A stretch of DNA of 64,000 bases, taken from contig QXJR01000009.1 of the NCBI GenBank assembly GCA_020975725.1, positions 1 through 64,000 of the forward strand, read 5' to 3'. This stretch comes from Picocystis sp. L7. Its lineage: Eukaryota > Chlorophyta > Picocystophyceae > Picocystales > Picocystaceae. Position 1 is the first letter of the stretch, and each line of letters begins with the position of its first letter. Positions 1 to 64,000 of the stretch are shown here, piece after piece. The position numbers and the translations under genes are program-made. The notes beneath the pieces were generated by a model. The model made no database searches. It saw nothing but the letters and a program-made list of their open reading frames with translations, and was not told where the DNA came from.

Positions 1-352
1 GGGGTGGGCCCGAGGGGAGAGAGCCAGGCCCACGGGGTGGACCTGAGGGAGAGAGCCAGGCCCACGGGGTGGGCCTGAGGGAGAGAGCCAGGCCCACGGG
101 GTGGGCCTGAGGGGAGAGAGCCAGGCCCACGGGGTGGACCTGAGGGAGAGAGCCAGGCCCACGGGGTGGGCCTGAGGGAGAGAGCCTGGCCCACGGGGTG
201 GGCCCGAGGGGAGAGAGCCAGGCCCACGGGGTGGGCCTGAGGGAGAGAGGCAGGCCCACGGGGTGGGCCCGAGGGGAGAGAGCCAGGCCCACGGGGTGGG
301 CCTGAGGGGAGAGAGCGAGGCCCACGGGGTGGGCCCGAGGGGAGAGAGCCAG
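1..352. repeat. 32-33 bp G-rich minisatellite (window-edge block)
   Basis: About eleven tandem units of 32-33 bp, cut by the window edge. Every unit contains the core GGCCCACGGGGTGGGCC, a perfect 7-bp inverted repeat around GGG, followed by a purine-rich spacer (GAGGGAGAGAGCCA type) that varies by one base in length. The same family recurs inside each 4.3-kb unit at 11213, 15537 and 19860. It has no spacers and no sustained reading frame, so it is satellite DNA. Confidence 0.93.
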
Positions 353-1137
353 GTTTGGTGTAGCCGTAATGCATGCATGTGTTGGAGCTGTACTTGCTTG
401 CATACTACAAAGATTTGCATATCGTAGGTTTGGTTTTTGGTTTGGCTTGAGCATTGTTTTGCGATGGGGTGTAGTCTCGAGGTGCAAACTAGACAATATT
501 GTGGGGTTATTGCCGAATGCCCCTTCACATCGTTTAGTACTCAATGTTAGATTTTGTTAGGGAATGAAATGTTTTGTTTTGGATGGCGACACTTCCTTTC
601 GTTTGCTCACGCATCCTATTTCAAAACAATTTCGCATTTAGAGCTTCTTCGACTGGGAATAGGATCAACTTTCAAAGGAGGATACTTTTTGTACAACCGA
701 TTGCCGGAATGATCGGGTCACATCGGTGGACAAGATGAATGGCTTTATAACTGCTCGAACTTGGATGCCTTTCTTTCCTAGTGTTTCCAATCATGCCATT
801 GGTACGAACCCTAAACCGTTCAACTTCTTCCGGTCTTGGAACTCTTCAGGGATGGAAGTTTTCCTGCAGGAGAGTAGGACCGTATTTCCCTCTGCGGTAG
901 ACATGGGGACAAACGAACCCACATTGTACGGAAGAGGGTTAGGGCTAGGGTGGGGTGAGTTGTTATAGAGGTATGCTTGAGCCGCTCGGTGACACTTCAT
1001 GTTTGTTTGGTGTTGTCCATACGTTGCGCTAGTCTTGTCATCCGTCGAGTTAGGTTCGCCTTGTCGGTTTTTTAGTAGGTTGCTTCGAAAAGTGGGACAG
1101 AGAGACGAAAGAGGTAATATTTTGCGCGAAAAGTAGA
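353..1137. other. Intergenic, no gene recognised
   Basis: About 785 bp between the minisatellite and the first large gene. Only short open frames on both strands, none with recognisable composition or motif. It presumably contains the promoter and 5' leader of the gene starting at 1138; I see no clear TATA box. Confidence 0.5.
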
Positions 1138-4100
1138 ATGTCTTCTACGGTGAGTGAGGGATCCACGAATGATGTTGAGTATGAGGAAGAGTCGAACTAC
1201 GATTCCGAGGAGTCGGGGAGCCCATCCCACCACCTCAACTTCCGTCAAGGATGGCATTCGCTCTTGGATATGGATGCGCAAGCCCACACGAGTGCAGACG
1301 CGGTCACGTTCGCGGACCTGGCGTGTGCATGGGGCGACGCAACAGGAGAAATCGAGCGTTCGTTGACGAATGACGAGAAGAAGCTTATACTGCCGAGGCT
1401 AGAGGCGGATGCGTTGATGCGACACGGAACGATGCGTGCGGACCTCGACAGTGTCAAAGCCCTTGTACCAATGAAGGACGTTGCAGATATATTCCACCCC
1501 GATCCACTTGCTAGAACTAGTATGAACTTCCTACCACGTCATTTGGAAGTAATGGTACATTTGGTTACCGCGTTTCCAAAGAGCGCGGAGCACCTCCGTG
1601 GCACCGGATTCGCAAAGGCTGCATCGAGGGGTCACTCCACCAGTGTTGTGTCAATCCCCAAGATCCCAAAACCTCGTGAGAGGATGGCCGACGTATTCCA
1701 TTCAATGGACGATTGGCCCTATCCATCTTGTGATGTGGCTGAGAGACAAGAGTGGATCTCTCTCGCCGATGTGCCTCACTTTCTAATGGGAACGTGCGTG
1801 GGTTCACGCACGATAGAAGTGAATCTTTGGTGCGTGTGTTTGGGTTCTGTTGGCCTTGGCGTCCGTGTACGCGACATCAAACTAATCACTCAAAAAATAT
1901 TTCACAAGGTCAAGGAGTTGGCTTTAAATGCGATTGCCCGACTCTTAGGAAGGTGCACGGATGGAAGTGGTCGACCAATTGCCGACCCAATCGAAGTCGC
2001 AGTGCTCGGTGGCTTAGAGAGGCTAGTGTACGAAGTGGGGCTAAAGTGGCGAGTCTACGGGGACAGCGTCTTCGCGCATTTTGGTTCCCTTCACGATGTC
2101 TTGTACCGGTGGAACATATTCGAAGTGGTGCCGACCCAATGTTCAGGTGCCCCGAAGTTTGAAGCCAATCTTTGCGTTTTGGACACAGTCACGAAGTTAT
2201 TCGTTGTAGTGGTTCAAGAGAACCTTCTGAGTCTTAGTGCACGAGAGTCAACAATGTTCCGGCATTGTATGGTGTACTTAGAAGCGAAGGGTATGAAGGA
2301 GAGAGTGAACGCTTGCACACTACCGGGGACCTTGCACCCGAACATGGGACTCATTCGTGCGACGCTCCACGATTTCGTTCCGTCATTGGCATTGGTGAGC
2401 CGGGGTTTATGCCGCGTGGACATTGGTTGGGAGTGGCAATTACGAAGTGCAGGAGGGCAACAAGCCCTGATGTGGTCCATGGGCAACCACCTCCGATTGC
2501 TAGCCGCTATGCCTCCTAGGTGGAGGAAATGGACCCGTATGTACAATTCTCTAGGCCTTGCCCAAGCGGTGGATCTTCAAACCCACGTTCAATTTTGGAT
2601 CCCTCCTCCACCGTGGGAGACCTATGGGGACGGGATGGTGCCCCTTCCTAGCATTCCGAGCATACCCAATGCTTCAGGACCATACTATATGGACGTCCGA
2701 ATACCCAATGTAGAACTTGATTTCTACTTGCAACGTTATGGAAACGTCGATTGGAACTTGTTTGAGGGAGTGAGCGTGTTGAACATTTACTGTCCTGGAC
2801 CAAGGAAGCTAGCAAGCTCTTTTGGACGACAATGGGCCCTCGACTTCGAAGGTGTCGGCCCTCTCACAACCTTGCTTGCGTCCCTCGGCGAGGCCGATGG
2901 AATCCGCGAGGATGTTGGAATCGAGGTTGGAAAAATCCTGACGTTAGCCCATGGCTTTGTTCGCCATGTAGAAAAGGAACTCCCGGCCCAACGAGCATGG
3001 TCGGTCCGTGCAGAAGTGGGCGCTCGAAGCGTCGATGAAGCCGTCCGATTATTATCAGCATTCGCCAATTCTAACGCAATGAGTCAGGACGATGTCTTTG
3101 GAGAAGTCAACCGTATGCACCGACTCGCAAGTCCCCTTCGAGTCATGAGCGTTCCCTTGCATGTGCTCACGGTCTATATTACTGGGTGTATACACGTGTG
3201 GCTCTCCAAGCTAAAAGAGAGTTGCAGCAGGTACCCTATGTCACAAAAGATGGCCCTCACATCGTCCTGCGCAGAACAAGCACTGAAGAATCTCAGCTTT
3301 CTCTTTCGTGGGCAGAGCCCTTGGTCAAACAGTGTGGCAAAAATCTTGTTGCACGAAGGGATATTGAGGCACGGTGTACTCCTTCCCAGTACATTGAGGA
3401 ATGTCTTCAATGGTTTAGAGGACCGGACAGTCCAGGCCCTTTTGAAGGAGCTAAACCGTTCATATACGAACCGGTCGTTTTCGAGTTTTAGAAAGGACAG
3501 GCTTGAGTCCATGATGCGGATGTTAGAGTCGTCGGTTCTTGTGCGATCAATTGTCGAGGAGGTCCAGCGGACGTCCGCGACCGGATTGGAAGAGAAGTTG
3601 CAACAACTCACAGCCACCGTTCTACACACTTTCTATAGCGATCTTTGGTCTTACCTTGTTCGCAAAGGGCATTGGGGGAGAGATTCCCCTCGCCCTAGCA
3701 TCCTTTGTGATGGCCTAGATTGTATCTTCGACGTTGATGCCATGCAGACGAGACTTGCCCATGCCGACTACAATTCCAAGGTGGGGGTCTTGAGCGTCGT
3801 ACATCCTACCTCGGGTCCTGGTAGACGGAGTATGGCAGCATGGGACTTCCTAGATCGGTGGTTTCCTGTACTTTCAAGGACACGGCGAACTTCAAAGACG
3901 GCTGCAATGGAAAAGGACTCGAGATGGTTCTTCTCTACGAGAGTCACCTGGGACGTCATATGCACGAGCTTGAACGAGGAAAAGTTGAGATCCCTATTGG
4001 CTGTAATGGCCAAAACTTTGGTGGATGTTCGATTACTTCACGGACATAGCCATCTTGTATCCCAGTTGATTAGGGCAAGCGGTGCCCTTGTACCGGATGG

Positions 4101-5082
4101 ACGAGGACCGAACCGTCCATTCAACACACTCAATAGGTGGCAGGTCATTGTAGGTGGAATCACGACCCCTTTCGTGGCGCCACCAGCAGTGCTACCGAGA
4201 TCTACCGATGGCAGCATTCCGGTCACCCGGAAGGCATTGAAAGAAGAACACAGTCTTTTCTCATCGGGTGCCAGGAGAGGATTCACGGATCATGAGTTGA
4301 ATGTTTTTAGCATGTTCATGCTATTGGAGGGTTGCGAGGACCGGTTGAATGATATAGCTAACGCTCCCACCATCCGTTGCACGATGAACCATTTGGGAGC
4401 TTTCTTGGACTTAGAGAAGGCCACATTGTATTGCTTTCGCATACGACGGACGGTGACGGAAATCACGGAAAAATTTAACGCTGCTTGTCGCGCAAACCCA
4501 AGTAGAAGGCCGGGATGGAGCTTGCGAGAAGCCCTTGACCGAATCAGAGGGTGTTTGGGGGGTGAAGCTATAGGTCAAGATGGAAGGTTGAACAAGCTCG
4601 CTGCCCATTCGTGGCTTCTTAGATCAAAAGGCAAAACGCTTGAAGAGTATCGATCTGGATTCGAAGGGCGAATGGGTCCAAGGCTTACTGAAAACAACAC
4701 GGACGCGTGGAATGCTCATGTAGGTATGCAATGGACACATGCCATACCTGATGATCTAAAACCACTAGGTGGTGGAACTTCTAGACCACCTTCAATCGGC
4801 CAAAGACACTGCGAAGGGCAACCAATGGCAAGCAACCGTCAAATGTCGTTGGATGAAGTTGTAGACTACCATCGTAGGAGACGAAGTCGATTGACAAACG
4901 ACGAAGTAGTCTCCACGCAATCCCCATCGATGCCAAGGGACGAAGAGGCAGATATCTTGTTTGACAGGCTAGCAACCGCATTCGAAGAGGATGCAGATGC
5001 CTCTGAGTCATCTCGACGTGTTGGTCCTAATGGAACTAACCCTTCGAGTAGCTATTACGGTCATGAAAGTGCATTTCAATAG
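1138..5082 (+). CDS. Large uncharacterised protein, 1314 aa
   Basis: A single open frame of 1314 codons with an ATG at 1138 and a TAG stop. I do not recognise the family. Residues 1 to about 30 are Ser/Glu/Asp-rich and likely disordered. The bulk looks like a folded, helix-rich protein with many Trp, His and Leu. Near the C terminus lies an arginine cluster (DYHRRRRSR, around residue 1240), then a Ser/Asp/Glu-rich tail. No signal peptide or convincing membrane segment is visible, and no polymerase, helicase, transposase or kinase motif. It is followed on the same strand by genes at 5496 and 6973 of similar base composition, so the three may belong together as a host cluster or as cargo of a large mobile element. 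A frame this long makes a real gene very likely; the function is unknown. Confidence 0.8.
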   Translation: MSSTVSEGSTNDVEYEEESNYDSEESGSPSHHLNFRQGWHSLLDMDAQAHTSADAVTFADLACAWGDATGEIERSLTNDEKKLILPRLEADALMRHGTMRADLDSVKALVPMKDVADIFHPDPLARTSMNFLPRHLEVMVHLVTAFPKSAEHLRGTGFAKAASRGHSTSVVSIPKIPKPRERMADVFHSMDDWPYPSCDVAERQEWISLADVPHFLMGTCVGSRTIEVNLWCVCLGSVGLGVRVRDIKLITQKIFHKVKELALNAIARLLGRCTDGSGRPIADPIEVAVLGGLERLVYEVGLKWRVYGDSVFAHFGSLHDVLYRWNIFEVVPTQCSGAPKFEANLCVLDTVTKLFVVVVQENLLSLSARESTMFRHCMVYLEAKGMKERVNACTLPGTLHPNMGLIRATLHDFVPSLALVSRGLCRVDIGWEWQLRSAGGQQALMWSMGNHLRLLAAMPPRWRKWTRMYNSLGLAQAVDLQTHVQFWIPPPPWETYGDGMVPLPSIPSIPNASGPYYMDVRIPNVELDFYLQRYGNVDWNLFEGVSVLNIYCPGPRKLASSFGRQWALDFEGVGPLTTLLASLGEADGIREDVGIEVGKILTLAHGFVRHVEKELPAQRAWSVRAEVGARSVDEAVRLLSAFANSNAMSQDDVFGEVNRMHRLASPLRVMSVPLHVLTVYITGCIHVWLSKLKESCSRYPMSQKMALTSSCAEQALKNLSFLFRGQSPWSNSVAKILLHEGILRHGVLLPSTLRNVFNGLEDRTVQALLKELNRSYTNRSFSSFRKDRLESMMRMLESSVLVRSIVEEVQRTSATGLEEKLQQLTATVLHTFYSDLWSYLVRKGHWGRDSPRPSILCDGLDCIFDVDAMQTRLAHADYNSKVGVLSVVHPTSGPGRRSMAAWDFLDRWFPVLSRTRRTSKTAAMEKDSRWFFSTRVTWDVICTSLNEEKLRSLLAVMAKTLVDVRLLHGHSHLVSQLIRASGALVPDGRGPNRPFNTLNRWQVIVGGITTPFVAPPAVLPRSTDGSIPVTRKALKEEHSLFSSGARRGFTDHELNVFSMFMLLEGCEDRLNDIANAPTIRCTMNHLGAFLDLEKATLYCFRIRRTVTEITEKFNAACRANPSRRPGWSLREALDRIRGCLGGEAIGQDGRLNKLAAHSWLLRSKGKTLEEYRSGFEGRMGPRLTENNTDAWNAHVGMQWTHAIPDDLKPLGGGTSRPPSIGQRHCEGQPMASNRQMSLDEVVDYHRRRRSRLTNDEVVSTQSPSMPRDEEADILFDRLATAFEEDADASESSRRVGPNGTNPSSSYYGHESAFQ

Positions 5083-5495
5083 TCGTTTTTCTACGCCTGG
5101 GGTTGGACGGTTGAGGTACAAACTTAACACGTCGATGATGATGCCCAATAGTTGTTATGAATGAGGTCCTAGAAAGCCCAACCACATTTTCAACTCGTGC
5201 TTCTTGGTGTGGACAATATCGCGTGTCTCGTAATGAGTAGGCTATGTGGATATGTCTTGGCCGTTTTGAAATTCATCTTCTCTCCCCTTAACGAGAAATA
5301 GAGTCCGAGGTCCGGACCCTACAACGCCATTGCCTCACCCGTTCAATGCAACTCCACCTCTAAGATGGCATGTTGTTACGTAGCACGGTTTTAGGTTCTC
5401 CCCTAGAGCGTGCCCGGCTCTCCTCCCGGGGGGGGGGGGGGGGGGGGGGGGGGGACTTGCCTACCGCGTGCGTGACCCACTCTTACACGGAGTGA
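5083..5495. other. Intergenic, contains G27 run
   Basis: About 410 bp between two plus-strand genes. No coding frame of note. Its only striking element is the uninterrupted G tract at 5428-5454. Confidence 0.6.
5428..5454 (+). repeat. Poly-G homopolymer, 27 G
   Basis: An uninterrupted run of 27 G, preceded by CTCCTCCC, about 40 bp upstream of the ATG at 5496. Such a tract can form G-quadruplexes and is prone to length error in sequencing, so the exact count should be treated with care. Confidence 0.9.
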
Positions 5496-6266
5496 ATGTT
5501 CACGTGGACGTGTCCTTTGCTCGTACGCCTAGTTCAACCAATCGCCACGACCCTAGGGATGATGAAGACGACGACTTTGACTCAAGGGGTAGTGGATAAG
5601 ACGCAAAACGAAGACGAGGAAGCAGTGAGCGTTCTCTTGAACATGAAACGTCAAGCACTTGTACGAAAGATGGCAGCCACCAAGCACCCACCCAAAAAAG
5701 CACATAAACGTGGGCCACTCCACGGTAAGGTGTTACTCCCGCGATTGGTTGATCACGTGTTGTCACGTTTGACATTTGCCCAGGGATTTCCCTTGCATTA
5801 CTGGATCAAGAAATGGGTAAAGACTAGGGCACGATCACATCCTCATCGATCTCAACTGCTAAAGCATTTCGTGGAAGACGCCATTGATGGAGTAGAGGAC
5901 TTGTTGTCCAACGTTTGTTCCCAACGCCGATTGGAGACCATTTGTGGAACCCTTCCAACGAGAACCCCTGTGAAGCACAACGGCCAAGATTTGATTTTGA
6001 GAAAAATAAGGGTTCACGGGCACGTTAGCCTAGCTGTGCTCCACGAAACAACGCGACCGAAGCATGCTCAACAGTCGAAACTAATCGACTTTGTGGCAAC
6101 CACGGAGACTCTCGTACTTGCGGTACAGACCTTGCGGCATGGGAATCGGCCTCGGCCCGTCGCATCCAACATTGCATGTGAGACCTCGTATCAATTGGAC
6201 GAGGAGAAAGTAGCACTAACATTCCAGTTCCTAGATGATCTCGAGCAAGGCCGACTTGAGTCATAA
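5496..6266 (+). CDS. Uncharacterised basic protein, up to 256 aa
   Basis: Open frame with an ATG at 5496; an in-frame ATG at 5559 would give a 235-aa product lacking the odd hydrophobic start. No family recognised. Residues 63-72 (KHPPKKAHKR) form a basic patch like a nuclear localisation signal, and the flanking region is Lys/Arg-rich. The second half (from about residue 95) looks globular, with conserved-looking hydrophobic spacing. It lies about 410 bp after the 1314-aa gene and about 700 bp before the next one, all on the plus strand. Coding status is less certain than for its neighbours because of its length. Confidence 0.5.
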   Translation: MFTWTCPLLVRLVQPIATTLGMMKTTTLTQGVVDKTQNEDEEAVSVLLNMKRQALVRKMAATKHPPKKAHKRGPLHGKVLLPRLVDHVLSRLTFAQGFPLHYWIKKWVKTRARSHPHRSQLLKHFVEDAIDGVEDLLSNVCSQRRLETICGTLPTRTPVKHNGQDLILRKIRVHGHVSLAVLHETTRPKHAQQSKLIDFVATTETLVLAVQTLRHGNRPRPVASNIACETSYQLDEEKVALTFQFLDDLEQGRLES

Positions 6267-6654
6267 TTGGGACACCGCCAAAGGTAACGTGCGGGAAGGT
6301 GGCTTCGCAAGAAAGACTTGCTACAAGTGCCCTGATCTCCATGGGTAAGCAAGTCGGTGACACCTGAGCAGCCCTCCGTCATCCATGTTTCCCTGTCCAC
6401 GGACTTTCATCTCAACCGTTCACGACTTATCGCAATGTAGTACCAAGAACCGTCTTCGTGGACCCAATTTGACACTTTTGGGTTGCGGCAACCATCGTTG
6501 GGAAATCTACTCAAGAACCTCCTACACTGCAATTGTAGCCCATGGGCATGACGTTGTACTCCTCAACCGACTCCTATGTTTCTCCAAACCACTTGTCACT
6601 ATACCCATCCAAATTTCATCCCACAAACAAATACTTCTCCACTAATTACGATCA
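6267..6654. other. Intergenic, nothing recognised
   Basis: Short frames only. No motif, repeat or RNA gene identified before the diverged repeat copy starting near 6655. Confidence 0.5.
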
Positions 6655-6845
6655 TTGAACCCCAACAACCGAAGAAAAAGTCAACTCAAGAAGCACAAGC
6701 ATTCGACAAATGGGTTCTTCCCCGCGCATGCAAACCCACGAGGAACATGCTTCGAGGAATCCACCCACGGATGCGAACGAGTAAAAAGGCGAGGCGCGCA
6801 CGAGAGCATCGCTCTAAATCCGGCAAAGGTCGGCTTGTAGAGCAC
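6655..6845 (+). repeat. Diverged single copy of the 201-bp repeat
   Basis: This segment aligns along its length with the 201-bp unit repeated three times at 9355-9943. Shared blocks include AAGCACAAGCATTCGACA-like, the CCCACG(A/G)GGAACAT block, and a nearly exact 3' end, CGCTCTAAATCCGGCAAAGG followed by TCGGCTT. The rest has diverged by substitutions and small gaps. It stands immediately upstream of the gene at 6973, in the same orientation as the triple copy downstream of that gene, so the gene is bracketed by direct repeats. Confidence 0.8.
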
Positions 6846-6972
6846 CGTTTCCTACCCTTCTCGTTTGTTTTAGTCAGTTTTTATACTTTTGTTGGTCGTG
6901 GGATCCCACCCAAATTACTATCGTGGGTGGTGTCTTCATTCCACGGGAACCTTCGTCGCAACGTGTGACGCG

Positions 6973-9150
6973 ATGGACAAGGCAGAAACACGACTTCCCC
7001 ATGCGTTCTTTGCAGGGGCCGGGTTGGGTGGAGAGGCTCCCTCCGACGGAAACTTGGGGGAGAAACTCTCGTCCATGGAGACGGTGGTTATCCAGGAAAA
7101 CGAAACAATTGATCGGGAGGATGGTGAAATCGATCTAAGGGTGCTCCTTGAGAAGACTTTTGGACAGCTTACGGAGACATGCTTGAGTGACCTGTGCTCG
7201 GAACTAGCTTTGTATTGGGACACTATCCCAACGGACGGCAATGATGCTCGGGTCAAGGAGGCTAATCATTTCCACAACTTGATGGAGGGTGGCCTGACTA
7301 CAAGGCAATCGAGCTTGTTGGAGCGGATCATAACTCAAGTTGACATGAATGACTTTGCAAGCAAAAACAGCAGTTGGTTCAACGAGGTGCATTATCACCC
7401 ATGGCACAATTTACAGTTTTCCGTAAAGTGCGAATGGATAAAAGGCAACGCTTGCCTTTGGGTAACCTTCAACTCGCAGAGGCAGCTTAGTGAGGGATTC
7501 AAGAGGACTACGGGGATCGAGATTGGGAAGGCAATGGCCATCCCGTCGTTTGAAGTATTGGCATTGATAGTCGAAACCTTGGTGCCAAGATCCAAATCAA
7601 TGAAGGAGGTTTTCCAGATAATGAGGAAGAAGATTTGGTTCGGCAGTCGAAGGACCGTTTGCTTCCTTGCACGGTTTGTGAAATCGAAGAGGTTGAAATT
7701 GGAGCAATCTGCCGAGCCACAGAGAGGAAAGGCGAAGCGGGCTGAAGCGAGTGGCTTGGAAGAAATTTTGAAGAGGCACAAAGTAAGCCCACAGGCCTTC
7801 CACGACATCATGGAGTGCATGCGTGGAATGGAGGTTGAGGCACCTTCTATGCTTCCTTCGAGCACAATGTTCAACCCACAAGGGCAAACTTCATTATTGC
7901 CCACGAACCCGGTATTTCTTGGTGGGGAACAAGCAGAGACGTGGGAAGAAAGAGTGGCATACCTCTTGCTTGCTGAAAGCAAGCCCGAGTTGGTCGAAGA
8001 GTTTCGCAGGTTGTTTGTGAAGACAGAAACGGCCAAGGACCTCCTTGAGAAGGGTGTGCTTAACCCGCACACAGGCAAGGCATTGGGGAAAGGAAGGTTG
8101 CTAGGCAATATCCTTGCCGTAGACAATTGGTCAAACCCGACAAAACCCACTAATTTCCTGGGAACATGCATCATGGCTGGCCTTCAAGGAAAGAATGCCG
8201 TGCAAGTGAGCTCCGAGATATTGCAAAGGCTATTGCAATTGTCTTCATGTACACCCGACATCGAAGACAAGGCAAAAAAACTTAGGAAGCTTCCAAGAGC
8301 TTCAGGAAAAGAGGCAGAGTGGTTTTCCCACCGAACCATAGACCAAAGGCGGACTTCCGAACTTCAAAAGAGAATTCTCAACCCTCTTGACTTGCATGCT
8401 GTTCCTGTAAGTGGCGAAGGTCAGCTATGTATGGTGAGAACGTTTGCGTTCCTCTTGTTCATGGTGGAAGGAAGATTGCCGCCTTTTTGTTGGAGGCTCA
8501 CAGCTTGCATGGCTCTTGTGTCGTTCCTATTCCTTGGGGATGAGCAAGTTTGCAACAAAGCAACCATCCATTCACCCGCAGAAGGGTCTTTGGATATGGC
8601 CATCCGTGAAATGTGCGGAGGGGAGGCGACTTTGCAAGGAAAGTTTCAGTCCATTGCAATGGAGTTGGTGAGGGGTGATTGGCAAACTCCGGAGGCACAA
8701 GATCCTGCCGTGATGTTCAATGACTCCCTCATCGAACTCGTCAAGGAATTCTTTGCCAAGAAGAATGCCGAGAACAAGAGAGAAGACTTCGAGCTGATGG
8801 GAGGTCTCGGGTACGACATTGTGCAACTTTTCCCTGCTATGACGGGGAAACCGTTTCTCATTATACGAACCGTTGGAAGTGTGACGGACGAAGCTGGGGA
8901 GTTGGACTACAAGCGCATCAATGACAGAGACGCAACACAAGATACAGTGCCGGTGTTTGACGTTATTCATGTGACCCCGAATGGGGAGCGTCAAGCCTGC
9001 ACATATGGATCATATCAAGAGGCCCAAGCCGGACTTGGAAGCAACACACCATACCAAGCGTTTTGGACAGGCTTGCCTACTTTGTCACATATGGACCCAG
9101 TCATTCCGGACCATGAGTACCAAGTTCTGACGTCATACATTCGAAAGTAG
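6973..9150 (+). CDS. Large uncharacterised protein, 725 aa, possible OTU-like C-terminal fold
   Basis: The frame is open from before 6889, but the first ATG is at 6973 (context GCGATGG), giving 725 aa. No family is recognised with confidence. The N terminus is acidic. A basic region (KRGKAKRAEA-like) lies near residue 250. The C-terminal third shows an order of elements reminiscent of OTU cysteine proteases: GEGQLCMVRTFAFLL near residue 480 (compare GDGNCLFR), GGLGYDIVQLF followed by a beta-like segment near 610, and DHEYQVL near 713 in the place of the catalytic His-Tyr. The resemblance is weak and the Cys spacing is not canonical, so it is a hint only. The last 15 codons (9106-9150) are also the first bases of the tandem 4.3-kb unit, so gene 3' ends recur at 13430-13474 and 17753-17797 without the gene body. 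Confidence 0.75.
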   Translation: MDKAETRLPHAFFAGAGLGGEAPSDGNLGEKLSSMETVVIQENETIDREDGEIDLRVLLEKTFGQLTETCLSDLCSELALYWDTIPTDGNDARVKEANHFHNLMEGGLTTRQSSLLERIITQVDMNDFASKNSSWFNEVHYHPWHNLQFSVKCEWIKGNACLWVTFNSQRQLSEGFKRTTGIEIGKAMAIPSFEVLALIVETLVPRSKSMKEVFQIMRKKIWFGSRRTVCFLARFVKSKRLKLEQSAEPQRGKAKRAEASGLEEILKRHKVSPQAFHDIMECMRGMEVEAPSMLPSSTMFNPQGQTSLLPTNPVFLGGEQAETWEERVAYLLLAESKPELVEEFRRLFVKTETAKDLLEKGVLNPHTGKALGKGRLLGNILAVDNWSNPTKPTNFLGTCIMAGLQGKNAVQVSSEILQRLLQLSSCTPDIEDKAKKLRKLPRASGKEAEWFSHRTIDQRRTSELQKRILNPLDLHAVPVSGEGQLCMVRTFAFLLFMVEGRLPPFCWRLTACMALVSFLFLGDEQVCNKATIHSPAEGSLDMAIREMCGGEATLQGKFQSIAMELVRGDWQTPEAQDPAVMFNDSLIELVKEFFAKKNAENKREDFELMGGLGYDIVQLFPAMTGKPFLIIRTVGSVTDEAGELDYKRINDRDATQDTVPVFDVIHVTPNGERQACTYGSYQEAQAGLGSNTPYQAFWTGLPTLSHMDPVIPDHEYQVLTSYIRK

Positions 9151-9354
9151 AAGTGGAAACCACTAGGTAGTCATAAGTGGTGAAATCGAAACTTCAACAA
9201 GTACATGCTAAATAGATTTACTACTTCCATAGTCATCACACAGATAAGTTCAACCAAATATCCTCTGTTGGATCGCGAGACAGTGTAAACCCACCGAATG
9301 AAGAATACAGTGTCCAAGAATTCGCAGAGGCGCGTCCGTTTGTCTCCCTCCTTC

Positions 9355-9943
9355 GGTGGAGCCCCCTCCCACGACCACCACTCCCAAATCAAGAAGCGCG
9401 AGCATTCGACACACGGTTCCCCCCCGCACATCAGAACCCACGGGGAACATACTTCGAGCACTCCACCGACGGAAACGAACGAGCAAAAACGCGACGCACG
9501 CACGAGAGCCTCGCTCTAAATCCGGCAAAGGTCGGCTAGGACCTCTACGTCCTTGGGTGGAGCCCCCTCCCACGACCACCACTCCCAAATCAAGAAGCGC
9601 GAGCATTCGACACACGGTTCCCCCTCGCGCATCAGAACCCACGGGGAACATACTTCGAGCACTCCACCGACGGAAACGAACGAGCAAAAACGCGACGCGC
9701 GCACGAGAGCCTCGCTCTAAATCCGGCAAAGGTCGGCTAGGACCTCTACGTCCTTGGGTGGAGCCCCCTCCCACGACCACCACTCCCAAATCAAGAAGCG
9801 CGAGCATTCGACACAAGGTTCCCCCTCGCGCATCAGAACCCACGGGGAACATACTTCGAGCACTCCACCGACGGAAACGAACGAGCAAAAACGCGACGCG
9901 CGCACGAGAGCCTCGCTCTAAATCCGGCAAAGGTCGGCTTGTG
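9355..9943 (+). repeat. 201-bp repeat, three tandem units
   Basis: Three nearly identical units of 201 bp (starting about 9355, 9556 and 9757). The third ends with CGGCTTGTGAATAGG instead of CGGCTAGGACC. Frames on both strands exist only because 201 is a multiple of three. The same block recurs at 13679-14267 and 18002-18590, and one diverged unit is at 6655-6845. Confidence 0.95.
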
Positions 9944-10065
9944 AATAGGCTACTTGTCGCACGTAGTCTTCCAAGCCAATTTGGGTATCTAGTAACTCTT
10001 TCATGGCAAGAAAGTTTGCGTACACGATGAGCAGAAAGGGATGGAAGTCAATGAAGTGGATTGTA

Positions 10066-10839
10066 TTAATGTCCTTCGTTCTCGTAAATATACTGAGCTA
10101 TTAGTTCTTCTCCTTGTCTTACGTTCTTGGTTGTTTTGAATCTCACGGCCCGGAACCACCTACCACAACTGCTCTTCTGGAACCATTCGGCAAGCATGAC
10201 ACAATTTGGTTCGGACCCATTGTTTATGAGAATCACAGTTCCAGAGAACTTTAGATCCGGCACGATCAAATTGTCCTTGGGAAGGTGTTTCTCGCACTGC
10301 AACCGTGGAGGAATCTCCACTGTGGAATGCTCAAGGGCCCACATGATGTTTTTGTCACTTGCATATTTTTCCTTGAGGAGTTCCACCTCCTGTTTGGTGT
10401 ACTCCAAACCATAAATGGCCCCCGGTATGAACGTGTGTGCGGGAATGTACTCGTGGAACCTTGACCCGAGCATCACCTTCACGCCACGCCTCAAATTCCT
10501 TCCTTGTAAACTTGCCGTCGAGGAGGACCGGTCCACCGGATGAACTCCGACTTGAACGCGGTGGCCGTTGTGGCGTACTTCCCATTCCACATCAAATCTT
10601 GCGCTTTTTTTGTATTTGCGCGAACCGGTTCGGTGGAATGAGTCCTGGGAACGGGCATGCCGACCCTTTTTGTTGCGCCATGCGCATCCTGCACCTTCCT
10701 CTTTCCGCGGCTTGCCGGGAAGTCCTATGAACGTATCAAGCACGAAATCATTTTCGTCTCTGTACATTTCATAGTTCGGAGGGGGGCGGGCCCTCAACGT
10801 CATGCTTCCACACAATCGCGCGCTTCCTCCCTCGGCCAT
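10066..10839 (-). CDS. SET-domain-like protein, 257 aa (copy 1)
   Basis: Open minus-strand frame of 257 codons from the ATG at 10839. The C-terminal half looks like a SET methyltransferase fold. GSRFHEYIPAHTFIPGAIYG (about residues 129-148) resembles the N-SET start. NNGSEPN (206-212) stands where SET proteins have NHSCxPN, and GEELIAQYIYE (243-253) matches the C-terminal GEEL..DY block. The loop Cys of NHSC is Gly/Ser here and no post-SET Cys cluster is visible, so activity is uncertain. The first 120 residues are basic and of lower coding quality and could include an intron or a wrong start. If real, it would modify lysines on a histone or other protein. Copies 2 and 3 encode Trp instead of Arg at residue 230. 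Confidence 0.5.
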   Translation of the reverse strand: MAEGGSARLCGSMTLRARPPPNYEMYRDENDFVLDTFIGLPGKPRKEEGAGCAWRNKKGRHARSQDSFHRTGSRKYKKSARFDVEWEVRHNGHRVQVGVHPVDRSSSTASLQGRNLRRGVKVMLGSRFHEYIPAHTFIPGAIYGLEYTKQEVELLKEKYASDKNIMWALEHSTVEIPPRLQCEKHLPKDNLIVPDLKFSGTVILINNGSEPNCVMLAEWFQKSSCGRWFRAVRFKTTKNVRQGEELIAQYIYENEGH

Positions 10840-11212
10840 GGTTGGCTCGCAAGTGTGGCCTTTCCCCTAGTCCTCGAGGCAGGTGGAATAAGAGAGGGGT
10901 CCAAATGGAAGGGATCATGGACCTATGTATCAAACCGTTTCTTCACCTTCGAAACAAATATAATTATTTCACGCACTTTGCGAATAAGATGAAGGGTATA
11001 GATTCCACCACCACAAGCGATCAAAGGAGTCAAGTCATGAGCCTTCCCCTTTTCGACTTCATGGACAATACATCGGCATACCCCTCAGATGGAGCAAAAA
11101 CAGCCCTTCAACCAAAAAAAGGCCATAACAACTCCAACTCTTTCTATGCCCATTGTACGAAAGAAAAGTGGCAAAGACTTTGCAAAAGTTGAGTCAAACC
11201 CTCACTCATCGC

Positions 11213-11652
11213 CGCGGGGTGGGCCTGAGGGAGAGAGCCAGGCCCACGGGGTGGGCCTGATGGGAAAGAGCCAGGCCCACGGGGTGGGCCTGAGGGGAGC
11301 GAGCCAGGCCCACGGGGTGGGCCCGAGGGAGAGAGCCAGGCCCACGGGGTGGGCCTGAGGGGAAAGAGCCAGGCCCACGGGGTGGGCCTGAGGGGAGCGA
11401 GCCAGGCCCACGGGGTGGGCCCGAGGGAGAGAGCCAGGCCCACGGGGTGGGCCTGAGGGGAAAGAGCGAGGCCCACGGGGTGGGCCTGAGGGAGAGAGCC
11501 AGGCCCACGGGGTGGGCCTGAGGGAGAGAGCGAGGCCCACGGGGTGGGCCTGAGGGAGAGAGCGAGGCCCACGGGGTGGGCCTGAGGGGAAAGAGCGAGG
11601 CCCACGGGGTGGGCCTGAGGGGAGCGAGCCAGGCCCACGGGGTGGGCCCGAA
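11213..11652. repeat. 32-33 bp minisatellite inside unit 1
   Basis: About 13 tandem units with the same palindromic core as the block at the window start. Long minus-strand frames rich in Pro/Gly/Leu (for example 11206-11814) arise from the repeat and shift register with its 32 versus 33 bp spacing. I do not call them genes. Confidence 0.93.
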
Positions 11653-12061
11653 GGTTAAAGATTCCTTGAACATCCTTGAGGTAACCATACCCGACGAACG
11701 TGGGCTTGCGGAAGTTGTTGCAGGCAAGGGGTGCTGTGGCAGTGACTCGGCGGAGTAAGTAGTATTTGCATCAGAATAGAGAGTAACGGTATTTATCTTG
11801 TGTGGGACGACCATTCACGCTTCTCAACGAACACTTGAAAGGTTCGTCTACAAAACTCTTAAGTTTTCTATTGCGCTAGAACCCTTTCTTGGATGCTAAA
11901 GTAACTACATGCACTATTTGGTAACAAGCTAGACGTCTCATTAAGAGCATTGTAATCATTTGCTCCTACGCATCAAAATGCCCGATCAACATTTCGATAT
12001 GCTTTGATTCGTAGGCACCTCTTCTTGCTTGAGTGAAGGAGCACAACGACTCACAAGCCCT

Positions 12062-12483
12062 TCTCCAATCCTTTCAGACCTGCTCCAATGGAGTTGCATA
12101 TTTGCGTCCATCCCTTCTTCGATACACGGATGGGAAGGGAAAACTCCATACGTCCTTTTCGATGACCTAAAAGTGCACGAAGGGTACCCCCTCCTGGTCT
12201 TGCCTTCGTCTGTCCATGGGAAGGATGTCGACGACCCACTAGCACCTCGTCCATTTCGTCGTTTCGACTTCGATGGCGCTGAATTTTCACGTGCATCCCT
12301 CTATAGACCCATCCAACGAAGGTGGCATGGTCCGTTCGTCCCGTTCGCATCGCTTTCGATACCAACTCGAGGTCCCTCCAGGTCCTGCCTTCGTCGCTCC
12401 GGGTGCGGGATGTCGACGACCCACCAACCTTCCTCCAATTCTTTCGCCACCGCTCCAACGACGCTAAATTTTTGCATCCACCC
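12062..12483. repeat. Diverged repeat, period about 185 bp, three units
   Basis: Three related stretches begin near 12062, 12243 and 12427 (TCCAAT.CTTTC...GCATCCAYCC theme). Between them the block GGATGTCGACGACCCAC occurs near 12227 and 12409. The copies are much older than the duplication of the 4.3-kb unit. Recurs in copies 2 and 3. Confidence 0.6.
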
Positions 12484-12699
12484 GTTTTCGAGCACGTAAA
12501 ATCCAGTGGTAGCGTTCGTTTGGCTCATCGCATCGCCAGTCGAAGCGTGCGCGATGCCTGCTGGTCGCTCCATCGGATGTTTTGCCGACGAGGGACCAGG
12601 AGTCCACCGAAACCGGTCGAACGGGCGAGGCGGGGACGAATATCGCTTCGAAACACGCTTTTGTATTACAAAGAAGAGGTTCCGACGTTCGTAGCTCGA

Positions 12700-13380
12700 A
12701 AAACGTTCGCTCTTATGTCCCTTCGATCCCGTCGGTCGCGGTCGGGCCGACCTCCGTGGCGTCGGCCGTCCGTGGCCCTGCGTCGCATTGGTCGTACGCG
12801 GTGCCACGGGCGCGCGAGACGCTCCGCACGCACGCGTCGACCCCCCACGGAGGAGGATCGACGGCGCGTGCGCGTCGCGCGCGTCCGTGGGACCGCGTCT
12901 GTCGGTGTCGCGTTCGCGCGCAGGTTCGGTCGCGCTTCGGGTACTGCCTCTCACCCTGTCCCTCTCGCGATCGCGAATGCCCCCCTGGCCCCCACAAACC
13001 CCCCACCCCGACCCCCGACCCCCTGTACCCCCCTTTCCCCCCTGCGCCCCTCACCCCCCCCACCCCCATGCGCGCGCGACGGGGTGGGATGCGCCCCACG
13101 CGCGATGGCGATGGAGAGGCCCCGCCGACGCCCCCACCCCGCTCCCCGACCGAAAGGACGCCCACGAACGAGGTCCCGGGGCGATGGCGGGTTCCGCGCC
13201 CCCAACCCGAATCCCCCACGCCCGAAAAAAAAAAAAAGGAACGAACGAAGGACGGGGGAGCTGCCCCACGAGAAGCGGAAGAAAAAAAGGGGGGCACGGA
13301 CGATTTCAAAAAGGGGGGCAAGCATCTACTTTGCGCAACTCAGCTTAGCTCGAGCATATTTGCAACCCTACTTGGCAACA
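12700..13380. other. CpG-rich then C-rich segment of the unit
   Basis: The first half is dense in CpG (runs such as GCGTGCGCGTCGCGCGCG). The second half is dominated by C tracts, then an A tract and AAAAAGGGGGG-type purine runs. Long frames exist on both strands only because stops are rare in such composition; the predicted proteins are low-complexity Pro/Arg or Gly. It may be a CpG island or structural DNA. No gene is called. Confidence 0.5.
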
Positions 13381-14389
13381 CCTAATACCTAATGCCCCCA
13401 ATCGCAATCGCAAAAAGGTTCTTCCTAAACCGGACCATGAGTACCAAGTTCTGACGTCATACATTCGAAAGTAGAAGTGGAAACCACTAGGTAGTCATAA
13501 GTGGTGAAATCGAAACTTCAACAAGTACATGCTAAATAGATTTACTACTTCCATAGTCATCACACAGATAAGTTCAACCAAATATCCTCTGTTGGATCGC
13601 GAGACAGTGTAAACCCACCGAATGAAGAATACAGTGTCCAAGAATTCGCAGAGGCGCGTCCGTTTGTCTCCCTCCTTCGGTGGAGCCCCCTCCCACGACC
13701 ACCACTCCCAAATCAAGAAGCGCGAGCATTCGACACACGGTTCCCCCCCGCACATCAGAACCCACGGGGAACATACTTCGAGCACTCCACCGACGGAAAC
13801 GAACGAGCAAAAACGCGACGCACGCACGAGAGCCTCGCTCTAAATCCGGCAAAGGTCGGCTAGGACCTCTACGTCCTTGGGTGGAGCCCCCTCCCACGAC
13901 CACCACTCCCAAATCAAGAAGCGCGAGCATTCGACACACGGTTCCCCCTCGCGCATCAGAACCCACGGGGAACATACTTCGAGCACTCCACCGACGGAAA
14001 CGAACGAGCAAAAACGCGACGCGCGCACGAGAGCCTCGCTCTAAATCCGGCAAAGGTCGGCTAGGACCTCTACGTCCTTGGGTGGAGCCCCCTCCCACGA
14101 CCACCACTCCCAAATCAAGAAGCGCGAGCATTCGACACAAGGTTCCCCCTCGCGCATCAGAACCCACGGGGAACATACTTCGAGCACTCCACCGACGGAA
14201 ACGAACGAGCAAAAACGCGACGCGCGCACGAGAGCCTCGCTCTAAATCCGGCAAAGGTCGGCTTGTGAATAGGCTACTTGTCGCACGTAGTCTTCCAAGC
14301 CAATTTGGGTATCTAGTAACTCTTTCATGGCAAGAAAGTTTGCGTACACGATGAGCAGAAAGGGATGGAAGTCAATGAAGTGGATTGTA

Positions 14390-15163
14390 TTAATGTCCTT
14401 CGTTCTCGTAAATATACTGAGCTATTAGTTCTTCTCCTTGTCTTACGTTCTTGGTTGTTTTGAATCTCACGGCCCAGAACCACCTACCACAACTGCTCTT
14501 CTGGAACCATTCGGCAAGCATGACACAATTTGGTTCGGACCCATTGTTTATGAGAATCACAGTTCCAGAGAACTTTAGATCCGGCACGATCAAATTGTCC
14601 TTGGGAAGGTGTTTCTCGCACTGCAACCGTGGAGGAATCTCCACTGTGGAATGCTCAAGGGCCCACATGATGTTTTTGTCACTTGCATATTTTTCCTTGA
14701 GGAGTTCCACCTCCTGTTTGGTGTACTCCAAACCATAAATGGCCCCCGGTATGAACGTGTGTGCGGGAATGTACTCGTGGAACCTTGACCCGAGCATCAC
14801 CTTCACGCCACGCCTCAAATTCCTTCCTTGTAAACTTGCCGTCGAGGAGGACCGGTCCACCGGATGAACTCCGACTTGAACGCGGTGGCCGTTGTGGCGT
14901 ACTTCCCATTCCACATCAAATCTTGCGCTTTTTTTGTATTTGCGCGAACCGGTTCGGTGGAATGAGTCCTGGGAACGGGCATGCCGACCCTTTTTGTTGC
15001 GCCATGCGCATCCTGCACCTTCCTCTTTCCGCGGCTTGCCGGGAAGTCCTATGAACGTATCAAGCACGAAATCATTTTCGTCTCTGTACATTTCATAGTT
15101 CGGAGGGGGGCGGGCCCTCAACGTCATGCTTCCACACAATCGCGCGCTTCCTCCCTCGGCCAT
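14390..15163 (-). CDS. SET-domain-like protein, 257 aa (copy 2)
   Basis: Same protein as the copy at 10066-10839 except Trp at residue 230 (GRWFWAVRF) in place of Arg, from one base change. The domain reading and its doubts are as for copy 1. Flanking sequence, including the promoter side, is identical, so all three copies should be regulated alike if expressed. Confidence 0.5.
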   Translation of the reverse strand: MAEGGSARLCGSMTLRARPPPNYEMYRDENDFVLDTFIGLPGKPRKEEGAGCAWRNKKGRHARSQDSFHRTGSRKYKKSARFDVEWEVRHNGHRVQVGVHPVDRSSSTASLQGRNLRRGVKVMLGSRFHEYIPAHTFIPGAIYGLEYTKQEVELLKEKYASDKNIMWALEHSTVEIPPRLQCEKHLPKDNLIVPDLKFSGTVILINNGSEPNCVMLAEWFQKSSCGRWFWAVRFKTTKNVRQGEELIAQYIYENEGH

Positions 15164-15536
15164 GGTTGGCTCGCAAGTGTGGCCTTTCCCCTAGTCCTCG
15201 AGGCAGGTGGAATAAGAGAGGGGTCCAAATGGAAGGGATCATGGACCTATGTATCAAACCGTTTCTTCACCTTCGAAACAAATATAATTATTTCACGCAC
15301 TTTGCGAATAAGATGAAGGGTATAGATTCCACCACCACAAGCGATCAAAGGAGTCAAGTCATGAGCCTTCCCCTTTTCGACTTCATGGACAATACATCGG
15401 CATACCCCTCAGATGGAGCAAAAACAGCCCTTCAACCAAAAAAAGGCCATAACAACTCCAACTCTTTCTATGCCCATTGTACGAAAGAAAAGTGGCAAAG
15501 ACTTTGCAAAAGTTGAGTCAAACCCTCACTCATCGC

Positions 15537-15976
15537 CGCGGGGTGGGCCTGAGGGAGAGAGCCAGGCCCACGGGGTGGGCCTGATGGGAAAGAGCCAGGC
15601 CCACGGGGTGGGCCTGAGGGGAGCGAGCCAGGCCCACGGGGTGGGCCCGAGGGAGAGAGCCAGGCCCACGGGGTGGGCCTGAGGGGAAAGAGCCAGGCCC
15701 ACGGGGTGGGCCTGAGGGGAGCGAGCCAGGCCCACGGGGTGGGCCCGAGGGAGAGAGCCAGGCCCACGGGGTGGGCCTGAGGGGAAAGAGCGAGGCCCAC
15801 GGGGTGGGCCTGAGGGAGAGAGCCAGGCCCACGGGGTGGGCCTGAGGGAGAGAGCGAGGCCCACGGGGTGGGCCTGAGGGAGAGAGCGAGGCCCACGGGG
15901 TGGGCCTGAGGGGAAAGAGCGAGGCCCACGGGGTGGGCCTGAGGGGAGCGAGCCAGGCCCACGGGGTGGGCCCGAA
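15537..15976. repeat. 32-33 bp minisatellite inside unit 2
   Basis: Identical in unit order to the block at 11213-11652, including its irregular mix of 32- and 33-bp units, which shows it was copied with the whole 4.3-kb unit and has not yet changed in length. Confidence 0.93.
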
Positions 15977-18712
15977 GGTTAAAGATTCCTTGAACATCCT
16001 TGAGGTAACCATACCCGACGAACGTGGGCTTGCGGAAGTTGTTGCAGGCAAGGGGTGCTGTGGCAGTGACTCGGCGGAGTAAGTAGTATTTGCATCAGAA
16101 TAGAGAGTAACGGTATTTATCTTGTGTGGGACGACCATTCACGCTTCTCAACGAACACTTGAAAGGTTCGTCTACAAAACTCTTAAGTTTTCTATTGCGC
16201 TAGAACCCTTTCTTGGATGCTAAAGTAACTACATGCACTATTTGGTAACAAGCTAGACGTCTCATTAAGAGCATTGTAATCATTTGCTCCTACGCATCAA
16301 AATGCCCGATCAACATTTCGATATGCTTTGATTCGTAGGCACCTCTTCTTGCTTGAGTGAAGGAGCACAACGACTCACAAGCCCTTCTCCAATCCTTTCA
16401 GACCTGCTCCAATGGAGTTGCATATTTGCGTCCATCCCTTCTTCGATACACGGATGGGAAGGGAAAACTCCATACGTCCTTTTCGATGACCTAAAAGTGC
16501 ACGAAGGGTACCCCCTCCTGGTCTTGCCTTCGTCTGTCCATGGGAAGGATGTCGACGACCCACTAGCACCTCGTCCATTTCGTCGTTTCGACTTCGATGG
16601 CGCTGAATTTTCACGTGCATCCCTCTATAGACCCATCCAACGAAGGTGGCATGGTCCGTTCGTCCCGTTCGCATCGCTTTCGATACCAACTCGAGGTCCC
16701 TCCAGGTCCTGCCTTCGTCGCTCCGGGTGCGGGATGTCGACGACCCACCAACCTTCCTCCAATTCTTTCGCCACCGCTCCAACGACGCTAAATTTTTGCA
16801 TCCACCCGTTTTCGAGCACGTAAAATCCAGTGGTAGCGTTCGTTTGGCTCATCGCATCGCCAGTCGAAGCGTGCGCGATGCCTGCTGGTCGCTCCATCGG
16901 ATGTTTTGCCGACGAGGGACCAGGAGTCCACCGAAACCGGTCGAACGGGCGAGGCGGGGACGAATATCGCTTCGAAACACGCTTTTGTATTACAAAGAAG
17001 AGGTTCCGACGTTCGTAGCTCGAAAAACGTTCGCTCTTATGTCCCTTCGATCCCGTCGGTCGCGGTCGGGCCGACCTCCGTGGCGTCGGCCGTCCGTGGC
17101 CCTGCGTCGCATTGGTCGTACGCGGTGCCACGGGCGCGCGAGACGCTCCGCACGCACGCGTCGACCCCCCACGGAGGAGGATCGACGGCGCGTGCGCGTC
17201 GCGCGCGTCCGTGGGACCGCGTCTGTCGGTGTCGCGTTCGCGCGCAGGTTCGGTCGCGCTTCGGGTACTGCCTCTCACCCTGTCCCTCTCGCGATCGCGA
17301 ATGCCCCCCTGGCCCCCACAAACCCCCCACCCCGACCCCCGACCCCCTGTACCCCCCTTTCCCCCCTGCGCCCCTCACCCCCCCCACCCCCATGCGCGCG
17401 CGACGGGGTGGGATGCGCCCCACGCGCGATGGCGATGGAGAGGCCCCGCCGACGCCCCCACCCCGCTCCCCGACCGAAAGGACGCCCACGAACGAGGTCC
17501 CGGGGCGATGGCGGGTTCCGCGCCCCCAACCCGAATCCCCCACGCCCGAAAAAAAAAAAAGGAACGAACGAAGGACGGGGGAGCTGCCCCACGAGAAGCG
17601 GAAGAAAAAAAGGGGGGCACGGACGATTTCAAAAAGGGGGGCAAGCATCTACTTTGCGCAACTCAGCTTAGCTCGAGCATATTTGCAACCCTACTTGGCA
17701 ACACCTAATACCTAATGCCCCCAATCGCAATCGCAAAAAGGTTCTTCCTAAACCGGACCATGAGTACCAAGTTCTGACGTCATACATTCGAAAGTAGAAG
17801 TGGAAACCACTAGGTAGTCATAAGTGGTGAAATCGAAACTTCAACAAGTACATGCTAAATAGATTTACTACTTCCATAGTCATCACACAGATAAGTTCAA
17901 CCAAATATCCTCTGTTGGATCGCGAGACAGTGTAAACCCACCGAATGAAGAATACAGTGTCCAAGAATTCGCAGAGGCGCGTCCGTTTGTCTCCCTCCTT
18001 CGGTGGAGCCCCCTCCCACGACCACCACTCCCAAATCAAGAAGCGCGAGCATTCGACACACGGTTCCCCCCCGCACATCAGAACCCACGGGGAACATACT
18101 TCGAGCACTCCACCGACGGAAACGAACGAGCAAAAACGCGACGCACGCACGAGAGCCTCGCTCTAAATCCGGCAAAGGTCGGCTAGGACCTCTACGTCCT
18201 TGGGTGGAGCCCCCTCCCACGACCACCACTCCCAAATCAAGAAGCGCGAGCATTCGACACACGGTTCCCCCTCGCGCATCAGAACCCACGGGGAACATAC
18301 TTCGAGCACTCCACCGACGGAAACGAACGAGCAAAAACGCGACGCGCGCACGAGAGCCTCGCTCTAAATCCGGCAAAGGTCGGCTAGGACCTCTACGTCC
18401 TTGGGTGGAGCCCCCTCCCACGACCACCACTCCCAAATCAAGAAGCGCGAGCATTCGACACAAGGTTCCCCCTCGCGCATCAGAACCCACGGGGAACATA
18501 CTTCGAGCACTCCACCGACGGAAACGAACGAGCAAAAACGCGACGCGCGCACGAGAGCCTCGCTCTAAATCCGGCAAAGGTCGGCTTGTGAATAGGCTAC
18601 TTGTCGCACGTAGTCTTCCAAGCCAATTTGGGTATCTAGTAACTCTTTCATGGCAAGAAAGTTTGCGTACACGATGAGCAGAAAGGGATGGAAGTCAATG
18701 AAGTGGATTGTA

Positions 18713-19486
18713 TTAATGTCCTTCGTTCTCGTAAATATACTGAGCTATTAGTTCTTCTCCTTGTCTTACGTTCTTGGTTGTTTTGAATCTCACGGCCCAG
18801 AACCACCTACCACAACTGCTCTTCTGGAACCATTCGGCAAGCATGACACAATTTGGTTCGGACCCATTGTTTATGAGAATCACAGTTCCAGAGAACTTTA
18901 GATCCGGCACGATCAAATTGTCCTTGGGAAGGTGTTTCTCGCACTGCAACCGTGGAGGAATCTCCACTGTGGAATGCTCAAGGGCCCACATGATGTTTTT
19001 GTCACTTGCATATTTTTCCTTGAGGAGTTCCACCTCCTGTTTGGTGTACTCCAAACCATAAATGGCCCCCGGTATGAACGTGTGTGCGGGAATGTACTCG
19101 TGGAACCTTGACCCGAGCATCACCTTCACGCCACGCCTCAAATTCCTTCCTTGTAAACTTGCCGTCGAGGAGGACCGGTCCACCGGATGAACTCCGACTT
19201 GAACGCGGTGGCCGTTGTGGCGTACTTCCCATTCCACATCAAATCTTGCGCTTTTTTTGTATTTGCGCGAACCGGTTCGGTGGAATGAGTCCTGGGAACG
19301 GGCATGCCGACCCTTTTTGTTGCGCCATGCGCATCCTGCACCTTCCTCTTTCCGCGGCTTGCCGGGAAGTCCTATGAACGTATCAAGCACGAAATCATTT
19401 TCGTCTCTGTACATTTCATAGTTCGGAGGGGGGCGGGCCCTCAACGTCATGCTTCCACACAATCGCGCGCTTCCTCCCTCGGCCAT
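18713..19486 (-). CDS. SET-domain-like protein, 257 aa (copy 3)
   Basis: Identical to copy 2 in predicted protein (Trp at residue 230). The C-terminal SET-like motifs NNGSEPN and GEELIAQY are present. Its presence in three identical doses is the main coding consequence of the array. Confidence 0.5.
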   Translation of the reverse strand: MAEGGSARLCGSMTLRARPPPNYEMYRDENDFVLDTFIGLPGKPRKEEGAGCAWRNKKGRHARSQDSFHRTGSRKYKKSARFDVEWEVRHNGHRVQVGVHPVDRSSSTASLQGRNLRRGVKVMLGSRFHEYIPAHTFIPGAIYGLEYTKQEVELLKEKYASDKNIMWALEHSTVEIPPRLQCEKHLPKDNLIVPDLKFSGTVILINNGSEPNCVMLAEWFQKSSCGRWFWAVRFKTTKNVRQGEELIAQYIYENEGH

Positions 19487-19859
19487 GGTTGGCTCGCAAG
19501 TGTGGCCTTTCCCCTAGTCCTCGAGGCAGGTGGAATAAGAGAGGGGTCCAAATGGAAGGGATCATGGACCTATGTATCAAACCGTTTCTTCACCTTCGAA
19601 ACAAATATAATTATTTCACGCACTTTGCGAATAAGATGAAGGGTATAGATTCCACCACCACAAGCGATCAAAGGAGTCAAGTCATGAGCCTTCCCCTTTT
19701 CGACTTCATGGACAATACATCGGCATACCCCTCAGATGGAGCAAAAACAGCCCTTCAACCAAAAAAAGGCCATAACAACTCCAACTCTTTCTATGCCCAT
19801 TGTACGAAAGAAAAGTGGCAAAGACTTTGCAAAAGTTGAGTCAAACCCTCACTCATCGC

Positions 19860-20299
19860 CGCGGGGTGGGCCTGAGGGAGAGAGCCAGGCCCACGGGGTG
19901 GGCCTGATGGGAAAGAGCCAGGCCCACGGGGTGGGCCTGAGGGGAGCGAGCCAGGCCCACGGGGTGGGCCCGAGGGAGAGAGCCAGGCCCACGGGGTGGG
20001 CCTGAGGGGAAAGAGCCAGGCCCACGGGGTGGGCCTGAGGGGAGCGAGCCAGGCCCACGGGGTGGGCCCGAGGGAGAGAGCCAGGCCCACGGGGTGGGCC
20101 TGAGGGGAAAGAGCGAGGCCCACGGGGTGGGCCTGAGGGAGAGAGCCAGGCCCACGGGGTGGGCCTGAGGGAGAGAGCGAGGCCCACGGGGTGGGCCTGA
20201 GGGAGAGAGCGAGGCCCACGGGGTGGGCCTGAGGGGAAAGAGCGAGGCCCACGGGGTGGGCCTGAGGGGAGCGAGCCAGGCCCACGGGGTGGGCCCGAA
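19860..20299. repeat. 32-33 bp minisatellite inside unit 3
   Basis: Same unit order as the blocks at 11213 and 15537. The core GGCCCAC-GGG-GTGGGCC is conserved in nearly all units. Confidence 0.93.
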
Positions 20300-22075
20300 G
20301 GTTAAAGATTCCTTGAACATCCTTGAGGTAACCATACCCGACGAACGTGGGCTTGCGGAAGTTGTTGCAGGCAAGGGGTGCTGTGGCAGTGACTCGGCGG
20401 AGTAAGTAGTATTTGCATCAGAATAGAGAGTAACGGTATTTATCTTGTGTGGGACGACCATTCACGCTTCTCAACGAACACTTGAAAGGTTCGTCTACAA
20501 AACTCTTAAGTTTTCTATTGCGCTAGAACCCTTTCTTGGATGCTAAAGTAACTACATGCACTATTTGGTAACAAGCTAGACGTCTCATTAAGAGCATTGT
20601 AATCATTTGCTCCTACGCATCAAAATGCCCGATCAACATTTCGATATGCTTTGATTCGTAGGCACCTCTTCTTGCTTGAGTGAAGGAGCACAACGACTCA
20701 CAAGCCCTTCTCCAATCCTTTCAGACCTGCTCCAATGGAGTTGCATATTTGCGTCCATCCCTTCTTCGATACACGGATGGGAAGGGAAAACTCCATACGT
20801 CCTTTTCGATGACCTAAAAGTGCACGAAGGGTACCCCCTCCTGGTCTTGCCTTCGTCTGTCCATGGGAAGGATGTCGACGACCCACTAGCACCTCGTCCA
20901 TTTCGTCGTTTCGACTTCGATGGCGCTGAATTTTCACGTGCATCCCTCTATAGACCCATCCAACGAAGGTGGCATGGTCCGTTCGTCCCGTTCGCATCGC
21001 TTTCGATACCAACTCGAGGTCCCTCCAGGTCCTGCCTTCGTCGCTCCGGGTGCGGGATGTCGACGACCCACCAACCTTCCTCCAATTCTTTCGCCACCGC
21101 TCCAACGACGCTAAATTTTTGCATCCACCCGTTTTCGAGCACGTAAAATCCAGTGGTAGCGTTCGTTTGGCTCATCGCATCGCCAGTCGAAGCGTGCGCG
21201 ATGCCTGCTGGTCGCTCCATCGGATGTTTTGCCGACGAGGGACCAGGAGTCCACCGAAACCGGTCGAACGGGCGAGGCGGGGACGAATATCGCTTCGAAA
21301 CACGCTTTTGTATTACAAAGAAGAGGTTCCGACGTTCGTAGCTCGAAAAACGTTCGCTCTTATGTCCCTTCGATCCCGTCGGTCGCGGTCGGGCCGACCT
21401 CCGTGGCGTCGGCCGTCCGTGGCCCTGCGTCGCATTGGTCGTACGCGGTGCCACGGGCGCGCGAGACGCTCCGCACGCACGCGTCGACCCCCCACGGAGG
21501 AGGATCGACGGCGCGTGCGCGTCGCGCGCGTCCGTGGGACCGCGTCTGTCGGTGTCGCGTTCGCGCGCAGGTTCGGTCGCGCTTCGGGTACTGCCTCTCA
21601 CCCTGTCCCTCTCGCGATCGCGAATGCCCCCCTGGCCCCCACAAACCCCCCACCCCGACCCCCGACCCCCTGTACCCCCCTTTCCCCCCTGCGCCCCTCA
21701 CCCCCCCCACCCCCATGCGCGCGCGACGGGGTGGGATGCGCCCCACGCGCGATGGCGATGGAGAGGCCCCGCCGACGCCCCCACCCCGCTCCCCGACCGA
21801 AAGGACGCCCACGAACGAGGTCCCGGGGCGATGGCGGGTTCCGCGCCCCCAACCCGAATCCCCCACGCCCGAAAAAAAAAAAAGGAACGAACGAAGGACG
21901 GGGGAGCTGCCCCACGAGAAGCGGAAGAAAAAAAGGGGGGCACGGACGATTTCAAAAAGGGGGGCAAGCATCTACTTTGCGCAACTCAGCTTAGCTCGAG
22001 CATATTTGCAACCCTACTTGGCAACACCTAATACCTAATGCCCCCAATCGCAATCGCAAAAAGGTTCTTCCTAAA

Positions 22076-25000
22076 CCAACTGCAATGGAATCCAGTACCA
22101 CGTCGGATGTGGTAGGAATGATCAGCTCCAATGCCCGCAGTGTGGTTCCCATGCCAGCACAGAGATCGAGGATACAAAGGACGTTTGCATCCCTTACTTT
22201 TGCGGAGTGCCGTGACAAACAGTCCGGGCCGATGTTTTCTGATCCAGGCCTGTATTCAATCGTAAAGGGTGCAAAGTACGCAAGCATTTCGATCCAGCGC
22301 ATTTCTCGTGGCGATAGCTGTTCGGTAGCTTTGCTCCCCAAGAACTGGCTCGCTTTGTTGTCCGTTAGTACGGTGAACTGCTGACCAAAGAGGAGATGCC
22401 GCCAATGCTGAAGTGCGTACAGTATGGTACACGTCTCCTTCTCAGCAGGGTGATAATTCTGCTGAGCGGTGTTTAATTTCTTCGACCAGTATTCTACGGG
22501 GCGCCAATCACCATTGCAAACCTGTTGCATGAGGGCAGCACCCATGCCTATGTCGGAGGCGTCTGTTTCGACGCGAATGGATCGATCTTCATCGAAAAGA
22601 GCCAGAATTGGTGCGGACGTGAGAGCTTTGACCATGTTACGGAAAGCTTCTTCTTGGGGCTGTTTCTAGTATGAAGTGAAGGCATGCTTCAGCGATGCTT
22701 GATTTAATTCAGTAAGCGGTGCAGCGAGCTCAGCATAATGGGGCACAAAGCGCATGTAAAACTGGCACAGTCCCAGAAAGGCCGTGTTTTCTCGCTGGGT
22801 CTGCAGGCGTGCAAAGTGCTGGATCTTAGACACCAGGTGGGTTGTACAAGCCAACTGACCGTCGCGAATTCGAAAGCCAACCCATTCCAAAGTGCTTCTG
22901 AAGAAGTGGCATTTGGATCGTTTGAGGCGGATATCGGCTTGTTCACAGGTTGCAAAGAACTCTTCCAGGTGTTGGAAGTGTTCATGTCTCGTTTCCGAGT
23001 GAACGAGGATATCGTCCATGTACACCTTCAGAAACAGGAGGTGTCCAAACACTCTATTCATCATGCGCTGGAACATTGCCGGGGCATTGGCTGCTCCCAT
23101 GGGCATGACTTTCCATACGTACGATCCGAATGGAGTTACCACAGCAGTTTTGTCGATGTCCGCTGGGTCCACGCGAATCTGGTGAAACCCGTCCAACGCA
23201 TCCAAAGAGGAAAAATACTTTGCTCCGCGCAGGCTCTGCAAGTAATCATCAATACGGGGCAGAGGGTATCTATCCTTAATCGTGACGCTGTTGAGCAAAC
23301 GGTAGTCGAATACTACCCTCCAGCCACCGTCTTTCTTCGGTACCAGAATGACAGGAGCTCCCCAACTGGATCCTGCACACAAATTCATCTTTCCGGTGTC
23401 CACATATTCAGCAATCAGCTCCTTCAGGGCTGCCTGTTGATGTGGACACAACCTGTAGTAATTCCTGTACTGCGGGGTCGCCCCCTCTACCAACTGTATT
23501 TTAAAGGCTTCTCCACGTACACGCTCCGGTGGGGTTCGACACGTGATGCAAACAATTGCTTGTATCGTACATTCAGGAGATCGTCCAGACGTGCCTGGTC
23601 TGTTTCGTCCAATGGACATTCATCGCTGACTTGACTTCGCATGTGGGTCAAGTAAGTCTCTTCCTCAACTAGTTCTTTGCTTGCATCCAGTGGTTGCATC
23701 ATCAGCAATAGACAGCCAAGATGTTTGACTGCTTGTCGGGCCTCGCTTCGAGGCACAATCAGATCCAGTTTGCGAGAAGCGATGAACTGCTCATCGCTGT
23801 AGACAGTATGTTTTGTGCTGTTGCTATCGCGCAGGATCATCCGATGTTGGGGCCAGTCTAAGGCCTCCAGGTGCTGGTGGCAAAAGTTTGCCCCCAATAT
23901 GCAGTCAAAGGTTTCTAACGGAGCCACTCCGAACTCGATGCTAGTTTGGAACCCGTCGATAGAGAATGCAGCCCTGATTACTGGGGCAGTGTGGATCTTC
24001 TGGCCTACAGCCACGCTGTAATCGTAGGACGCTGTTGTGCACTCCCATGACACCCCTTCTGGGTCGGCCTGTCGCAAACTATCGTACAAGCACTCGCTGA
24101 TGAATGAGTAGCTGTCCAGGGTGTCTAAATAAGCTTGAGTCCTAATTTTTTGTGTTTTTTTTTCCAAAGTAAGTTTCAGCAGCAAGGAACTCTCCCCTAG
24201 GTCTGTTGCTAGCAACAGAATTCAGGTTGATGCATTCCTTCAGTTTGGTAACCGGGTGGCTGCCTGTTGCGCTCCCGGTTCCGTCCCGCAAACCGAAGTA
24301 ACGAAATGGAGAGCTATCAGTTTTTTGGTGCTCCCATTACGGATGCCATTTTGCAGCCGGACTGGTCACGTCCGTAATGGCGGCATCGTTGGCACAGGGA
24401 ATGAGCTAAGCATAGGTTCTGTTACGCAAGGTCACCCTACCCCCATCGAGGGTAGCTCCCATTCAAAGGATAGACAGTAACAATTGCAGTGAATAGTGGG
24501 GAGAGGCATTCCCTTAGTAAGGACTGACCTGGCTCTGAGCCCAATACTCTCGACGGGACGGGAAGTCCCCCCAATCAAGACTGGGACTGAAGGGACCAGC
24601 TTCAGGAACCCGGGTTCACCCCCCTTACTAATTGGGAAACAGACCCGGGCTCAGTCGGGGCGAATCTCCCCCAAGTGGATCGAACGGTGGAATACCCAGG
24701 TGACCGGATAGGGTCGGCAACGACACAGCCCGAGAACCGTCCGATGGGGACGCGGGGGCCCACGTGGGCCCCCAACTACCTGTTGAGCGGATAAGGAGGG
24801 CAGTTTCCACCACTCGTTCTCCACGAGAGATCGAAAGAAGAAGGGGAGCAACCCACTTGCTAGAATAGAACTTTGCTTGAGCCAGCAACCGGCTGTCTCT
24901 TTTTTTTCGTGAGCTTGGTGCGCCATTCTTTTCGGTCGCTAACTGCTCAGGACGACCAGCAAGAAGCTCTCCTACGACCCCAACCGAGAGGAACTCCTCA

Positions 25001-26315
25001 CTTGTCAAAGAAAGCGAGAGAAGACCGGAAAGTAGGGACCCCCCAAAGGCGCTCTACGACCCTTTTTCCTCCAACGGCCGGACAAGGACAAAGTGCACAG
25101 GGAGAAAACGTGTGTGAAAAGTGTCCCTCACGGGCGCTTGGTAACAGTTCTGCTCCTCTTGGGTAAGCTTTGCTCCCCGTGCCTTGCCTCCGAGTTGTTG
25201 TTGAACTTTTGTAATGGACTGTTTCTGTTCCTCCGAGAGATCCTCAAAGCGTTTTCGCTGCCGCTTCGCTGCTGCCATTTCCTTTGACGAAGTGGGAGGC
25301 TGCGCCTGTAGGGCAACTGCCACTCCACCTGTCGGTGTTGGTCCAGCATGCTGGGTGCCATGAGCCGTGCGTGAAGACGGCTTGCGGCTAATCCACTTGC
25401 CAGCAGCATCCTTGGTTTCCCTCCCATTTCGCTCATGCATATCGCGCTCCAGCTTGAATATCACAGCAACCAAACTTCCAGGTTGCATATCTGGAACCTT
25501 GTCAACCTCAATAAGGTGATTTTGGTGCTTGTACAAAGCTCGTTGGAGGGAGTTGGTTAGGCCATGTTGTAGTCTAGCCGCGATGTCATCTTCAGTCAGC
25601 GTACGGCAAAGCGGGGAATAGCTTGCATTGACTACAAAGCTCAACTGGACCAGCCTATTGAGACACTGTATTGCATTCTCTGTTCGGCGCATCCGGGTAT
25701 TGTGGAACTCTCGCCACGCTTCCGGTCCAAGGTCATGACTCTAGAAAGTCCGCTTGAGGTACGCAAAAAGGTCATCGACTGATCGTAGCGAGTTGGCATT
25801 GCGCATGATCAAGTTCTGGACCATGCCTTTGCCGTACCCGCCAGTGTTTGGTTGATCGCTAGAACCAGTTGTTCCATGGGGCGATTGTAGGCATATGCTT
25901 GACACCAACACAACACATCGCGGTACCAGTAGGACAGCGCGTATGGGTTGTCTTCGAGTTGTGTCCCTGAGAACTTTTCTGGTCGTTCGAGCGACACTTT
26001 CCGCAAATTCTTGGAGTCCTGGAGCGCGGAACCGTAGAGGCTCGTAGGACGAGGCAGCCCGTCTTCCTCCGACGGTGTGTGAGATGGTACGGGCTGTACC
26101 TCCGATGCCGGCGGCCTGTCCTTCGCTTCCGGTGCCGTAAGGCCATCGCCTACCCTTTTCAACTCATCAGGTGATGAAGCTTGTTTGGCTTGTAAGAGCT
26201 CTAGGAACTCCGCCAGATTTTCTTCAAGTCTCTCCCTTCGAGACTTCTCCTCCTCGAAGTTCCGTTCGAAGGTTTCCCATCTTTCTTCGCGCCCTTCTTC
26301 GTCCAACGACGACAT
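22076..26315 (-). mobile_element. Truncated Ty3-type LTR retroelement fossil with start of a DNA-methyltransferase domain
   Basis: Reading on the minus strand from 26315: a gag region (25130-26315) with a charged coiled-coil start and the PEKFSGTQLEDNPYALSYWY stretch that matches the element at 38801-46186; a protease-like region (about 23900-24180); reverse transcriptase (about 22790-23400, with YMDD); RNase H (about 22240-22620); and the start of a cytosine-5 methyltransferase domain (LCILDLCAGMGTTLRAL, about 22076-22200). There the element is cut by the 4.3-kb array; integrase and the downstream LTR are absent. A G+C-rich insertion of about 0.9 kb separates gag from the protease region. 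It belongs to the same family as the 522-bp-LTR element but is older. It is broken, with several breaks besides the truncation and the insertion. Confidence 0.88.
24216..25130. repeat. LTR-like insertion inside the fossil
   Basis: Non-coding stretch between the protease-like and gag regions of the fossil. From about 24490 its theme (CTTAGTAAGG, GGGAAGTCCCCCC, CCCACGTGGGCCCCCAACTACCTGTTGAGCGG) resembles the 522-bp LTR at 38801, though diverged. It is probably a solo LTR of a related family; its exact ends and target duplication were not resolved. Confidence 0.45.
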
Positions 26316-26937
26316 CCCTCAGGCTTCCTAGCGTCGTTGAGCTTCTGCTTCGACAGTATCGCACAGCGTCCGTGGAGACACTGCCAATTCACACACGTTT
26401 TGGGCCTCAAGGCGGCCAAGATGCCAAGGGAAGAGGATGGAACCGCCTTGAAGGGCCCGTTTGTGGAGCGTCAGCCGTGTGGGACGGCTCCTGCTGACTT
26501 GCGCGAGTCTTGGCAGCGTTGAGAAGCCGCAGCAAGCTCGTGCTTGGTGGAGGCACGCACTTGAGAAGTCGTCAAGGCAAAAGTCTATTTTCAAGTCAAG
26601 TAAGGGGGCCTCTAGTGGGCCCTCAACCCAGCAGCGGTTCAGGGTGGTACCCTTATCTCCATGGGGCGCCTGGTAGTCACGTGGCCCTGTCGCCCTCATG
26701 GGACGGTTTCACGACAGGCAAGCACGTGACCCCGATCCTCAGGGTGCTTCCCCACCCTTCGATCGACCTCGGGAGATTCGGGGGGATCCGGTCCCCCCTT
26801 CTGCCCGAGTCTCCTAGGGTTGCCCCGAACTGAGCCTGGGCTTCATCGGGTTCGCCCTGGGTCTATCCGGACGGCTGGTATTGGGGAGATCCCTCGTACC
26901 CTCGGACCGGGGTACCAAGGGCTTCCCATCCCGGTAA
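26316..26937. other. LTR-like or leader debris left of the Mutator-like element
   Basis: No gene. G+C-rich, with short repeated themes similar to those of the LTRs in this window (AGTAAGGGGGCC, CACGTGACCCC). It lies upstream of the fossil gag on the minus strand and may hold its leader and LTR. The segment at 30650-30955, on the other side of the Mutator-like element, has similar composition. Confidence 0.35.
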
Positions 26938-27560
26938 GTGCGGACAGGGGTACCGTAAAAGGTGGTCGTCTGGGTACCGTAAAAACCCCTCTCAAACCTC
27001 ATTGGGGCGAATCCACGTCGGGAGGGGCGACTTAACTTCTCGAACCTGAACGATACGTAGACGAATCCGGGTCTAGAACCGAAACCCTCTCGGTTCGGAT
27101 GGGAAGAGCTACGTCCGATCGTTCTCCCTTTCGGACCAGGACCCGTTTCTGCCCACGTTGGACAACTGCCGAAGAGGCAGATCCGACGTACAGGAAGCAG
27201 GCGACGACCAAGGACAGCCGTCGGCGCCGACGCGACGAATGGACAGGAGACGAACGAAATCTTGGACGGAACGAAAGGAAGCCTTCGGCCAAGAGCAGGT
27301 GGACGGCTTTGCTAGGCACCGGGAGGAGCCATGGAGGAGTCGTGGAGAGCGCAGAGGCGTTCTGCACTCTCCACGCTTCTGCCACGGCCACGAAAAGAAA
27401 GGGGAAGCGGGCGTCTGCACGGCGTCGGCCACTTTCAGCTAAAACAGCAAGTACGCCCACGGTGCGCCGATGGAAAGGGTTGCGAAACGGAGGACGGTGC
27501 CTGCTCCAAGCACGACGAGTGCAGGCCTCGCGAAATCTCGTAAAGGCGTACACGGTGGAG
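26938..27560 (+). repeat. Left terminal inverted repeat of the MULE, 623 bp
   Basis: Begins GTGCGGACAGGGGTACCG and ends at CACGGTGGAG. It contains two closely spaced GGTACCGTAAAA motifs near the outer end. Its inner part overlaps the start of the open frame at 27470. Confidence 0.9.
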
Positions 27561-29920
27561 ACTTCCCGCCTTTTCTATATCCGCTGGGCGGGTGGTTCAG
27601 AGCCACTGCATCGTGGACAAGCACGAAGGCTCTTCAAACTGTCAACGCTGACGCAGGCATGCCACAAACACGAGAGGACTGGGTGGTCGTCTGCGAAAGG
27701 GAAAGCCAAGGGATTGCGAAGGAACTTGATGTTGATGAAACCATGTGGCTGCAGAATGCTCCGTTGTCATCCGACATCGATTCACCAACCACTTGGACAC
27801 CCCGCACAGACCTAGGCTCTGCTGTCAAATACACCTCAAAAGGCATCGCACTTGTGATGTCATGGAGATGTTCACAAAAAAAAATTGGTTGCAAGGCAAT
27901 AGCACGATTGGTCAGAAAAAGATCGAGTGCACATGGACAACCATCGATGCTTGTGTTTCAACGGGCTGGTAAACATGCGCATGAGAGAAAAGATTCCAAT
28001 ACATCCAATCATGCAAAGGTGTGTGGTGTACCGCAAGTCGTGAAGGACATTCTAGCTCCGCACATTTCCAGAAATATGGGCGTGGGATATCTCGACACGG
28101 TGCTCAAAAATGCAACGGGAGATGACCTTTGTGGCTAGAAAGTCAAAAAACAGTCGCTAAGAAGCTTTAGAAGATGGTGTCTCTCTCAAAACCAAGCAAA
28201 ATACACGAGTTTAGCAGCCGTGTACACCCAACTCTACAGGCACAAGGTGGCATCAATGGATATGATTGAAGATATGCATGAGCCCTTCATTTTAGATTGG
28301 AAGGTTTCGACAGCTGATGAAAGGTTCTTCATAATCTTCACAACAAATCATATGATATCGCTCTTTGACACCTATGTTAGTAAATCTAGTGTTGTTCAAT
28401 TTGCCATTGATTCCAAATTCAAGGTTGTTGAGGATGATTCACATAAACTTTTGTCTATAAGTGTGGTGGACAAGATGCATAGTGACTTCCCCCTATTGAA
28501 GGCATTCATTCATGAAGAGTGCACCGAAAGCATTCTTTATTACCTCAATGCTTTGGTAGCTAGTGTTGAGGAATCTTGTATAGCATTGAGGAACAAGCAA
28601 GTATTCTTCATTGCGGATGGAAGCTTAGCATTGCGATCCGGAATTCATGCATTTTGTGCCCAGCAAGAAATCAAGGACTTCAAAATCTTGAATTGTTATG
28701 CCCATCTTCGGAGGAGCAATGGGGTGAAAAACAATTCTCAACTTGGAAAGTTTCATTCTGCTTTAAGGACATATGTCAATGACAGGAACAATCACAAACT
28801 AATTGTGGCAGATTTAGCATTGATCAAGGACCTCAATTTCGAAAAAGGACGTGATAGAGCTATATCCTTGTTCAAACAGAAATGAATTGATTGCAAAGAA
28901 GAGAAAGCTATCAGATATCTAGAAAGAAGCTCCTTTACAAAGGACGCAAAGACTTGGGCCATGTGTGACCGCAAGGAAATGTTCGTCGCAAGAAGCAACC
29001 AAGGGGGGGAGAGGAATCATCAAGTCTTCAAGTCTTCATTGAGGGGCAATCGCTTGTCATCATCTCAAGTAGTACAAGGGGCAGGAATGAAGCATAGGAG
29101 ACCACTCAATGACGCTTTAACCTCTATGCTTGATCGCCATACTTTGGGGAGCCTTTCACGAGCAATGAAAGTGGAACGGATTATGAAGCTTGAAGCCCGT
29201 AAGCCAAACGTGAAGGAGATAGAGTTGGTGGAAAAATATGCCAAGCTAGACTCAGAATACCTGGGTTTGTGTCACCTAGTTTGGGGTACCAATATCACCC
29301 TGTTCCCGTCGAAGTCCTTTCTCCAAGGTGCACTTGTCAAGGCAACTCGGTTGGCAACGGCAGAAAAGTTAAGTATCCAAAAAGCAGCTACGAACTGGAT
29401 AACTTGCAATGCCAAAATGAGAGGATAGAGAACCTGGAAGATGAAGCAAAAGAAGGCTTTCCTTCAAAAAATATTCTGACAACACAGCAGACCCTCCATG
29501 CCGAACATCTTGGGCAAGTCTAGAGTGCCATGTCCAGTATCATTGGCCAAAAAGCAGAGGGTTTGACTAACCGTCAAGATATCCACACACCATCATCCAA
29601 CGAAAACTTTGATGCATTTGCACGACGAGTGCGATTCTGGACTTGTTGTGTTGAAGCAGATGAAAGATACTAGTTGAAGGTGCGTGGAACATGTGATGAG
29701 TATCACGATAAAGGGTTCTGCAAACATACCCTTTATGTACAGCGCTGCAAACATCAGGAATTCTACAACCACTTGGCGAAAGAAGTTGGAAGGGATAATG
29801 CCACACAAATGGAACAAACAGACTTTGCATCATATGGACAGGAACTGCGCAAGTTCCACCACATGCATCACAGCATGCATATGCAATGCCAAGCAAAGAA
29901 ACGCCAAAAGCATGGCTAAG
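27470..29920 (+). pseudogene. MULE transposase with FLYWCH-like finger and SWIM-like motif, interrupted
   Basis: The frame starting at ATG 27470 shows a FLYWCH/GCM-like zinc finger (CSQKKIGCKAI at about 27860, HAHE at about 27974). The MULE catalytic domain follows: first Asp in FAIDSKFKV (about 28404), the next in FIADGSLALRSG (about 28612), CYAHLRR (about 28696), then RSNQGGERNH (about 28995). A SWIM-like zinc motif GTC...GFCKHTLYV (about 29685-29730) lies further on. In-frame stops occur at 28136 (TAG) and 28883 (TGA). The frame then shifts near 29400-29430, and further stops are at 29521 and 29671. Either this is a recently decayed transposase or some stops lie in unrecognised introns. 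The near-perfect inverted repeats point to recent movement, possibly with help from an intact copy elsewhere. Confidence 0.75.
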
Positions 29921-30026
29921 AATGTCATCTCCAATTGTATTGCTATACTCGGGCCGGAGCAATACGTACCAACATCTTCCAACAGGATAGAAACATTGTA
30001 CTTTGATATTCCAATCATGCAATCAA

Positions 30027-30649
30027 CTCCACCGTGTACGCCTTTACGAGATTTCGCGAGGCCTGCACTCGTCGTGCTTGGAGCAGGCACCGTCCTCCGT
30101 TTCGCAACCCTTTCCATCGGCGCACCGTGGGCGTACTTGCTGTTTTAGCTGAAAGTGGCCGACGCCGTGCAGACGCCCGCTTCCCCTTTCTTTTCGTGGC
30201 CGTGGCAGAAGCGTGGAGAGTGCAGAACGCCTCTGCGCTCTCCACGACTCCTCCATGGCTCCTCCCGGTGCCTAGCAAAGCCGTCCACCTGCTCTTGGCC
30301 GAAGGCTTCCTTTCGTTCCGTCCAAGATTTCGTTCGTCTCCTGTCCATTCGTCGCGTCGGCGCCGACGGCTGTCCTTGGTCGTCGCCTGCTTCCTGTACG
30401 TCGGATCTGCCTCTTCGGCAGTTGTCCAACGTGGGCAGAAACGGGTCCTGGTCCGAAAGGGAGAACGATCGGACGTAGCTCTTCCCATCCGAACCGAGAG
30501 GGTTTCGGTTCTAGACCCGGATTCGTCTACGTATCGTTCGGGTTCGAGAAGTTAAGTCGCCCCTCCCGACGTGGATTCGCCCCAATGAGGTTTGAGAGGG
30601 GTTTTTACGGTACCCAGACGACCACCTTTTACGGTACCCCTGTCCGCAC
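30027..30649 (-). repeat. Right terminal inverted repeat of the MULE, 623 bp
   Basis: Reverse complement of 26938-27560. Open frames within it on either strand mirror those in the left repeat. Confidence 0.9.
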
Positions 30650-30963
30650 CTACCCTTCCATCCCCCGCCTTCCCAGGTCCTGAGTCGCACTCGTCCAGTT
30701 GGGGAGGGGTTACCCGTCCTGTACCTGACTTGATATCCAGCGAATCACAACAAGCTCTAAGCTCGCTTATCTAAGCTACTGCTTGACAACGATCGTTGTC
30801 AAGCACCGGGTCCCATCGCAGGGGGGATCCTGCCCTGTGCAACAGCTAGGAGCCTGAAGCCGACCAAGAAGCCGTCACCCGGGAGCAAAGGAGACGCGTC
30901 TCGCGACCCGTGAACTCCTCCCATTTTTGTTGACTTCGCTCTCCTCCGAGGCTAGTGTGTGAG
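30650..30963. other. Non-coding, LTR-like debris
   Basis: G+C-rich segment with the short palindrome GACAACGATCGTTGTC near 30784. No gene found. Confidence 0.4.
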
Positions 30964-31150
30964 TGTCCAACAATCACGGGCGCTTTTTGAATAGATGGGA
31001 GGCGTTGGATAGGCGGCTCGTAGCCTTTCTGGTCAAGATCAACTTAACTACAATGTCAAATGGGGTGAGTCAAGTGCTCTTGCCCATGGAGGGGGTAGAT
31101 AACACCGTCAATGGGTTAGAAACCCTTGCCAATAGTTGTGTTTCCTAACA
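30964..31150. repeat. Diverged solo LTR related to the 224-bp LTR family
   Basis: The segment GGTCAAGATCAACTTAACTA (about 31030) and the order of blocks after it (GTGAGTCAAGTGCTCTTGCCCAT, GGGGGTAGATAACACC, CAATGGGTTAGAAACCC, ending TTTCCTAACA) run parallel to the 224-bp LTRs at 48238 and 55419, with many differences. No matching flanking duplication was seen; the start is approximate. Confidence 0.5.
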
Positions 31151-32208
31151 AATGGGCACAAACTAACAATGCATATTATTAACGTCAAACTCCTCGACTT
31201 CTTCCTGGGCATTTAATTCATGTGAGGTAATCTTACAATAGCAAGAAGATCTTTTTCTCTACCAACATTCCAGAGTTTGGCTTTTCTTCCACAAAGGTGC
31301 TGCTAGTGTGTCCCTAATGACGTTTTCTATTCCCAATAAATGATTTTCCAGATATCTTTAGGATCTACTTGTGCTTTTTACTCGCGCATGCAAGGTTTGA
31401 CACTTCCCCACATGGCATCCTCGGTCTTGAACCATGTAATCCCCGCATAGCATCAAGAAACTCTTCATGTGCAAGAGTCCGTTGGGCTTGATTGTTCCTC
31501 GTGAAGTGCGAGCCTCAAACATCGAACCAAAGCTCAGTAAATTCATTGTCAAGGCAGTCAGAAACAAATGACTGTTGCATACAAGCGTTTATTCACAGCT
31601 TATTCCCAATACAACCTTCAAGCCATCAGCACAAAATGCCTCTGACATGTCGGAGATTAAACATCCACTTGTAACGACTGCATATCAACAAAGTCTGTGT
31701 GCAGGGCCGCAACCCAAATGATACTGCAGGGCAAGACAACCAAACATGGTAGACACTGCTACTGACGGATTTGATACTGGAGGAAAAGGTGTGTTGGTAA
31801 GTTTGAAGCGTTAAGTTTTGGAATCTCCATTTCCTTTGACTCCCAACTATCTTCCAGAGCTGGCTCTAGGTTGTTGGAGCACTTGTCCAATCAACATCCA
31901 TGCCTGAGGATTGAGCTTTCGAACTTCAGAGTCCTGACCATATACAAGACGACAGCAGGAATACAGAAATAGCTTGGGACAAGGGCAAAGAATTACGGGG
32001 TAGCAAGCGAGTGACTGGATCTCTTCACTTCGTGAGCTGACATGACAGAAAGATGGAAAGAACCGAAAGGTCTGCATGAAGGTGAAGCACTTGACAACTC
32101 TCATGATCACTGACCATTCCATTTCACCAACCCAAGGACAGCAGAAAGCTTTGATTGTTAAGAAGGTAGACAAAGATCCTATTGCATGATGTGGCCTGCT
32201 TACAAGAT
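31151..32208. other. Intergenic, nothing recognised
   Basis: A+T-richer than its surroundings. Short frames on both strands, none convincing. It would contain the 3' flank of the dehydratase gene on the minus strand. Confidence 0.5.
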
Positions 32209-32916
32209 TCACCTTCTTTGCTTGCCCCTGGAGATGGAAGAGAGCACTTTCTTCCGCTGGTGTACCATGTGCATGTAGAGCATAGGGAATCCATAAAAAT
32301 AGGCTCCCATAAAGACAAGAATGCATGTGCTGTAATCGATTCCAAAGTTAAAAGCGTTGGGCATCTTAATGGATGGCCCCCCATGCTTCGCTGCGTGGTT
32401 CCAGGCCGACCAAGCCAGCACCAGTTCACTGGCCACTCCTATGGGATACAGCAGGATAAACGCTGTATATCGCATCCATGAAAGCATGTACGGTAGAGCA
32501 TCGAGCTCCTTCAACATGTAGAATGTGTACCGAATGATTTCGGTGATGGACCAAGCTAGGAGGAGCGAAATTACGTTCAACTTGAGTGTCCCATTCACCA
32601 GCACCAACTCAGCATTTTGCGAGGAGGGCACGCATTGAAGCACGGCCCACACCACCACCAGTCTTGAGGCTACTTGCATGGCAGTCAGGAAGGCAGAGCT
32701 GCGTACGATTCCCACAGCTGCATGTATCACTTCCATGATGGCCAGGGTCTGTGCAAGTAGAAGTTCGTTTCGCAGTCCATCATAGGTTTCTATTCTGTCT
32801 TTTCCGTACCAGACGGATGTGCAGAGCAAGTAAAGGATTCGCGTCCAAGCACCTGCGAGCCAAGCGTTGTACCATGTCACATAGGTCTGCACCGACGTTC
32901 CGTGTTCATCGTGCAT
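32209..32916 (-). CDS. HACD: Very-long-chain (3R)-3-hydroxyacyl-CoA dehydratase (HACD/PHS1 family)
   Basis: 235 aa from the ATG at 32916, full length for the family and without introns. It removes water from 3-hydroxyacyl-CoA, the third step of the ER fatty-acid elongation cycle that makes very-long-chain fatty acids for sphingolipids and other lipids. Family motifs are clear: TYVTWYNAWLAGAW (11-24), MEVIHAAVGIVRSS (61-74), QVASRLVVVW (81-90), WSITEIIRYTFY (122-133) and RYTAFILLYPIGVASE (149-164). The catalytic pair is expected at Tyr157 and Glu164. Several hydrophobic segments fit a six-helix membrane protein. The C-terminal end KQRR is basic and may act in ER retention (inference). It is a normal host gene between two transposons. 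Confidence 0.95.
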   Translation of the reverse strand: MHDEHGTSVQTYVTWYNAWLAGAWTRILYLLCTSVWYGKDRIETYDGLRNELLLAQTLAIMEVIHAAVGIVRSSAFLTAMQVASRLVVVWAVLQCVPSSQNAELVLVNGTLKLNVISLLLAWSITEIIRYTFYMLKELDALPYMLSWMRYTAFILLYPIGVASELVLAWSAWNHAAKHGGPSIKMPNAFNFGIDYSTCILVFMGAYFYGFPMLYMHMVHQRKKVLSSISRGKQRR

Positions 32917-33263
32917 TTCATTCAGACTTCGTCAGTCCCACGTTCGCCACTTCGTAAGCGATGCACTTCCTCCCACATCTTCACCGCGCTCACCTTTCTC
33001 GTCGTCGTCATGGTTCGTCACCTCTTGTCACGCTGGCTGCAGTTCTTCACCTTGGTTCGACGGATGGATGCTGTTCGTTGTCGTCCTTCGGTCTCCTTTC
33101 ACACGGGGAATCCGGTATCGGAAAAACGAAGGATCGGGGTTCGTTCCAAATCCCATTGAACGACGTATCTTCAAATCCTCTGGAGGGATCCGTTCTTCGT
33201 TGGAGAAACATCGGGGCTCAGTTGGTCGGCTATCCTGGACAGCGATTGTAAGGTATCGATCAC

Positions 33264-33310
33264 CTAATACTAAAAGTAGGGATGTCCCTGGGTACCTCGA
33301 ACCGCCCATT
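33264..33310 (+). repeat. 47-bp direct repeat left of the Harbinger element
   Basis: CTAATACTAAAAGTAGGGAT and the following 27 bases match 36446-36492 with one mismatch. The repeat directly abuts the left terminal inverted repeat. It is much longer than the 3-bp duplication expected for PIF/Harbinger. Confidence 0.85.
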
Positions 33311-33657
33311 AGAGGGATTCGGCAAGCCCCCCCAAAAAAAACTTCCGGTCCGTTTCGCCCCGGTCGTAGCGGTCGTATTTTTTCGGGTCGAAATCGAGAT
33401 TCGGCATTTCTTTCCCAAAATCGTCCCGAAAGAGGGGGTCTCGTCCTCCGCGGGGATTGTAAGATAGCGATCTGTTAATACCGAAAATACGGATCCTGCG
33501 ATTTGGCGCGAAAGGGAACCTTGTTGGTTTCTGACCTGGACGATGATCCGATGGAGGTCGACGAGTTCCAACAATTATGCAAAATTCTGTAATTTGCATC
33601 CATCGACGAGGAAGCAGGACTTCTTCGTCGAGCTATGGCGTTTGAATTGAGTGCGCA

Positions 33658-34011
33658 ATGGGCAGTATCCAGGCGCACCAGCCATTGGCTGTGCGTGACG
33701 ACAATGTCGAAATCACGGAGACGCCAAACGTCGCGCATGAAGGATTGAAGGCGAAGCGGAACAGGTGGAACGAAGCGCAGCAGATTGCGCTCGTGAATCA
33801 GATGTATATGGACGAATGCTGTCCGATTGGCACGGGCTCCCATGGAGCGATCAACGCGGCCTGGTCGAACTTGCTGGATGGCTTGCGAAGGCATCCAGAC
33901 GGCCTGTTCGACGACTTCAACCTGTGTCAGAGGACTGTCCAGCGCCAATTGGCCGCTTTGATGGAGAAGCAGGACAAGCGAAATGCAGTGACCCTAGCTG
34001 CGACCGGTTGA
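33658..34011 (+). CDS. Harbinger Myb/SANT-like DNA-binding protein (N-terminal part)
   Basis: 117 aa from the ATG at 33658. KRNRWNEAQQIALVNQMYMD followed by GSHGAINAAWSNLLDGLRRHP and LCQRTVQRQLAALM has the Trp spacing of the trihelix/Myb-SANT-like fold found in the second protein of PIF/Harbinger elements, which binds element ends and takes the transposase to the nucleus. The frame stops at 34011. A basic, Gln/Glu-rich stretch continues in other frames to about 34527, so either an intron or decay follows. Confidence 0.65.
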   Translation: MGSIQAHQPLAVRDDNVEITETPNVAHEGLKAKRNRWNEAQQIALVNQMYMDECCPIGTGSHGAINAAWSNLLDGLRRHPDGLFDDFNLCQRTVQRQLAALMEKQDKRNAVTLAATG

Positions 34012-34799
34012 GGGGTAGGTGCACTGCACACCGACCTCGAACAAGGAGCCTAGCGCCTGTTGGACTTGCGCGACGTTCTAAAGCAGCAGCGGGGGATTGC
34101 GAAGGAGCAGCGGAACACGAAGCTGGCGCGACTGGACGAGGATGCGAAGCAAGCCTTGAGGAAGTCCATGGAAACACACGGAAAAAGGGCAAGGCGCGCC
34201 TCGTCCGATTGCTAGAGCCATGGCAGCGGCGGAGGTCGCTCCAGTATCGCGCAACTGGAAGCGAGTATGCGCGATACCAACAACCTACTGATGCTCGCTA
34301 TGGAGGAGCACGTTGAGACGCAAGCGGAGATGGCCTAAATGAAGGCGGACAAATTCTACAAATTGCATCCGCACGTGGCGCCCGATCCTAGACCAAAGGA
34401 AGCTTGGACTGCGAAAGCAGTGGCAGCGCGTCGTGCAAAGCTGCACCGTTCGTCGGTGGAGGACAATGTGACATCAGAGGAGGACGACCTCAACAACGTC
34501 GACGTAGCAAACGTATGTGACGTCTAACTTGCCTTGTCTGAATTCCTATTTTGCTTTCTTTTCTTTAGCATTCTTTGCCAAATTTCCCTATTGTTCTTTC
34601 TCTACGAAAGAATCTACCTCATTCGCGTCGGAAGTTTTCGTGCAGGTGCTTGAAATCGTTTGTGTTCGTCGTGTTTACATTGGGAAGACGCGCGTACATT
34701 TTTTTTGGCAGCAACAATACAAAATCATTACAAGGCAGGTTGTTGGTTTAGGAGCGGAGTGAGGTGCCATACATGAACATATGGCACCTGCTTCTTCTT

Positions 34800-34922
34800 C
34801 ATGTTGCCGGTGCTCGATGGTTGCTGTTGGTTACTACACTGCTGGATGGATGCTACTGGATGGATGCTGCTAGATTGCCGTTGCTGGATGGATGCTGGTG
34901 GATGGTTACTGCACTGCTAGAT
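34800..34922. repeat. Short tandem repeats, GGATGGATGCTG theme
   Basis: Irregular repeats of TGGATGGATGCTG/GCTGCTGGATGG between the two Harbinger genes, in the 3' untranslated side of the transposase gene. Confidence 0.7.
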
Positions 34923-34924
34923 GG

Positions 34925-36127
34925 TCAATGATCAACTTCAACCGCAATCGTATCTTGTAATTGTGCACCCCCCACCGAGTACATATTTCTGTACTCCTGC
35001 ATAGTAGGAGGTGTTGTGTTGAAGCAACTGTTCGCAACACCGCCGTAACGACACGTATGAAAGTTAGTCAGTAAAGCTGCTACCCAACCATCCTTACTAG
35101 TTGCACGGGAGCCTGTCATCTTCCTTGTGACGTCCGTTACGAACGGCCACAAATTGCCGATCTTTCCAAAGACCCATTCAGCACATTCCCTGTACTGGGA
35201 CATGGCGGTGGCGTACTCTGCCATGGCAGGTGTCCTATTCGATCGTTTCGGTGCACGGAGGAGGACCTCGCTCGCTGGATAGGCTGCATCTCCGTACAAG
35301 CACACCCGCTGTCCAAGTCGTTCGCAAATAGCACGCAATCGAGGCACAAGCTCAGAATCAACCAGCATTTGCGGATCGTTCGTACGACCTGCAGATGGTC
35401 CAAACCAATCGCCGATCATGAAGTTTGGAAGGACAACGCACTGGTACTTGACCTTGTGCGACCGCTTCCATCCATTGTACATGCTCTCCTGTCCCACCAC
35501 TGGGCGGCAGATGGTGAACATGGTGCCGTCGATGAAACCCACACAGTGAGCTTCGAGGCACCCGCAGCGCGCCAAATCATCCGCAAACAACGGGAGCTGG
35601 GCCTCCCACATTTCCAATCGCATCGCACGTCGCGCGTGTTCGTACACGTGGTCTAGCATCACGTTGTACATCTCCGATATTGCCGGCAGAGGCCTACCGA
35701 AAATCTTCGCGAGCTCCATGTTGTGCTCACGCCTAGCCAACCGACGAAGGAGGAGGAGGAACGCCTCCTCGCCGCCAAACCGCCTCCTGCACCCCGACCG
35801 CAGCACCTCTGGGACCTCCAGCATCCCTCGCAGCTCGGAAATCGCCTCTCGATCGAAGCGGAACCACGACCGCAATTCGTCGTCCGTAAAGGAGTCCACT
35901 GTGCGCGGCGTCGAAGCAAGAGAGCATTGCCGACGCCACCAACCCATCATTTCTCGCAGCAACGCGTCACACTCCGTCGCGATGGCGTCGAACGCACCTA
36001 CGAACGCGAGACCAAGGCTAGGCGACTGACGCGTCACGACGACGGCCAAGGCGCGCATCCTCGCGATCTCCACCCGCATTCGCCTCAGCTGCATGATCTC
36101 GAGGATCCTGCCTTTGCGCTGCGGCAT
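34925..36127 (-). CDS. PIF/Harbinger transposase (DDE_Tnp_4, HARBI1-like), 400 aa
   Basis: The frame opens upstream at a GTG, but the first ATG is at 36127 (MPQRKGRILEI), giving 400 aa, a normal length. The DDE triad of the nuclease fold can be placed: Asp200 in GFIDGTMF, Asp280 in LYGDAAYP (the family's GDxxYP block) and Glu317 in RECAEWVFGKIGNLWPF (the VExxFG block). The N-terminal segment with FRFDREAISELRGML resembles the helix-turn-helix part of HARBI1 proteins. It cuts and joins DNA at the element's terminal repeats. No break is seen in the frame. Confidence 0.93.
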   Translation of the reverse strand: MPQRKGRILEIMQLRRMRVEIARMRALAVVVTRQSPSLGLAFVGAFDAIATECDALLREMMGWWRRQCSLASTPRTVDSFTDDELRSWFRFDREAISELRGMLEVPEVLRSGCRRRFGGEEAFLLLLRRLARREHNMELAKIFGRPLPAISEMYNVMLDHVYEHARRAMRLEMWEAQLPLFADDLARCGCLEAHCVGFIDGTMFTICRPVVGQESMYNGWKRSHKVKYQCVVLPNFMIGDWFGPSAGRTNDPQMLVDSELVPRLRAICERLGQRVCLYGDAAYPASEVLLRAPKRSNRTPAMAEYATAMSQYRECAEWVFGKIGNLWPFVTDVTRKMTGSRATSKDGWVAALLTNFHTCRYGGVANSCFNTTPPTMQEYRNMYSVGGAQLQDTIAVEVDH

Positions 36128-36445
36128 GGTGCTCCTCTCCTCCCTCCTTCCCGCGCTTTTCACGTGGCCTTGCTACCGCCGAGGAAGGGGTCCCATCACG
36201 GCCGAGGCTACGAAGGGATTATTTTCCTCAAAGCATGTGTCCAAATCGCTCCATAATGACCGATGGAGTGTCCTCCTCGTATGGTTCCTTTTTCGCGGAC
36301 CCGCAGAGGATCCCCCAAAATAGAACCACTATTTGCGGCAAAAAAGGACCGGATTTTATTTTCCGGTCGGGAAACCCGGGTCAACGATCAAAAAATTACG
36401 TAATGCAAAACCGGAAGTTTTTTTTTGGGGGCTTGCCGAATGCCT

Positions 36446-36492
36446 CTAATACTAAAAGTAGGGATGTCCCTGGGTACCTCGAACCCCCCATT
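36446..36492 (+). repeat. 47-bp direct repeat right of the Harbinger element
   Basis: Second copy of the 33264-33310 repeat, directly abutting the right terminal inverted repeat; CCCCCC in place of CCGCCC is the only difference I read. Confidence 0.85.
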
Positions 36493-37040
36493 GGGATACG
36501 TTTCTTGCCCATGCACGACCGTTGCCCTGTTGCAAGGAACCCCTCTGGATTAGGTTTTCAGCCCAGTACAAGGAACACGAGACTGACCAGGGACCCGCCA
36601 AAACGTGAACACCCAGCAAGTCGAGACGGAAGCTCCGACGAACGGCAAACGACGGGCGCCCTCAAACTGACGCTGTGAAGCACCTCGAAGACCACGCAAC
36701 TGATATAAAGCTAGCGCAAGACTCCAAGACACGTGACGTCGTAAAACTCGTTGCAAGCGCACTATTAAGCGCTCGCAACCTTACCTATAAAACAGTTTCT
36801 GCATGCCCGCGACAACCACGCTTCACTACCATCGCAACTCTTCCTCGACCCCCACCAAGTGGTTGCACGGATCGCTACCGCCAGCCCATCGCCATTTGAA
36901 AGACCACAAGTGCCGTCTCCCACAGAGACAAGAGTAACCAGTCCAATCCAACAGAAGGATTCTGATCAAATCCTTTAATAGCCCAATTGCTTGTATCACG
37001 ATTCCGATACGACCCATCGATGATTACAAGGAATATTAGA
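36493..37040. other. Non-coding, nothing recognised
   Basis: Short frames only. TATAAA strings near 36708 and 36786 are not attached to any gene I can support. Confidence 0.4.
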
Positions 37041-37746
37041 CTTGCGTCCGTGGTTGAATGACCCAACACACGTACTCTTGGTGACGAGGGTCTCGTGGAC
37101 GGGATTCGCACCCCTTGTACCGGGGTCTTCTTCTCTCTCTCTTCTCCCTTGCGTTGAAGGAGCCTCGGCCGGCGTGGGAGGCAAGAACGGACGTGCTGGA
37201 GCGTCCAGGTGGTTTGTCCTGTTGCGTTGGTCAGGGTCGGAGGAGGAGGCGTGTTGCGCACTTGGCTTGGCAAGTAGAAGAAGTGTATCACAAAGCAAAG
37301 AGGGACCAAGGGTCTACCTCTCTCACCGCCTCTCACTGGCGGTTGGAATTGGGGCAACTGGGGTGCCATGGCAGCCCACGTGCTCCCTAGAGTCACATCT
37401 GACCGTCCGTTGCGTTCGCCCCGGGGCGAACGTGAGCTGGCAGTCGCATCGACACCGTCCAGCACCCCAGCCCTACCTTCCAGAAGGAAAGGTAGAGATG
37501 GGGTCGGTCCCCTTCAGTCGGTCTGTTTCGGTCTAAATCCTCGATGTCCCTTACAGAAAACCCGTTCTGAACCGGGGCGACCTTCCTTCAATACGAACCC
37601 CCAAGGGGACTGACTCCAGTTCCGGAACGGTGCAGCCGTTGTTTGAGAGGGGACACCATTGCCCTTCATCCATATGGGGTCCCGTGGGTCTGGTCCCGTA
37701 GGCCAGGGTCTCGTAGGGACCCTGGGAGGCCTCGCTGGCCGTTACA
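37041..37746 (-). repeat. Solo LTR-like segment, reverse orientation, 522-bp-LTR superfamily
   Basis: From GCGTCCGTGG to about GTTACA. Read on the minus strand it follows the block order of the 522-bp LTR (GGCGGTTGGAATTGGGGCAAC, CCCAGCCCTACCTTCCAGAAG, then TCCTCGATGTCCCTTACAGA). The same diverged form occurs at 46273-46974. Ends are approximate and no internal element genes adjoin it, so it looks like a solo LTR. Confidence 0.55.
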
Positions 37747-38800
37747 GGAGCATAGAGGAAGCAAGAGGCTGAGCCCGATGAACCTAGCGCAAATTGTTGA
37801 CACCATGGCGCAGGAAGGTGAACACCCACATTGCAAGAGCTCGATCGAAACGTGGCCAATGCCATTGAGCCCGTTGTGGCATCGAAACAAGTTGTCTTAC
37901 GAAGAACTTGGACCGCGGAACATCGAATTCTTTTGCATCGCTAATGATGCATTGAGTCATGCAACCCAATCATAGAGCAAGGCAACATCGCAACAAATTC
38001 CGCTTGGAACAAGCTTCGATTTGCTTTCAGAGCTGATCCGGATCGAATGTTCGACGGCTCTTTGCACCTCATTGACTCATTGCGCCGCTACGTCCGCCCC
38101 GCTACGACGAGGCAGATGAAGCGCAACCAATTATCACGCGTTGCTAGAGCACGGGGTGGCACCGGAGTGCATGCGGAAGAAGAAGTACTAGCCCTACACC
38201 TTCTCGAGCAACACGAGAAGATGGAGAGCGAGCGTGACGCCCTTAAGGAAGGCCAACAGGCGAGGAGCTCAAAGTTGGATGCTGAGGGGAGGGTTCACCT
38301 CTCGTGTCAAATGGAGATGAAAGGAATGAAGCGGCGTTCGGAAGATTCGGATGCAACTTGGGTGGACGAGCATGTGCAAAGGGGTTTGTGTGGTTGATTG
38401 GTTTCTTTCCACGTAGGAGCGCAGCTTCCAGGCTGCCTTGGAGGAAATAGTTCGCTTGCGTGGTAGAAAAGAAACCCTGCGGATCTATGGCTTCACGAAG
38501 CAACAATAGAGAAGTGGCCAGACCTAGGAACGCACATGGACTATGTCGAGCATGCCTTGCACGAGCATAGAATATCGCTCGCCCCACATCCCACCCACGT
38601 GCAAGATGATGGTGTGCCCCTTTCGTTAGAAATGGAAACAGAAGGAACGCCGGAAGCCTACATCAATGTTCTGTTATTACGTTTGTCTTGATTTGCATGC
38701 AATCGTTTCATTTCTCGCTAGCAGTCAAAATGCCTTTTGCCTAGTACGAATGAGGTGCAGAAATATGAATGCATTGAAATAAATGCGCATGCATTACCAC
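37747..38800 (+). other. Unrecognised region with a weak coding signal
   Basis: A plus-strand frame at 38047-38397 (116 aa, ATG start) is basic at first (YVRPATTRQMKRNQLSRVAR) and then coiled-coil-like (HLLEQHEKMESERDALKEGQQ). Another frame at 37643-37975 carries LSYEELGPRNIEFFCIANDA just before it. Together they may be remains of one gene or two exons. No family is recognised. The region ends at the target site of the next LTR element. Confidence 0.25.
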
Positions 38801-39322
38801 TGTAGGCCCCACAGGCCCTATACATGAGAGGGCCCCTTCGAACCCCTCTCCAAGTTGGGTCGAGACCTGGTCCGGTCAGGACCCTTGTAGTAAGGGGACT
38901 CGCCCCTTACTAAGGGAGCTCCCCATCGAGGACTCGAACGGAACAGACCCGGATTGAAGGGTTGTGGTGTTTGGAATCCCTTCCCTCAATCCCTTCTAGA
39001 AGGTAGGGCTGGGGCAACTCAACGGTGGCGATGCGACGGACAGGCCAGGGTCGCTTGGAAACGACCCTTCGGGACCATCCAATGCATCGCCCGCCCCCCA
39101 CGTGGGCAGTTGGGGAGCCCCGCCAGGCTGTCTTCAACCGCTCAAGGGCGGTTGAGAGAGAGGTAGACCCCTAGGTCCCTCCCCTTGTCTTTTTAGTTCA
39201 CTTGCTTTCTTTCGGAAGAGCTACCGCCTTCCTAGCGCCTCCTCCACTTCGCCACCTTTAAACGACGCTCTTTTCGGTGCCTGTGAGACCCTGAGCACGT
39301 GCCACATCAGTCGGACGCTACA
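38801..39322 (+). repeat. Left LTR, 522 bp
   Basis: TGTAGGCCCCACAGGCCCTA to ACGCTACA. It contains the palindrome-like pair CAACCGCTC/GAGCGGTTG-type near 39137 and the block CCCCACGTGGGCAGTTGGGG. Confidence 0.95.
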
Positions 39323-39344
39323 TTGTCGAAGCTATCACCCACCG

Positions 39345-40642
39345 ATGAGTGATGTTGAAGAAGACGTCCCCTTGGGGACCCTCACCCGTTTTCAACGGAT
39401 GAGAGAGGAGCTCGAAAGAGAAAAAGAAGGTCGAAAAGACCTCGAAGCAAAGACTTTGCTGCTGGAAAGTGAGCTCGCACAACTTCGTTCGCTCCCCAGT
39501 GTCAAAAAAGACGATACCGGTGCCGTAGTCGTGGGCCAAGACGAAACCATGATGGAAGAAGCGATGCAAGAGGAAGACGAGCTTCAACATGAAGCTCATC
39601 AGCAAGAAGCATTCAGACAAGACGGGAAACAAGCTGAAAATCTACCCCTTGCAGTCCAACCCCTTACCGAAGAAGGGCTACACTCCCTTACCGGCATGTA
39701 TCAAGCCATGGGGGCATCGCAACGCCTACAAGGTGTAACACTTACTAAGCCAAAGTCATTTTCTGGTGCCGAACTTACCGACGACCCATATTCGCTTACT
39801 CATTGGTACCGAGAGGTCTCTTGTTGGGTTCAAGGCTATGCCTTGAGTGACACTCAACAAGTAGTGCTTGCCTTGCAAACTTTGAGCGGGACCGCAAGGA
39901 TCATGATGGATAATATCATCATGGGTGATAAGAGTCGAGTGTCGCACCTTCGAGCCCTCTATGAGTTGTTGAAAGAGACATTTCAGCGGCGTGACCCGGG
40001 CCCGGATGCATGGAAAGAATTTCAGCGCGCCCGCATGCGCCCGATCAAGGAAGACGTCGTAAAATTTTTGAACCGACTACTCTTGCTGAGCTTTGTGGTC
40101 AACATGAGCACCGATCCTACGTGCATGAAAATCAGTGAAAGCGACATCGCAACAAAACTTCGCATTGGTCTGCCCTACTCGATGAGTAACAAGATAGAGC
40201 AACATTTTCAATTACTAGTGGAATTAGGACGTTCCCCGGACATGTCCCCATGGGGGTATGTGCCGCTGCCTTGAAGGTAGAAGCCCAAGAACGGGAGCAA
40301 GCCAAAGCCGCTTCCCGCAATACAAAGCCTCCGGGGACCAGTACCGTCCGCGCCGCATCAGTTGTTACGGTGCGAGCAATGCCCAATGCAGACAATGATC
40401 CAAAAAGGGCATCCATGACTGCCTCAGGCCAAATCGCAAAAAGATTTGCTGACCTATCCAAGGAGCTTCAAGCTCGCATCGTTCGAGTGCAAACAGAGTT
40501 AAAGGACCTGCCATTGGGCGCAACCCTTACACTTGATCAGCAGAAACAATGCATCGCTAATTCATTATGTTTGCGATGCCGTCGCTATGGACATGACGCA
40601 AAACAGTGCCGTCATTCGTCCCCTATGTCTCCAAAAAACTGA
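39345..40642 (+). pseudogene. gag region of the 522-bp-LTR element
   Basis: Starts at an ATG 22 bp after the LTR. The N terminus is a charged coiled coil (REELEREKEGRKDLEAKT), then a retrotransposon gag domain (KPKSFSGAELTDDPYSLTHW and following). A zinc knuckle of CCHC type (CLRCRRYGHDAKQC) lies at its end, near 40570-40610. Gag packages the element RNA in particles. Part of a broken element. Confidence 0.85.
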
Positions 40643-40749
40643 AAGAGCTCCACCTGACAGTTGGGGCTGTCAGGATGGAGCCGGGAGAGGGACCACCAAC
40701 TGATGCAAGGAGTGGTATATGAAACAATACAAATTTATATCCAGGCCAA

Positions 40750-43700
40750 GTGGTGTCCCTCACAGCATCACCAAACCCCCGCCCTCGATGTGAATTTCTC
40801 ACAGCGAGATGTTATTTGGGAGACCCAGCAGTCCCCACCTTACAAACTCTAGCTTATGTGGATACGCTTGCCAGCAACTCATTCTTGAGCTTTCCAGCCT
40901 TTCAGGAACTTAAAAGAAAAGATCCTACCTTGCGTAATTGGAAGCCTACTGGACATTTCTTCAATTTCAGCCTGGCAGTAGGGACTGAAACACACCAGGC
41001 TGAGGTGATCGAAGTCGTGCTGACCATTGATACCTTTCAGGTCATTCACACTTTCGGAGTCGCGCCCATCGAAACCTTCAGTTGCATACTTGGCGTCGAC
41101 TTCTGCCATCAGTACCTGCAGCAACTTAATTGGCAGCAGCAGTACATGGAACTACGCGATCCAGTAGGAATTGTGCATCGAGTCCAGGGCGATGAATCAT
41201 TCATCAAGGCCCGTAAGTTAGACTTGATAGTACCCCCCTCAGAAGTGAAGGAAGCATTGCAATCAACAGAGTGCCTTTTATTAATGGTTCAGCCCCTAGA
41301 TCCCACGGTGGAAATCACAAGTGAAGAGCAGGACCTGGGCAGTTTCCGGAGCCAGCTCAGTGAAGCGTACGAACTACGCCCCAGCGAACGGGAACGCTTG
41401 GACACGCTTTTAGATCAGCACAAGTCTTGCTTCGAAAAGCGAACCTCGGTACCCAATGAAAAAGTACCTGGGGAATCATTCAGCATCAATGTAGAACCAG
41501 GTACACAACCAGTACACCGCAATTACTATCGCTTGTCCCCCCAGCAACAAGAAACTCTACGTGAATTGCTTGCTGAGTACGTTGACGCGGGGAAGATGGA
41601 CATCTGCGCTGGATCCAGCTGGGGAGCACCTGTGCTGCTTATACCAAAGAAGGATGGGGGTTGGAGAGTTGTTTTTGATTATAGGCTGCTTAATGCGGCA
41701 ACAATCAAGGACCGCTACCCATTACCCCGCATTGATGACCACCTGCAGAATTTGCAGGGGTCCCATGTGTTCTCGTCAGTAGATGCTCTGGATGGTTTCC
41801 ACCAGATACCGATGAACCCGATCGATGTAGAAAAGACTCCCGTCGTAACACCGTTTGGGAGTTATATATGGCGCGTTATGCCAATGGGGCTTGCTAATGC
41901 CCCGGCAATGTTTCAGCGCATGATGAACCTCATCTTTGGAACCTTGCCCTTTCTCAAGGTTTACATGGATGACATCCTGCTCCATTCTGTCAACCTAACA
42001 GAACATTTCGAACATCTGCAGCAATTTTTGGATATGTGCCAGCAGAATGACATTCGATTGAAACGCTCCAAGTGCTTCTTCTTTCATCGCACCCTGGAGT
42101 GGGTCGGTTTCCGTATTCGGGAAGGACAGCTAACATGTGCTGACCACCTGGTTTCACGCATCAGCCAGTTTCCAAAGCCGACAACCCATAAGCAGAACTT
42201 GGCCTTCCTAGGCCTTTGTCAGTTTTACATGCGTTTTGTGCAGAATTACTCAGATATTGCAGCTCCGCTTACGGAGCTCAGCCGTAAACAGTATAAACAT
42301 GATTTCCAACATTACTGGAAGCCTCAACATGATGCTTCATTCAATCAACTAGTACAGTTGCTGACCTCCCGACCAGTGTTACAACTATTCCATGCAGACC
42401 GCCCGATTCGCATAGAGACAGATGCCTCCGATCAAGGCATGGGAGCAGTTCTATTGCAAGACGTCTCCACTAATGAATGGAAGCCTGTGGAGTTTTGGTC
42501 CAAAAAATTCAACTCTGCGCAGAGAAACTATCATCCGGCAGAAAAAGAGACCTGCGCTATCGTTTATGCGCTGCAGCATTGGCGTCACCTACTATTTGGA
42601 CAACAGTTCACCGTCATTACCGATAACCGTGCCAGTATGTACCTGCAGAGCAAATCCTCAGAACAATTAAGCCCACGCGATCAGCGCTGGATTGCCAAAT
42701 TGTCATACTTTGCCCCGTTCGAGGTCCACTATCGTCCGGGACCAGAGAACATCACTGCAGACTACCTGTCCACGCACAGCCTTCCAAGTACGCACCCCGA
42801 TGTTAGAATACTGGATGTACGCGCAGGAACTGGCACCGTATTGCGTGCCCTTTGGCACCTCATACCCCCCGGTGCTGCATTACAAGTTGATTATATTGCC
42901 GTGGAACTCGATCCAGATGCCCGTCAGGTTATCCAGCGAGTTTTCGCAGATATCGGTCTGGACCGCCCTGGACTTTTCACACGAACGGATATCTTCCGCT
43001 ACGGGAACGACGTCCGCATGTTGACCAATCGTCATAAACTGCCTGTGGTAGACTTAGTAATCGCTGGCGTTCCTTGCCAGCCTTTCTCCAAAGCTAATAA
43101 TTCTAAGGATCATCCCAGCTATGGCCTACGAGATCACCGAGAACTGTTCACATCTGTTTATCACTTGCTGGAAAGGTTACATCATCCAAGTTATATCATC
43201 GAGTGTACCCCCTTTGCAGGGCACTTGGACGCGGACTTTCAACAAATTGCTCACATGTTTGGAGAACCATATCTACATGACCTGGCCCATTGTTGCCCAC
43301 AGAAACGCGTCCGCTACTGCTGGACCAGCCTGCCTAATCCTTCGGAATTGTTACCCTTACAGGATCTTCCTCTTACATGGCAGGATTGCTTAACATCTGA
43401 GTCCACGGTGCCCACCGACGACCTGGGACAACCCATTACAAAATGTCCCACCTTAATGGCCTCATGCAAGTCCCACAGTGATCGAAGTCGGTCCACCTGG
43501 GTCCAAAACTCTGATGGAGCATCGAGGCCGCTTCAAATTCAACAAAAGGAGCGCCTAGTTGGACTGCAGACCAACGACACCGCCGCTGCCCAGGTTTCAG
43601 AGGCCTCACGCCATCGCATGTGCGGCAATGCTTTTTCTGTAGCTTGGATTGCCAATTTACTGACTCCCTTTCTACAGAACCACACAGGGACGCTTCGACC

Positions 43701-45633
43701 GCTAGGTAGCCGCAGTCGTACATCGACTGTGTGCGTTCTTCGCAGTCCCTCGGTAATTGCAGCCACGCTTACTGATCCACAAGCTACGCCGTTCATCCAA
43801 CGCCTGCAGGACGCTGCTCAGGCAGATCCAGAATACAATGCCCTGATGCACAACCCCCCTCATAACTTGCAAGTTAGAGATGGGTTGTTGTTTGATAAGC
43901 GAGCAGCTAATTGCTTCACTTCCTATGATGGTCCAGCAGTAGTATGGGTACCTGCTGATGACGCCCTCCGACAAGACCTTCTGCACTTAGTGCATGACCA
44001 GGCTCACTTCGGGACTGAGCGCACTTATGCAGCAGCCAAACGACATTTCAGGTGGAAACATATGCACAGCCAAATCCAACACTTTGTTGCGCAATGCCCT
44101 ACATGTCAATTACAAAAGCCAGGAACCGCTTCGCGCCACCAACCGTACTTCCCCGAGACAGCGTTCTATCCTTATCCATTCCATAGTGTGGTTTTGGATG
44201 TGGTAGAAGGCCTTCCGCTTACCAGCACGGGCCACAACGGTGTGCTAACAATTGTTGATCGCTTCATGAAGTTTGCGATTTACGTTCCAATTCACACCAC
44301 CTGGAGCGCGTTTCGCCAGGCGCAATGTATCATGGATGCCCTAGTATACCGGTTCCATACTCCCCAAAGAATTCACACAGATAATGGGCCTGCGTATCGA
44401 TCGCTGTTCAAAGCTTTCTCTTCCGCGCTCGGTGTGCAGCACACTACTGGTAGCCCATACCACTCGCAATTGCAGGGGGGTGCTGAGCGTCAGCACCGAA
44501 CTTTACTACAGACCTTAAGACTAATCTGCGATGATCGCCGCAATTGGGATAACTACCTACAGGCAGCAGCCCACGCATACAATGACAGCCAGCACGCGGT
44601 CACAAAGGTCCCGCCGTTTGTTGTAGTATATGGTTGCTCCTCCAGGTTACCTTGGCACCTGCAGCTCATTCCCTTGGCAGATTCTCGGAAAACTACAATG
44701 GTTTGTTCTCCCAACAACCGTATCAATGATTTCTTGAAACATCAACAACAGGTCTACAAAGGTATTTTGCAGAATTTACTAAAACAGGCCGATGTGTTTC
44801 GCAAACTGCGTGCCAATCGTACGCCTCGCAACTTCAAACCAGGCGACCAAGTCAAGGTTCAGTATGGCCTCAAGAATCCCACAGACAAGCACAAATTGGA
44901 CCCTTATTATGTAGGACCTTTCATAATAGCAGAGGATCTGGGAAAAGGGGCTTACCGACTTAACATACCCGATAATTCTCCATATTCAAGTCGTGTCAAT
45001 GCCGATCGACTGGAGAAATGGGTGGATTCAGACCTGACAGTATTTCCAGCAGATTCTACGCATCAGCAGCATGCTCTCCTACCTCCAGACCCTCAAGTGC
45101 AACCAGTTCATCGCATCTTGCGCTACTTGTTGCGAGATTACTCCTTATTCCCATAGGACGGCGTTCGATATTGGGTGAGAACTAATTCCCCTCTGACGCC
45201 GTACATGTGGGTCACTGAAACAAGCAGTATTTTGGAGGAATTCCTTCTGCTCGAGGAAACAAATGGATGCATCCCAGAGACTGGAATCACATCAACAAAC
45301 TTCCAACAGGTCAAACAACACAAAGAATAGATTTACATGCAGTGCCCTGCACCCATCATGGTTAATACCTGGACCTCCCATCGCCTGCCATTCCAAGTTC
45401 GCAAACGCCCTGCATTTAAACCACCTGCTAACTTACTCCATGCAGTAGTGCAAGACCTCTTCCATGTCACAGATGAACAATCAGCATACTATCAAGGCAT
45501 GGTGATTGCAAAGAAGGAACAGATATACCGCGTACGTTGGACAGATGGATATGAAACGTCATACACCAAGTCCGAGATTTACCACATACTTTATGACCCC
45601 ATCAGTTACATTTATGATTTCAATCATGCTTAG
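40750..45633 (+). pseudogene. pol region: PR-RT-RH-DNMT-IN-chromo/Tudor-like
   Basis: Approximate parts: protease 40840-41130; reverse transcriptase 41590-42160 (VYMDDILLH); RNase H 42400-42760 (TDASDQGMGAVLL); methyltransferase-like domain 42800-43690; integrase 43950-44650 (zinc-binding HLVHDQAHF...CPTCQ, then Asp in LDVVEG, Asp in TDNGPAY and Glu in GGAERQH); GPY-type module 44870-45030; chromodomain-like part about 45100-45300; Tudor-like tail (YRVRWTDGYETSY) 45470-45600. In the methyltransferase part, LDVRAGTGTVLRAL fits motif I, AGVPCQPFSKAN motif IV, IECTPF motif VI, QKRVRYCW motif VIII and HRMCGNAFSVAW motif X. Part of a broken element; its break sites are not detailed. Confidence 0.92.
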
Positions 45634-45664
45634 GGTGTGTCAGTAGTGACAGGAACTAGGAGAA

Positions 45665-46186
45665 TGTAGGCCCCACAGGCCCTATGCATGAGAGGGCCCC
45701 TTCGAACCCCTCTCCAAGTTGGGTCGAGACCTGGTCCGGTCAGGACCCTTGTAGTAAGGGGACTCGCCCCTTACTAAGGGAGCTCCCCATCGAGGACTCG
45801 AACGGAACAGACCCGGATTGAAGGGTTGTGGTGTTTGGAATCCCTTCCCTCAATCCCTTCTAGAAGGTAGGGCTGGGGCAACTCAACGGTGGCGATGCGA
45901 CGGACAGGCCAGGGTCGCTTGGAAACGACCCTTCGGGACCATCCAATGCATCGCCCGCCCCCCACGTGGGCAGTTGGGGAGCCCCGCCAGGCTGTCTTCA
46001 ACCGCTCAAGGGCGGTTGAGAGAGAGGTAGACCCCTAGGTCCCTCCCCTTGTCTTTTTAGTTCACTTGCTTTCTTTCGGAAGAGCTACCGCCTTCCCAGC
46101 GCCTCCTCCACTTCGCCACCTTCAAACGACGCTCTTTTCGGTGCCGGTGAGACCCTGAGCACGTGCCACATCAGTCGGACGCTACA
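45665..46186 (+). repeat. Right LTR, 522 bp
   Basis: Same length as the left LTR, with about four substitutions and no gaps. Confidence 0.95.
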
Positions 46187-46272
46187 CCACAAAACGCAGT
46201 AAAACAGACTCATATTCCCTCGACTCTCTATAAAGATCCTTTGTTTCTCCTAACAAACCTCGAGCCATCAAT
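46187..46272. other. Flank of the 522-bp-LTR element
   Basis: Starts with the CCAC target duplication. Short A+T-richer stretch with TATAAAG near 46229; no gene. Confidence 0.4.
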
Positions 46273-46974
46273 TGTTACAAAGCGTCCGTGGGGGACGTTC
46301 GACACACGGTGGGCAATCGGGACCCTCGGCTCTCCACGTGGAGGGAAGGAGCTCTTCCTTCTCGTTGGGCCCTCTCGCGGACAGCCAACGCTCTTGCCGC
46401 TCCCCTTCTTCCGGAGGGAGGGCTTGCTCGAGATCTCCTCCACGCCTCCTCCGGCGTGCTGATGGTGCGCCTTCTCTGCTGATGGTGCACCGCGGACGTC
46501 ACCTCGTTGAGCAAGTTGATAAGTGTCTTACAAGGCAAAGAGGGACTACTATATCTACTTCTCTTCCTCTCTCACCGCCTCTCACGGGCGGTTGGAAATC
46601 GGAGCAAGTGGGGCGGTGCGGCAGTCCACGTGCTCCCTAAGGTTACATCTGACCATCCATTGGGCTCGCCCCGGGGCGAACGTGAGCTGGCAGTTGCATC
46701 TTCACCGTTCATGCCCCCCAGCCCTACCTTCTCGAAGGAGAGGCAGGGGTGGGGTCGAGTCATTCGGTCTGTCAGTCCTAGTCGAACTCCCCAATATCCC
46801 TTACAAGGGCCTCGTTCTCACCCGGGGCAACCCTCCTTCAATACGATACCCATCGAGCCAGCCGTAGTCGGGTAATGGGGGACAAAGTTGTCCCTCGTCC
46901 ATCCAAGGTCTCGATCCTATAGACCAGGGTCGCATAAGGCCCTCGGTATTTACCCAGGAGGGCATGGCTTCACA
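46273..46974 (-). repeat. Solo LTR-like segment, reverse orientation
   Basis: TGTTACAAAGCGTCCG to GGCTTCACA. It is closely parallel to 37041-37746 through the blocks CTCTCACCGCCTCTCACGGG, CGCCCCGGGGCGAACGTGAG and CCAGCCCTACCTTCTCGAAG, and more distantly to the reverse complement of the 522-bp LTR. Flanking duplications were not found, so the ends are tentative. Confidence 0.5.
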
Positions 46975-47781
46975 GGAGGTCCAGGCCTGCCTCGCGCAAC
47001 ACAATCAGGTGCTCGATCTTGAACTTGCATGACTGACATGGATGGTTGGGATCGGGGATTGGACGTTCGGAACTTTCCGAGAAATAATACCCCATCGAGG
47101 CGACACCTACATCCGGTCCCCCACTTACAACTAGGGACACCCCTCACTCTCATCACCGAACAACGGGAACCGCTACGTCACCTCCAATTATTAGCGGATA
47201 AGGTATGAAAGAGCATCCACGTGTGTGCGGCCTCTATGGCCTCCCCCTTGAACCAAAAATACAATGAGAACTTGTTTGACATCAACTCCCGTGCGGTCGC
47301 CAATTCTCCACGCTCCTGAACTTGAAGGACCTTCCGCTCTTATGAACATGCCAAGAATCCACGGTCACGAAAGCCGTTAACAACATAGGACTAGAACACA
47401 AGCTATTGCTTGCGCTAAACATGCTCTAGTGACAAGGCTTCGTTGTCCTTGCTTCTTTGCAACAACCGATGATGATGATGATGGTCAGCTGCCTATGTTG
47501 ATGTTTCTTCTATTGGTGTTGTTGCTACTTTTGTTGATGATGTACGAATACCATGCCTCCTATATATAGGGTTTAGGGTGTGTTATTGTCCTACATAGAG
47601 GACAATCTTCCCAATAGGAACGTTTTTGTGCAAATTGCCCAATTAAGATGGGAGAATTGATGCCTAGATACCCAAGTCATGTTCCAATCATGGGACGGTA
47701 TTCCGATGGGCAAGTTCAGTATTGATTCTCGAGTTGTCGGCCGGGGAACGTAGCCCTACGGGTTTTTGGACGCGATCGGTC
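46975..47781. other. Non-coding, nothing firm
   Basis: Contains a GATGATGATGATGG microsatellite near 47470 and TATATATAGGGTTTAGGG near 47560, which could be the core promoter of the decayed gene that follows. No open frame supports a protein. Confidence 0.4.
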
Positions 47782-48237
47782 ATGGCGCAGCGGTGGAAGC
47801 AGCGCCGGCAACGGCCGCTCGATCCGCTCATCGGAGCTCGTGTTCGTGTTCTAGCGTCCGAGTTTGGTGAAGAATAGGCTCGTGAAGCCCGTGGGAGGCG
47901 TGGAGCGACACGTGGTACGATGGTGTGGTGCTCCCCCTCATACGTTTACATATATTAGAGTAGGAGGCCATCGTTCGTTGGCTCATGTCGGGCACCTCCA
48001 CGAGGGAGTGGCCGCTCACCGAGGAAACAGTGCACCGTTACAGGGTTGTGGAGCCACCACCGAAAGAGGAACCCTAGCGTGCGGCCACAAAGGAAGAAAG
48101 ACCCACCGGAACGGATCCTAGTGGGGACGACGAGTTGGTACCTCCACCGACGAAGGTACCATCGAAGGAGGCCTTCCCCGACGTCCATGAGTGTGCAACG
48201 CTCCAAGAGGAAGGGGTGGACCCGCTTGGAGATGGCG
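47782..48237 (+). pseudogene. Possible 5' part of a decayed piggyBac-like gene, split by an LTR element
   Basis: An ATG at 47782 opens MAQRWKQRRQRPLDPLIGAR and continues to VRVLASEFGEE before a stop at 47875. Further fragments in other frames are basic (HRKRNPSVRPQRKKDPPERI). The sequence ends at GGAGATGGCG, the target site of the LTR element, and continues after it at 55643. The N-terminal 'GARVRV..' style fits transposase-derived genes with a small barrel domain at the start, but this is weak. It is decayed by stops and frameshifts. Confidence 0.3.
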
Positions 48238-48461
48238 TGTTAGGAGGGAGGCTCCTTGCTCTTGAACTCCGTCGGTACGGAGGAAGTTGCCTCGGAGGTT
48301 GAGGAGGCGCTTGGGAGGCGGCTCTACCTTCGAGGTCAAGATCAACTTAATTACAAGGTGTGAGAGAGAGAGGTTAAGTACTCCTCTCCATAGGGGAGTA
48401 ACTATCCATTGAAGGGGTTCAATGGGTGAGGAATCAAGGGGGGATGCCCAGGTTCCTAACA
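48238..48461 (-). repeat. Downstream LTR of the young element, 224 bp
   Basis: Ends are an 8-bp inverted pair, TGTTAGGA and TCCTAACA. Same sequence as 55419-55642. Confidence 0.95.
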
Positions 48462-48562
48462 CTCCCCAGCCCCAACACCGGCGTCCTCGACGGTTCTTGT
48501 ACACTAAACAAATAGGTGGTAGGAGAAAACCTGCCCTCAGGTCAAAAACTCCTGCTGAAAAT

Positions 48563-51500
48563 TTAATCTATCCTAGCGGAGGCTCGATAAAGGAGCCTGT
48601 CCAATTCTTGATGTGTGACAGCTTCTTCGTATCCGTCGGTGTAACGGATGGTGTATCGTCCAGTAGCCGTTTTGGGGGTGGCGACGACCTGTCCAGCGTA
48701 ATACATCAGTAGTCCCTGTTCCTCAAAGCGTTTCTGCACTATTCTCTGCAGATTAGCTGTAGGCAATGTTTGCAAACCTGGAAGTTTCACGGTGGACGCA
48801 CGTCCAATAGCTGCTGCCCATGGAGCTTTGCCAGTCCACGTGTTCTGAACGATGGGTGATTTTTGCTGAAATTTGACGCGTTTGTGCCTGAGAACTGCAG
48901 CCTTGTTGGCAGCAGTGATACCAATTTCTGGCAGGATTCCATTCACCTTTTCATAGACAGCGACGTCGCTGATCAGCGCATCGTCTTCATATGCCCACCC
49001 CAATTCTTTGGCAGGGGTATCCCATTGAACATAGTATCTGGGTGGCACTGAGTTCCAGTTGCGCAGGAGGTACTTTCTGACAGGGTATTTCTGCGCTAGG
49101 TCGGTTGGTTGCGGTGACGTATCTGGCGGTAGCACTGCCGGTCCAGGTTGCTGAGCCAACGGAAACTTTGTAGGGTCTGCTGTCCAAAACTTTTCCAGTT
49201 TGTCAGCATGCACGACGGGGTGTATGCTGCTGCCCTCCGGCAAGCGGATCTCATAATTATTCTTGCCCAGAGAGCGGACAATTTCGGTAACCCGGAAGCG
49301 TGGCTGTAATTTATGCTGATCACTGCGTGTCGCACGTCCTCCCTGCAGCTTAGCAATTTCTCCGTTTGCAAATGTTTTACTGGTTCGCGTACGGTTACTG
49401 AAATACTGCATGCGTTCCTCAGCCTTGGCGAGATTGATCGCCATAAGACGATATATCGTCCTGCTGTATTTGCACAATTCAGCTACATGCTTGTCGATTG
49501 TAAGGTTGCTGGGTCCGGGCAGCAAATAGAAGGGCATGGTTGGATGGCGACCCAACTCTGCCTGAAAAGGGGTGACCCCTGTTGTTGCTCGCACAGTGTT
49601 GTTGGTCGCCAATTCTGAGATGTGCAGGCATCGATACCAATCGTCATCAGCACTGAAAGTATCTATCAGCGCGACCCGCAGTTGGTCTGCTAGTGTTGCG
49701 ATTTGACGTTCCGTCTGACCATCGGATTGCTGATGGTAAGCAGTTGTAAGCATGGCCGTGACACCCAAGGTCTCCATGAAATCGCGCCAGTACGCGCTGG
49801 TGAATTTTGTGTCTCGGTCCATGATCAAGTTGCTGGGGCATCCGCGTTTAGCGACCCAGTGACGCTCAAACTGAAAGGCTAATTCGGGCGCAGTGATGCT
49901 GGTGATGATAGGAATGTAGACGGTGTATTTGGTAAACCGATCTACGACAACCAGAACTGCATTGTAACTGTGACTGGGCGGCAATCCCATTGCGATGTCC
50001 AGTGTTACCCAGCGGTTTGGGTACGACCCATGGTCTGTAGGATGGAGAATGGTCTTGCTGCGCTGCCGGCTGATTTTGCCCAGTTGGCAAGCATAACATT
50101 GTTTGCAGTAGGATTTGACGTCCTCGTGCATTCCAGGCCAGTAATATTGTCGCTTTAGCAGTTCAGTGGTTTTATGAACTCCTGGGTGACCTGCGTACGG
50201 CAAATCATGAGTGGTCATCAGGATGAGGTTCTTAACTGTGCGGTTGTTAGGAACATACAACCGTTTCTGCCCCTTGCTGACCTTATACATGATTCCATCT
50301 TGTTTCTGCAGAGTATCTGTCTCCTGAAGTTTCTGATAATCTGCGTCCATCGACGCCGCTTTCGCAAGTAGCGCATCCAATTGGCTAATCTTACCAATGT
50401 CGACCGCTGTGAGTACTGATTGCAGAGGTTGCAAAGTAGTATTCTCAGCTTGGTAAAAAGGACTATCCTGTGCCCCGGGTGAGGGAAGAGGATAGCATGC
50501 TGCTGCTTGTACATCATCGTTGTCGACGGTGTTGATCCAGATACGAATGATGGAGTTTATCCAGGAGACAGGGAACGCGTTGCCGAGCATACGGTTCCTG
50601 GTGGATTTATCCAACCCAGGAGCTGCTGTGTCTCCTGGCTGGAGCCCAACTAATAATTCTCGTTCTTCGGGAGCCATCTGCCTGGTGATAGTGGTACCCT
50701 GTTGTTGAATCAAAGACTGACCATTTCTGACATTATGGGTGTTGTCCCAGTTGGCCATCAGCGTGGGCGCTTTTTCGGACGGCGCTGTCCAATCTGATTG
50801 AAGACAGGCCTGCCAAGTAAGCGGCTGGACAATTTCCTTTGACAGCGGCTTCATATTTTCAGTGTCGAGATTACTCCAAAGCAGCCTCGTGCGCTGCTGT
50901 GCTGACCACTGACTTAAGTCATGCTGGATAGGTTGCCCCAACCATTGCTGCACCACTTCCAGATCTTTTTGCAAGTGCTGGGCAAATGGAGTGCACTCAA
51001 CTGCATAAAAGGTAGCTCGGCTGTGCATAAGTACTTTATGCACAACTTGAAACAGCGAGCGGTCATCCTGCAATCCCTTTCCAGCAGGATTCGCTCTACT
51101 GAAAGGTTGGCATGGCACCCTTGCTATGATGAGGTCCACTGCAGGCAGTTTCCTGTTTACCAGGTCCTTAACGTCATGACCCAGGCGGAATATGTCCTTG
51201 CGTAGAAAGAGACCTGGACGGTCGCGCTGAACTAAACTGAAGATTCTCTGAATAACAGTGCGACAATCTGCATTGTTTTCAACTGCAATATAATTGATGC
51301 GAACATGGTTTGGTACTGCATGGACCAGGCTGCGGATTACTGTTCCTGTCCCTGCACATAAATCGAGCACAGTGAGGTGAAGCGCAGAACGTCCGCGGCT
51401 CAGCGCATCGGGCGGCAAATTGAATTTTCCAGGCTTGTACACTATGGTGAGCTGGAAATCGGCGAGCCGGGGTAACCACGATAACTCGCGCTGCTGAAGC

Positions 51501-54184
51501 TTTGCTGGCTGCTTGTTCAGATAATGCACCAGTGCCTGATGGTCGGTGCGAACAACGATCGGGATACCCAACAAGTAATGCCGCCATGTCTGCAATGCTA
51601 GGACAATAGCTAGCATTTCCAGTTCAGTGGTAGTGTAGTTTTTCTGCGCACCCTGGAGCGACTTACTCCAATAAGCCACTGGGTGCCAACCACTGCTGTG
51701 TTGTTGGAGCAACACAGCTCCCAGGCGAACATTAGATGCATCGGTGTGAAGTTCAGTTGGGTATCCTGGAGTCCAGAGCCTAAGAACAGGTTCCGAAGTT
51801 AATGCTAACTTCAACTCAACAAACGACGATTCTGCTTGCTCATCCCAACGAGCGGCCAAAGGTTCGGTCGTCCTAGTTAGTTCGTAAAGCGGAGCCGCCT
51901 TTTCCTGGAAGCGAGAAATGAATTTTCTGTAATAACCTGCCAGCCCCAAGAAAGATCGCAACTGCGTTGGCGTCCTGGGTTGGGGAAATTCTCTCACCGC
52001 CCCTATCAGTCTGGGGTCCGGGCGTAACTGTCCCTCCCCAATTACATGCCCCAGGTATGTAAGGTGAGTCTGAAACCAGGTGCTTTTTTGCATATTCAGT
52101 CGGAACCGGTACCGATCGCAAATCTGAAGCACCTCCTCAAGTGTGTCTAACATGACCTGGAAACTGTCCGCGTAGATCAGCAGGTCGTCGAGGTAGCAAG
52201 CGACTGTGCGCTTGTCATATATGAGGTGATGAAATCTGGCATCCATCATACGCTGGAATGTAGCAACAGCGTTGCACATTCCCATAACCAACACCAGCCA
52301 TTCAAATAGACCAAAATGAGTGATGGTGCCAGTGTACCTCACACTGTCCGGATGCATGCGTATGTTGTAATAGGCTTCTTTCAGGTCTAGGCTTATGAAG
52401 AAGCGAGCCTGACTTAATCGGTCCAGCAGTTCCTCAATGAGAGGTAGAGGGAAATGATCCTTAACTGTAACATCGTTTAACGCTCGAAAGTCCACGACGT
52501 CACGATCAGGTCCATCCTTACGTTTAACCATGAAAACTGCAGATCTGCAGGTCTCGCTGTCGCTGGCTGCCCGTTGGATAATCCCACGCTTGCATCGATG
52601 TTCAAATCGCTTCTGTAACTCAATAGTTTGGTCAGCGGCCAAGCGTATCGGTCGGGTTTGTACTCGCTGTGACCCTCCCTCCGTGAGGACGATACGATGG
52701 TCGAATTCCGATGGCGGTGGCGGTGGTTCATCGTCACCTGGTGGTTGCATGAGGTGCAAATATTTGAGCAGCAGGTGTCTTAATTGCTGCTGCTGTATTG
52801 CGTCCAGCGACTCGGGCAGTTGTAGTCCCTCGACGGCCTCCCGAGTGACTGTTGGACGGTTCACCTGGATCGCTCCTAGCGTCGTTACCTCTGTAGTGCT
52901 GTTGCGATTGATCTGCAAAGCTACCATTTCACCGGCAGGGGTACTGTGTCCATAAGTTTCTATCTGTTGCATATAAGCCCTGTCTGCTGATGGAACCACC
53001 CTACCCTTTTGCACCAGGGGCTGTAGTTCCCTGAACCATGGACTGCGGGGTAGATACGGTGTCAACAAGACCAGGTCCATAGGTGTCGAAGCTCGTAATT
53101 TCTGCGTAACCTGGGGCAGTAGTCTTAACGGCGGAACGCAGAGTATCGGTCCAGGCAGTTCTGTCCAGTTTTGTCCCAAAGCCTCAACAGGCTCCTCATA
53201 ATTGAGTGTTGCCAGCCCCGCTGTTGCCGAGACAAACAGGGTGGTACTGAATGGCCCAAACTCCTCTTCCAAAGTGCTATAAGAAGTTGGGTGCTGAGCA
53301 GTCAGCTCTGCAGTCGTTACACTTACTGATGACAGACCGTTGACGGAGGTCGTCTCTACTGTCTTGTGTTTGTCCATGACCAGGGTTACGATCCGTCCGC
53401 GATGTCTCAACTGAATGGTGTTTCGCTCGATGTCCAGCGAAGCCTGAAGTTGTTTCATAACATCACAACCCAGGATCATATCAAAGTTCTTTGGTAGATC
53501 CATAGGTATTACTTTTATATTTATCTGAATCTGTTTTTCCAACGGCAGATCAAACGGACCAAGAGAAACTGAAATCTGCAAAAGTTCGTTGGACGTGTGC
53601 GCCTGGCCGTTGGCGAACACGCTTCGCACAAAGTGCGCTTTGCTGGCAATGGTACCTAAAGCACTGAATTCTTTGTGAATATAGGAGCACCCTGCACCGG
53701 TGTCCCACAATGTTCTCAACTCTGTACCTTCAACATAGGAAGGCCTGATAAAGGCCAACCCTCCAGATTGTGCCAAATTCACCACAATCCGTGGACAAGA
53801 GGATGCTGGTGGGTTCTCCCCAGCCCTAATTGTCAAATCACTCAACTCAAACGCGGACCGCTCCCTCGCATAGTCCACGTGGTAATTACTGATATCTGAA
53901 ACTGTTTCATCGGAACGTGCGCCATGCACGGTTGCATTAAGGGGTATATCTTCAGCCCAATTTCCAGTTTCCTCAAAGAAGTGAGACCCAGCAGGACTCA
54001 CCTGGATGGTGGAGGCAGGAACACGATCCTTGCCCTCACACTTGCTCAAAGGGGAATCTGTTTCTATGCCCGCCGGGGTATCCCGTTGCCGGGGGCCTGG
54101 CCGTTTCCCGTATCCGAACTCTTTCCCTTGTTGGGACAGTTGTTCGCAACATGATCGGGGCTTAAGCAACGGAAGATAAGGCAC
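48563..54184 (-). CDS. pol polyprotein: PR-RT-RH-DNMT-IN-chromo/Tudor-like (about 1870 aa)
   Basis: One open frame. Parts by residue: protease, LWDTGAGCSYI at about 159-169; reverse transcriptase about 550-740 with CYLDDLLIY; RNase H from about 810 (TDASNVRLGAVLL); methyltransferase-like domain about 933-1223; integrase with its HHCC finger and DDE core about 1310-1530; GPY-type end about 1620; chromodomain-like YYVQWDTPAKELGWAYEDDA about 1700; Tudor-like tail YTIRYTDGYEEAVTHQEL near 1855. The methyltransferase part shows VLDLCAGTGTVIRSL (motif I), IIARVPCQPFSRAN (IV), AVECTPF (VI), QQRTRLLW (VIII) and RNRMLGNAFPVSW (X). The frame overlaps gag by about 120 bp in another phase; Ty3-type elements commonly reach pol by ribosomal frameshifting. 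The protease would be expected to release the parts. Confidence 0.95.
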   Translation of the reverse strand: MPYLPLLKPRSCCEQLSQQGKEFGYGKRPGPRQRDTPAGIETDSPLSKCEGKDRVPASTIQVSPAGSHFFEETGNWAEDIPLNATVHGARSDETVSDISNYHVDYARERSAFELSDLTIRAGENPPASSCPRIVVNLAQSGGLAFIRPSYVEGTELRTLWDTGAGCSYIHKEFSALGTIASKAHFVRSVFANGQAHTSNELLQISVSLGPFDLPLEKQIQINIKVIPMDLPKNFDMILGCDVMKQLQASLDIERNTIQLRHRGRIVTLVMDKHKTVETTSVNGLSSVSVTTAELTAQHPTSYSTLEEEFGPFSTTLFVSATAGLATLNYEEPVEALGQNWTELPGPILCVPPLRLLPQVTQKLRASTPMDLVLLTPYLPRSPWFRELQPLVQKGRVVPSADRAYMQQIETYGHSTPAGEMVALQINRNSTTEVTTLGAIQVNRPTVTREAVEGLQLPESLDAIQQQQLRHLLLKYLHLMQPPGDDEPPPPPSEFDHRIVLTEGGSQRVQTRPIRLAADQTIELQKRFEHRCKRGIIQRAASDSETCRSAVFMVKRKDGPDRDVVDFRALNDVTVKDHFPLPLIEELLDRLSQARFFISLDLKEAYYNIRMHPDSVRYTGTITHFGLFEWLVLVMGMCNAVATFQRMMDARFHHLIYDKRTVACYLDDLLIYADSFQVMLDTLEEVLQICDRYRFRLNMQKSTWFQTHLTYLGHVIGEGQLRPDPRLIGAVREFPQPRTPTQLRSFLGLAGYYRKFISRFQEKAAPLYELTRTTEPLAARWDEQAESSFVELKLALTSEPVLRLWTPGYPTELHTDASNVRLGAVLLQQHSSGWHPVAYWSKSLQGAQKNYTTTELEMLAIVLALQTWRHYLLGIPIVVRTDHQALVHYLNKQPAKLQQRELSWLPRLADFQLTIVYKPGKFNLPPDALSRGRSALHLTVLDLCAGTGTVIRSLVHAVPNHVRINYIAVENNADCRTVIQRIFSLVQRDRPGLFLRKDIFRLGHDVKDLVNRKLPAVDLIIARVPCQPFSRANPAGKGLQDDRSLFQVVHKVLMHSRATFYAVECTPFAQHLQKDLEVVQQWLGQPIQHDLSQWSAQQRTRLLWSNLDTENMKPLSKEIVQPLTWQACLQSDWTAPSEKAPTLMANWDNTHNVRNGQSLIQQQGTTITRQMAPEERELLVGLQPGDTAAPGLDKSTRNRMLGNAFPVSWINSIIRIWINTVDNDDVQAAACYPLPSPGAQDSPFYQAENTTLQPLQSVLTAVDIGKISQLDALLAKAASMDADYQKLQETDTLQKQDGIMYKVSKGQKRLYVPNNRTVKNLILMTTHDLPYAGHPGVHKTTELLKRQYYWPGMHEDVKSYCKQCYACQLGKISRQRSKTILHPTDHGSYPNRWVTLDIAMGLPPSHSYNAVLVVVDRFTKYTVYIPIITSITAPELAFQFERHWVAKRGCPSNLIMDRDTKFTSAYWRDFMETLGVTAMLTTAYHQQSDGQTERQIATLADQLRVALIDTFSADDDWYRCLHISELATNNTVRATTGVTPFQAELGRHPTMPFYLLPGPSNLTIDKHVAELCKYSRTIYRLMAINLAKAEERMQYFSNRTRTSKTFANGEIAKLQGGRATRSDQHKLQPRFRVTEIVRSLGKNNYEIRLPEGSSIHPVVHADKLEKFWTADPTKFPLAQQPGPAVLPPDTSPQPTDLAQKYPVRKYLLRNWNSVPPRYYVQWDTPAKELGWAYEDDALISDVAVYEKVNGILPEIGITAANKAAVLRHKRVKFQQKSPIVQNTWTGKAPWAAAIGRASTVKLPGLQTLPTANLQRIVQKRFEEQGLLMYYAGQVVATPKTATGRYTIRYTDGYEEAVTHQELDRLLYRASARID

Positions 54185-55134
54185 AATCCCAACTGCTTAC
54201 ACCGCTCGATCGCCTTTGTCGTTGGTTTTTTTCCTTTCCATTCAGCCTGGAACTTTTCTTGTTCGTCCGTGAGACGGTGCGACAACGCCGGCACAGCCGC
54301 TACCATCGACGGTCGCTCCATTTTCTGGGGGACGGCTTTCGCTTTACGCAGTTGACGCTGATCGTCGCGTTCCCGCGCTTCCTTTTCGCGCGCGTAGCGC
54401 TCCTCACAATACTCCAAAAGCTCCAACCACTCCTCCGTAGTTTCCAACGGCCGCTCATTTCCATCGAGCTTGTCCACCTCCAACTTCGCACGAAGTTGGT
54501 CACGGATTCCAATCCATACGCTACTGCGCAACTTCAATAACACCATCTCCTCACTCACATGGGGAATGAGTTTACCATCTCCCAAATTCACCTTCCTTTG
54601 TAGCTCCTCAAGGTGTAGTAGGAAGTGGCGGACCGTCATGTCCCGCTTTTGGTAAGCCCTCTCGAATTCTTTATATGCGGCCTCGGATGAAGGACGGATA
54701 CGGTGAAGCTGAACCAATAATGTTTTGAATGCTCCCAAATCTAGGGCGAGTGTCCCCTTCTCATAAAGAGAATCGAGGACGGCGCACTTGGGTCCTTGGA
54801 TCATGTCAAGGAGGTCCACCACGCACTCCGATTCCTCCAAATCCGGTTGGCGGGCCTTGCGCCTTCCAAACCACCTTGTAACACTACCCCACCAAGCCTC
54901 AAAAGCCTCGGACAACGCGTCTTCCCCCATGTTATGGGAGGAAAAGCCCTTGGGCCGCACGATCGTCTCCATGGGTCCACGAGGGATGGACGGCATCGTA
55001 ATGGCTTGAGTGGAAGTTCCATCTTGAACGGAAGAAGATGGATTACTTCTTAACTTCTCCAACTCTTCACCTTGTTGGATGAGTTGTACTTTCAATGCCT
55101 CCAACTCTTCTTTCAATTCTTCCATCCTTGTCAT
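54064..55134 (-). CDS. gag protein of the young element, 356 aa
   Basis: ATG at 55134. N-terminal coiled coil (MEELKEELEALKVQLIQQGEELEKL, given in part: residues about 4-28). Then a retrotransposon gag domain of the type with conserved Trp and the segment RPSSEAAYKEFERAYQKRDM. A CCHC zinc knuckle (CLSPDHVANNC core) and a basic Gly-rich end follow. It would form the particle and bind element RNA. The frame is open throughout. Confidence 0.9.
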   Translation of the reverse strand: MTRMEELKEELEALKVQLIQQGEELEKLRSNPSSSVQDGTSTQAITMPSIPRGPMETIVRPKGFSSHNMGEDALSEAFEAWWGSVTRWFGRRKARQPDLEESECVVDLLDMIQGPKCAVLDSLYEKGTLALDLGAFKTLLVQLHRIRPSSEAAYKEFERAYQKRDMTVRHFLLHLEELQRKVNLGDGKLIPHVSEEMVLLKLRSSVWIGIRDQLRAKLEVDKLDGNERPLETTEEWLELLEYCEERYAREKEARERDDQRQLRKAKAVPQKMERPSMVAAVPALSHRLTDEQEKFQAEWKGKKPTTKAIERCKQLGLCLIFRCLSPDHVANNCPNKGKSSDTGNGQAPGNGIPRRA

Positions 55135-55418
55135 TCTCTCTTTTTTTTCTACCAGTCAAATTCTATCTTTTGACACAGACCGTTCCAGAACAGGCTCTTT
55201 ATATCATTCGACGCGTCTTTTGACACACTTTCGAATGACACCTCAAACGTTCAATTTGAGCCAGTAGCGGCAAAGTTATGCCCCAATGAAATTTCCACGA
55301 AACCCTAGGTGACCGGACGTGACGCAACAACCACGGACGCGTCCGCAAAGCTTAAAACGCACGCGTACGTTCTCTCTTCGTGCGTGGTAGTCCTTTTTAC
55401 TGTTAGAGTCCTTTTTAC

Positions 55419-55642
55419 TGTTAGGAGGGAGGCTCCTTGCTCTTGAACTCCGTCGGTACGGAGGAAGTTGCCTCGGAGGTTGAGGAGGCGCTTGGGAGGC
55501 GGCTCTACCTTCGAGGTCAAGATCAACTTAATTACAAGGTGTGAGAGAGAGAGGTTAAGTACTCCTCTCCATAGGGGAGTAACTATCCATTGAAGGGGTT
55601 CAATGGGTGAGGAATCAAGGGGGGATGCCCAGGTTCCTAACA
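55419..55642 (-). repeat. Upstream LTR of the young element, 224 bp
   Basis: Upstream in the element's own reading direction. Directly inside it on the minus strand is a short duplication of GTAAAAAGGACTCTAACA-like sequence at the usual place of the primer-binding site. Confidence 0.95.
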
Positions 55643-56135
55643 TGGCGTAAACGCCAACGAAACAAGTAGGAATGATTTTGGACTGGTGTGGGAGGAGGAA
55701 GAGGCACACGTGATGGTGGGCTCGCGCGTTGCCAAAGGCATCATGCATAGGCACCAAGGCCATGCCTTCCCTTCTTCGTACATGCTCGAGCTTTCCCATG
55801 AGACAAAAGTGCTGCAATACTTCCTACGCTTCTTCCTCTATGAGTTGTTGCCAGATTGGGCCTGTGAAACCACCAGGCTTGGGCGCAGCAAACACAACAA
55901 AACAGGTGACACTTCCTTATCTTATGACCGAGAGTGCTTACCTAGTATGTTGTGGAGGGTGTTTCGGTGCTTTATGTTCGTGTTGTTGTACCCTGGTCAA
56001 AGCAGAAAGTCCTTCTCGCAGGTCATCAATGTGGACGAAGATCCACTGGCCTAAAGTTTTGCTTAAGTAAGTACCTCGGCAGGAGGGACTTCGATCGCAT
56101 CTTGGAATTTTTCGGAGATAGTGCGCCAAGGTAAA
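55643..56135 (+). pseudogene. Decayed piggyBac-like transposase fragment
   Basis: Frames on the plus strand carry YFLRFFLYELLPDWACETTR (about 55820-55880), like the FF..ELL..I..ETNRYA start of the piggyBac transposase domain, and KYLGRRDFDRILEFFGDSAP (about 56070-56130), like its MSRNRFEEILRFLHF block. They lie in the expected order but in different frames with stops, so the gene is dead or contains introns. Together with 47782-48237 it is probably one former gene interrupted by the young LTR element. Confidence 0.4.
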
Positions 56136-57456
56136 CGGCCGAGCGGGGGGCAAGAGAGGACCGTTCCACTCTCGACCTTTGTAGGACGAGAAAATCGGTC
56201 GTATACACTTGGACCCACGAAGGAGAGGTGGGACAAACTCGGATGCTTGGCGAAGAAACGACTCCTTGAGTGCTCCGACGGTGCTCGGACGCGGACGGCG
56301 CGAGGACGGCGCGTGGGTCGGGGGCCTTGAGTAGGACTTGTTCATTAAAAAAACCGGTGACACCTTTACATGGGTCATCAAGGTCATTCTCTGCGGCTAG
56401 TCTCCAGAAAGGTATAATTGGTTCTCTCACTTTAGTATACAATGTCTGACCTTGTACATGTACCGCCGAGGATGAAGAGCACACTTCTCCAGGGGGAGGG
56501 TGACCTAGGAAGGTGTAACAGTGCTAGTGGTATTCGTTGACTTCAATCGGACACCGTTATTGACAATTCGTTGATGTGACTTAGTTTTTCGGTCCATGTA
56601 TAAGACAGCGAAATGTCTTGGAAAGGAGCAAAGGCGATGGATATATTTTAATTTTTGTGCTCCATGGACATGCGAGAATGTTTTGATGCCGAGGACGAGA
56701 CTATCAACGGATCATGGGTGCAGACATCCGCTTGCGCATCATTACTAATTACATGGTTTTTGTGGGGGATTGAGGTTGAACGGGTTTGTCGAAGAAGCCT
56801 TGGCAAGTCGATTGAATTCTGCTCTCGATCGACGACGCGATTCCCACTCATGATAGCAAGAGTAGACACGCGGGGCACGAAGTCCGCGGGGGTGCAAAAT
56901 ACAGCACCCCGATATACTTACGTCGATAGGATAACCGAGGACAAAGAGATCAGCTTGCCACCGATGTTGTGTTTGCCCATCGATTCCCCAATGTAAAAGA
57001 AGAGCGAGGGTTTAGGGGTCGCCGTGACCTCTAGGCTTTGTTCGAAACCCTTTTATTCGGCCAGCTCGCCAGAGGGTGCGAAAGATCAAACAAAGGAGTA
57101 AGTAGTGGGTCATACCTATCAGCCTGTGTCGGCATTATTCCCTGGGCACAACTGTTGAACAACAACAAATCGAGCGTTTGGTACGATCGATGCGTATGCT
57201 GAATGTGCTGCTATTACCCACCCTTGACCGAGGAAAGAGGGTGATGTATCGCCTCCAAAAGCAGCATCCTTGCGCTTTGCGCTAAAGTGACCCGCTTTCG
57301 CGGAGTATCCGGTCCGCACGTACTTCTGCATCAAAAAAGGTCTCCCTTGGAAGCGGGCGCACGACTAACGGGCACAAGGGGACTTGGCTGGGCTGGCCGC
57401 AGACAGGGTTGTTGTCCAAAAGGAGATTTCCTTGAGATCCCTGTGGTGGATGCCTC
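56136..57456. other. No gene supported
   Basis: May contain further decayed piggyBac-like sequence, including a plus-strand frame at 56655-56996 (113 aa) of unclear origin. From about 57000 it is the 3' flank of the FMN reductase gene. No RNA gene or repeat recognised. Confidence 0.4.
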
Positions 57457-58131
57457 TCATGAGCTTGGTGCGTTCCTTGCTGAAGGCGTATTCAGAAACG
57501 GCTCTGAAGCACTCAAGAATGGCTGCACGTCACGTTGGTGTTTGGCCGCATTGGCCCACCATTGTAGCTGTCCCAGGGATCTCGTCCAGTACTTGTGCCA
57601 CTTTTCCATGGGGATGCCCTGGAGAAATGAACCATCGCTGGCGAGTACTTCTTGTGCTTTCGGGATGTGTATCATTGCCGACACCGGGAGGCACCCCAGT
57701 TCCGACAGAAAGGTCCTCGCACTTACAGCTGCTCGTGTGCCGCCCCACTGCCCGGCCGAATACGTGACAATGGCGCTTGGTTTGAAGGAGAACAACGAGC
57801 TGCCAAAGTGGTTCAGGAGGTTGGCCAATGCCGGGCTCATGCTGTGGTTGTATTCTGGCGTTACCATGATGTACCCGTCCGCTTCCTTGATTTTCGTCGC
57901 CAGTGCTTCTAATTCCAATGGAGCTGTTCCTGGAGCGTGGGCGAAATGCGGTTTGAACGTTGGGTATGTCGGGAACTCCATCGTGTCCACCAGTTCTCCG
58001 GCCAGGTTCTTTTGTTCTGACAGGTGCCGCATGAGCGCACAGGCGACGCGTTGTCCCAATCGTGCCGGACGTGGTGGTGCACTGTCGCGTACGCTGCCAA
58101 GGAAGACCAGTATGCGCAGGGGAGGCACCAT
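57457..58131 (-). CDS. NADPH-dependent FMN reductase / flavodoxin-fold quinone reductase, 224 aa
   Basis: I chose the ATG at 58131 (MVPPLRILVFLGSVR) because the family fold begins there. The frame extends 43 codons further upstream to 58260, and that extension could be a targeting peptide if used. The protein binds FMN and moves electrons from NADPH to flavin, quinones or azo-type compounds. GSVR (residues 12-15) is the phosphate-binding loop of FMN. TPEYNHSMSPALANLLNHFG (91-110) is the signature of the family, and YSAGQWGGTRA follows as the third flavin loop. The C-terminal 40 residues extend beyond the usual domain. It is intact and intronless, and probably cytosolic or organellar. Confidence 0.92.
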   Translation of the reverse strand: MVPPLRILVFLGSVRDSAPPRPARLGQRVACALMRHLSEQKNLAGELVDTMEFPTYPTFKPHFAHAPGTAPLELEALATKIKEADGYIMVTPEYNHSMSPALANLLNHFGSSLFSFKPSAIVTYSAGQWGGTRAAVSARTFLSELGCLPVSAMIHIPKAQEVLASDGSFLQGIPMEKWHKYWTRSLGQLQWWANAAKHQRDVQPFLSASEPFLNTPSARNAPSS

Positions 58132-60605
58132 GAAGCAGGACTTGTCGATCAGCAAATGTAAGGCACAGAGGCAGGTGAAGCGTGCACGGCTCTGCAGCTG
58201 TATCGCCGGCTTGCTCCGTTCAGGCCGAAAGGCAACGACGCGCCAGTGCCCTACAAGCACGTCGTGGAGCCGATACCTGCACCACCCCTTCTCCTGAGCC
58301 CAGCCTCGTGCCGGTCACGAAAGGGAAGACGTTCGCGGCGGAGCGTCGGTAGGTTCCCAGCACGTCGCTCGTGCAAGGACTTCGATGGCTGAACGCGGTG
58401 GCGATTTCAACGATTGGACGATTGTATGGGGCCAGACTGCTCCTTGGCGGTCTTGCAGGCCCCAACACGCACCAAGGACGACCAACGCAATGCACACGTT
58501 CAGGATCACCTCGGTTGGGTTTGCCTCCACCCCTCGGACCCGCACTGCAAGCTCTTCTTGTCGTGGCCGACACGCTCCCTCTCTTTGTGGTGGGCAAATT
58601 GTGCATCGGTTGTGACAAGTATGCACGGTCTCACTGGCTGGCAGGAAACCATGAGCCCCAGTATTACGATCGGGGAAAGTGCCCGGGCCGAACGCAACGG
58701 ATGGCAAATTCAGAGACTCGGTGGAATGGTCGTTCAGGTACAACGTAGGATCCGCAGCGACGGGAGCGACCGCCGATGGAGCACCTCGTCTTTGTCGTGA
58801 AGGGATGCGGATGTTCGACCACCTGAAAAATGCTTGTCCATCAAGATCGATGCGGAGCTCGATCGATGATTGCGTCCTAGGCACGGGTCCCTCTTGGATC
58901 CACATGCGAAGTGCCTGTTCCCGGGCACGATCGCTCTGTTTGACCCGTCCTCGAGCATCTGCTTGGATCCAGGGGAATGTGGTTGGACCGAGCCCATTCA
59001 TTGGCAAGGGGAGGTCCACCACCAGGCTGTCCCATTCACCCTCGCATGGATCTCCGTTCTTCCCGTCGGCAGAGGCAAAGGGGCATCCCACGCCCAGCGC
59101 AGCCTTCCCTTCGATGTGCCGGGATGAGAGGACACCAAGGGATCCATTTGTCTTGTCCATTCGAGCCCAATTGGAGGAGTTGCCCGTGCTCTGCGTTCCA
59201 CGTCTGCTCCCATCCAATTCGATGGTGGAGGTGGGCATGGAACGAGGGATGCACGACGTGCGTTGCTTTCCACGGAGGGATTTTCAATCACGCGGGCCGC
59301 GATCCGTTCACCTCCCATGGTTCGTGTACTGTTGAGCAAGGCCATCCACTCCCTGTTGTCCTCTTTCTGAGTTCTCGCCGCATGACCTGGGACGGCGTCG
59401 ATAGGACGACGCCGGATCGCGGTTCGGCTTGGTCCATGGAGCACGCGTTCTTTGCTCATGTACATCCCGTTCGAGGTGGCCGCGTGCGTGAGAAGATTGT
59501 CCATCGATCAGCCTTGCTGTGGCGTCGGCGAGTACCACCCTTCAAACGATCTGTCGATCCATCGTCTCGTCAACAGTGCGCGTGTTGGACGGCCGATGGC
59601 GCCAACACGCACCTTCCAAAAGCACGTCGTGTGGGTTCGAGACGCTTCGACGTGCACATCTCCGCCTGCTCTTCCGTTCGGGACGAAGGTTGCACGGACG
59701 CGCGTGCAACGGCAGGTGCGACCGCTCCCGTTCCTTCGTGACGTGCGCGAATCGAATGCACGAAAGACACGTGTTCGAGGAACGACGAAGCTCGAATCGT
59801 GGAGCTGGAACACGACACGTGCGGCTGGAATGCATGGGAAGGAGAGTCGCGCACCAACGTCCTGCGCGGGCAAGGACGAAGGGTCGAAGAAAGGGAGGAT
59901 TCACCACGATTGGTCGTCGTCGATGGAGAGCGCTGCCGTCCTGGAAGGAACAAGCAAGCCGACCTATACGCAAGCAAGAGAGGGATGGTGTGTCCCTGAT
60001 CCGCCTATCCTCCTGGACGCCAGGCAAGTTGGTCCTGGATGAAACCACGCCCAATGGCACCGAGCAATCCACTGGTGCCAACCCAGAACCAAAAATCCTG
60101 CTTGTATCCCGCGCAGATGGCTCGGAAAGAACGTGGAGGTCTGGAATTCGCTCCTCGGATCTGAATCGACGAAAGCCTTTTCTTCCAGGTGGATCGTACA
60201 GAACTCTGGGGAGCTCGACAACGACCGTGTGCCCGGGGATGGTCACGTAATGGCATCGTTCGTCCACCGCCACGCTCCTATAGGCAAGAACGGGCGTCTT
60301 CTGAATCTCTGGACCATTTCCTCTGCATTGCTCGACGATCTTCAAACTCGCGATCGTGCTAGCTGCACATGCATCACCAGTGCAGTTGTCCTTTGACTCC
60401 GACCACGCTCGAGATGAGTTGGCGCTCTGGGATGTGGGATCCTAGGCAGAACAGCGGGAGGTGCAGGTTGGGAATTCCAAGCACAGCGTCGGGAAGATGA
60501 TCGGTACGATTTCCAGAGGGAGCAGAAACGCACATCGTACGTGCGGCGAAGGGTCGACCCCATTCGAAACCGGTACATTCAATGTTCTGGGGAAGCAATG
60601 GAGAG
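58132..60605 (-). other. Unresolved host region, possible multi-exon gene on the minus strand
   Basis: Open stretches on the minus strand have better composition than those on the plus strand: 59542-60345 (267 codons, with IVEQCRGNGPEIQKTPVLAY and VAVDERCHYVTIPGHTVVVE), a frame with FWFWVGTSGLLGAIGRGF near 60080 that could be a membrane segment, 58998-59504, and 58315-59238 with VILNVCIALVVLGACW near 58480, also membrane-like. The order could be exons of one membrane protein, faintly like the GIDE/MUL1-type E3 layout, but I cannot place splice sites. Treat this as a pointer only. Confidence 0.25.
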
Positions 60606-61202
60606 CTATGGCAGGTGCCTGCTGATGAAATGCTCACCAAGGATGTTCTTGTGGCTCAACATCTTCACCGGGCAGACTCGCTTGATGTGCGTAATTTTAC
60701 CACTGTCGTTCACCGTCAATTCGTCCGTGAATCCGAAACCAAGACCAGTCCAGGAGAACAGGGAGTGCAACCACACGTTGGGCATGAACCAGGGGCGCTG
60801 GCATGCGTACTTGATGCGAAACGTGGCATCTACAGGTTCGCTCATCTCTACGGAAGATTTCGGAGAGTAGACCTCGCCGGACGACAGCACCACACGTGCA
60901 CCCTTTCTCGAATCGTGAATGTAATAGGGAGGGTACTTGACCAGCTGCTGTCTCGCTTTGACGATGTACTTGTGTACATCCGCCTTTCCACTGAGCTTCC
61001 CGTCCTGGACGGGTTGGGTGTCTGCGGCATGGTTGTACACTTCGATCTCCACGTCGTCGTCGAGCAGCTCTTCGATTTCTTCCAGGAGGCCGTTGTCACC
61101 TTCGTGTTCACCGATGTAGTGTCCGAATTTCTCGGCCACCTTGACCTTTTCCTGCAGCCACTCGGGGAGGGACGCGATCTCTCCGTATTTCTTGCGCGGC
61201 AT
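60606..61202 (-). CDS. NTF2/SnoaL-like protein, 198 aa
   Basis: ATG at 61202 (MPRKKYGEIASLPEWLQEKV). The arrangement fits the NTF2/SnoaL alpha+beta barrel: an N-terminal helix (EKFGHYIGEHEGDNGLLEEI), a turn to an acidic segment (LLDDDVEIEVYNHAA), then GKADVHKYIVKARQQL followed by several beta-like stretches ending with FTDELTVNDSGKITHIKRV. No catalytic set can be named. It is probably a small cytosolic ligand-binding or enzyme-like protein. The neighbour at 62145 is divergent, with about 940 bp between the two starts. The coding frame is intact and intronless. Family assignment is by fold pattern, so moderate. Confidence 0.65.
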   Translation of the reverse strand: MPRKKYGEIASLPEWLQEKVKVAEKFGHYIGEHEGDNGLLEEIEELLDDDVEIEVYNHAADTQPVQDGKLSGKADVHKYIVKARQQLVKYPPYYIHDSRKGARVVLSSGEVYSPKSSVEMSEPVDATFRIKYACQRPWFMPNVWLHSLFSWTGLGFGFTDELTVNDSGKITHIKRVCPVKMLSHKNILGEHFISRHLP

Positions 61203-62144
61203 GTTGATCCGTGCCTATCGCCGTTCGCACCCTTTCGCCGGTGTACCTGGTTGCCGAACCACGGAATCGATTCCTCTTTCTTCTGCGCCGGATCTCTCGC
61301 GAGGCGTGCACGTTGTTGCGTTCGCTATCGCGGGTGGTTGTGGGCGCTCGTCGGGCGGTGTGGTGTGGTGGATGGGTTCGACCGACGGTTCGTAGATGGG
61401 GGAGGAAAGAAAGGCGAAGGCCGGGGACACAAAGGGATCTTTCGTCCGTGGGAGTTTCGGGTGGGATGGTGGAACCTGGGAGTGGATGGCATCCAAGTGG
61501 CGTGAGGTACACAGGCGTGGTTCGGTGTGTGGGTTCCTTCCTCGAGGGGGTTGGGTTCGGAAGGACGGTCAGGTAGGTTCGAATCTCCCTGTCCATCCCT
61601 CGAGAAGGATGGAATATTCCCATCCCCATTCCGGTTCGTTTGGTACCGGAGAGCATCTCGGCGGGGGATTCCTTCCGAGGGGATCCACCACGTGTACACG
61701 TCGAGGAATATTCCTTTCCACCCTGCGTTCCCATTGGTGGAGGGTCCCCCGATGTACGACCCCCCCGGGGCGTCGGTTGGGGGAAAACCACCTCGTGATC
61801 GGTTCTGACCCCTTTTCCACCCTCGATCGGGTCCCGTATCCTTCCACCGTTGAAGGAGGATCTTCCTTTCCCTTTCCCATCGTTCGCCCTTCCCCACCGG
61901 TCATCCCGTGTGGCGTTTCCATCGCCCCCATTGGGATGGAAAGAAACACGACCAGAAGAAGGAACGGGGTGGGGTGTCGATTGAGATCCGACCCTTCCCC
62001 TTCCACCCTCCCCGAATGGGGTTGGGTCGATGGACCTGCATGGCGTTTGGGACCCCACATGGGAGAATCTCAATCGACACATAATCGAAGGGCGGCGCAG
62101 CCTCGCCGCACCTGCAACTCAAGAACAGGACGGTCCTTGGCAGG
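61203..62144. promoter_or_regulatory. Shared upstream region of two divergent host genes
   Basis: About 940 bp between the NTF2-like gene (minus) and the Na/phosphate cotransporter (plus). G+C-rich, with several short inverted or repeated motifs (for example GGGATGGTGGAACC and GGATGGAATATTCCCATCC, the latter a near-perfect palindrome near 61604). No distinct TATA box. Long open frames here are on both strands and look like chance. Confidence 0.4.
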
Positions 62145-64000
62145 ATGAACGGACGCAAGGAAGATCGTCAGGACGAAGACGAAGAAGCGCCACCCGCCCC
62201 TCCAGGTAATGCCAAGGAAGACAGCAAGACCAAGAATGATGGCCAGGAAAACACCGAAACGGGTTCACTCGATGTCGAAAGCAACGGGAAGGAACAGTCC
62301 CTCTCCACGACCGGAAAGATGAAGAGCTTCATGAAGAGCTTTCGAAAGGGAGGAAAACACAACACGGAAGCCGCACCGTTCTCTTTGATCTCCACCAAAT
62401 CCATCAAGAAACTATGGACGGTCAAGGTCGACCTGGAAACCGAAGATGACAAGCAGCGTATTGAAGAATGGCTCAGAGTGACAGAATACAACCCATCTCC
62501 CAAGTTCCGATCCTATTTCATCGGGTTCTTCTCGTTCGGGACCATAAAATCCGACGGCCATGTGCCCACCAAAGAAGACACCCCGGCGTACAGGAGGCTG
62601 TACTGGCTCTCGGGGGTGAACTGGATCAAGTGGTTCTGCATCCCGTTCCTCGTGTTGCTGCTGTGGTGTTTCCTCTTCTTCCTGGACGTGCTTTCCACCG
62701 GGTTCCGCCTGGTGGCGGGACGAGCGTCGGGAGAGCTGCTGGGCAGCGATCTGAACCCCATTGGCCTGTGCGGCATTGGTATCCTGGCCACCGTTCTGGT
62801 GCAGTCCAGCTCCACAAGTACCTCCATCGCCGTTGCCATGGTGGGGGCCGATGCCATCGGGGTGGACAGTGCGGTGTACATCATCATGGGGTCCAACATC
62901 GGGACGAGCGTCACCAACACCATTGTGGCCGTTGGAAACATCCAGAACGACGACGATTTTCGTCGTGCCTTTCAAGGATCCACCGTGCACGACATTTTCA
63001 ACTACCTGTGCGTCATCATTTTTCTTCCTTTGCAGTGGGCCACGAAGTTCCTGACCAAGTTGACGTTTGAGATGTCTAAGGATGTCAGTGAATGCGAAGG
63101 GAGCTGCGAAGACTGGGAGGGCCCCATCAAGAAGCTGGTGGGTCCGTCCTCGGCAAAGCTGGCCTCCTGGGACAGCAGCGTGGCTCGCGCGATCTCGTTG
63201 GGCGTGTGCGACGGTCAGTGCGAGGATGACTGCACACAGGATGAACTCTCTGCAGTGAGGAGCAGGTTTGGAATCTCTAACAGTGACCTTCCTGGATGCC
63301 TCAACATGCCTCAATACTCCTTTGATGCGCAAACCTGGTACGGCTGTCCCCCTTTGGAAGGATTTGATGAGACGGTTGCCGAAAACTGGTGCAGTGCTGC
63401 TGTGAATTACACCGATTTCATCACTGCTGATGTGGACGCAAGTGCAGCACTTGGGTCCTGCAATAGCGTCACGTCTTTCCCTGTCACGGGTGCCGATGAT
63501 GTGAACTTGCCTTGTACACTGTGTCAGGACATGACGTTTGGTCTTTGCGACAAGCCAATTCTCAAAGGTGGTGCTTTCTATGATGCCGGTTTTTCGGATG
63601 AGCTGGCAGGTGGGCTTTGCCTGGCCATTAGCATTGTTGGACTCTGCTTCTGTCTATATCTCTTTGTGAAGACAATGCAATACTTGCTAAAGGGAAATGC
63701 AGCCAAATGGTTGCGATGGGCACTTAACCTCAATGGGTACGTGTGTATGGCAGTGGGCGCAGGCCTCACCGTCCTTGTGCAGTCTTCTACCATCACCACC
63801 TGTACCCTTGTACCCTTGGTTGCTGTGGGCCTGGTTTCGCTGGAACAGATGTACCCCATCAGCTTGGGTGCAAACCTGGGCACGACAGTCACGGGGATTC
63901 TTGCGGCTTCCGTGGCAAGCTCCAACCCTCAAGCCGCCCTGCAGTTGGCGCTTTGCCACCTTTTCTTCAACATCTTTGGGGCCTGCATCTGGTATCCACT
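62145..64000 (+). CDS. Type II Na/phosphate cotransporter (SLC34/NaPi-II family), 5' part
   Basis: ATG at 62145; the frame stays open to the window edge (618 codons), so the gene is partial. It imports phosphate with Na+ across the plasma membrane. A hydrophilic N-terminal tail (about 120 residues, Glu/Lys-rich) precedes the first membrane helix (FCIPFLVLLLWCFLFFLDVL). The inverted-repeat signature of SLC34 is visible twice: VLVQSSSTSTSIAVAMV (QSSS near residue 220) with GSNIGTSVTNTIVA, and VLVQSSTITTCTLVPLV (near 546) with GANLGTTVTGILAA. These segments form the substrate and sodium site. Between them lies a large Cys-rich loop (Cys-x-Gly-x-Cys type pairs), expected outside the cell. No intron is seen. 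Shared promoter region with the minus-strand NTF2-like gene. Confidence 0.96.
   Translation, partial: MNGRKEDRQDEDEEAPPAPPGNAKEDSKTKNDGQENTETGSLDVESNGKEQSLSTTGKMKSFMKSFRKGGKHNTEAAPFSLISTKSIKKLWTVKVDLETEDDKQRIEEWLRVTEYNPSPKFRSYFIGFFSFGTIKSDGHVPTKEDTPAYRRLYWLSGVNWIKWFCIPFLVLLLWCFLFFLDVLSTGFRLVAGRASGELLGSDLNPIGLCGIGILATVLVQSSSTSTSIAVAMVGADAIGVDSAVYIIMGSNIGTSVTNTIVAVGNIQNDDDFRRAFQGSTVHDIFNYLCVIIFLPLQWATKFLTKLTFEMSKDVSECEGSCEDWEGPIKKLVGPSSAKLASWDSSVARAISLGVCDGQCEDDCTQDELSAVRSRFGISNSDLPGCLNMPQYSFDAQTWYGCPPLEGFDETVAENWCSAAVNYTDFITADVDASAALGSCNSVTSFPVTGADDVNLPCTLCQDMTFGLCDKPILKGGAFYDAGFSDELAGGLCLAISIVGLCFCLYLFVKTMQYLLKGNAAKWLRWALNLNGYVCMAVGAGLTVLVQSSTITTCTLVPLVAVGLVSLEQMYPISLGANLGTTVTGILAASVASSNPQAALQLALCHLFFNIFGACIWYP

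Follow-up and report, generated by a model that had tools for sequence, protein, structure and literature searches.

A Ty3/gypsy LTR retrotransposon of Picocystis sp. L7, referred to here as E1, carries between the RNase H and integrase domains of its Pol a module that sequence comparison confirms as a C5 cytosine methyltransferase of Dnmt3-like kind. Our preferred reading, to which we assign a probability of roughly one half, is that the enzyme is made within E1 Gag-Pol, is packaged and methylates the element's own cDNA, and that the module has been exchanged between gypsy lineages. Transposons are usually silenced by DNA methylation, so that elements keeping a methyltransferase of their own pose a puzzle.

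Structure of the Element and Its Relatives

E1 is 7405 bp in length and lies on the minus strand of the window, by which we mean the whole stretch of 64,000 nucleotides that was analyzed; coordinates are collected in Table 1. Both of its LTRs start with TG and end with CA. Direct TG..CA LTRs and a short target duplication, found in E1 and also in a second element, E2, place it with Ty3/gypsy, as does the Pol order protease, reverse transcriptase (RT), RNase H, integrase, with integrase following RNase H and the protease match being weak. The initial annotation had described a young LTR element, and the identical 224-bp LTRs, the 5-bp target duplication and the uninterrupted gag and pol frames bear this out: the insertion is recent. 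Identical LTRs, target duplication and open frames also rule out that E1 is a chimera. No Pfam match was obtained for E1 gag, and a TGG-type primer-binding start, sought by eye after the 5' LTRs of E1 and E2, was not seen. Directly after the E1 5' LTR, at 55385-55418, there is an imperfect tandem duplication of ~18 bp containing GTAAAAAGGACT.

Table 1. Features of the three methyltransferase-bearing elements in the window
Feature	Position	Strand	Remarks
E1 5' LTR	55419..55642	-	224 bp, direct repeat, identical to 3' LTR
E1 3' LTR	48238..48461	-	224 bp
Target-site duplication tggcg, left copy	48233..48237	.	5 bp, read from sequence
Target-site duplication tggcg, right copy	55643..55647	.	5 bp, read from sequence
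E1 gag ORF	54064..55134	-	356 aa; zinc-knuckle-like CLIFRCLSPDHVANNC by eye
E1 candidate -1 slippery heptamers	54103..54127	-	gag frame, in gag/pol overlap; GGGAAAG 54127-54121, GGGAAAC 54109-54103
E1 pol	48563..54184	-	1873 aa from first GTG; -1 frame of gag; no internal stop
E1 protease region	53402..53734	-	DTGA at residue 161; RVP_2 E 0.0066, below cut-off
E1 reverse transcriptase	52040..52495	-	residues 564-715; RVT_1 7.6e-26
E1 RNase H	51455..51847	-	residues 780-910; RT_RNaseH_2 1e-32; RT_RNaseH 7.2e-31 (807-910)
E1 Dnmt3-like C5 DNA methyltransferase	50540..51379	-	residues 936-1215; PCQ cysteine = residue 1025
E1 integrase zinc finger	50075..50242	-	residues 1315-1370; Integrase_H2C2 2.4e-20
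E1 integrase core	49733..50020	-	residues 1389-1484; rve 3.6e-7, 30.8 bits, just under cut-off 32.6
E1 C-terminal Tudor-like stretch	48590..48745	-	residues 1814-1865; PTM_DIR17_Tudor 1.1e-5, 25.6 bits vs cut-off 27.2, weak
E1 polypurine-tract candidate	48462..48473	-	purine-rich tract before 3' LTR, by eye
E2 5' LTR	38801..39322	+	522 bp; 4 differences to 3' LTR; CCAC flanking both sides
E2 3' LTR	45665..46186	+	522 bp
E2 gag	39345..40642	+	ORF to 40274, then other frame to zinc knuckle; end ...PKN-stop
E2 slippery site and hairpin	40633..40681	+	AAAAAAC 40633-40639, stop codon, hairpin 40647-40681; z -4.14
E2 pol ORF	40750..45156	+	1468 aa; in-frame TGA upstream; two TAGs before C-terminus end at 45633
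E2 methyltransferase	42799..43653	+	between RNase H and integrase; 3.3e-7 in whole pol, 7.9e-9 alone
E3 truncated pol	22072..24231	-	protease region, RT, RNase H, methyltransferase motif I; frame breaks and one stop
E3 gag remnant	25462..26075	-	39-47% to E2 gag

The long pol ORF at 48563-54184 was found as initially described. Its supposed start at 54184, however, is merely the first GTG after a stop, pol being in the -1 frame of gag. In the order of Pfam matches the methyltransferase comes after RNase H and ahead of the integrase zinc finger, as had been stated; the domain that had been assigned to residues 933-1223 is present, with limits of about 936-1215. Within the whole ORF the Pfam family DNA_methylase matches residues 1003-1059 (E 4.5e-7, 30 bits vs a cut-off of 22), and an SH3_Tf2-1 match, below the cut-off, follows the integrase core.

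The location of the methyltransferase directly before the integrase, and the weak Tudor-like match with which E1 Pol ends, would also fit an action of the enzyme at or after integration: together with the Tudor-like C-terminus it would accompany the integrase and methylate either the target site or the host chromatin next to it, silent chromatin being favored as a safe harbour. The C-terminus of E2 Pol is homologous to that of E1 (38% identity). Against this stand a Tudor match under the Pfam cut-off, an E2 counterpart with no listed Pfam match, a failed structure model of the E1 C-terminus (pLDDT 39, of no use) and a target duplication that gives no hint of site choice, and we regard methylation of the integration site as improbable.

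A tblastn search with the gag and pol of E1 and E2 (E <=1e-3) located three elements in the window, all with the methyltransferase or its start. The initial annotation had reported one such element; this holds for E1, which is one of three, E2 and E3 having gone unreported. E2 spans 38801-46186 on the plus strand, with the domain order of E1, and looks young but damaged; its gag frame breaks near 40250 (read by eye), and assembly errors are a possible source of the frame breaks and stops. A 122-nt repeat, 81% identical, lies close by E2 on either side (37347-37468 and 46597-46718). E3 shares 63% identity with E2 across 512 columns, keeps the first ~35 methyltransferase residues and ends just after motif I, its pol being cut off at a 4.3-kb tandem array. 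This array (9106-22075), which borders E3, comprises three head-to-tail copies, 99.98-100% identical, of a 4323-bp unit with 201-bp and ~33-bp subrepeats and an ORF whose SET match is just under the cut-off.

A further relative, L001, is a 4661-bp contig (PUNI01000121.1) binned in a Rhodobacteraceae MAG from soda-lake sediment, the sample being described as hypersaline (PMC6146748). It holds gag and pol of an element of the E2/E3 type, with an RT 85.2% identical to that of E3 and a methyltransferase in the same slot as in E1 (Pfam 1.1e-6). The contig is the one match to E1 pol in its MAG, and the PTPLA-like protein of the window has no match there, which is uninformative. Most likely L001 is a misbinned eukaryotic contig that contaminates a public bacterial genome bin.

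The GC content of the window is 53.0%, and 53.6% is given for Picocystis sp. ML from a saline lake (PMC6346183). Pfam searches of 30 further ORFs, out of 84 of at least 150 aa, returned host-like matches to PTPLA and FMN reductase, each covered by a single ORF, and to SET just under the cut-off; no tRNAs and no Rfam families at the gathering cut-off were found in the window. At 26933-30654 two inverted repeats of 628 nt, near-perfect with at least 1 mismatch at the outer end, are separated by 2466 nt and enclose a weak MULE match (E 0.071); this is perhaps a Mutator-like transposon. A 412-aa ORF at 34925-36163 (DDE_Tnp_4, 8.4e-15) presumably encodes a Harbinger-type transposase, and a 1314-aa ORF at 1138-5082 has no Pfam match at E <=1.

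Identity of the Methyltransferase

The motifs LDLCAG (I), PCQPFS (IV), QQRTR (VIII) and GNAF (X) are located in E1 Pol at residues 940, 1024, 1096 and 1201, and motif VI is represented by the EC at 1063-1064 within VEC. The C5 motifs I, IV (PCQ), VI (Glu), VIII and X that had been recognized from the sequence thus occur in order, not permuted. Of these, PCQ, QxRxR and the Glu of motif VI are kept in 3/3 sequences (E1, E2 and L001). The motif VI Asn is replaced by Cys, giving EC and not ENV. A chance run of motifs is ruled out, since E2 and L001 have the domain at the corresponding position of Pol and E3 retains its beginning.

Scored alone, the E1 domain (METHYLTRANSFERASE) gives 2.2e-9 in Pfam, 2.7e-9 against NCBIfam dcm (37.1 bits, below the model cut-off of 100.65) and 1.6e-11 against a DNA-methyltransferase family of PHROGs. 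Pfam returns C5 families only and PHROGs DNA-methyltransferase families, to which the L001 domain adds a single family of unknown function. Another Rossmann methyltransferase is ruled out, the next-best NCBIfam match to the E1 domain being OlsG at 2e-4, far below the cut-off; a better match to an RNA or other Rossmann methylase, the outcome that the initial annotation had named as speaking against it, appears in none of Pfam, NCBIfam and PHROGs.

Among PDB sequences the E1 domain matches DNMT3A with an E of 5.4e-7, as against about 0.01 for DRM2 and 0.2 for HhaI. The profile search that had been proposed for the domain yields a significant C5 match: with a profile of E1, E2 and L001, DNMT3B (8e-12) and DNMT3A (5e-11) come out well ahead of the other C5 enzymes, among which are 3lx6 (2.4e-4), a cytosine-specific methyltransferase that we take to be Dcm, 4onq (4.6e-4), presumably a DRM, HhaI (1.8e-3), DRM2 (0.004) and DNMT2 (0.9). 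DNMT1, CMT and DNMT5 are absent among the 51 PDB sequences listed at E <=1 with this profile. An AlphaFold2 model of the methyltransferase from the three sequences (pLDDT 69.7, pTM 0.72) is poor in the target-recognition part, and the best 50 of its 198 Foldseek matches (E <=0.001) are all DNMT3-family entries, with E of 2e-12 to 2e-10, TM of 0.48-0.56 by query and rmsd of 7.6-9. By these measures the domain is closer to DNMT3 than to DNMT1, DNMT2, DRM or bacterial C5 enzymes. It resembles the catalytic domains of DNMT3A and DNMT3B, its best profile and fold match, in the unpermuted order of motifs I, IV, VI, VIII and X and differs from them in an identity of 25-27%, in PCQPFS for PCNDLS and in EC for ENV.

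An unrooted tree of 12 sequences was calculated (human DNMT3A as the one DNMT3, DNMT1, DNMT2, HhaI, two phage, three bacterial and three retroelement sequences). The retroelement domains, human DNMT3A and the two phage enzymes are split from DNMT1, DNMT2, HhaI and the three bacterial enzymes with support of 97.6/98. The grouping of DNMT3A with the phage enzymes has support of no more than 80/75 in this tree with its one DNMT3, so that a host origin and a phage-like origin of the methyltransferase are both possible. Identities to the E1 domain are 25.4% for DNMT3A, 25.7% and 28.6% for the phage enzymes, 23.3% for DNMT2, 23.4% for HhaI and 19.2% for DNMT1. The methylases of Psychrobacillus phage Perkons and Flavobacterium phage FPSV-S27, 26-30% identical to E1 and L001, share a PCQ-FS motif IV with them; unlike the E1 domain they are free-standing genes with ENV at motif VI.

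History of the Module

In order to follow the history of the module we have compared E1, E2 and L001 domain by domain. Identities for the pairs E1-E2, E1-L001 and E2-L001 are 32.4%, 36.1% and 69.7% in RT, 31.3%, 30.7% and 70.7% in integrase, 42.4%, 44.4% and 67.3% in RNase H, and 47.8%, 50.2% and 58.6% in the methyltransferase. RT and integrase of E1 are thus far from those of E2/L001 but the methyltransferases less so, which points to a possible transfer of the module from one LTR lineage to another. In sliding windows E1-L001 equals E2-L001 (68%) over E1 residues 965-1039, the two pairs are no more than 8 points apart over residues 1015-1142, and over the last third (residues 1115-1194) E2-L001 stands at 64-68% vs 34-36% for E1-L001. 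In a test that ignores invariant columns, those uniting E2 and L001 were set against the average for the other pairings. Their excess is 10.3-fold for RT (95% bootstrap range 6.7-18.2), 10.7-fold for integrase (7.0-19.6) and 4.8-fold for RNase H, and for the methyltransferase it is 2.7-fold (1.8-4.1); the methyltransferase range has no overlap with those of RT and integrase, and the RNase H range overlaps all. Inside the methyltransferase the ratio is 1.9 in the first part and 4.3 in the last, where E2 and L001 are again closer, so that rate heterogeneity could explain part of the pattern. On the evidence of these three sequences, two distantly related gypsy lineages have probably exchanged the module, perhaps no more than the first two thirds of the domain; a common donor or a rate shift could leave the same pattern.

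E1 is the outgroup in the methyltransferase tree too, as in the other domains, and since this topology is unchanged the contrast among the three sequences is one of depth. The same topology in every domain is what a single capture before the split of E1 from E2/L001 would give, the shallower methyltransferase distance then reflecting stronger constraint on its core, and the shared domain order, the homologous C-termini and a last third of the methyltransferase that behaves more like RT all favor such co-inheritance. Between E2 and L001, however, the methyltransferase is less constrained than RT (58.6% vs 69.7% identity), with pN/pS values of 0.41 and 0.24, respectively, so that it is the faster to change, and the column-pattern test, with invariant columns ignored, still differs about fourfold. 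This faster change, like the behaviour of the last third, also weighs against exchange. The 285 methyltransferase codons are open in both elements and keep this identity despite saturated synonymous sites (pS 0.79), which speaks for constraint on the enzyme; in dN/dS comparisons such saturation holds for every pair except one short one. We consider co-inheritance possible though unlikely.

Methyltransferases closer than RT and integrase would be expected as well if both gypsy lineages had captured related enzymes independently from one donor, be it a host gene, a phage or another virus, without exchange, and the tree does place two phage Dnmt3-like enzymes beside DNMT3A. Independent capture has to contend with the identical slot in both lineages, with a single retroelement clade (100/100) and with the ECTPFA at motif VI common to E1, E2 and L001, where the other nine tree sequences have ENV. 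Nor did 50,697 phage and 72,556 plasmid records contain a closer relative at the thresholds used: 7 phage records were matched with the E1 domain and 3 with the L001 domain, at an identity of at most 34%, and no plasmid record was matched with the L001 domain, the one used there. Four scans of viral contigs gave no relative. One scan of genome contigs gave 5 loci, L001 as the same kind of element and L002-L005 as short matches in bacterial MAGs; methyltransferase genes of three of the latter are in the tree, L005 being left out. We give two separate captures a low probability and retain exchange of the module between lineages as the preferred reading.

Expression and Proposed Function

The sequence downstream of the two candidate heptamers of E1 folds no better than its shuffles (z +0.70 and +0.99), for which reason the evidence from them is weak. 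In E2, E3 and L001 gag ends in CCA AAA AAC TGA, in which A AAA AAC has the frame needed for -1 slippage. The hairpins that follow are better than 200/200 shuffles in E2 (z -4.14) and L001 (z -3.75), and that of E3, folded without shuffles, has -17.3 kcal/mol. The A AAA AAC heptamer occurs 10 times in the window vs 12.5 expected, neither rarer nor commoner than chance, and the evidence for slippage is its position and frame, not its frequency. An ATG overlaps the gag stop of L001, so that re-initiation is possible in this element.

The LTRs, the target duplication, the domain order and the catalytic motifs, as well as the presence of the module in E2 and L001 and of its beginning in E3, can be read directly from the DNA, and onto these we place the following scheme. 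Frameshifting by -1, which RT and integrase also require, would bring the methyltransferase into the virus-like particle, and if the enzyme is made within Gag-Pol, the element's own cDNA would be the first DNA that it meets. There it would act on cytosines, probably in CpG, of the new double-stranded cDNA before or during integration, and new copies would arrive pre-marked by methylation. Likely gains would be that new copies are taken for self DNA where the genome is methylated, or that harmful expression is damped. Exchange of the module may have proceeded by template switching between co-packaged RNAs. Methylation of cDNA has been proposed for their own elements by the authors of a 2018 study (PMC5890265). 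CpG is mildly depleted in E1 (0.81) and E2 (0.76) vs 0.95 and 0.98 in two neighbouring stretches; a gypsy-free tile is equally low (0.74), so that the depletion is not specific. Counting against cDNA methylation are the EC in place of ENV at motif VI, the poorly modelled target-recognition part and an E1 frameshift site that shows no unusual structure.

Relation to Known Elements

The initial annotation had pointed to captured methyltransferases in LTR elements of a charophyte and of dinoflagellates, and this precedent is published (PMC5890265). KnitGypsy-Dnmt3, an LTR Gypsy element of Klebsormidium nitens, has a Dnmt3 domain within its Pol ORF, with Ka/Ks below 0.2 (de Mendoza et al. 2018, PMC5890265) and, as described there, resembles E1 in its non-rearranged Dnmt3-type domain, intronless ORF and conserved key residues. 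Compared by description only, it differs in a DIRS-like repeat arrangement (Fig. 4c legend), E1 and E2 having plain direct LTRs and E1 a 5-bp duplication. SymbioDIRS-Dnmt3 likewise has a Dnmt3 domain in Pol, in one ORF with RT; it is a DIRS element with a tyrosine recombinase, whereas E1 and E2 are Ty3/gypsy with a DDE (rve) integrase. Pol Dnmt3 domains of the Symbiodinium DIRS elements methylated CpG in yeast, where the domain from K. nitens produced no methylation, a result that the authors call inconclusive (PMC5890265). Such insertions are termed previously reported in a 2025 paper (PMC12344493), where the passage concerned names LTR Copia and DIRS, not Gypsy. A 2-ODD m6A demethylase is carried by Gypsy elements of orchids, as described in PMC9289625, which like E1 have captured a nucleic-acid-modification enzyme; unlike in E1 it is an RNA demethylase in an additional ORF. 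As far as the account in PMC9998398 goes, DNMT3 is not reported in MMETSP green algae and is reported in red algae, diatoms and dinoflagellates. Among titles and abstract openings, with most subscription journals outside, no further C5 methyltransferase in an LTR element was found.

DNMT capture by LTR elements is therefore already published; in the present case the LTRs are conventional, the slot is defined, and the module is common to two lineages. The broader picture that we entertain, with considerable doubt, is of a mobile Dnmt3-like cassette of phage- or bacterium-like origin that is fixed in one place, after RNase H and before integrase, and travels among distantly related gypsy lineages. 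Its host would add a eukaryotic lineage, possibly chlorophyte (e.g. Picocystis, from a group without reported DNMT3), to the dinoflagellates and charophytes. A young copy with open frames, a second lineage and an environmental relative together make it testable whether methylation of its own cDNA helps an element and whether a methyltransferase spreads between elements as a module.
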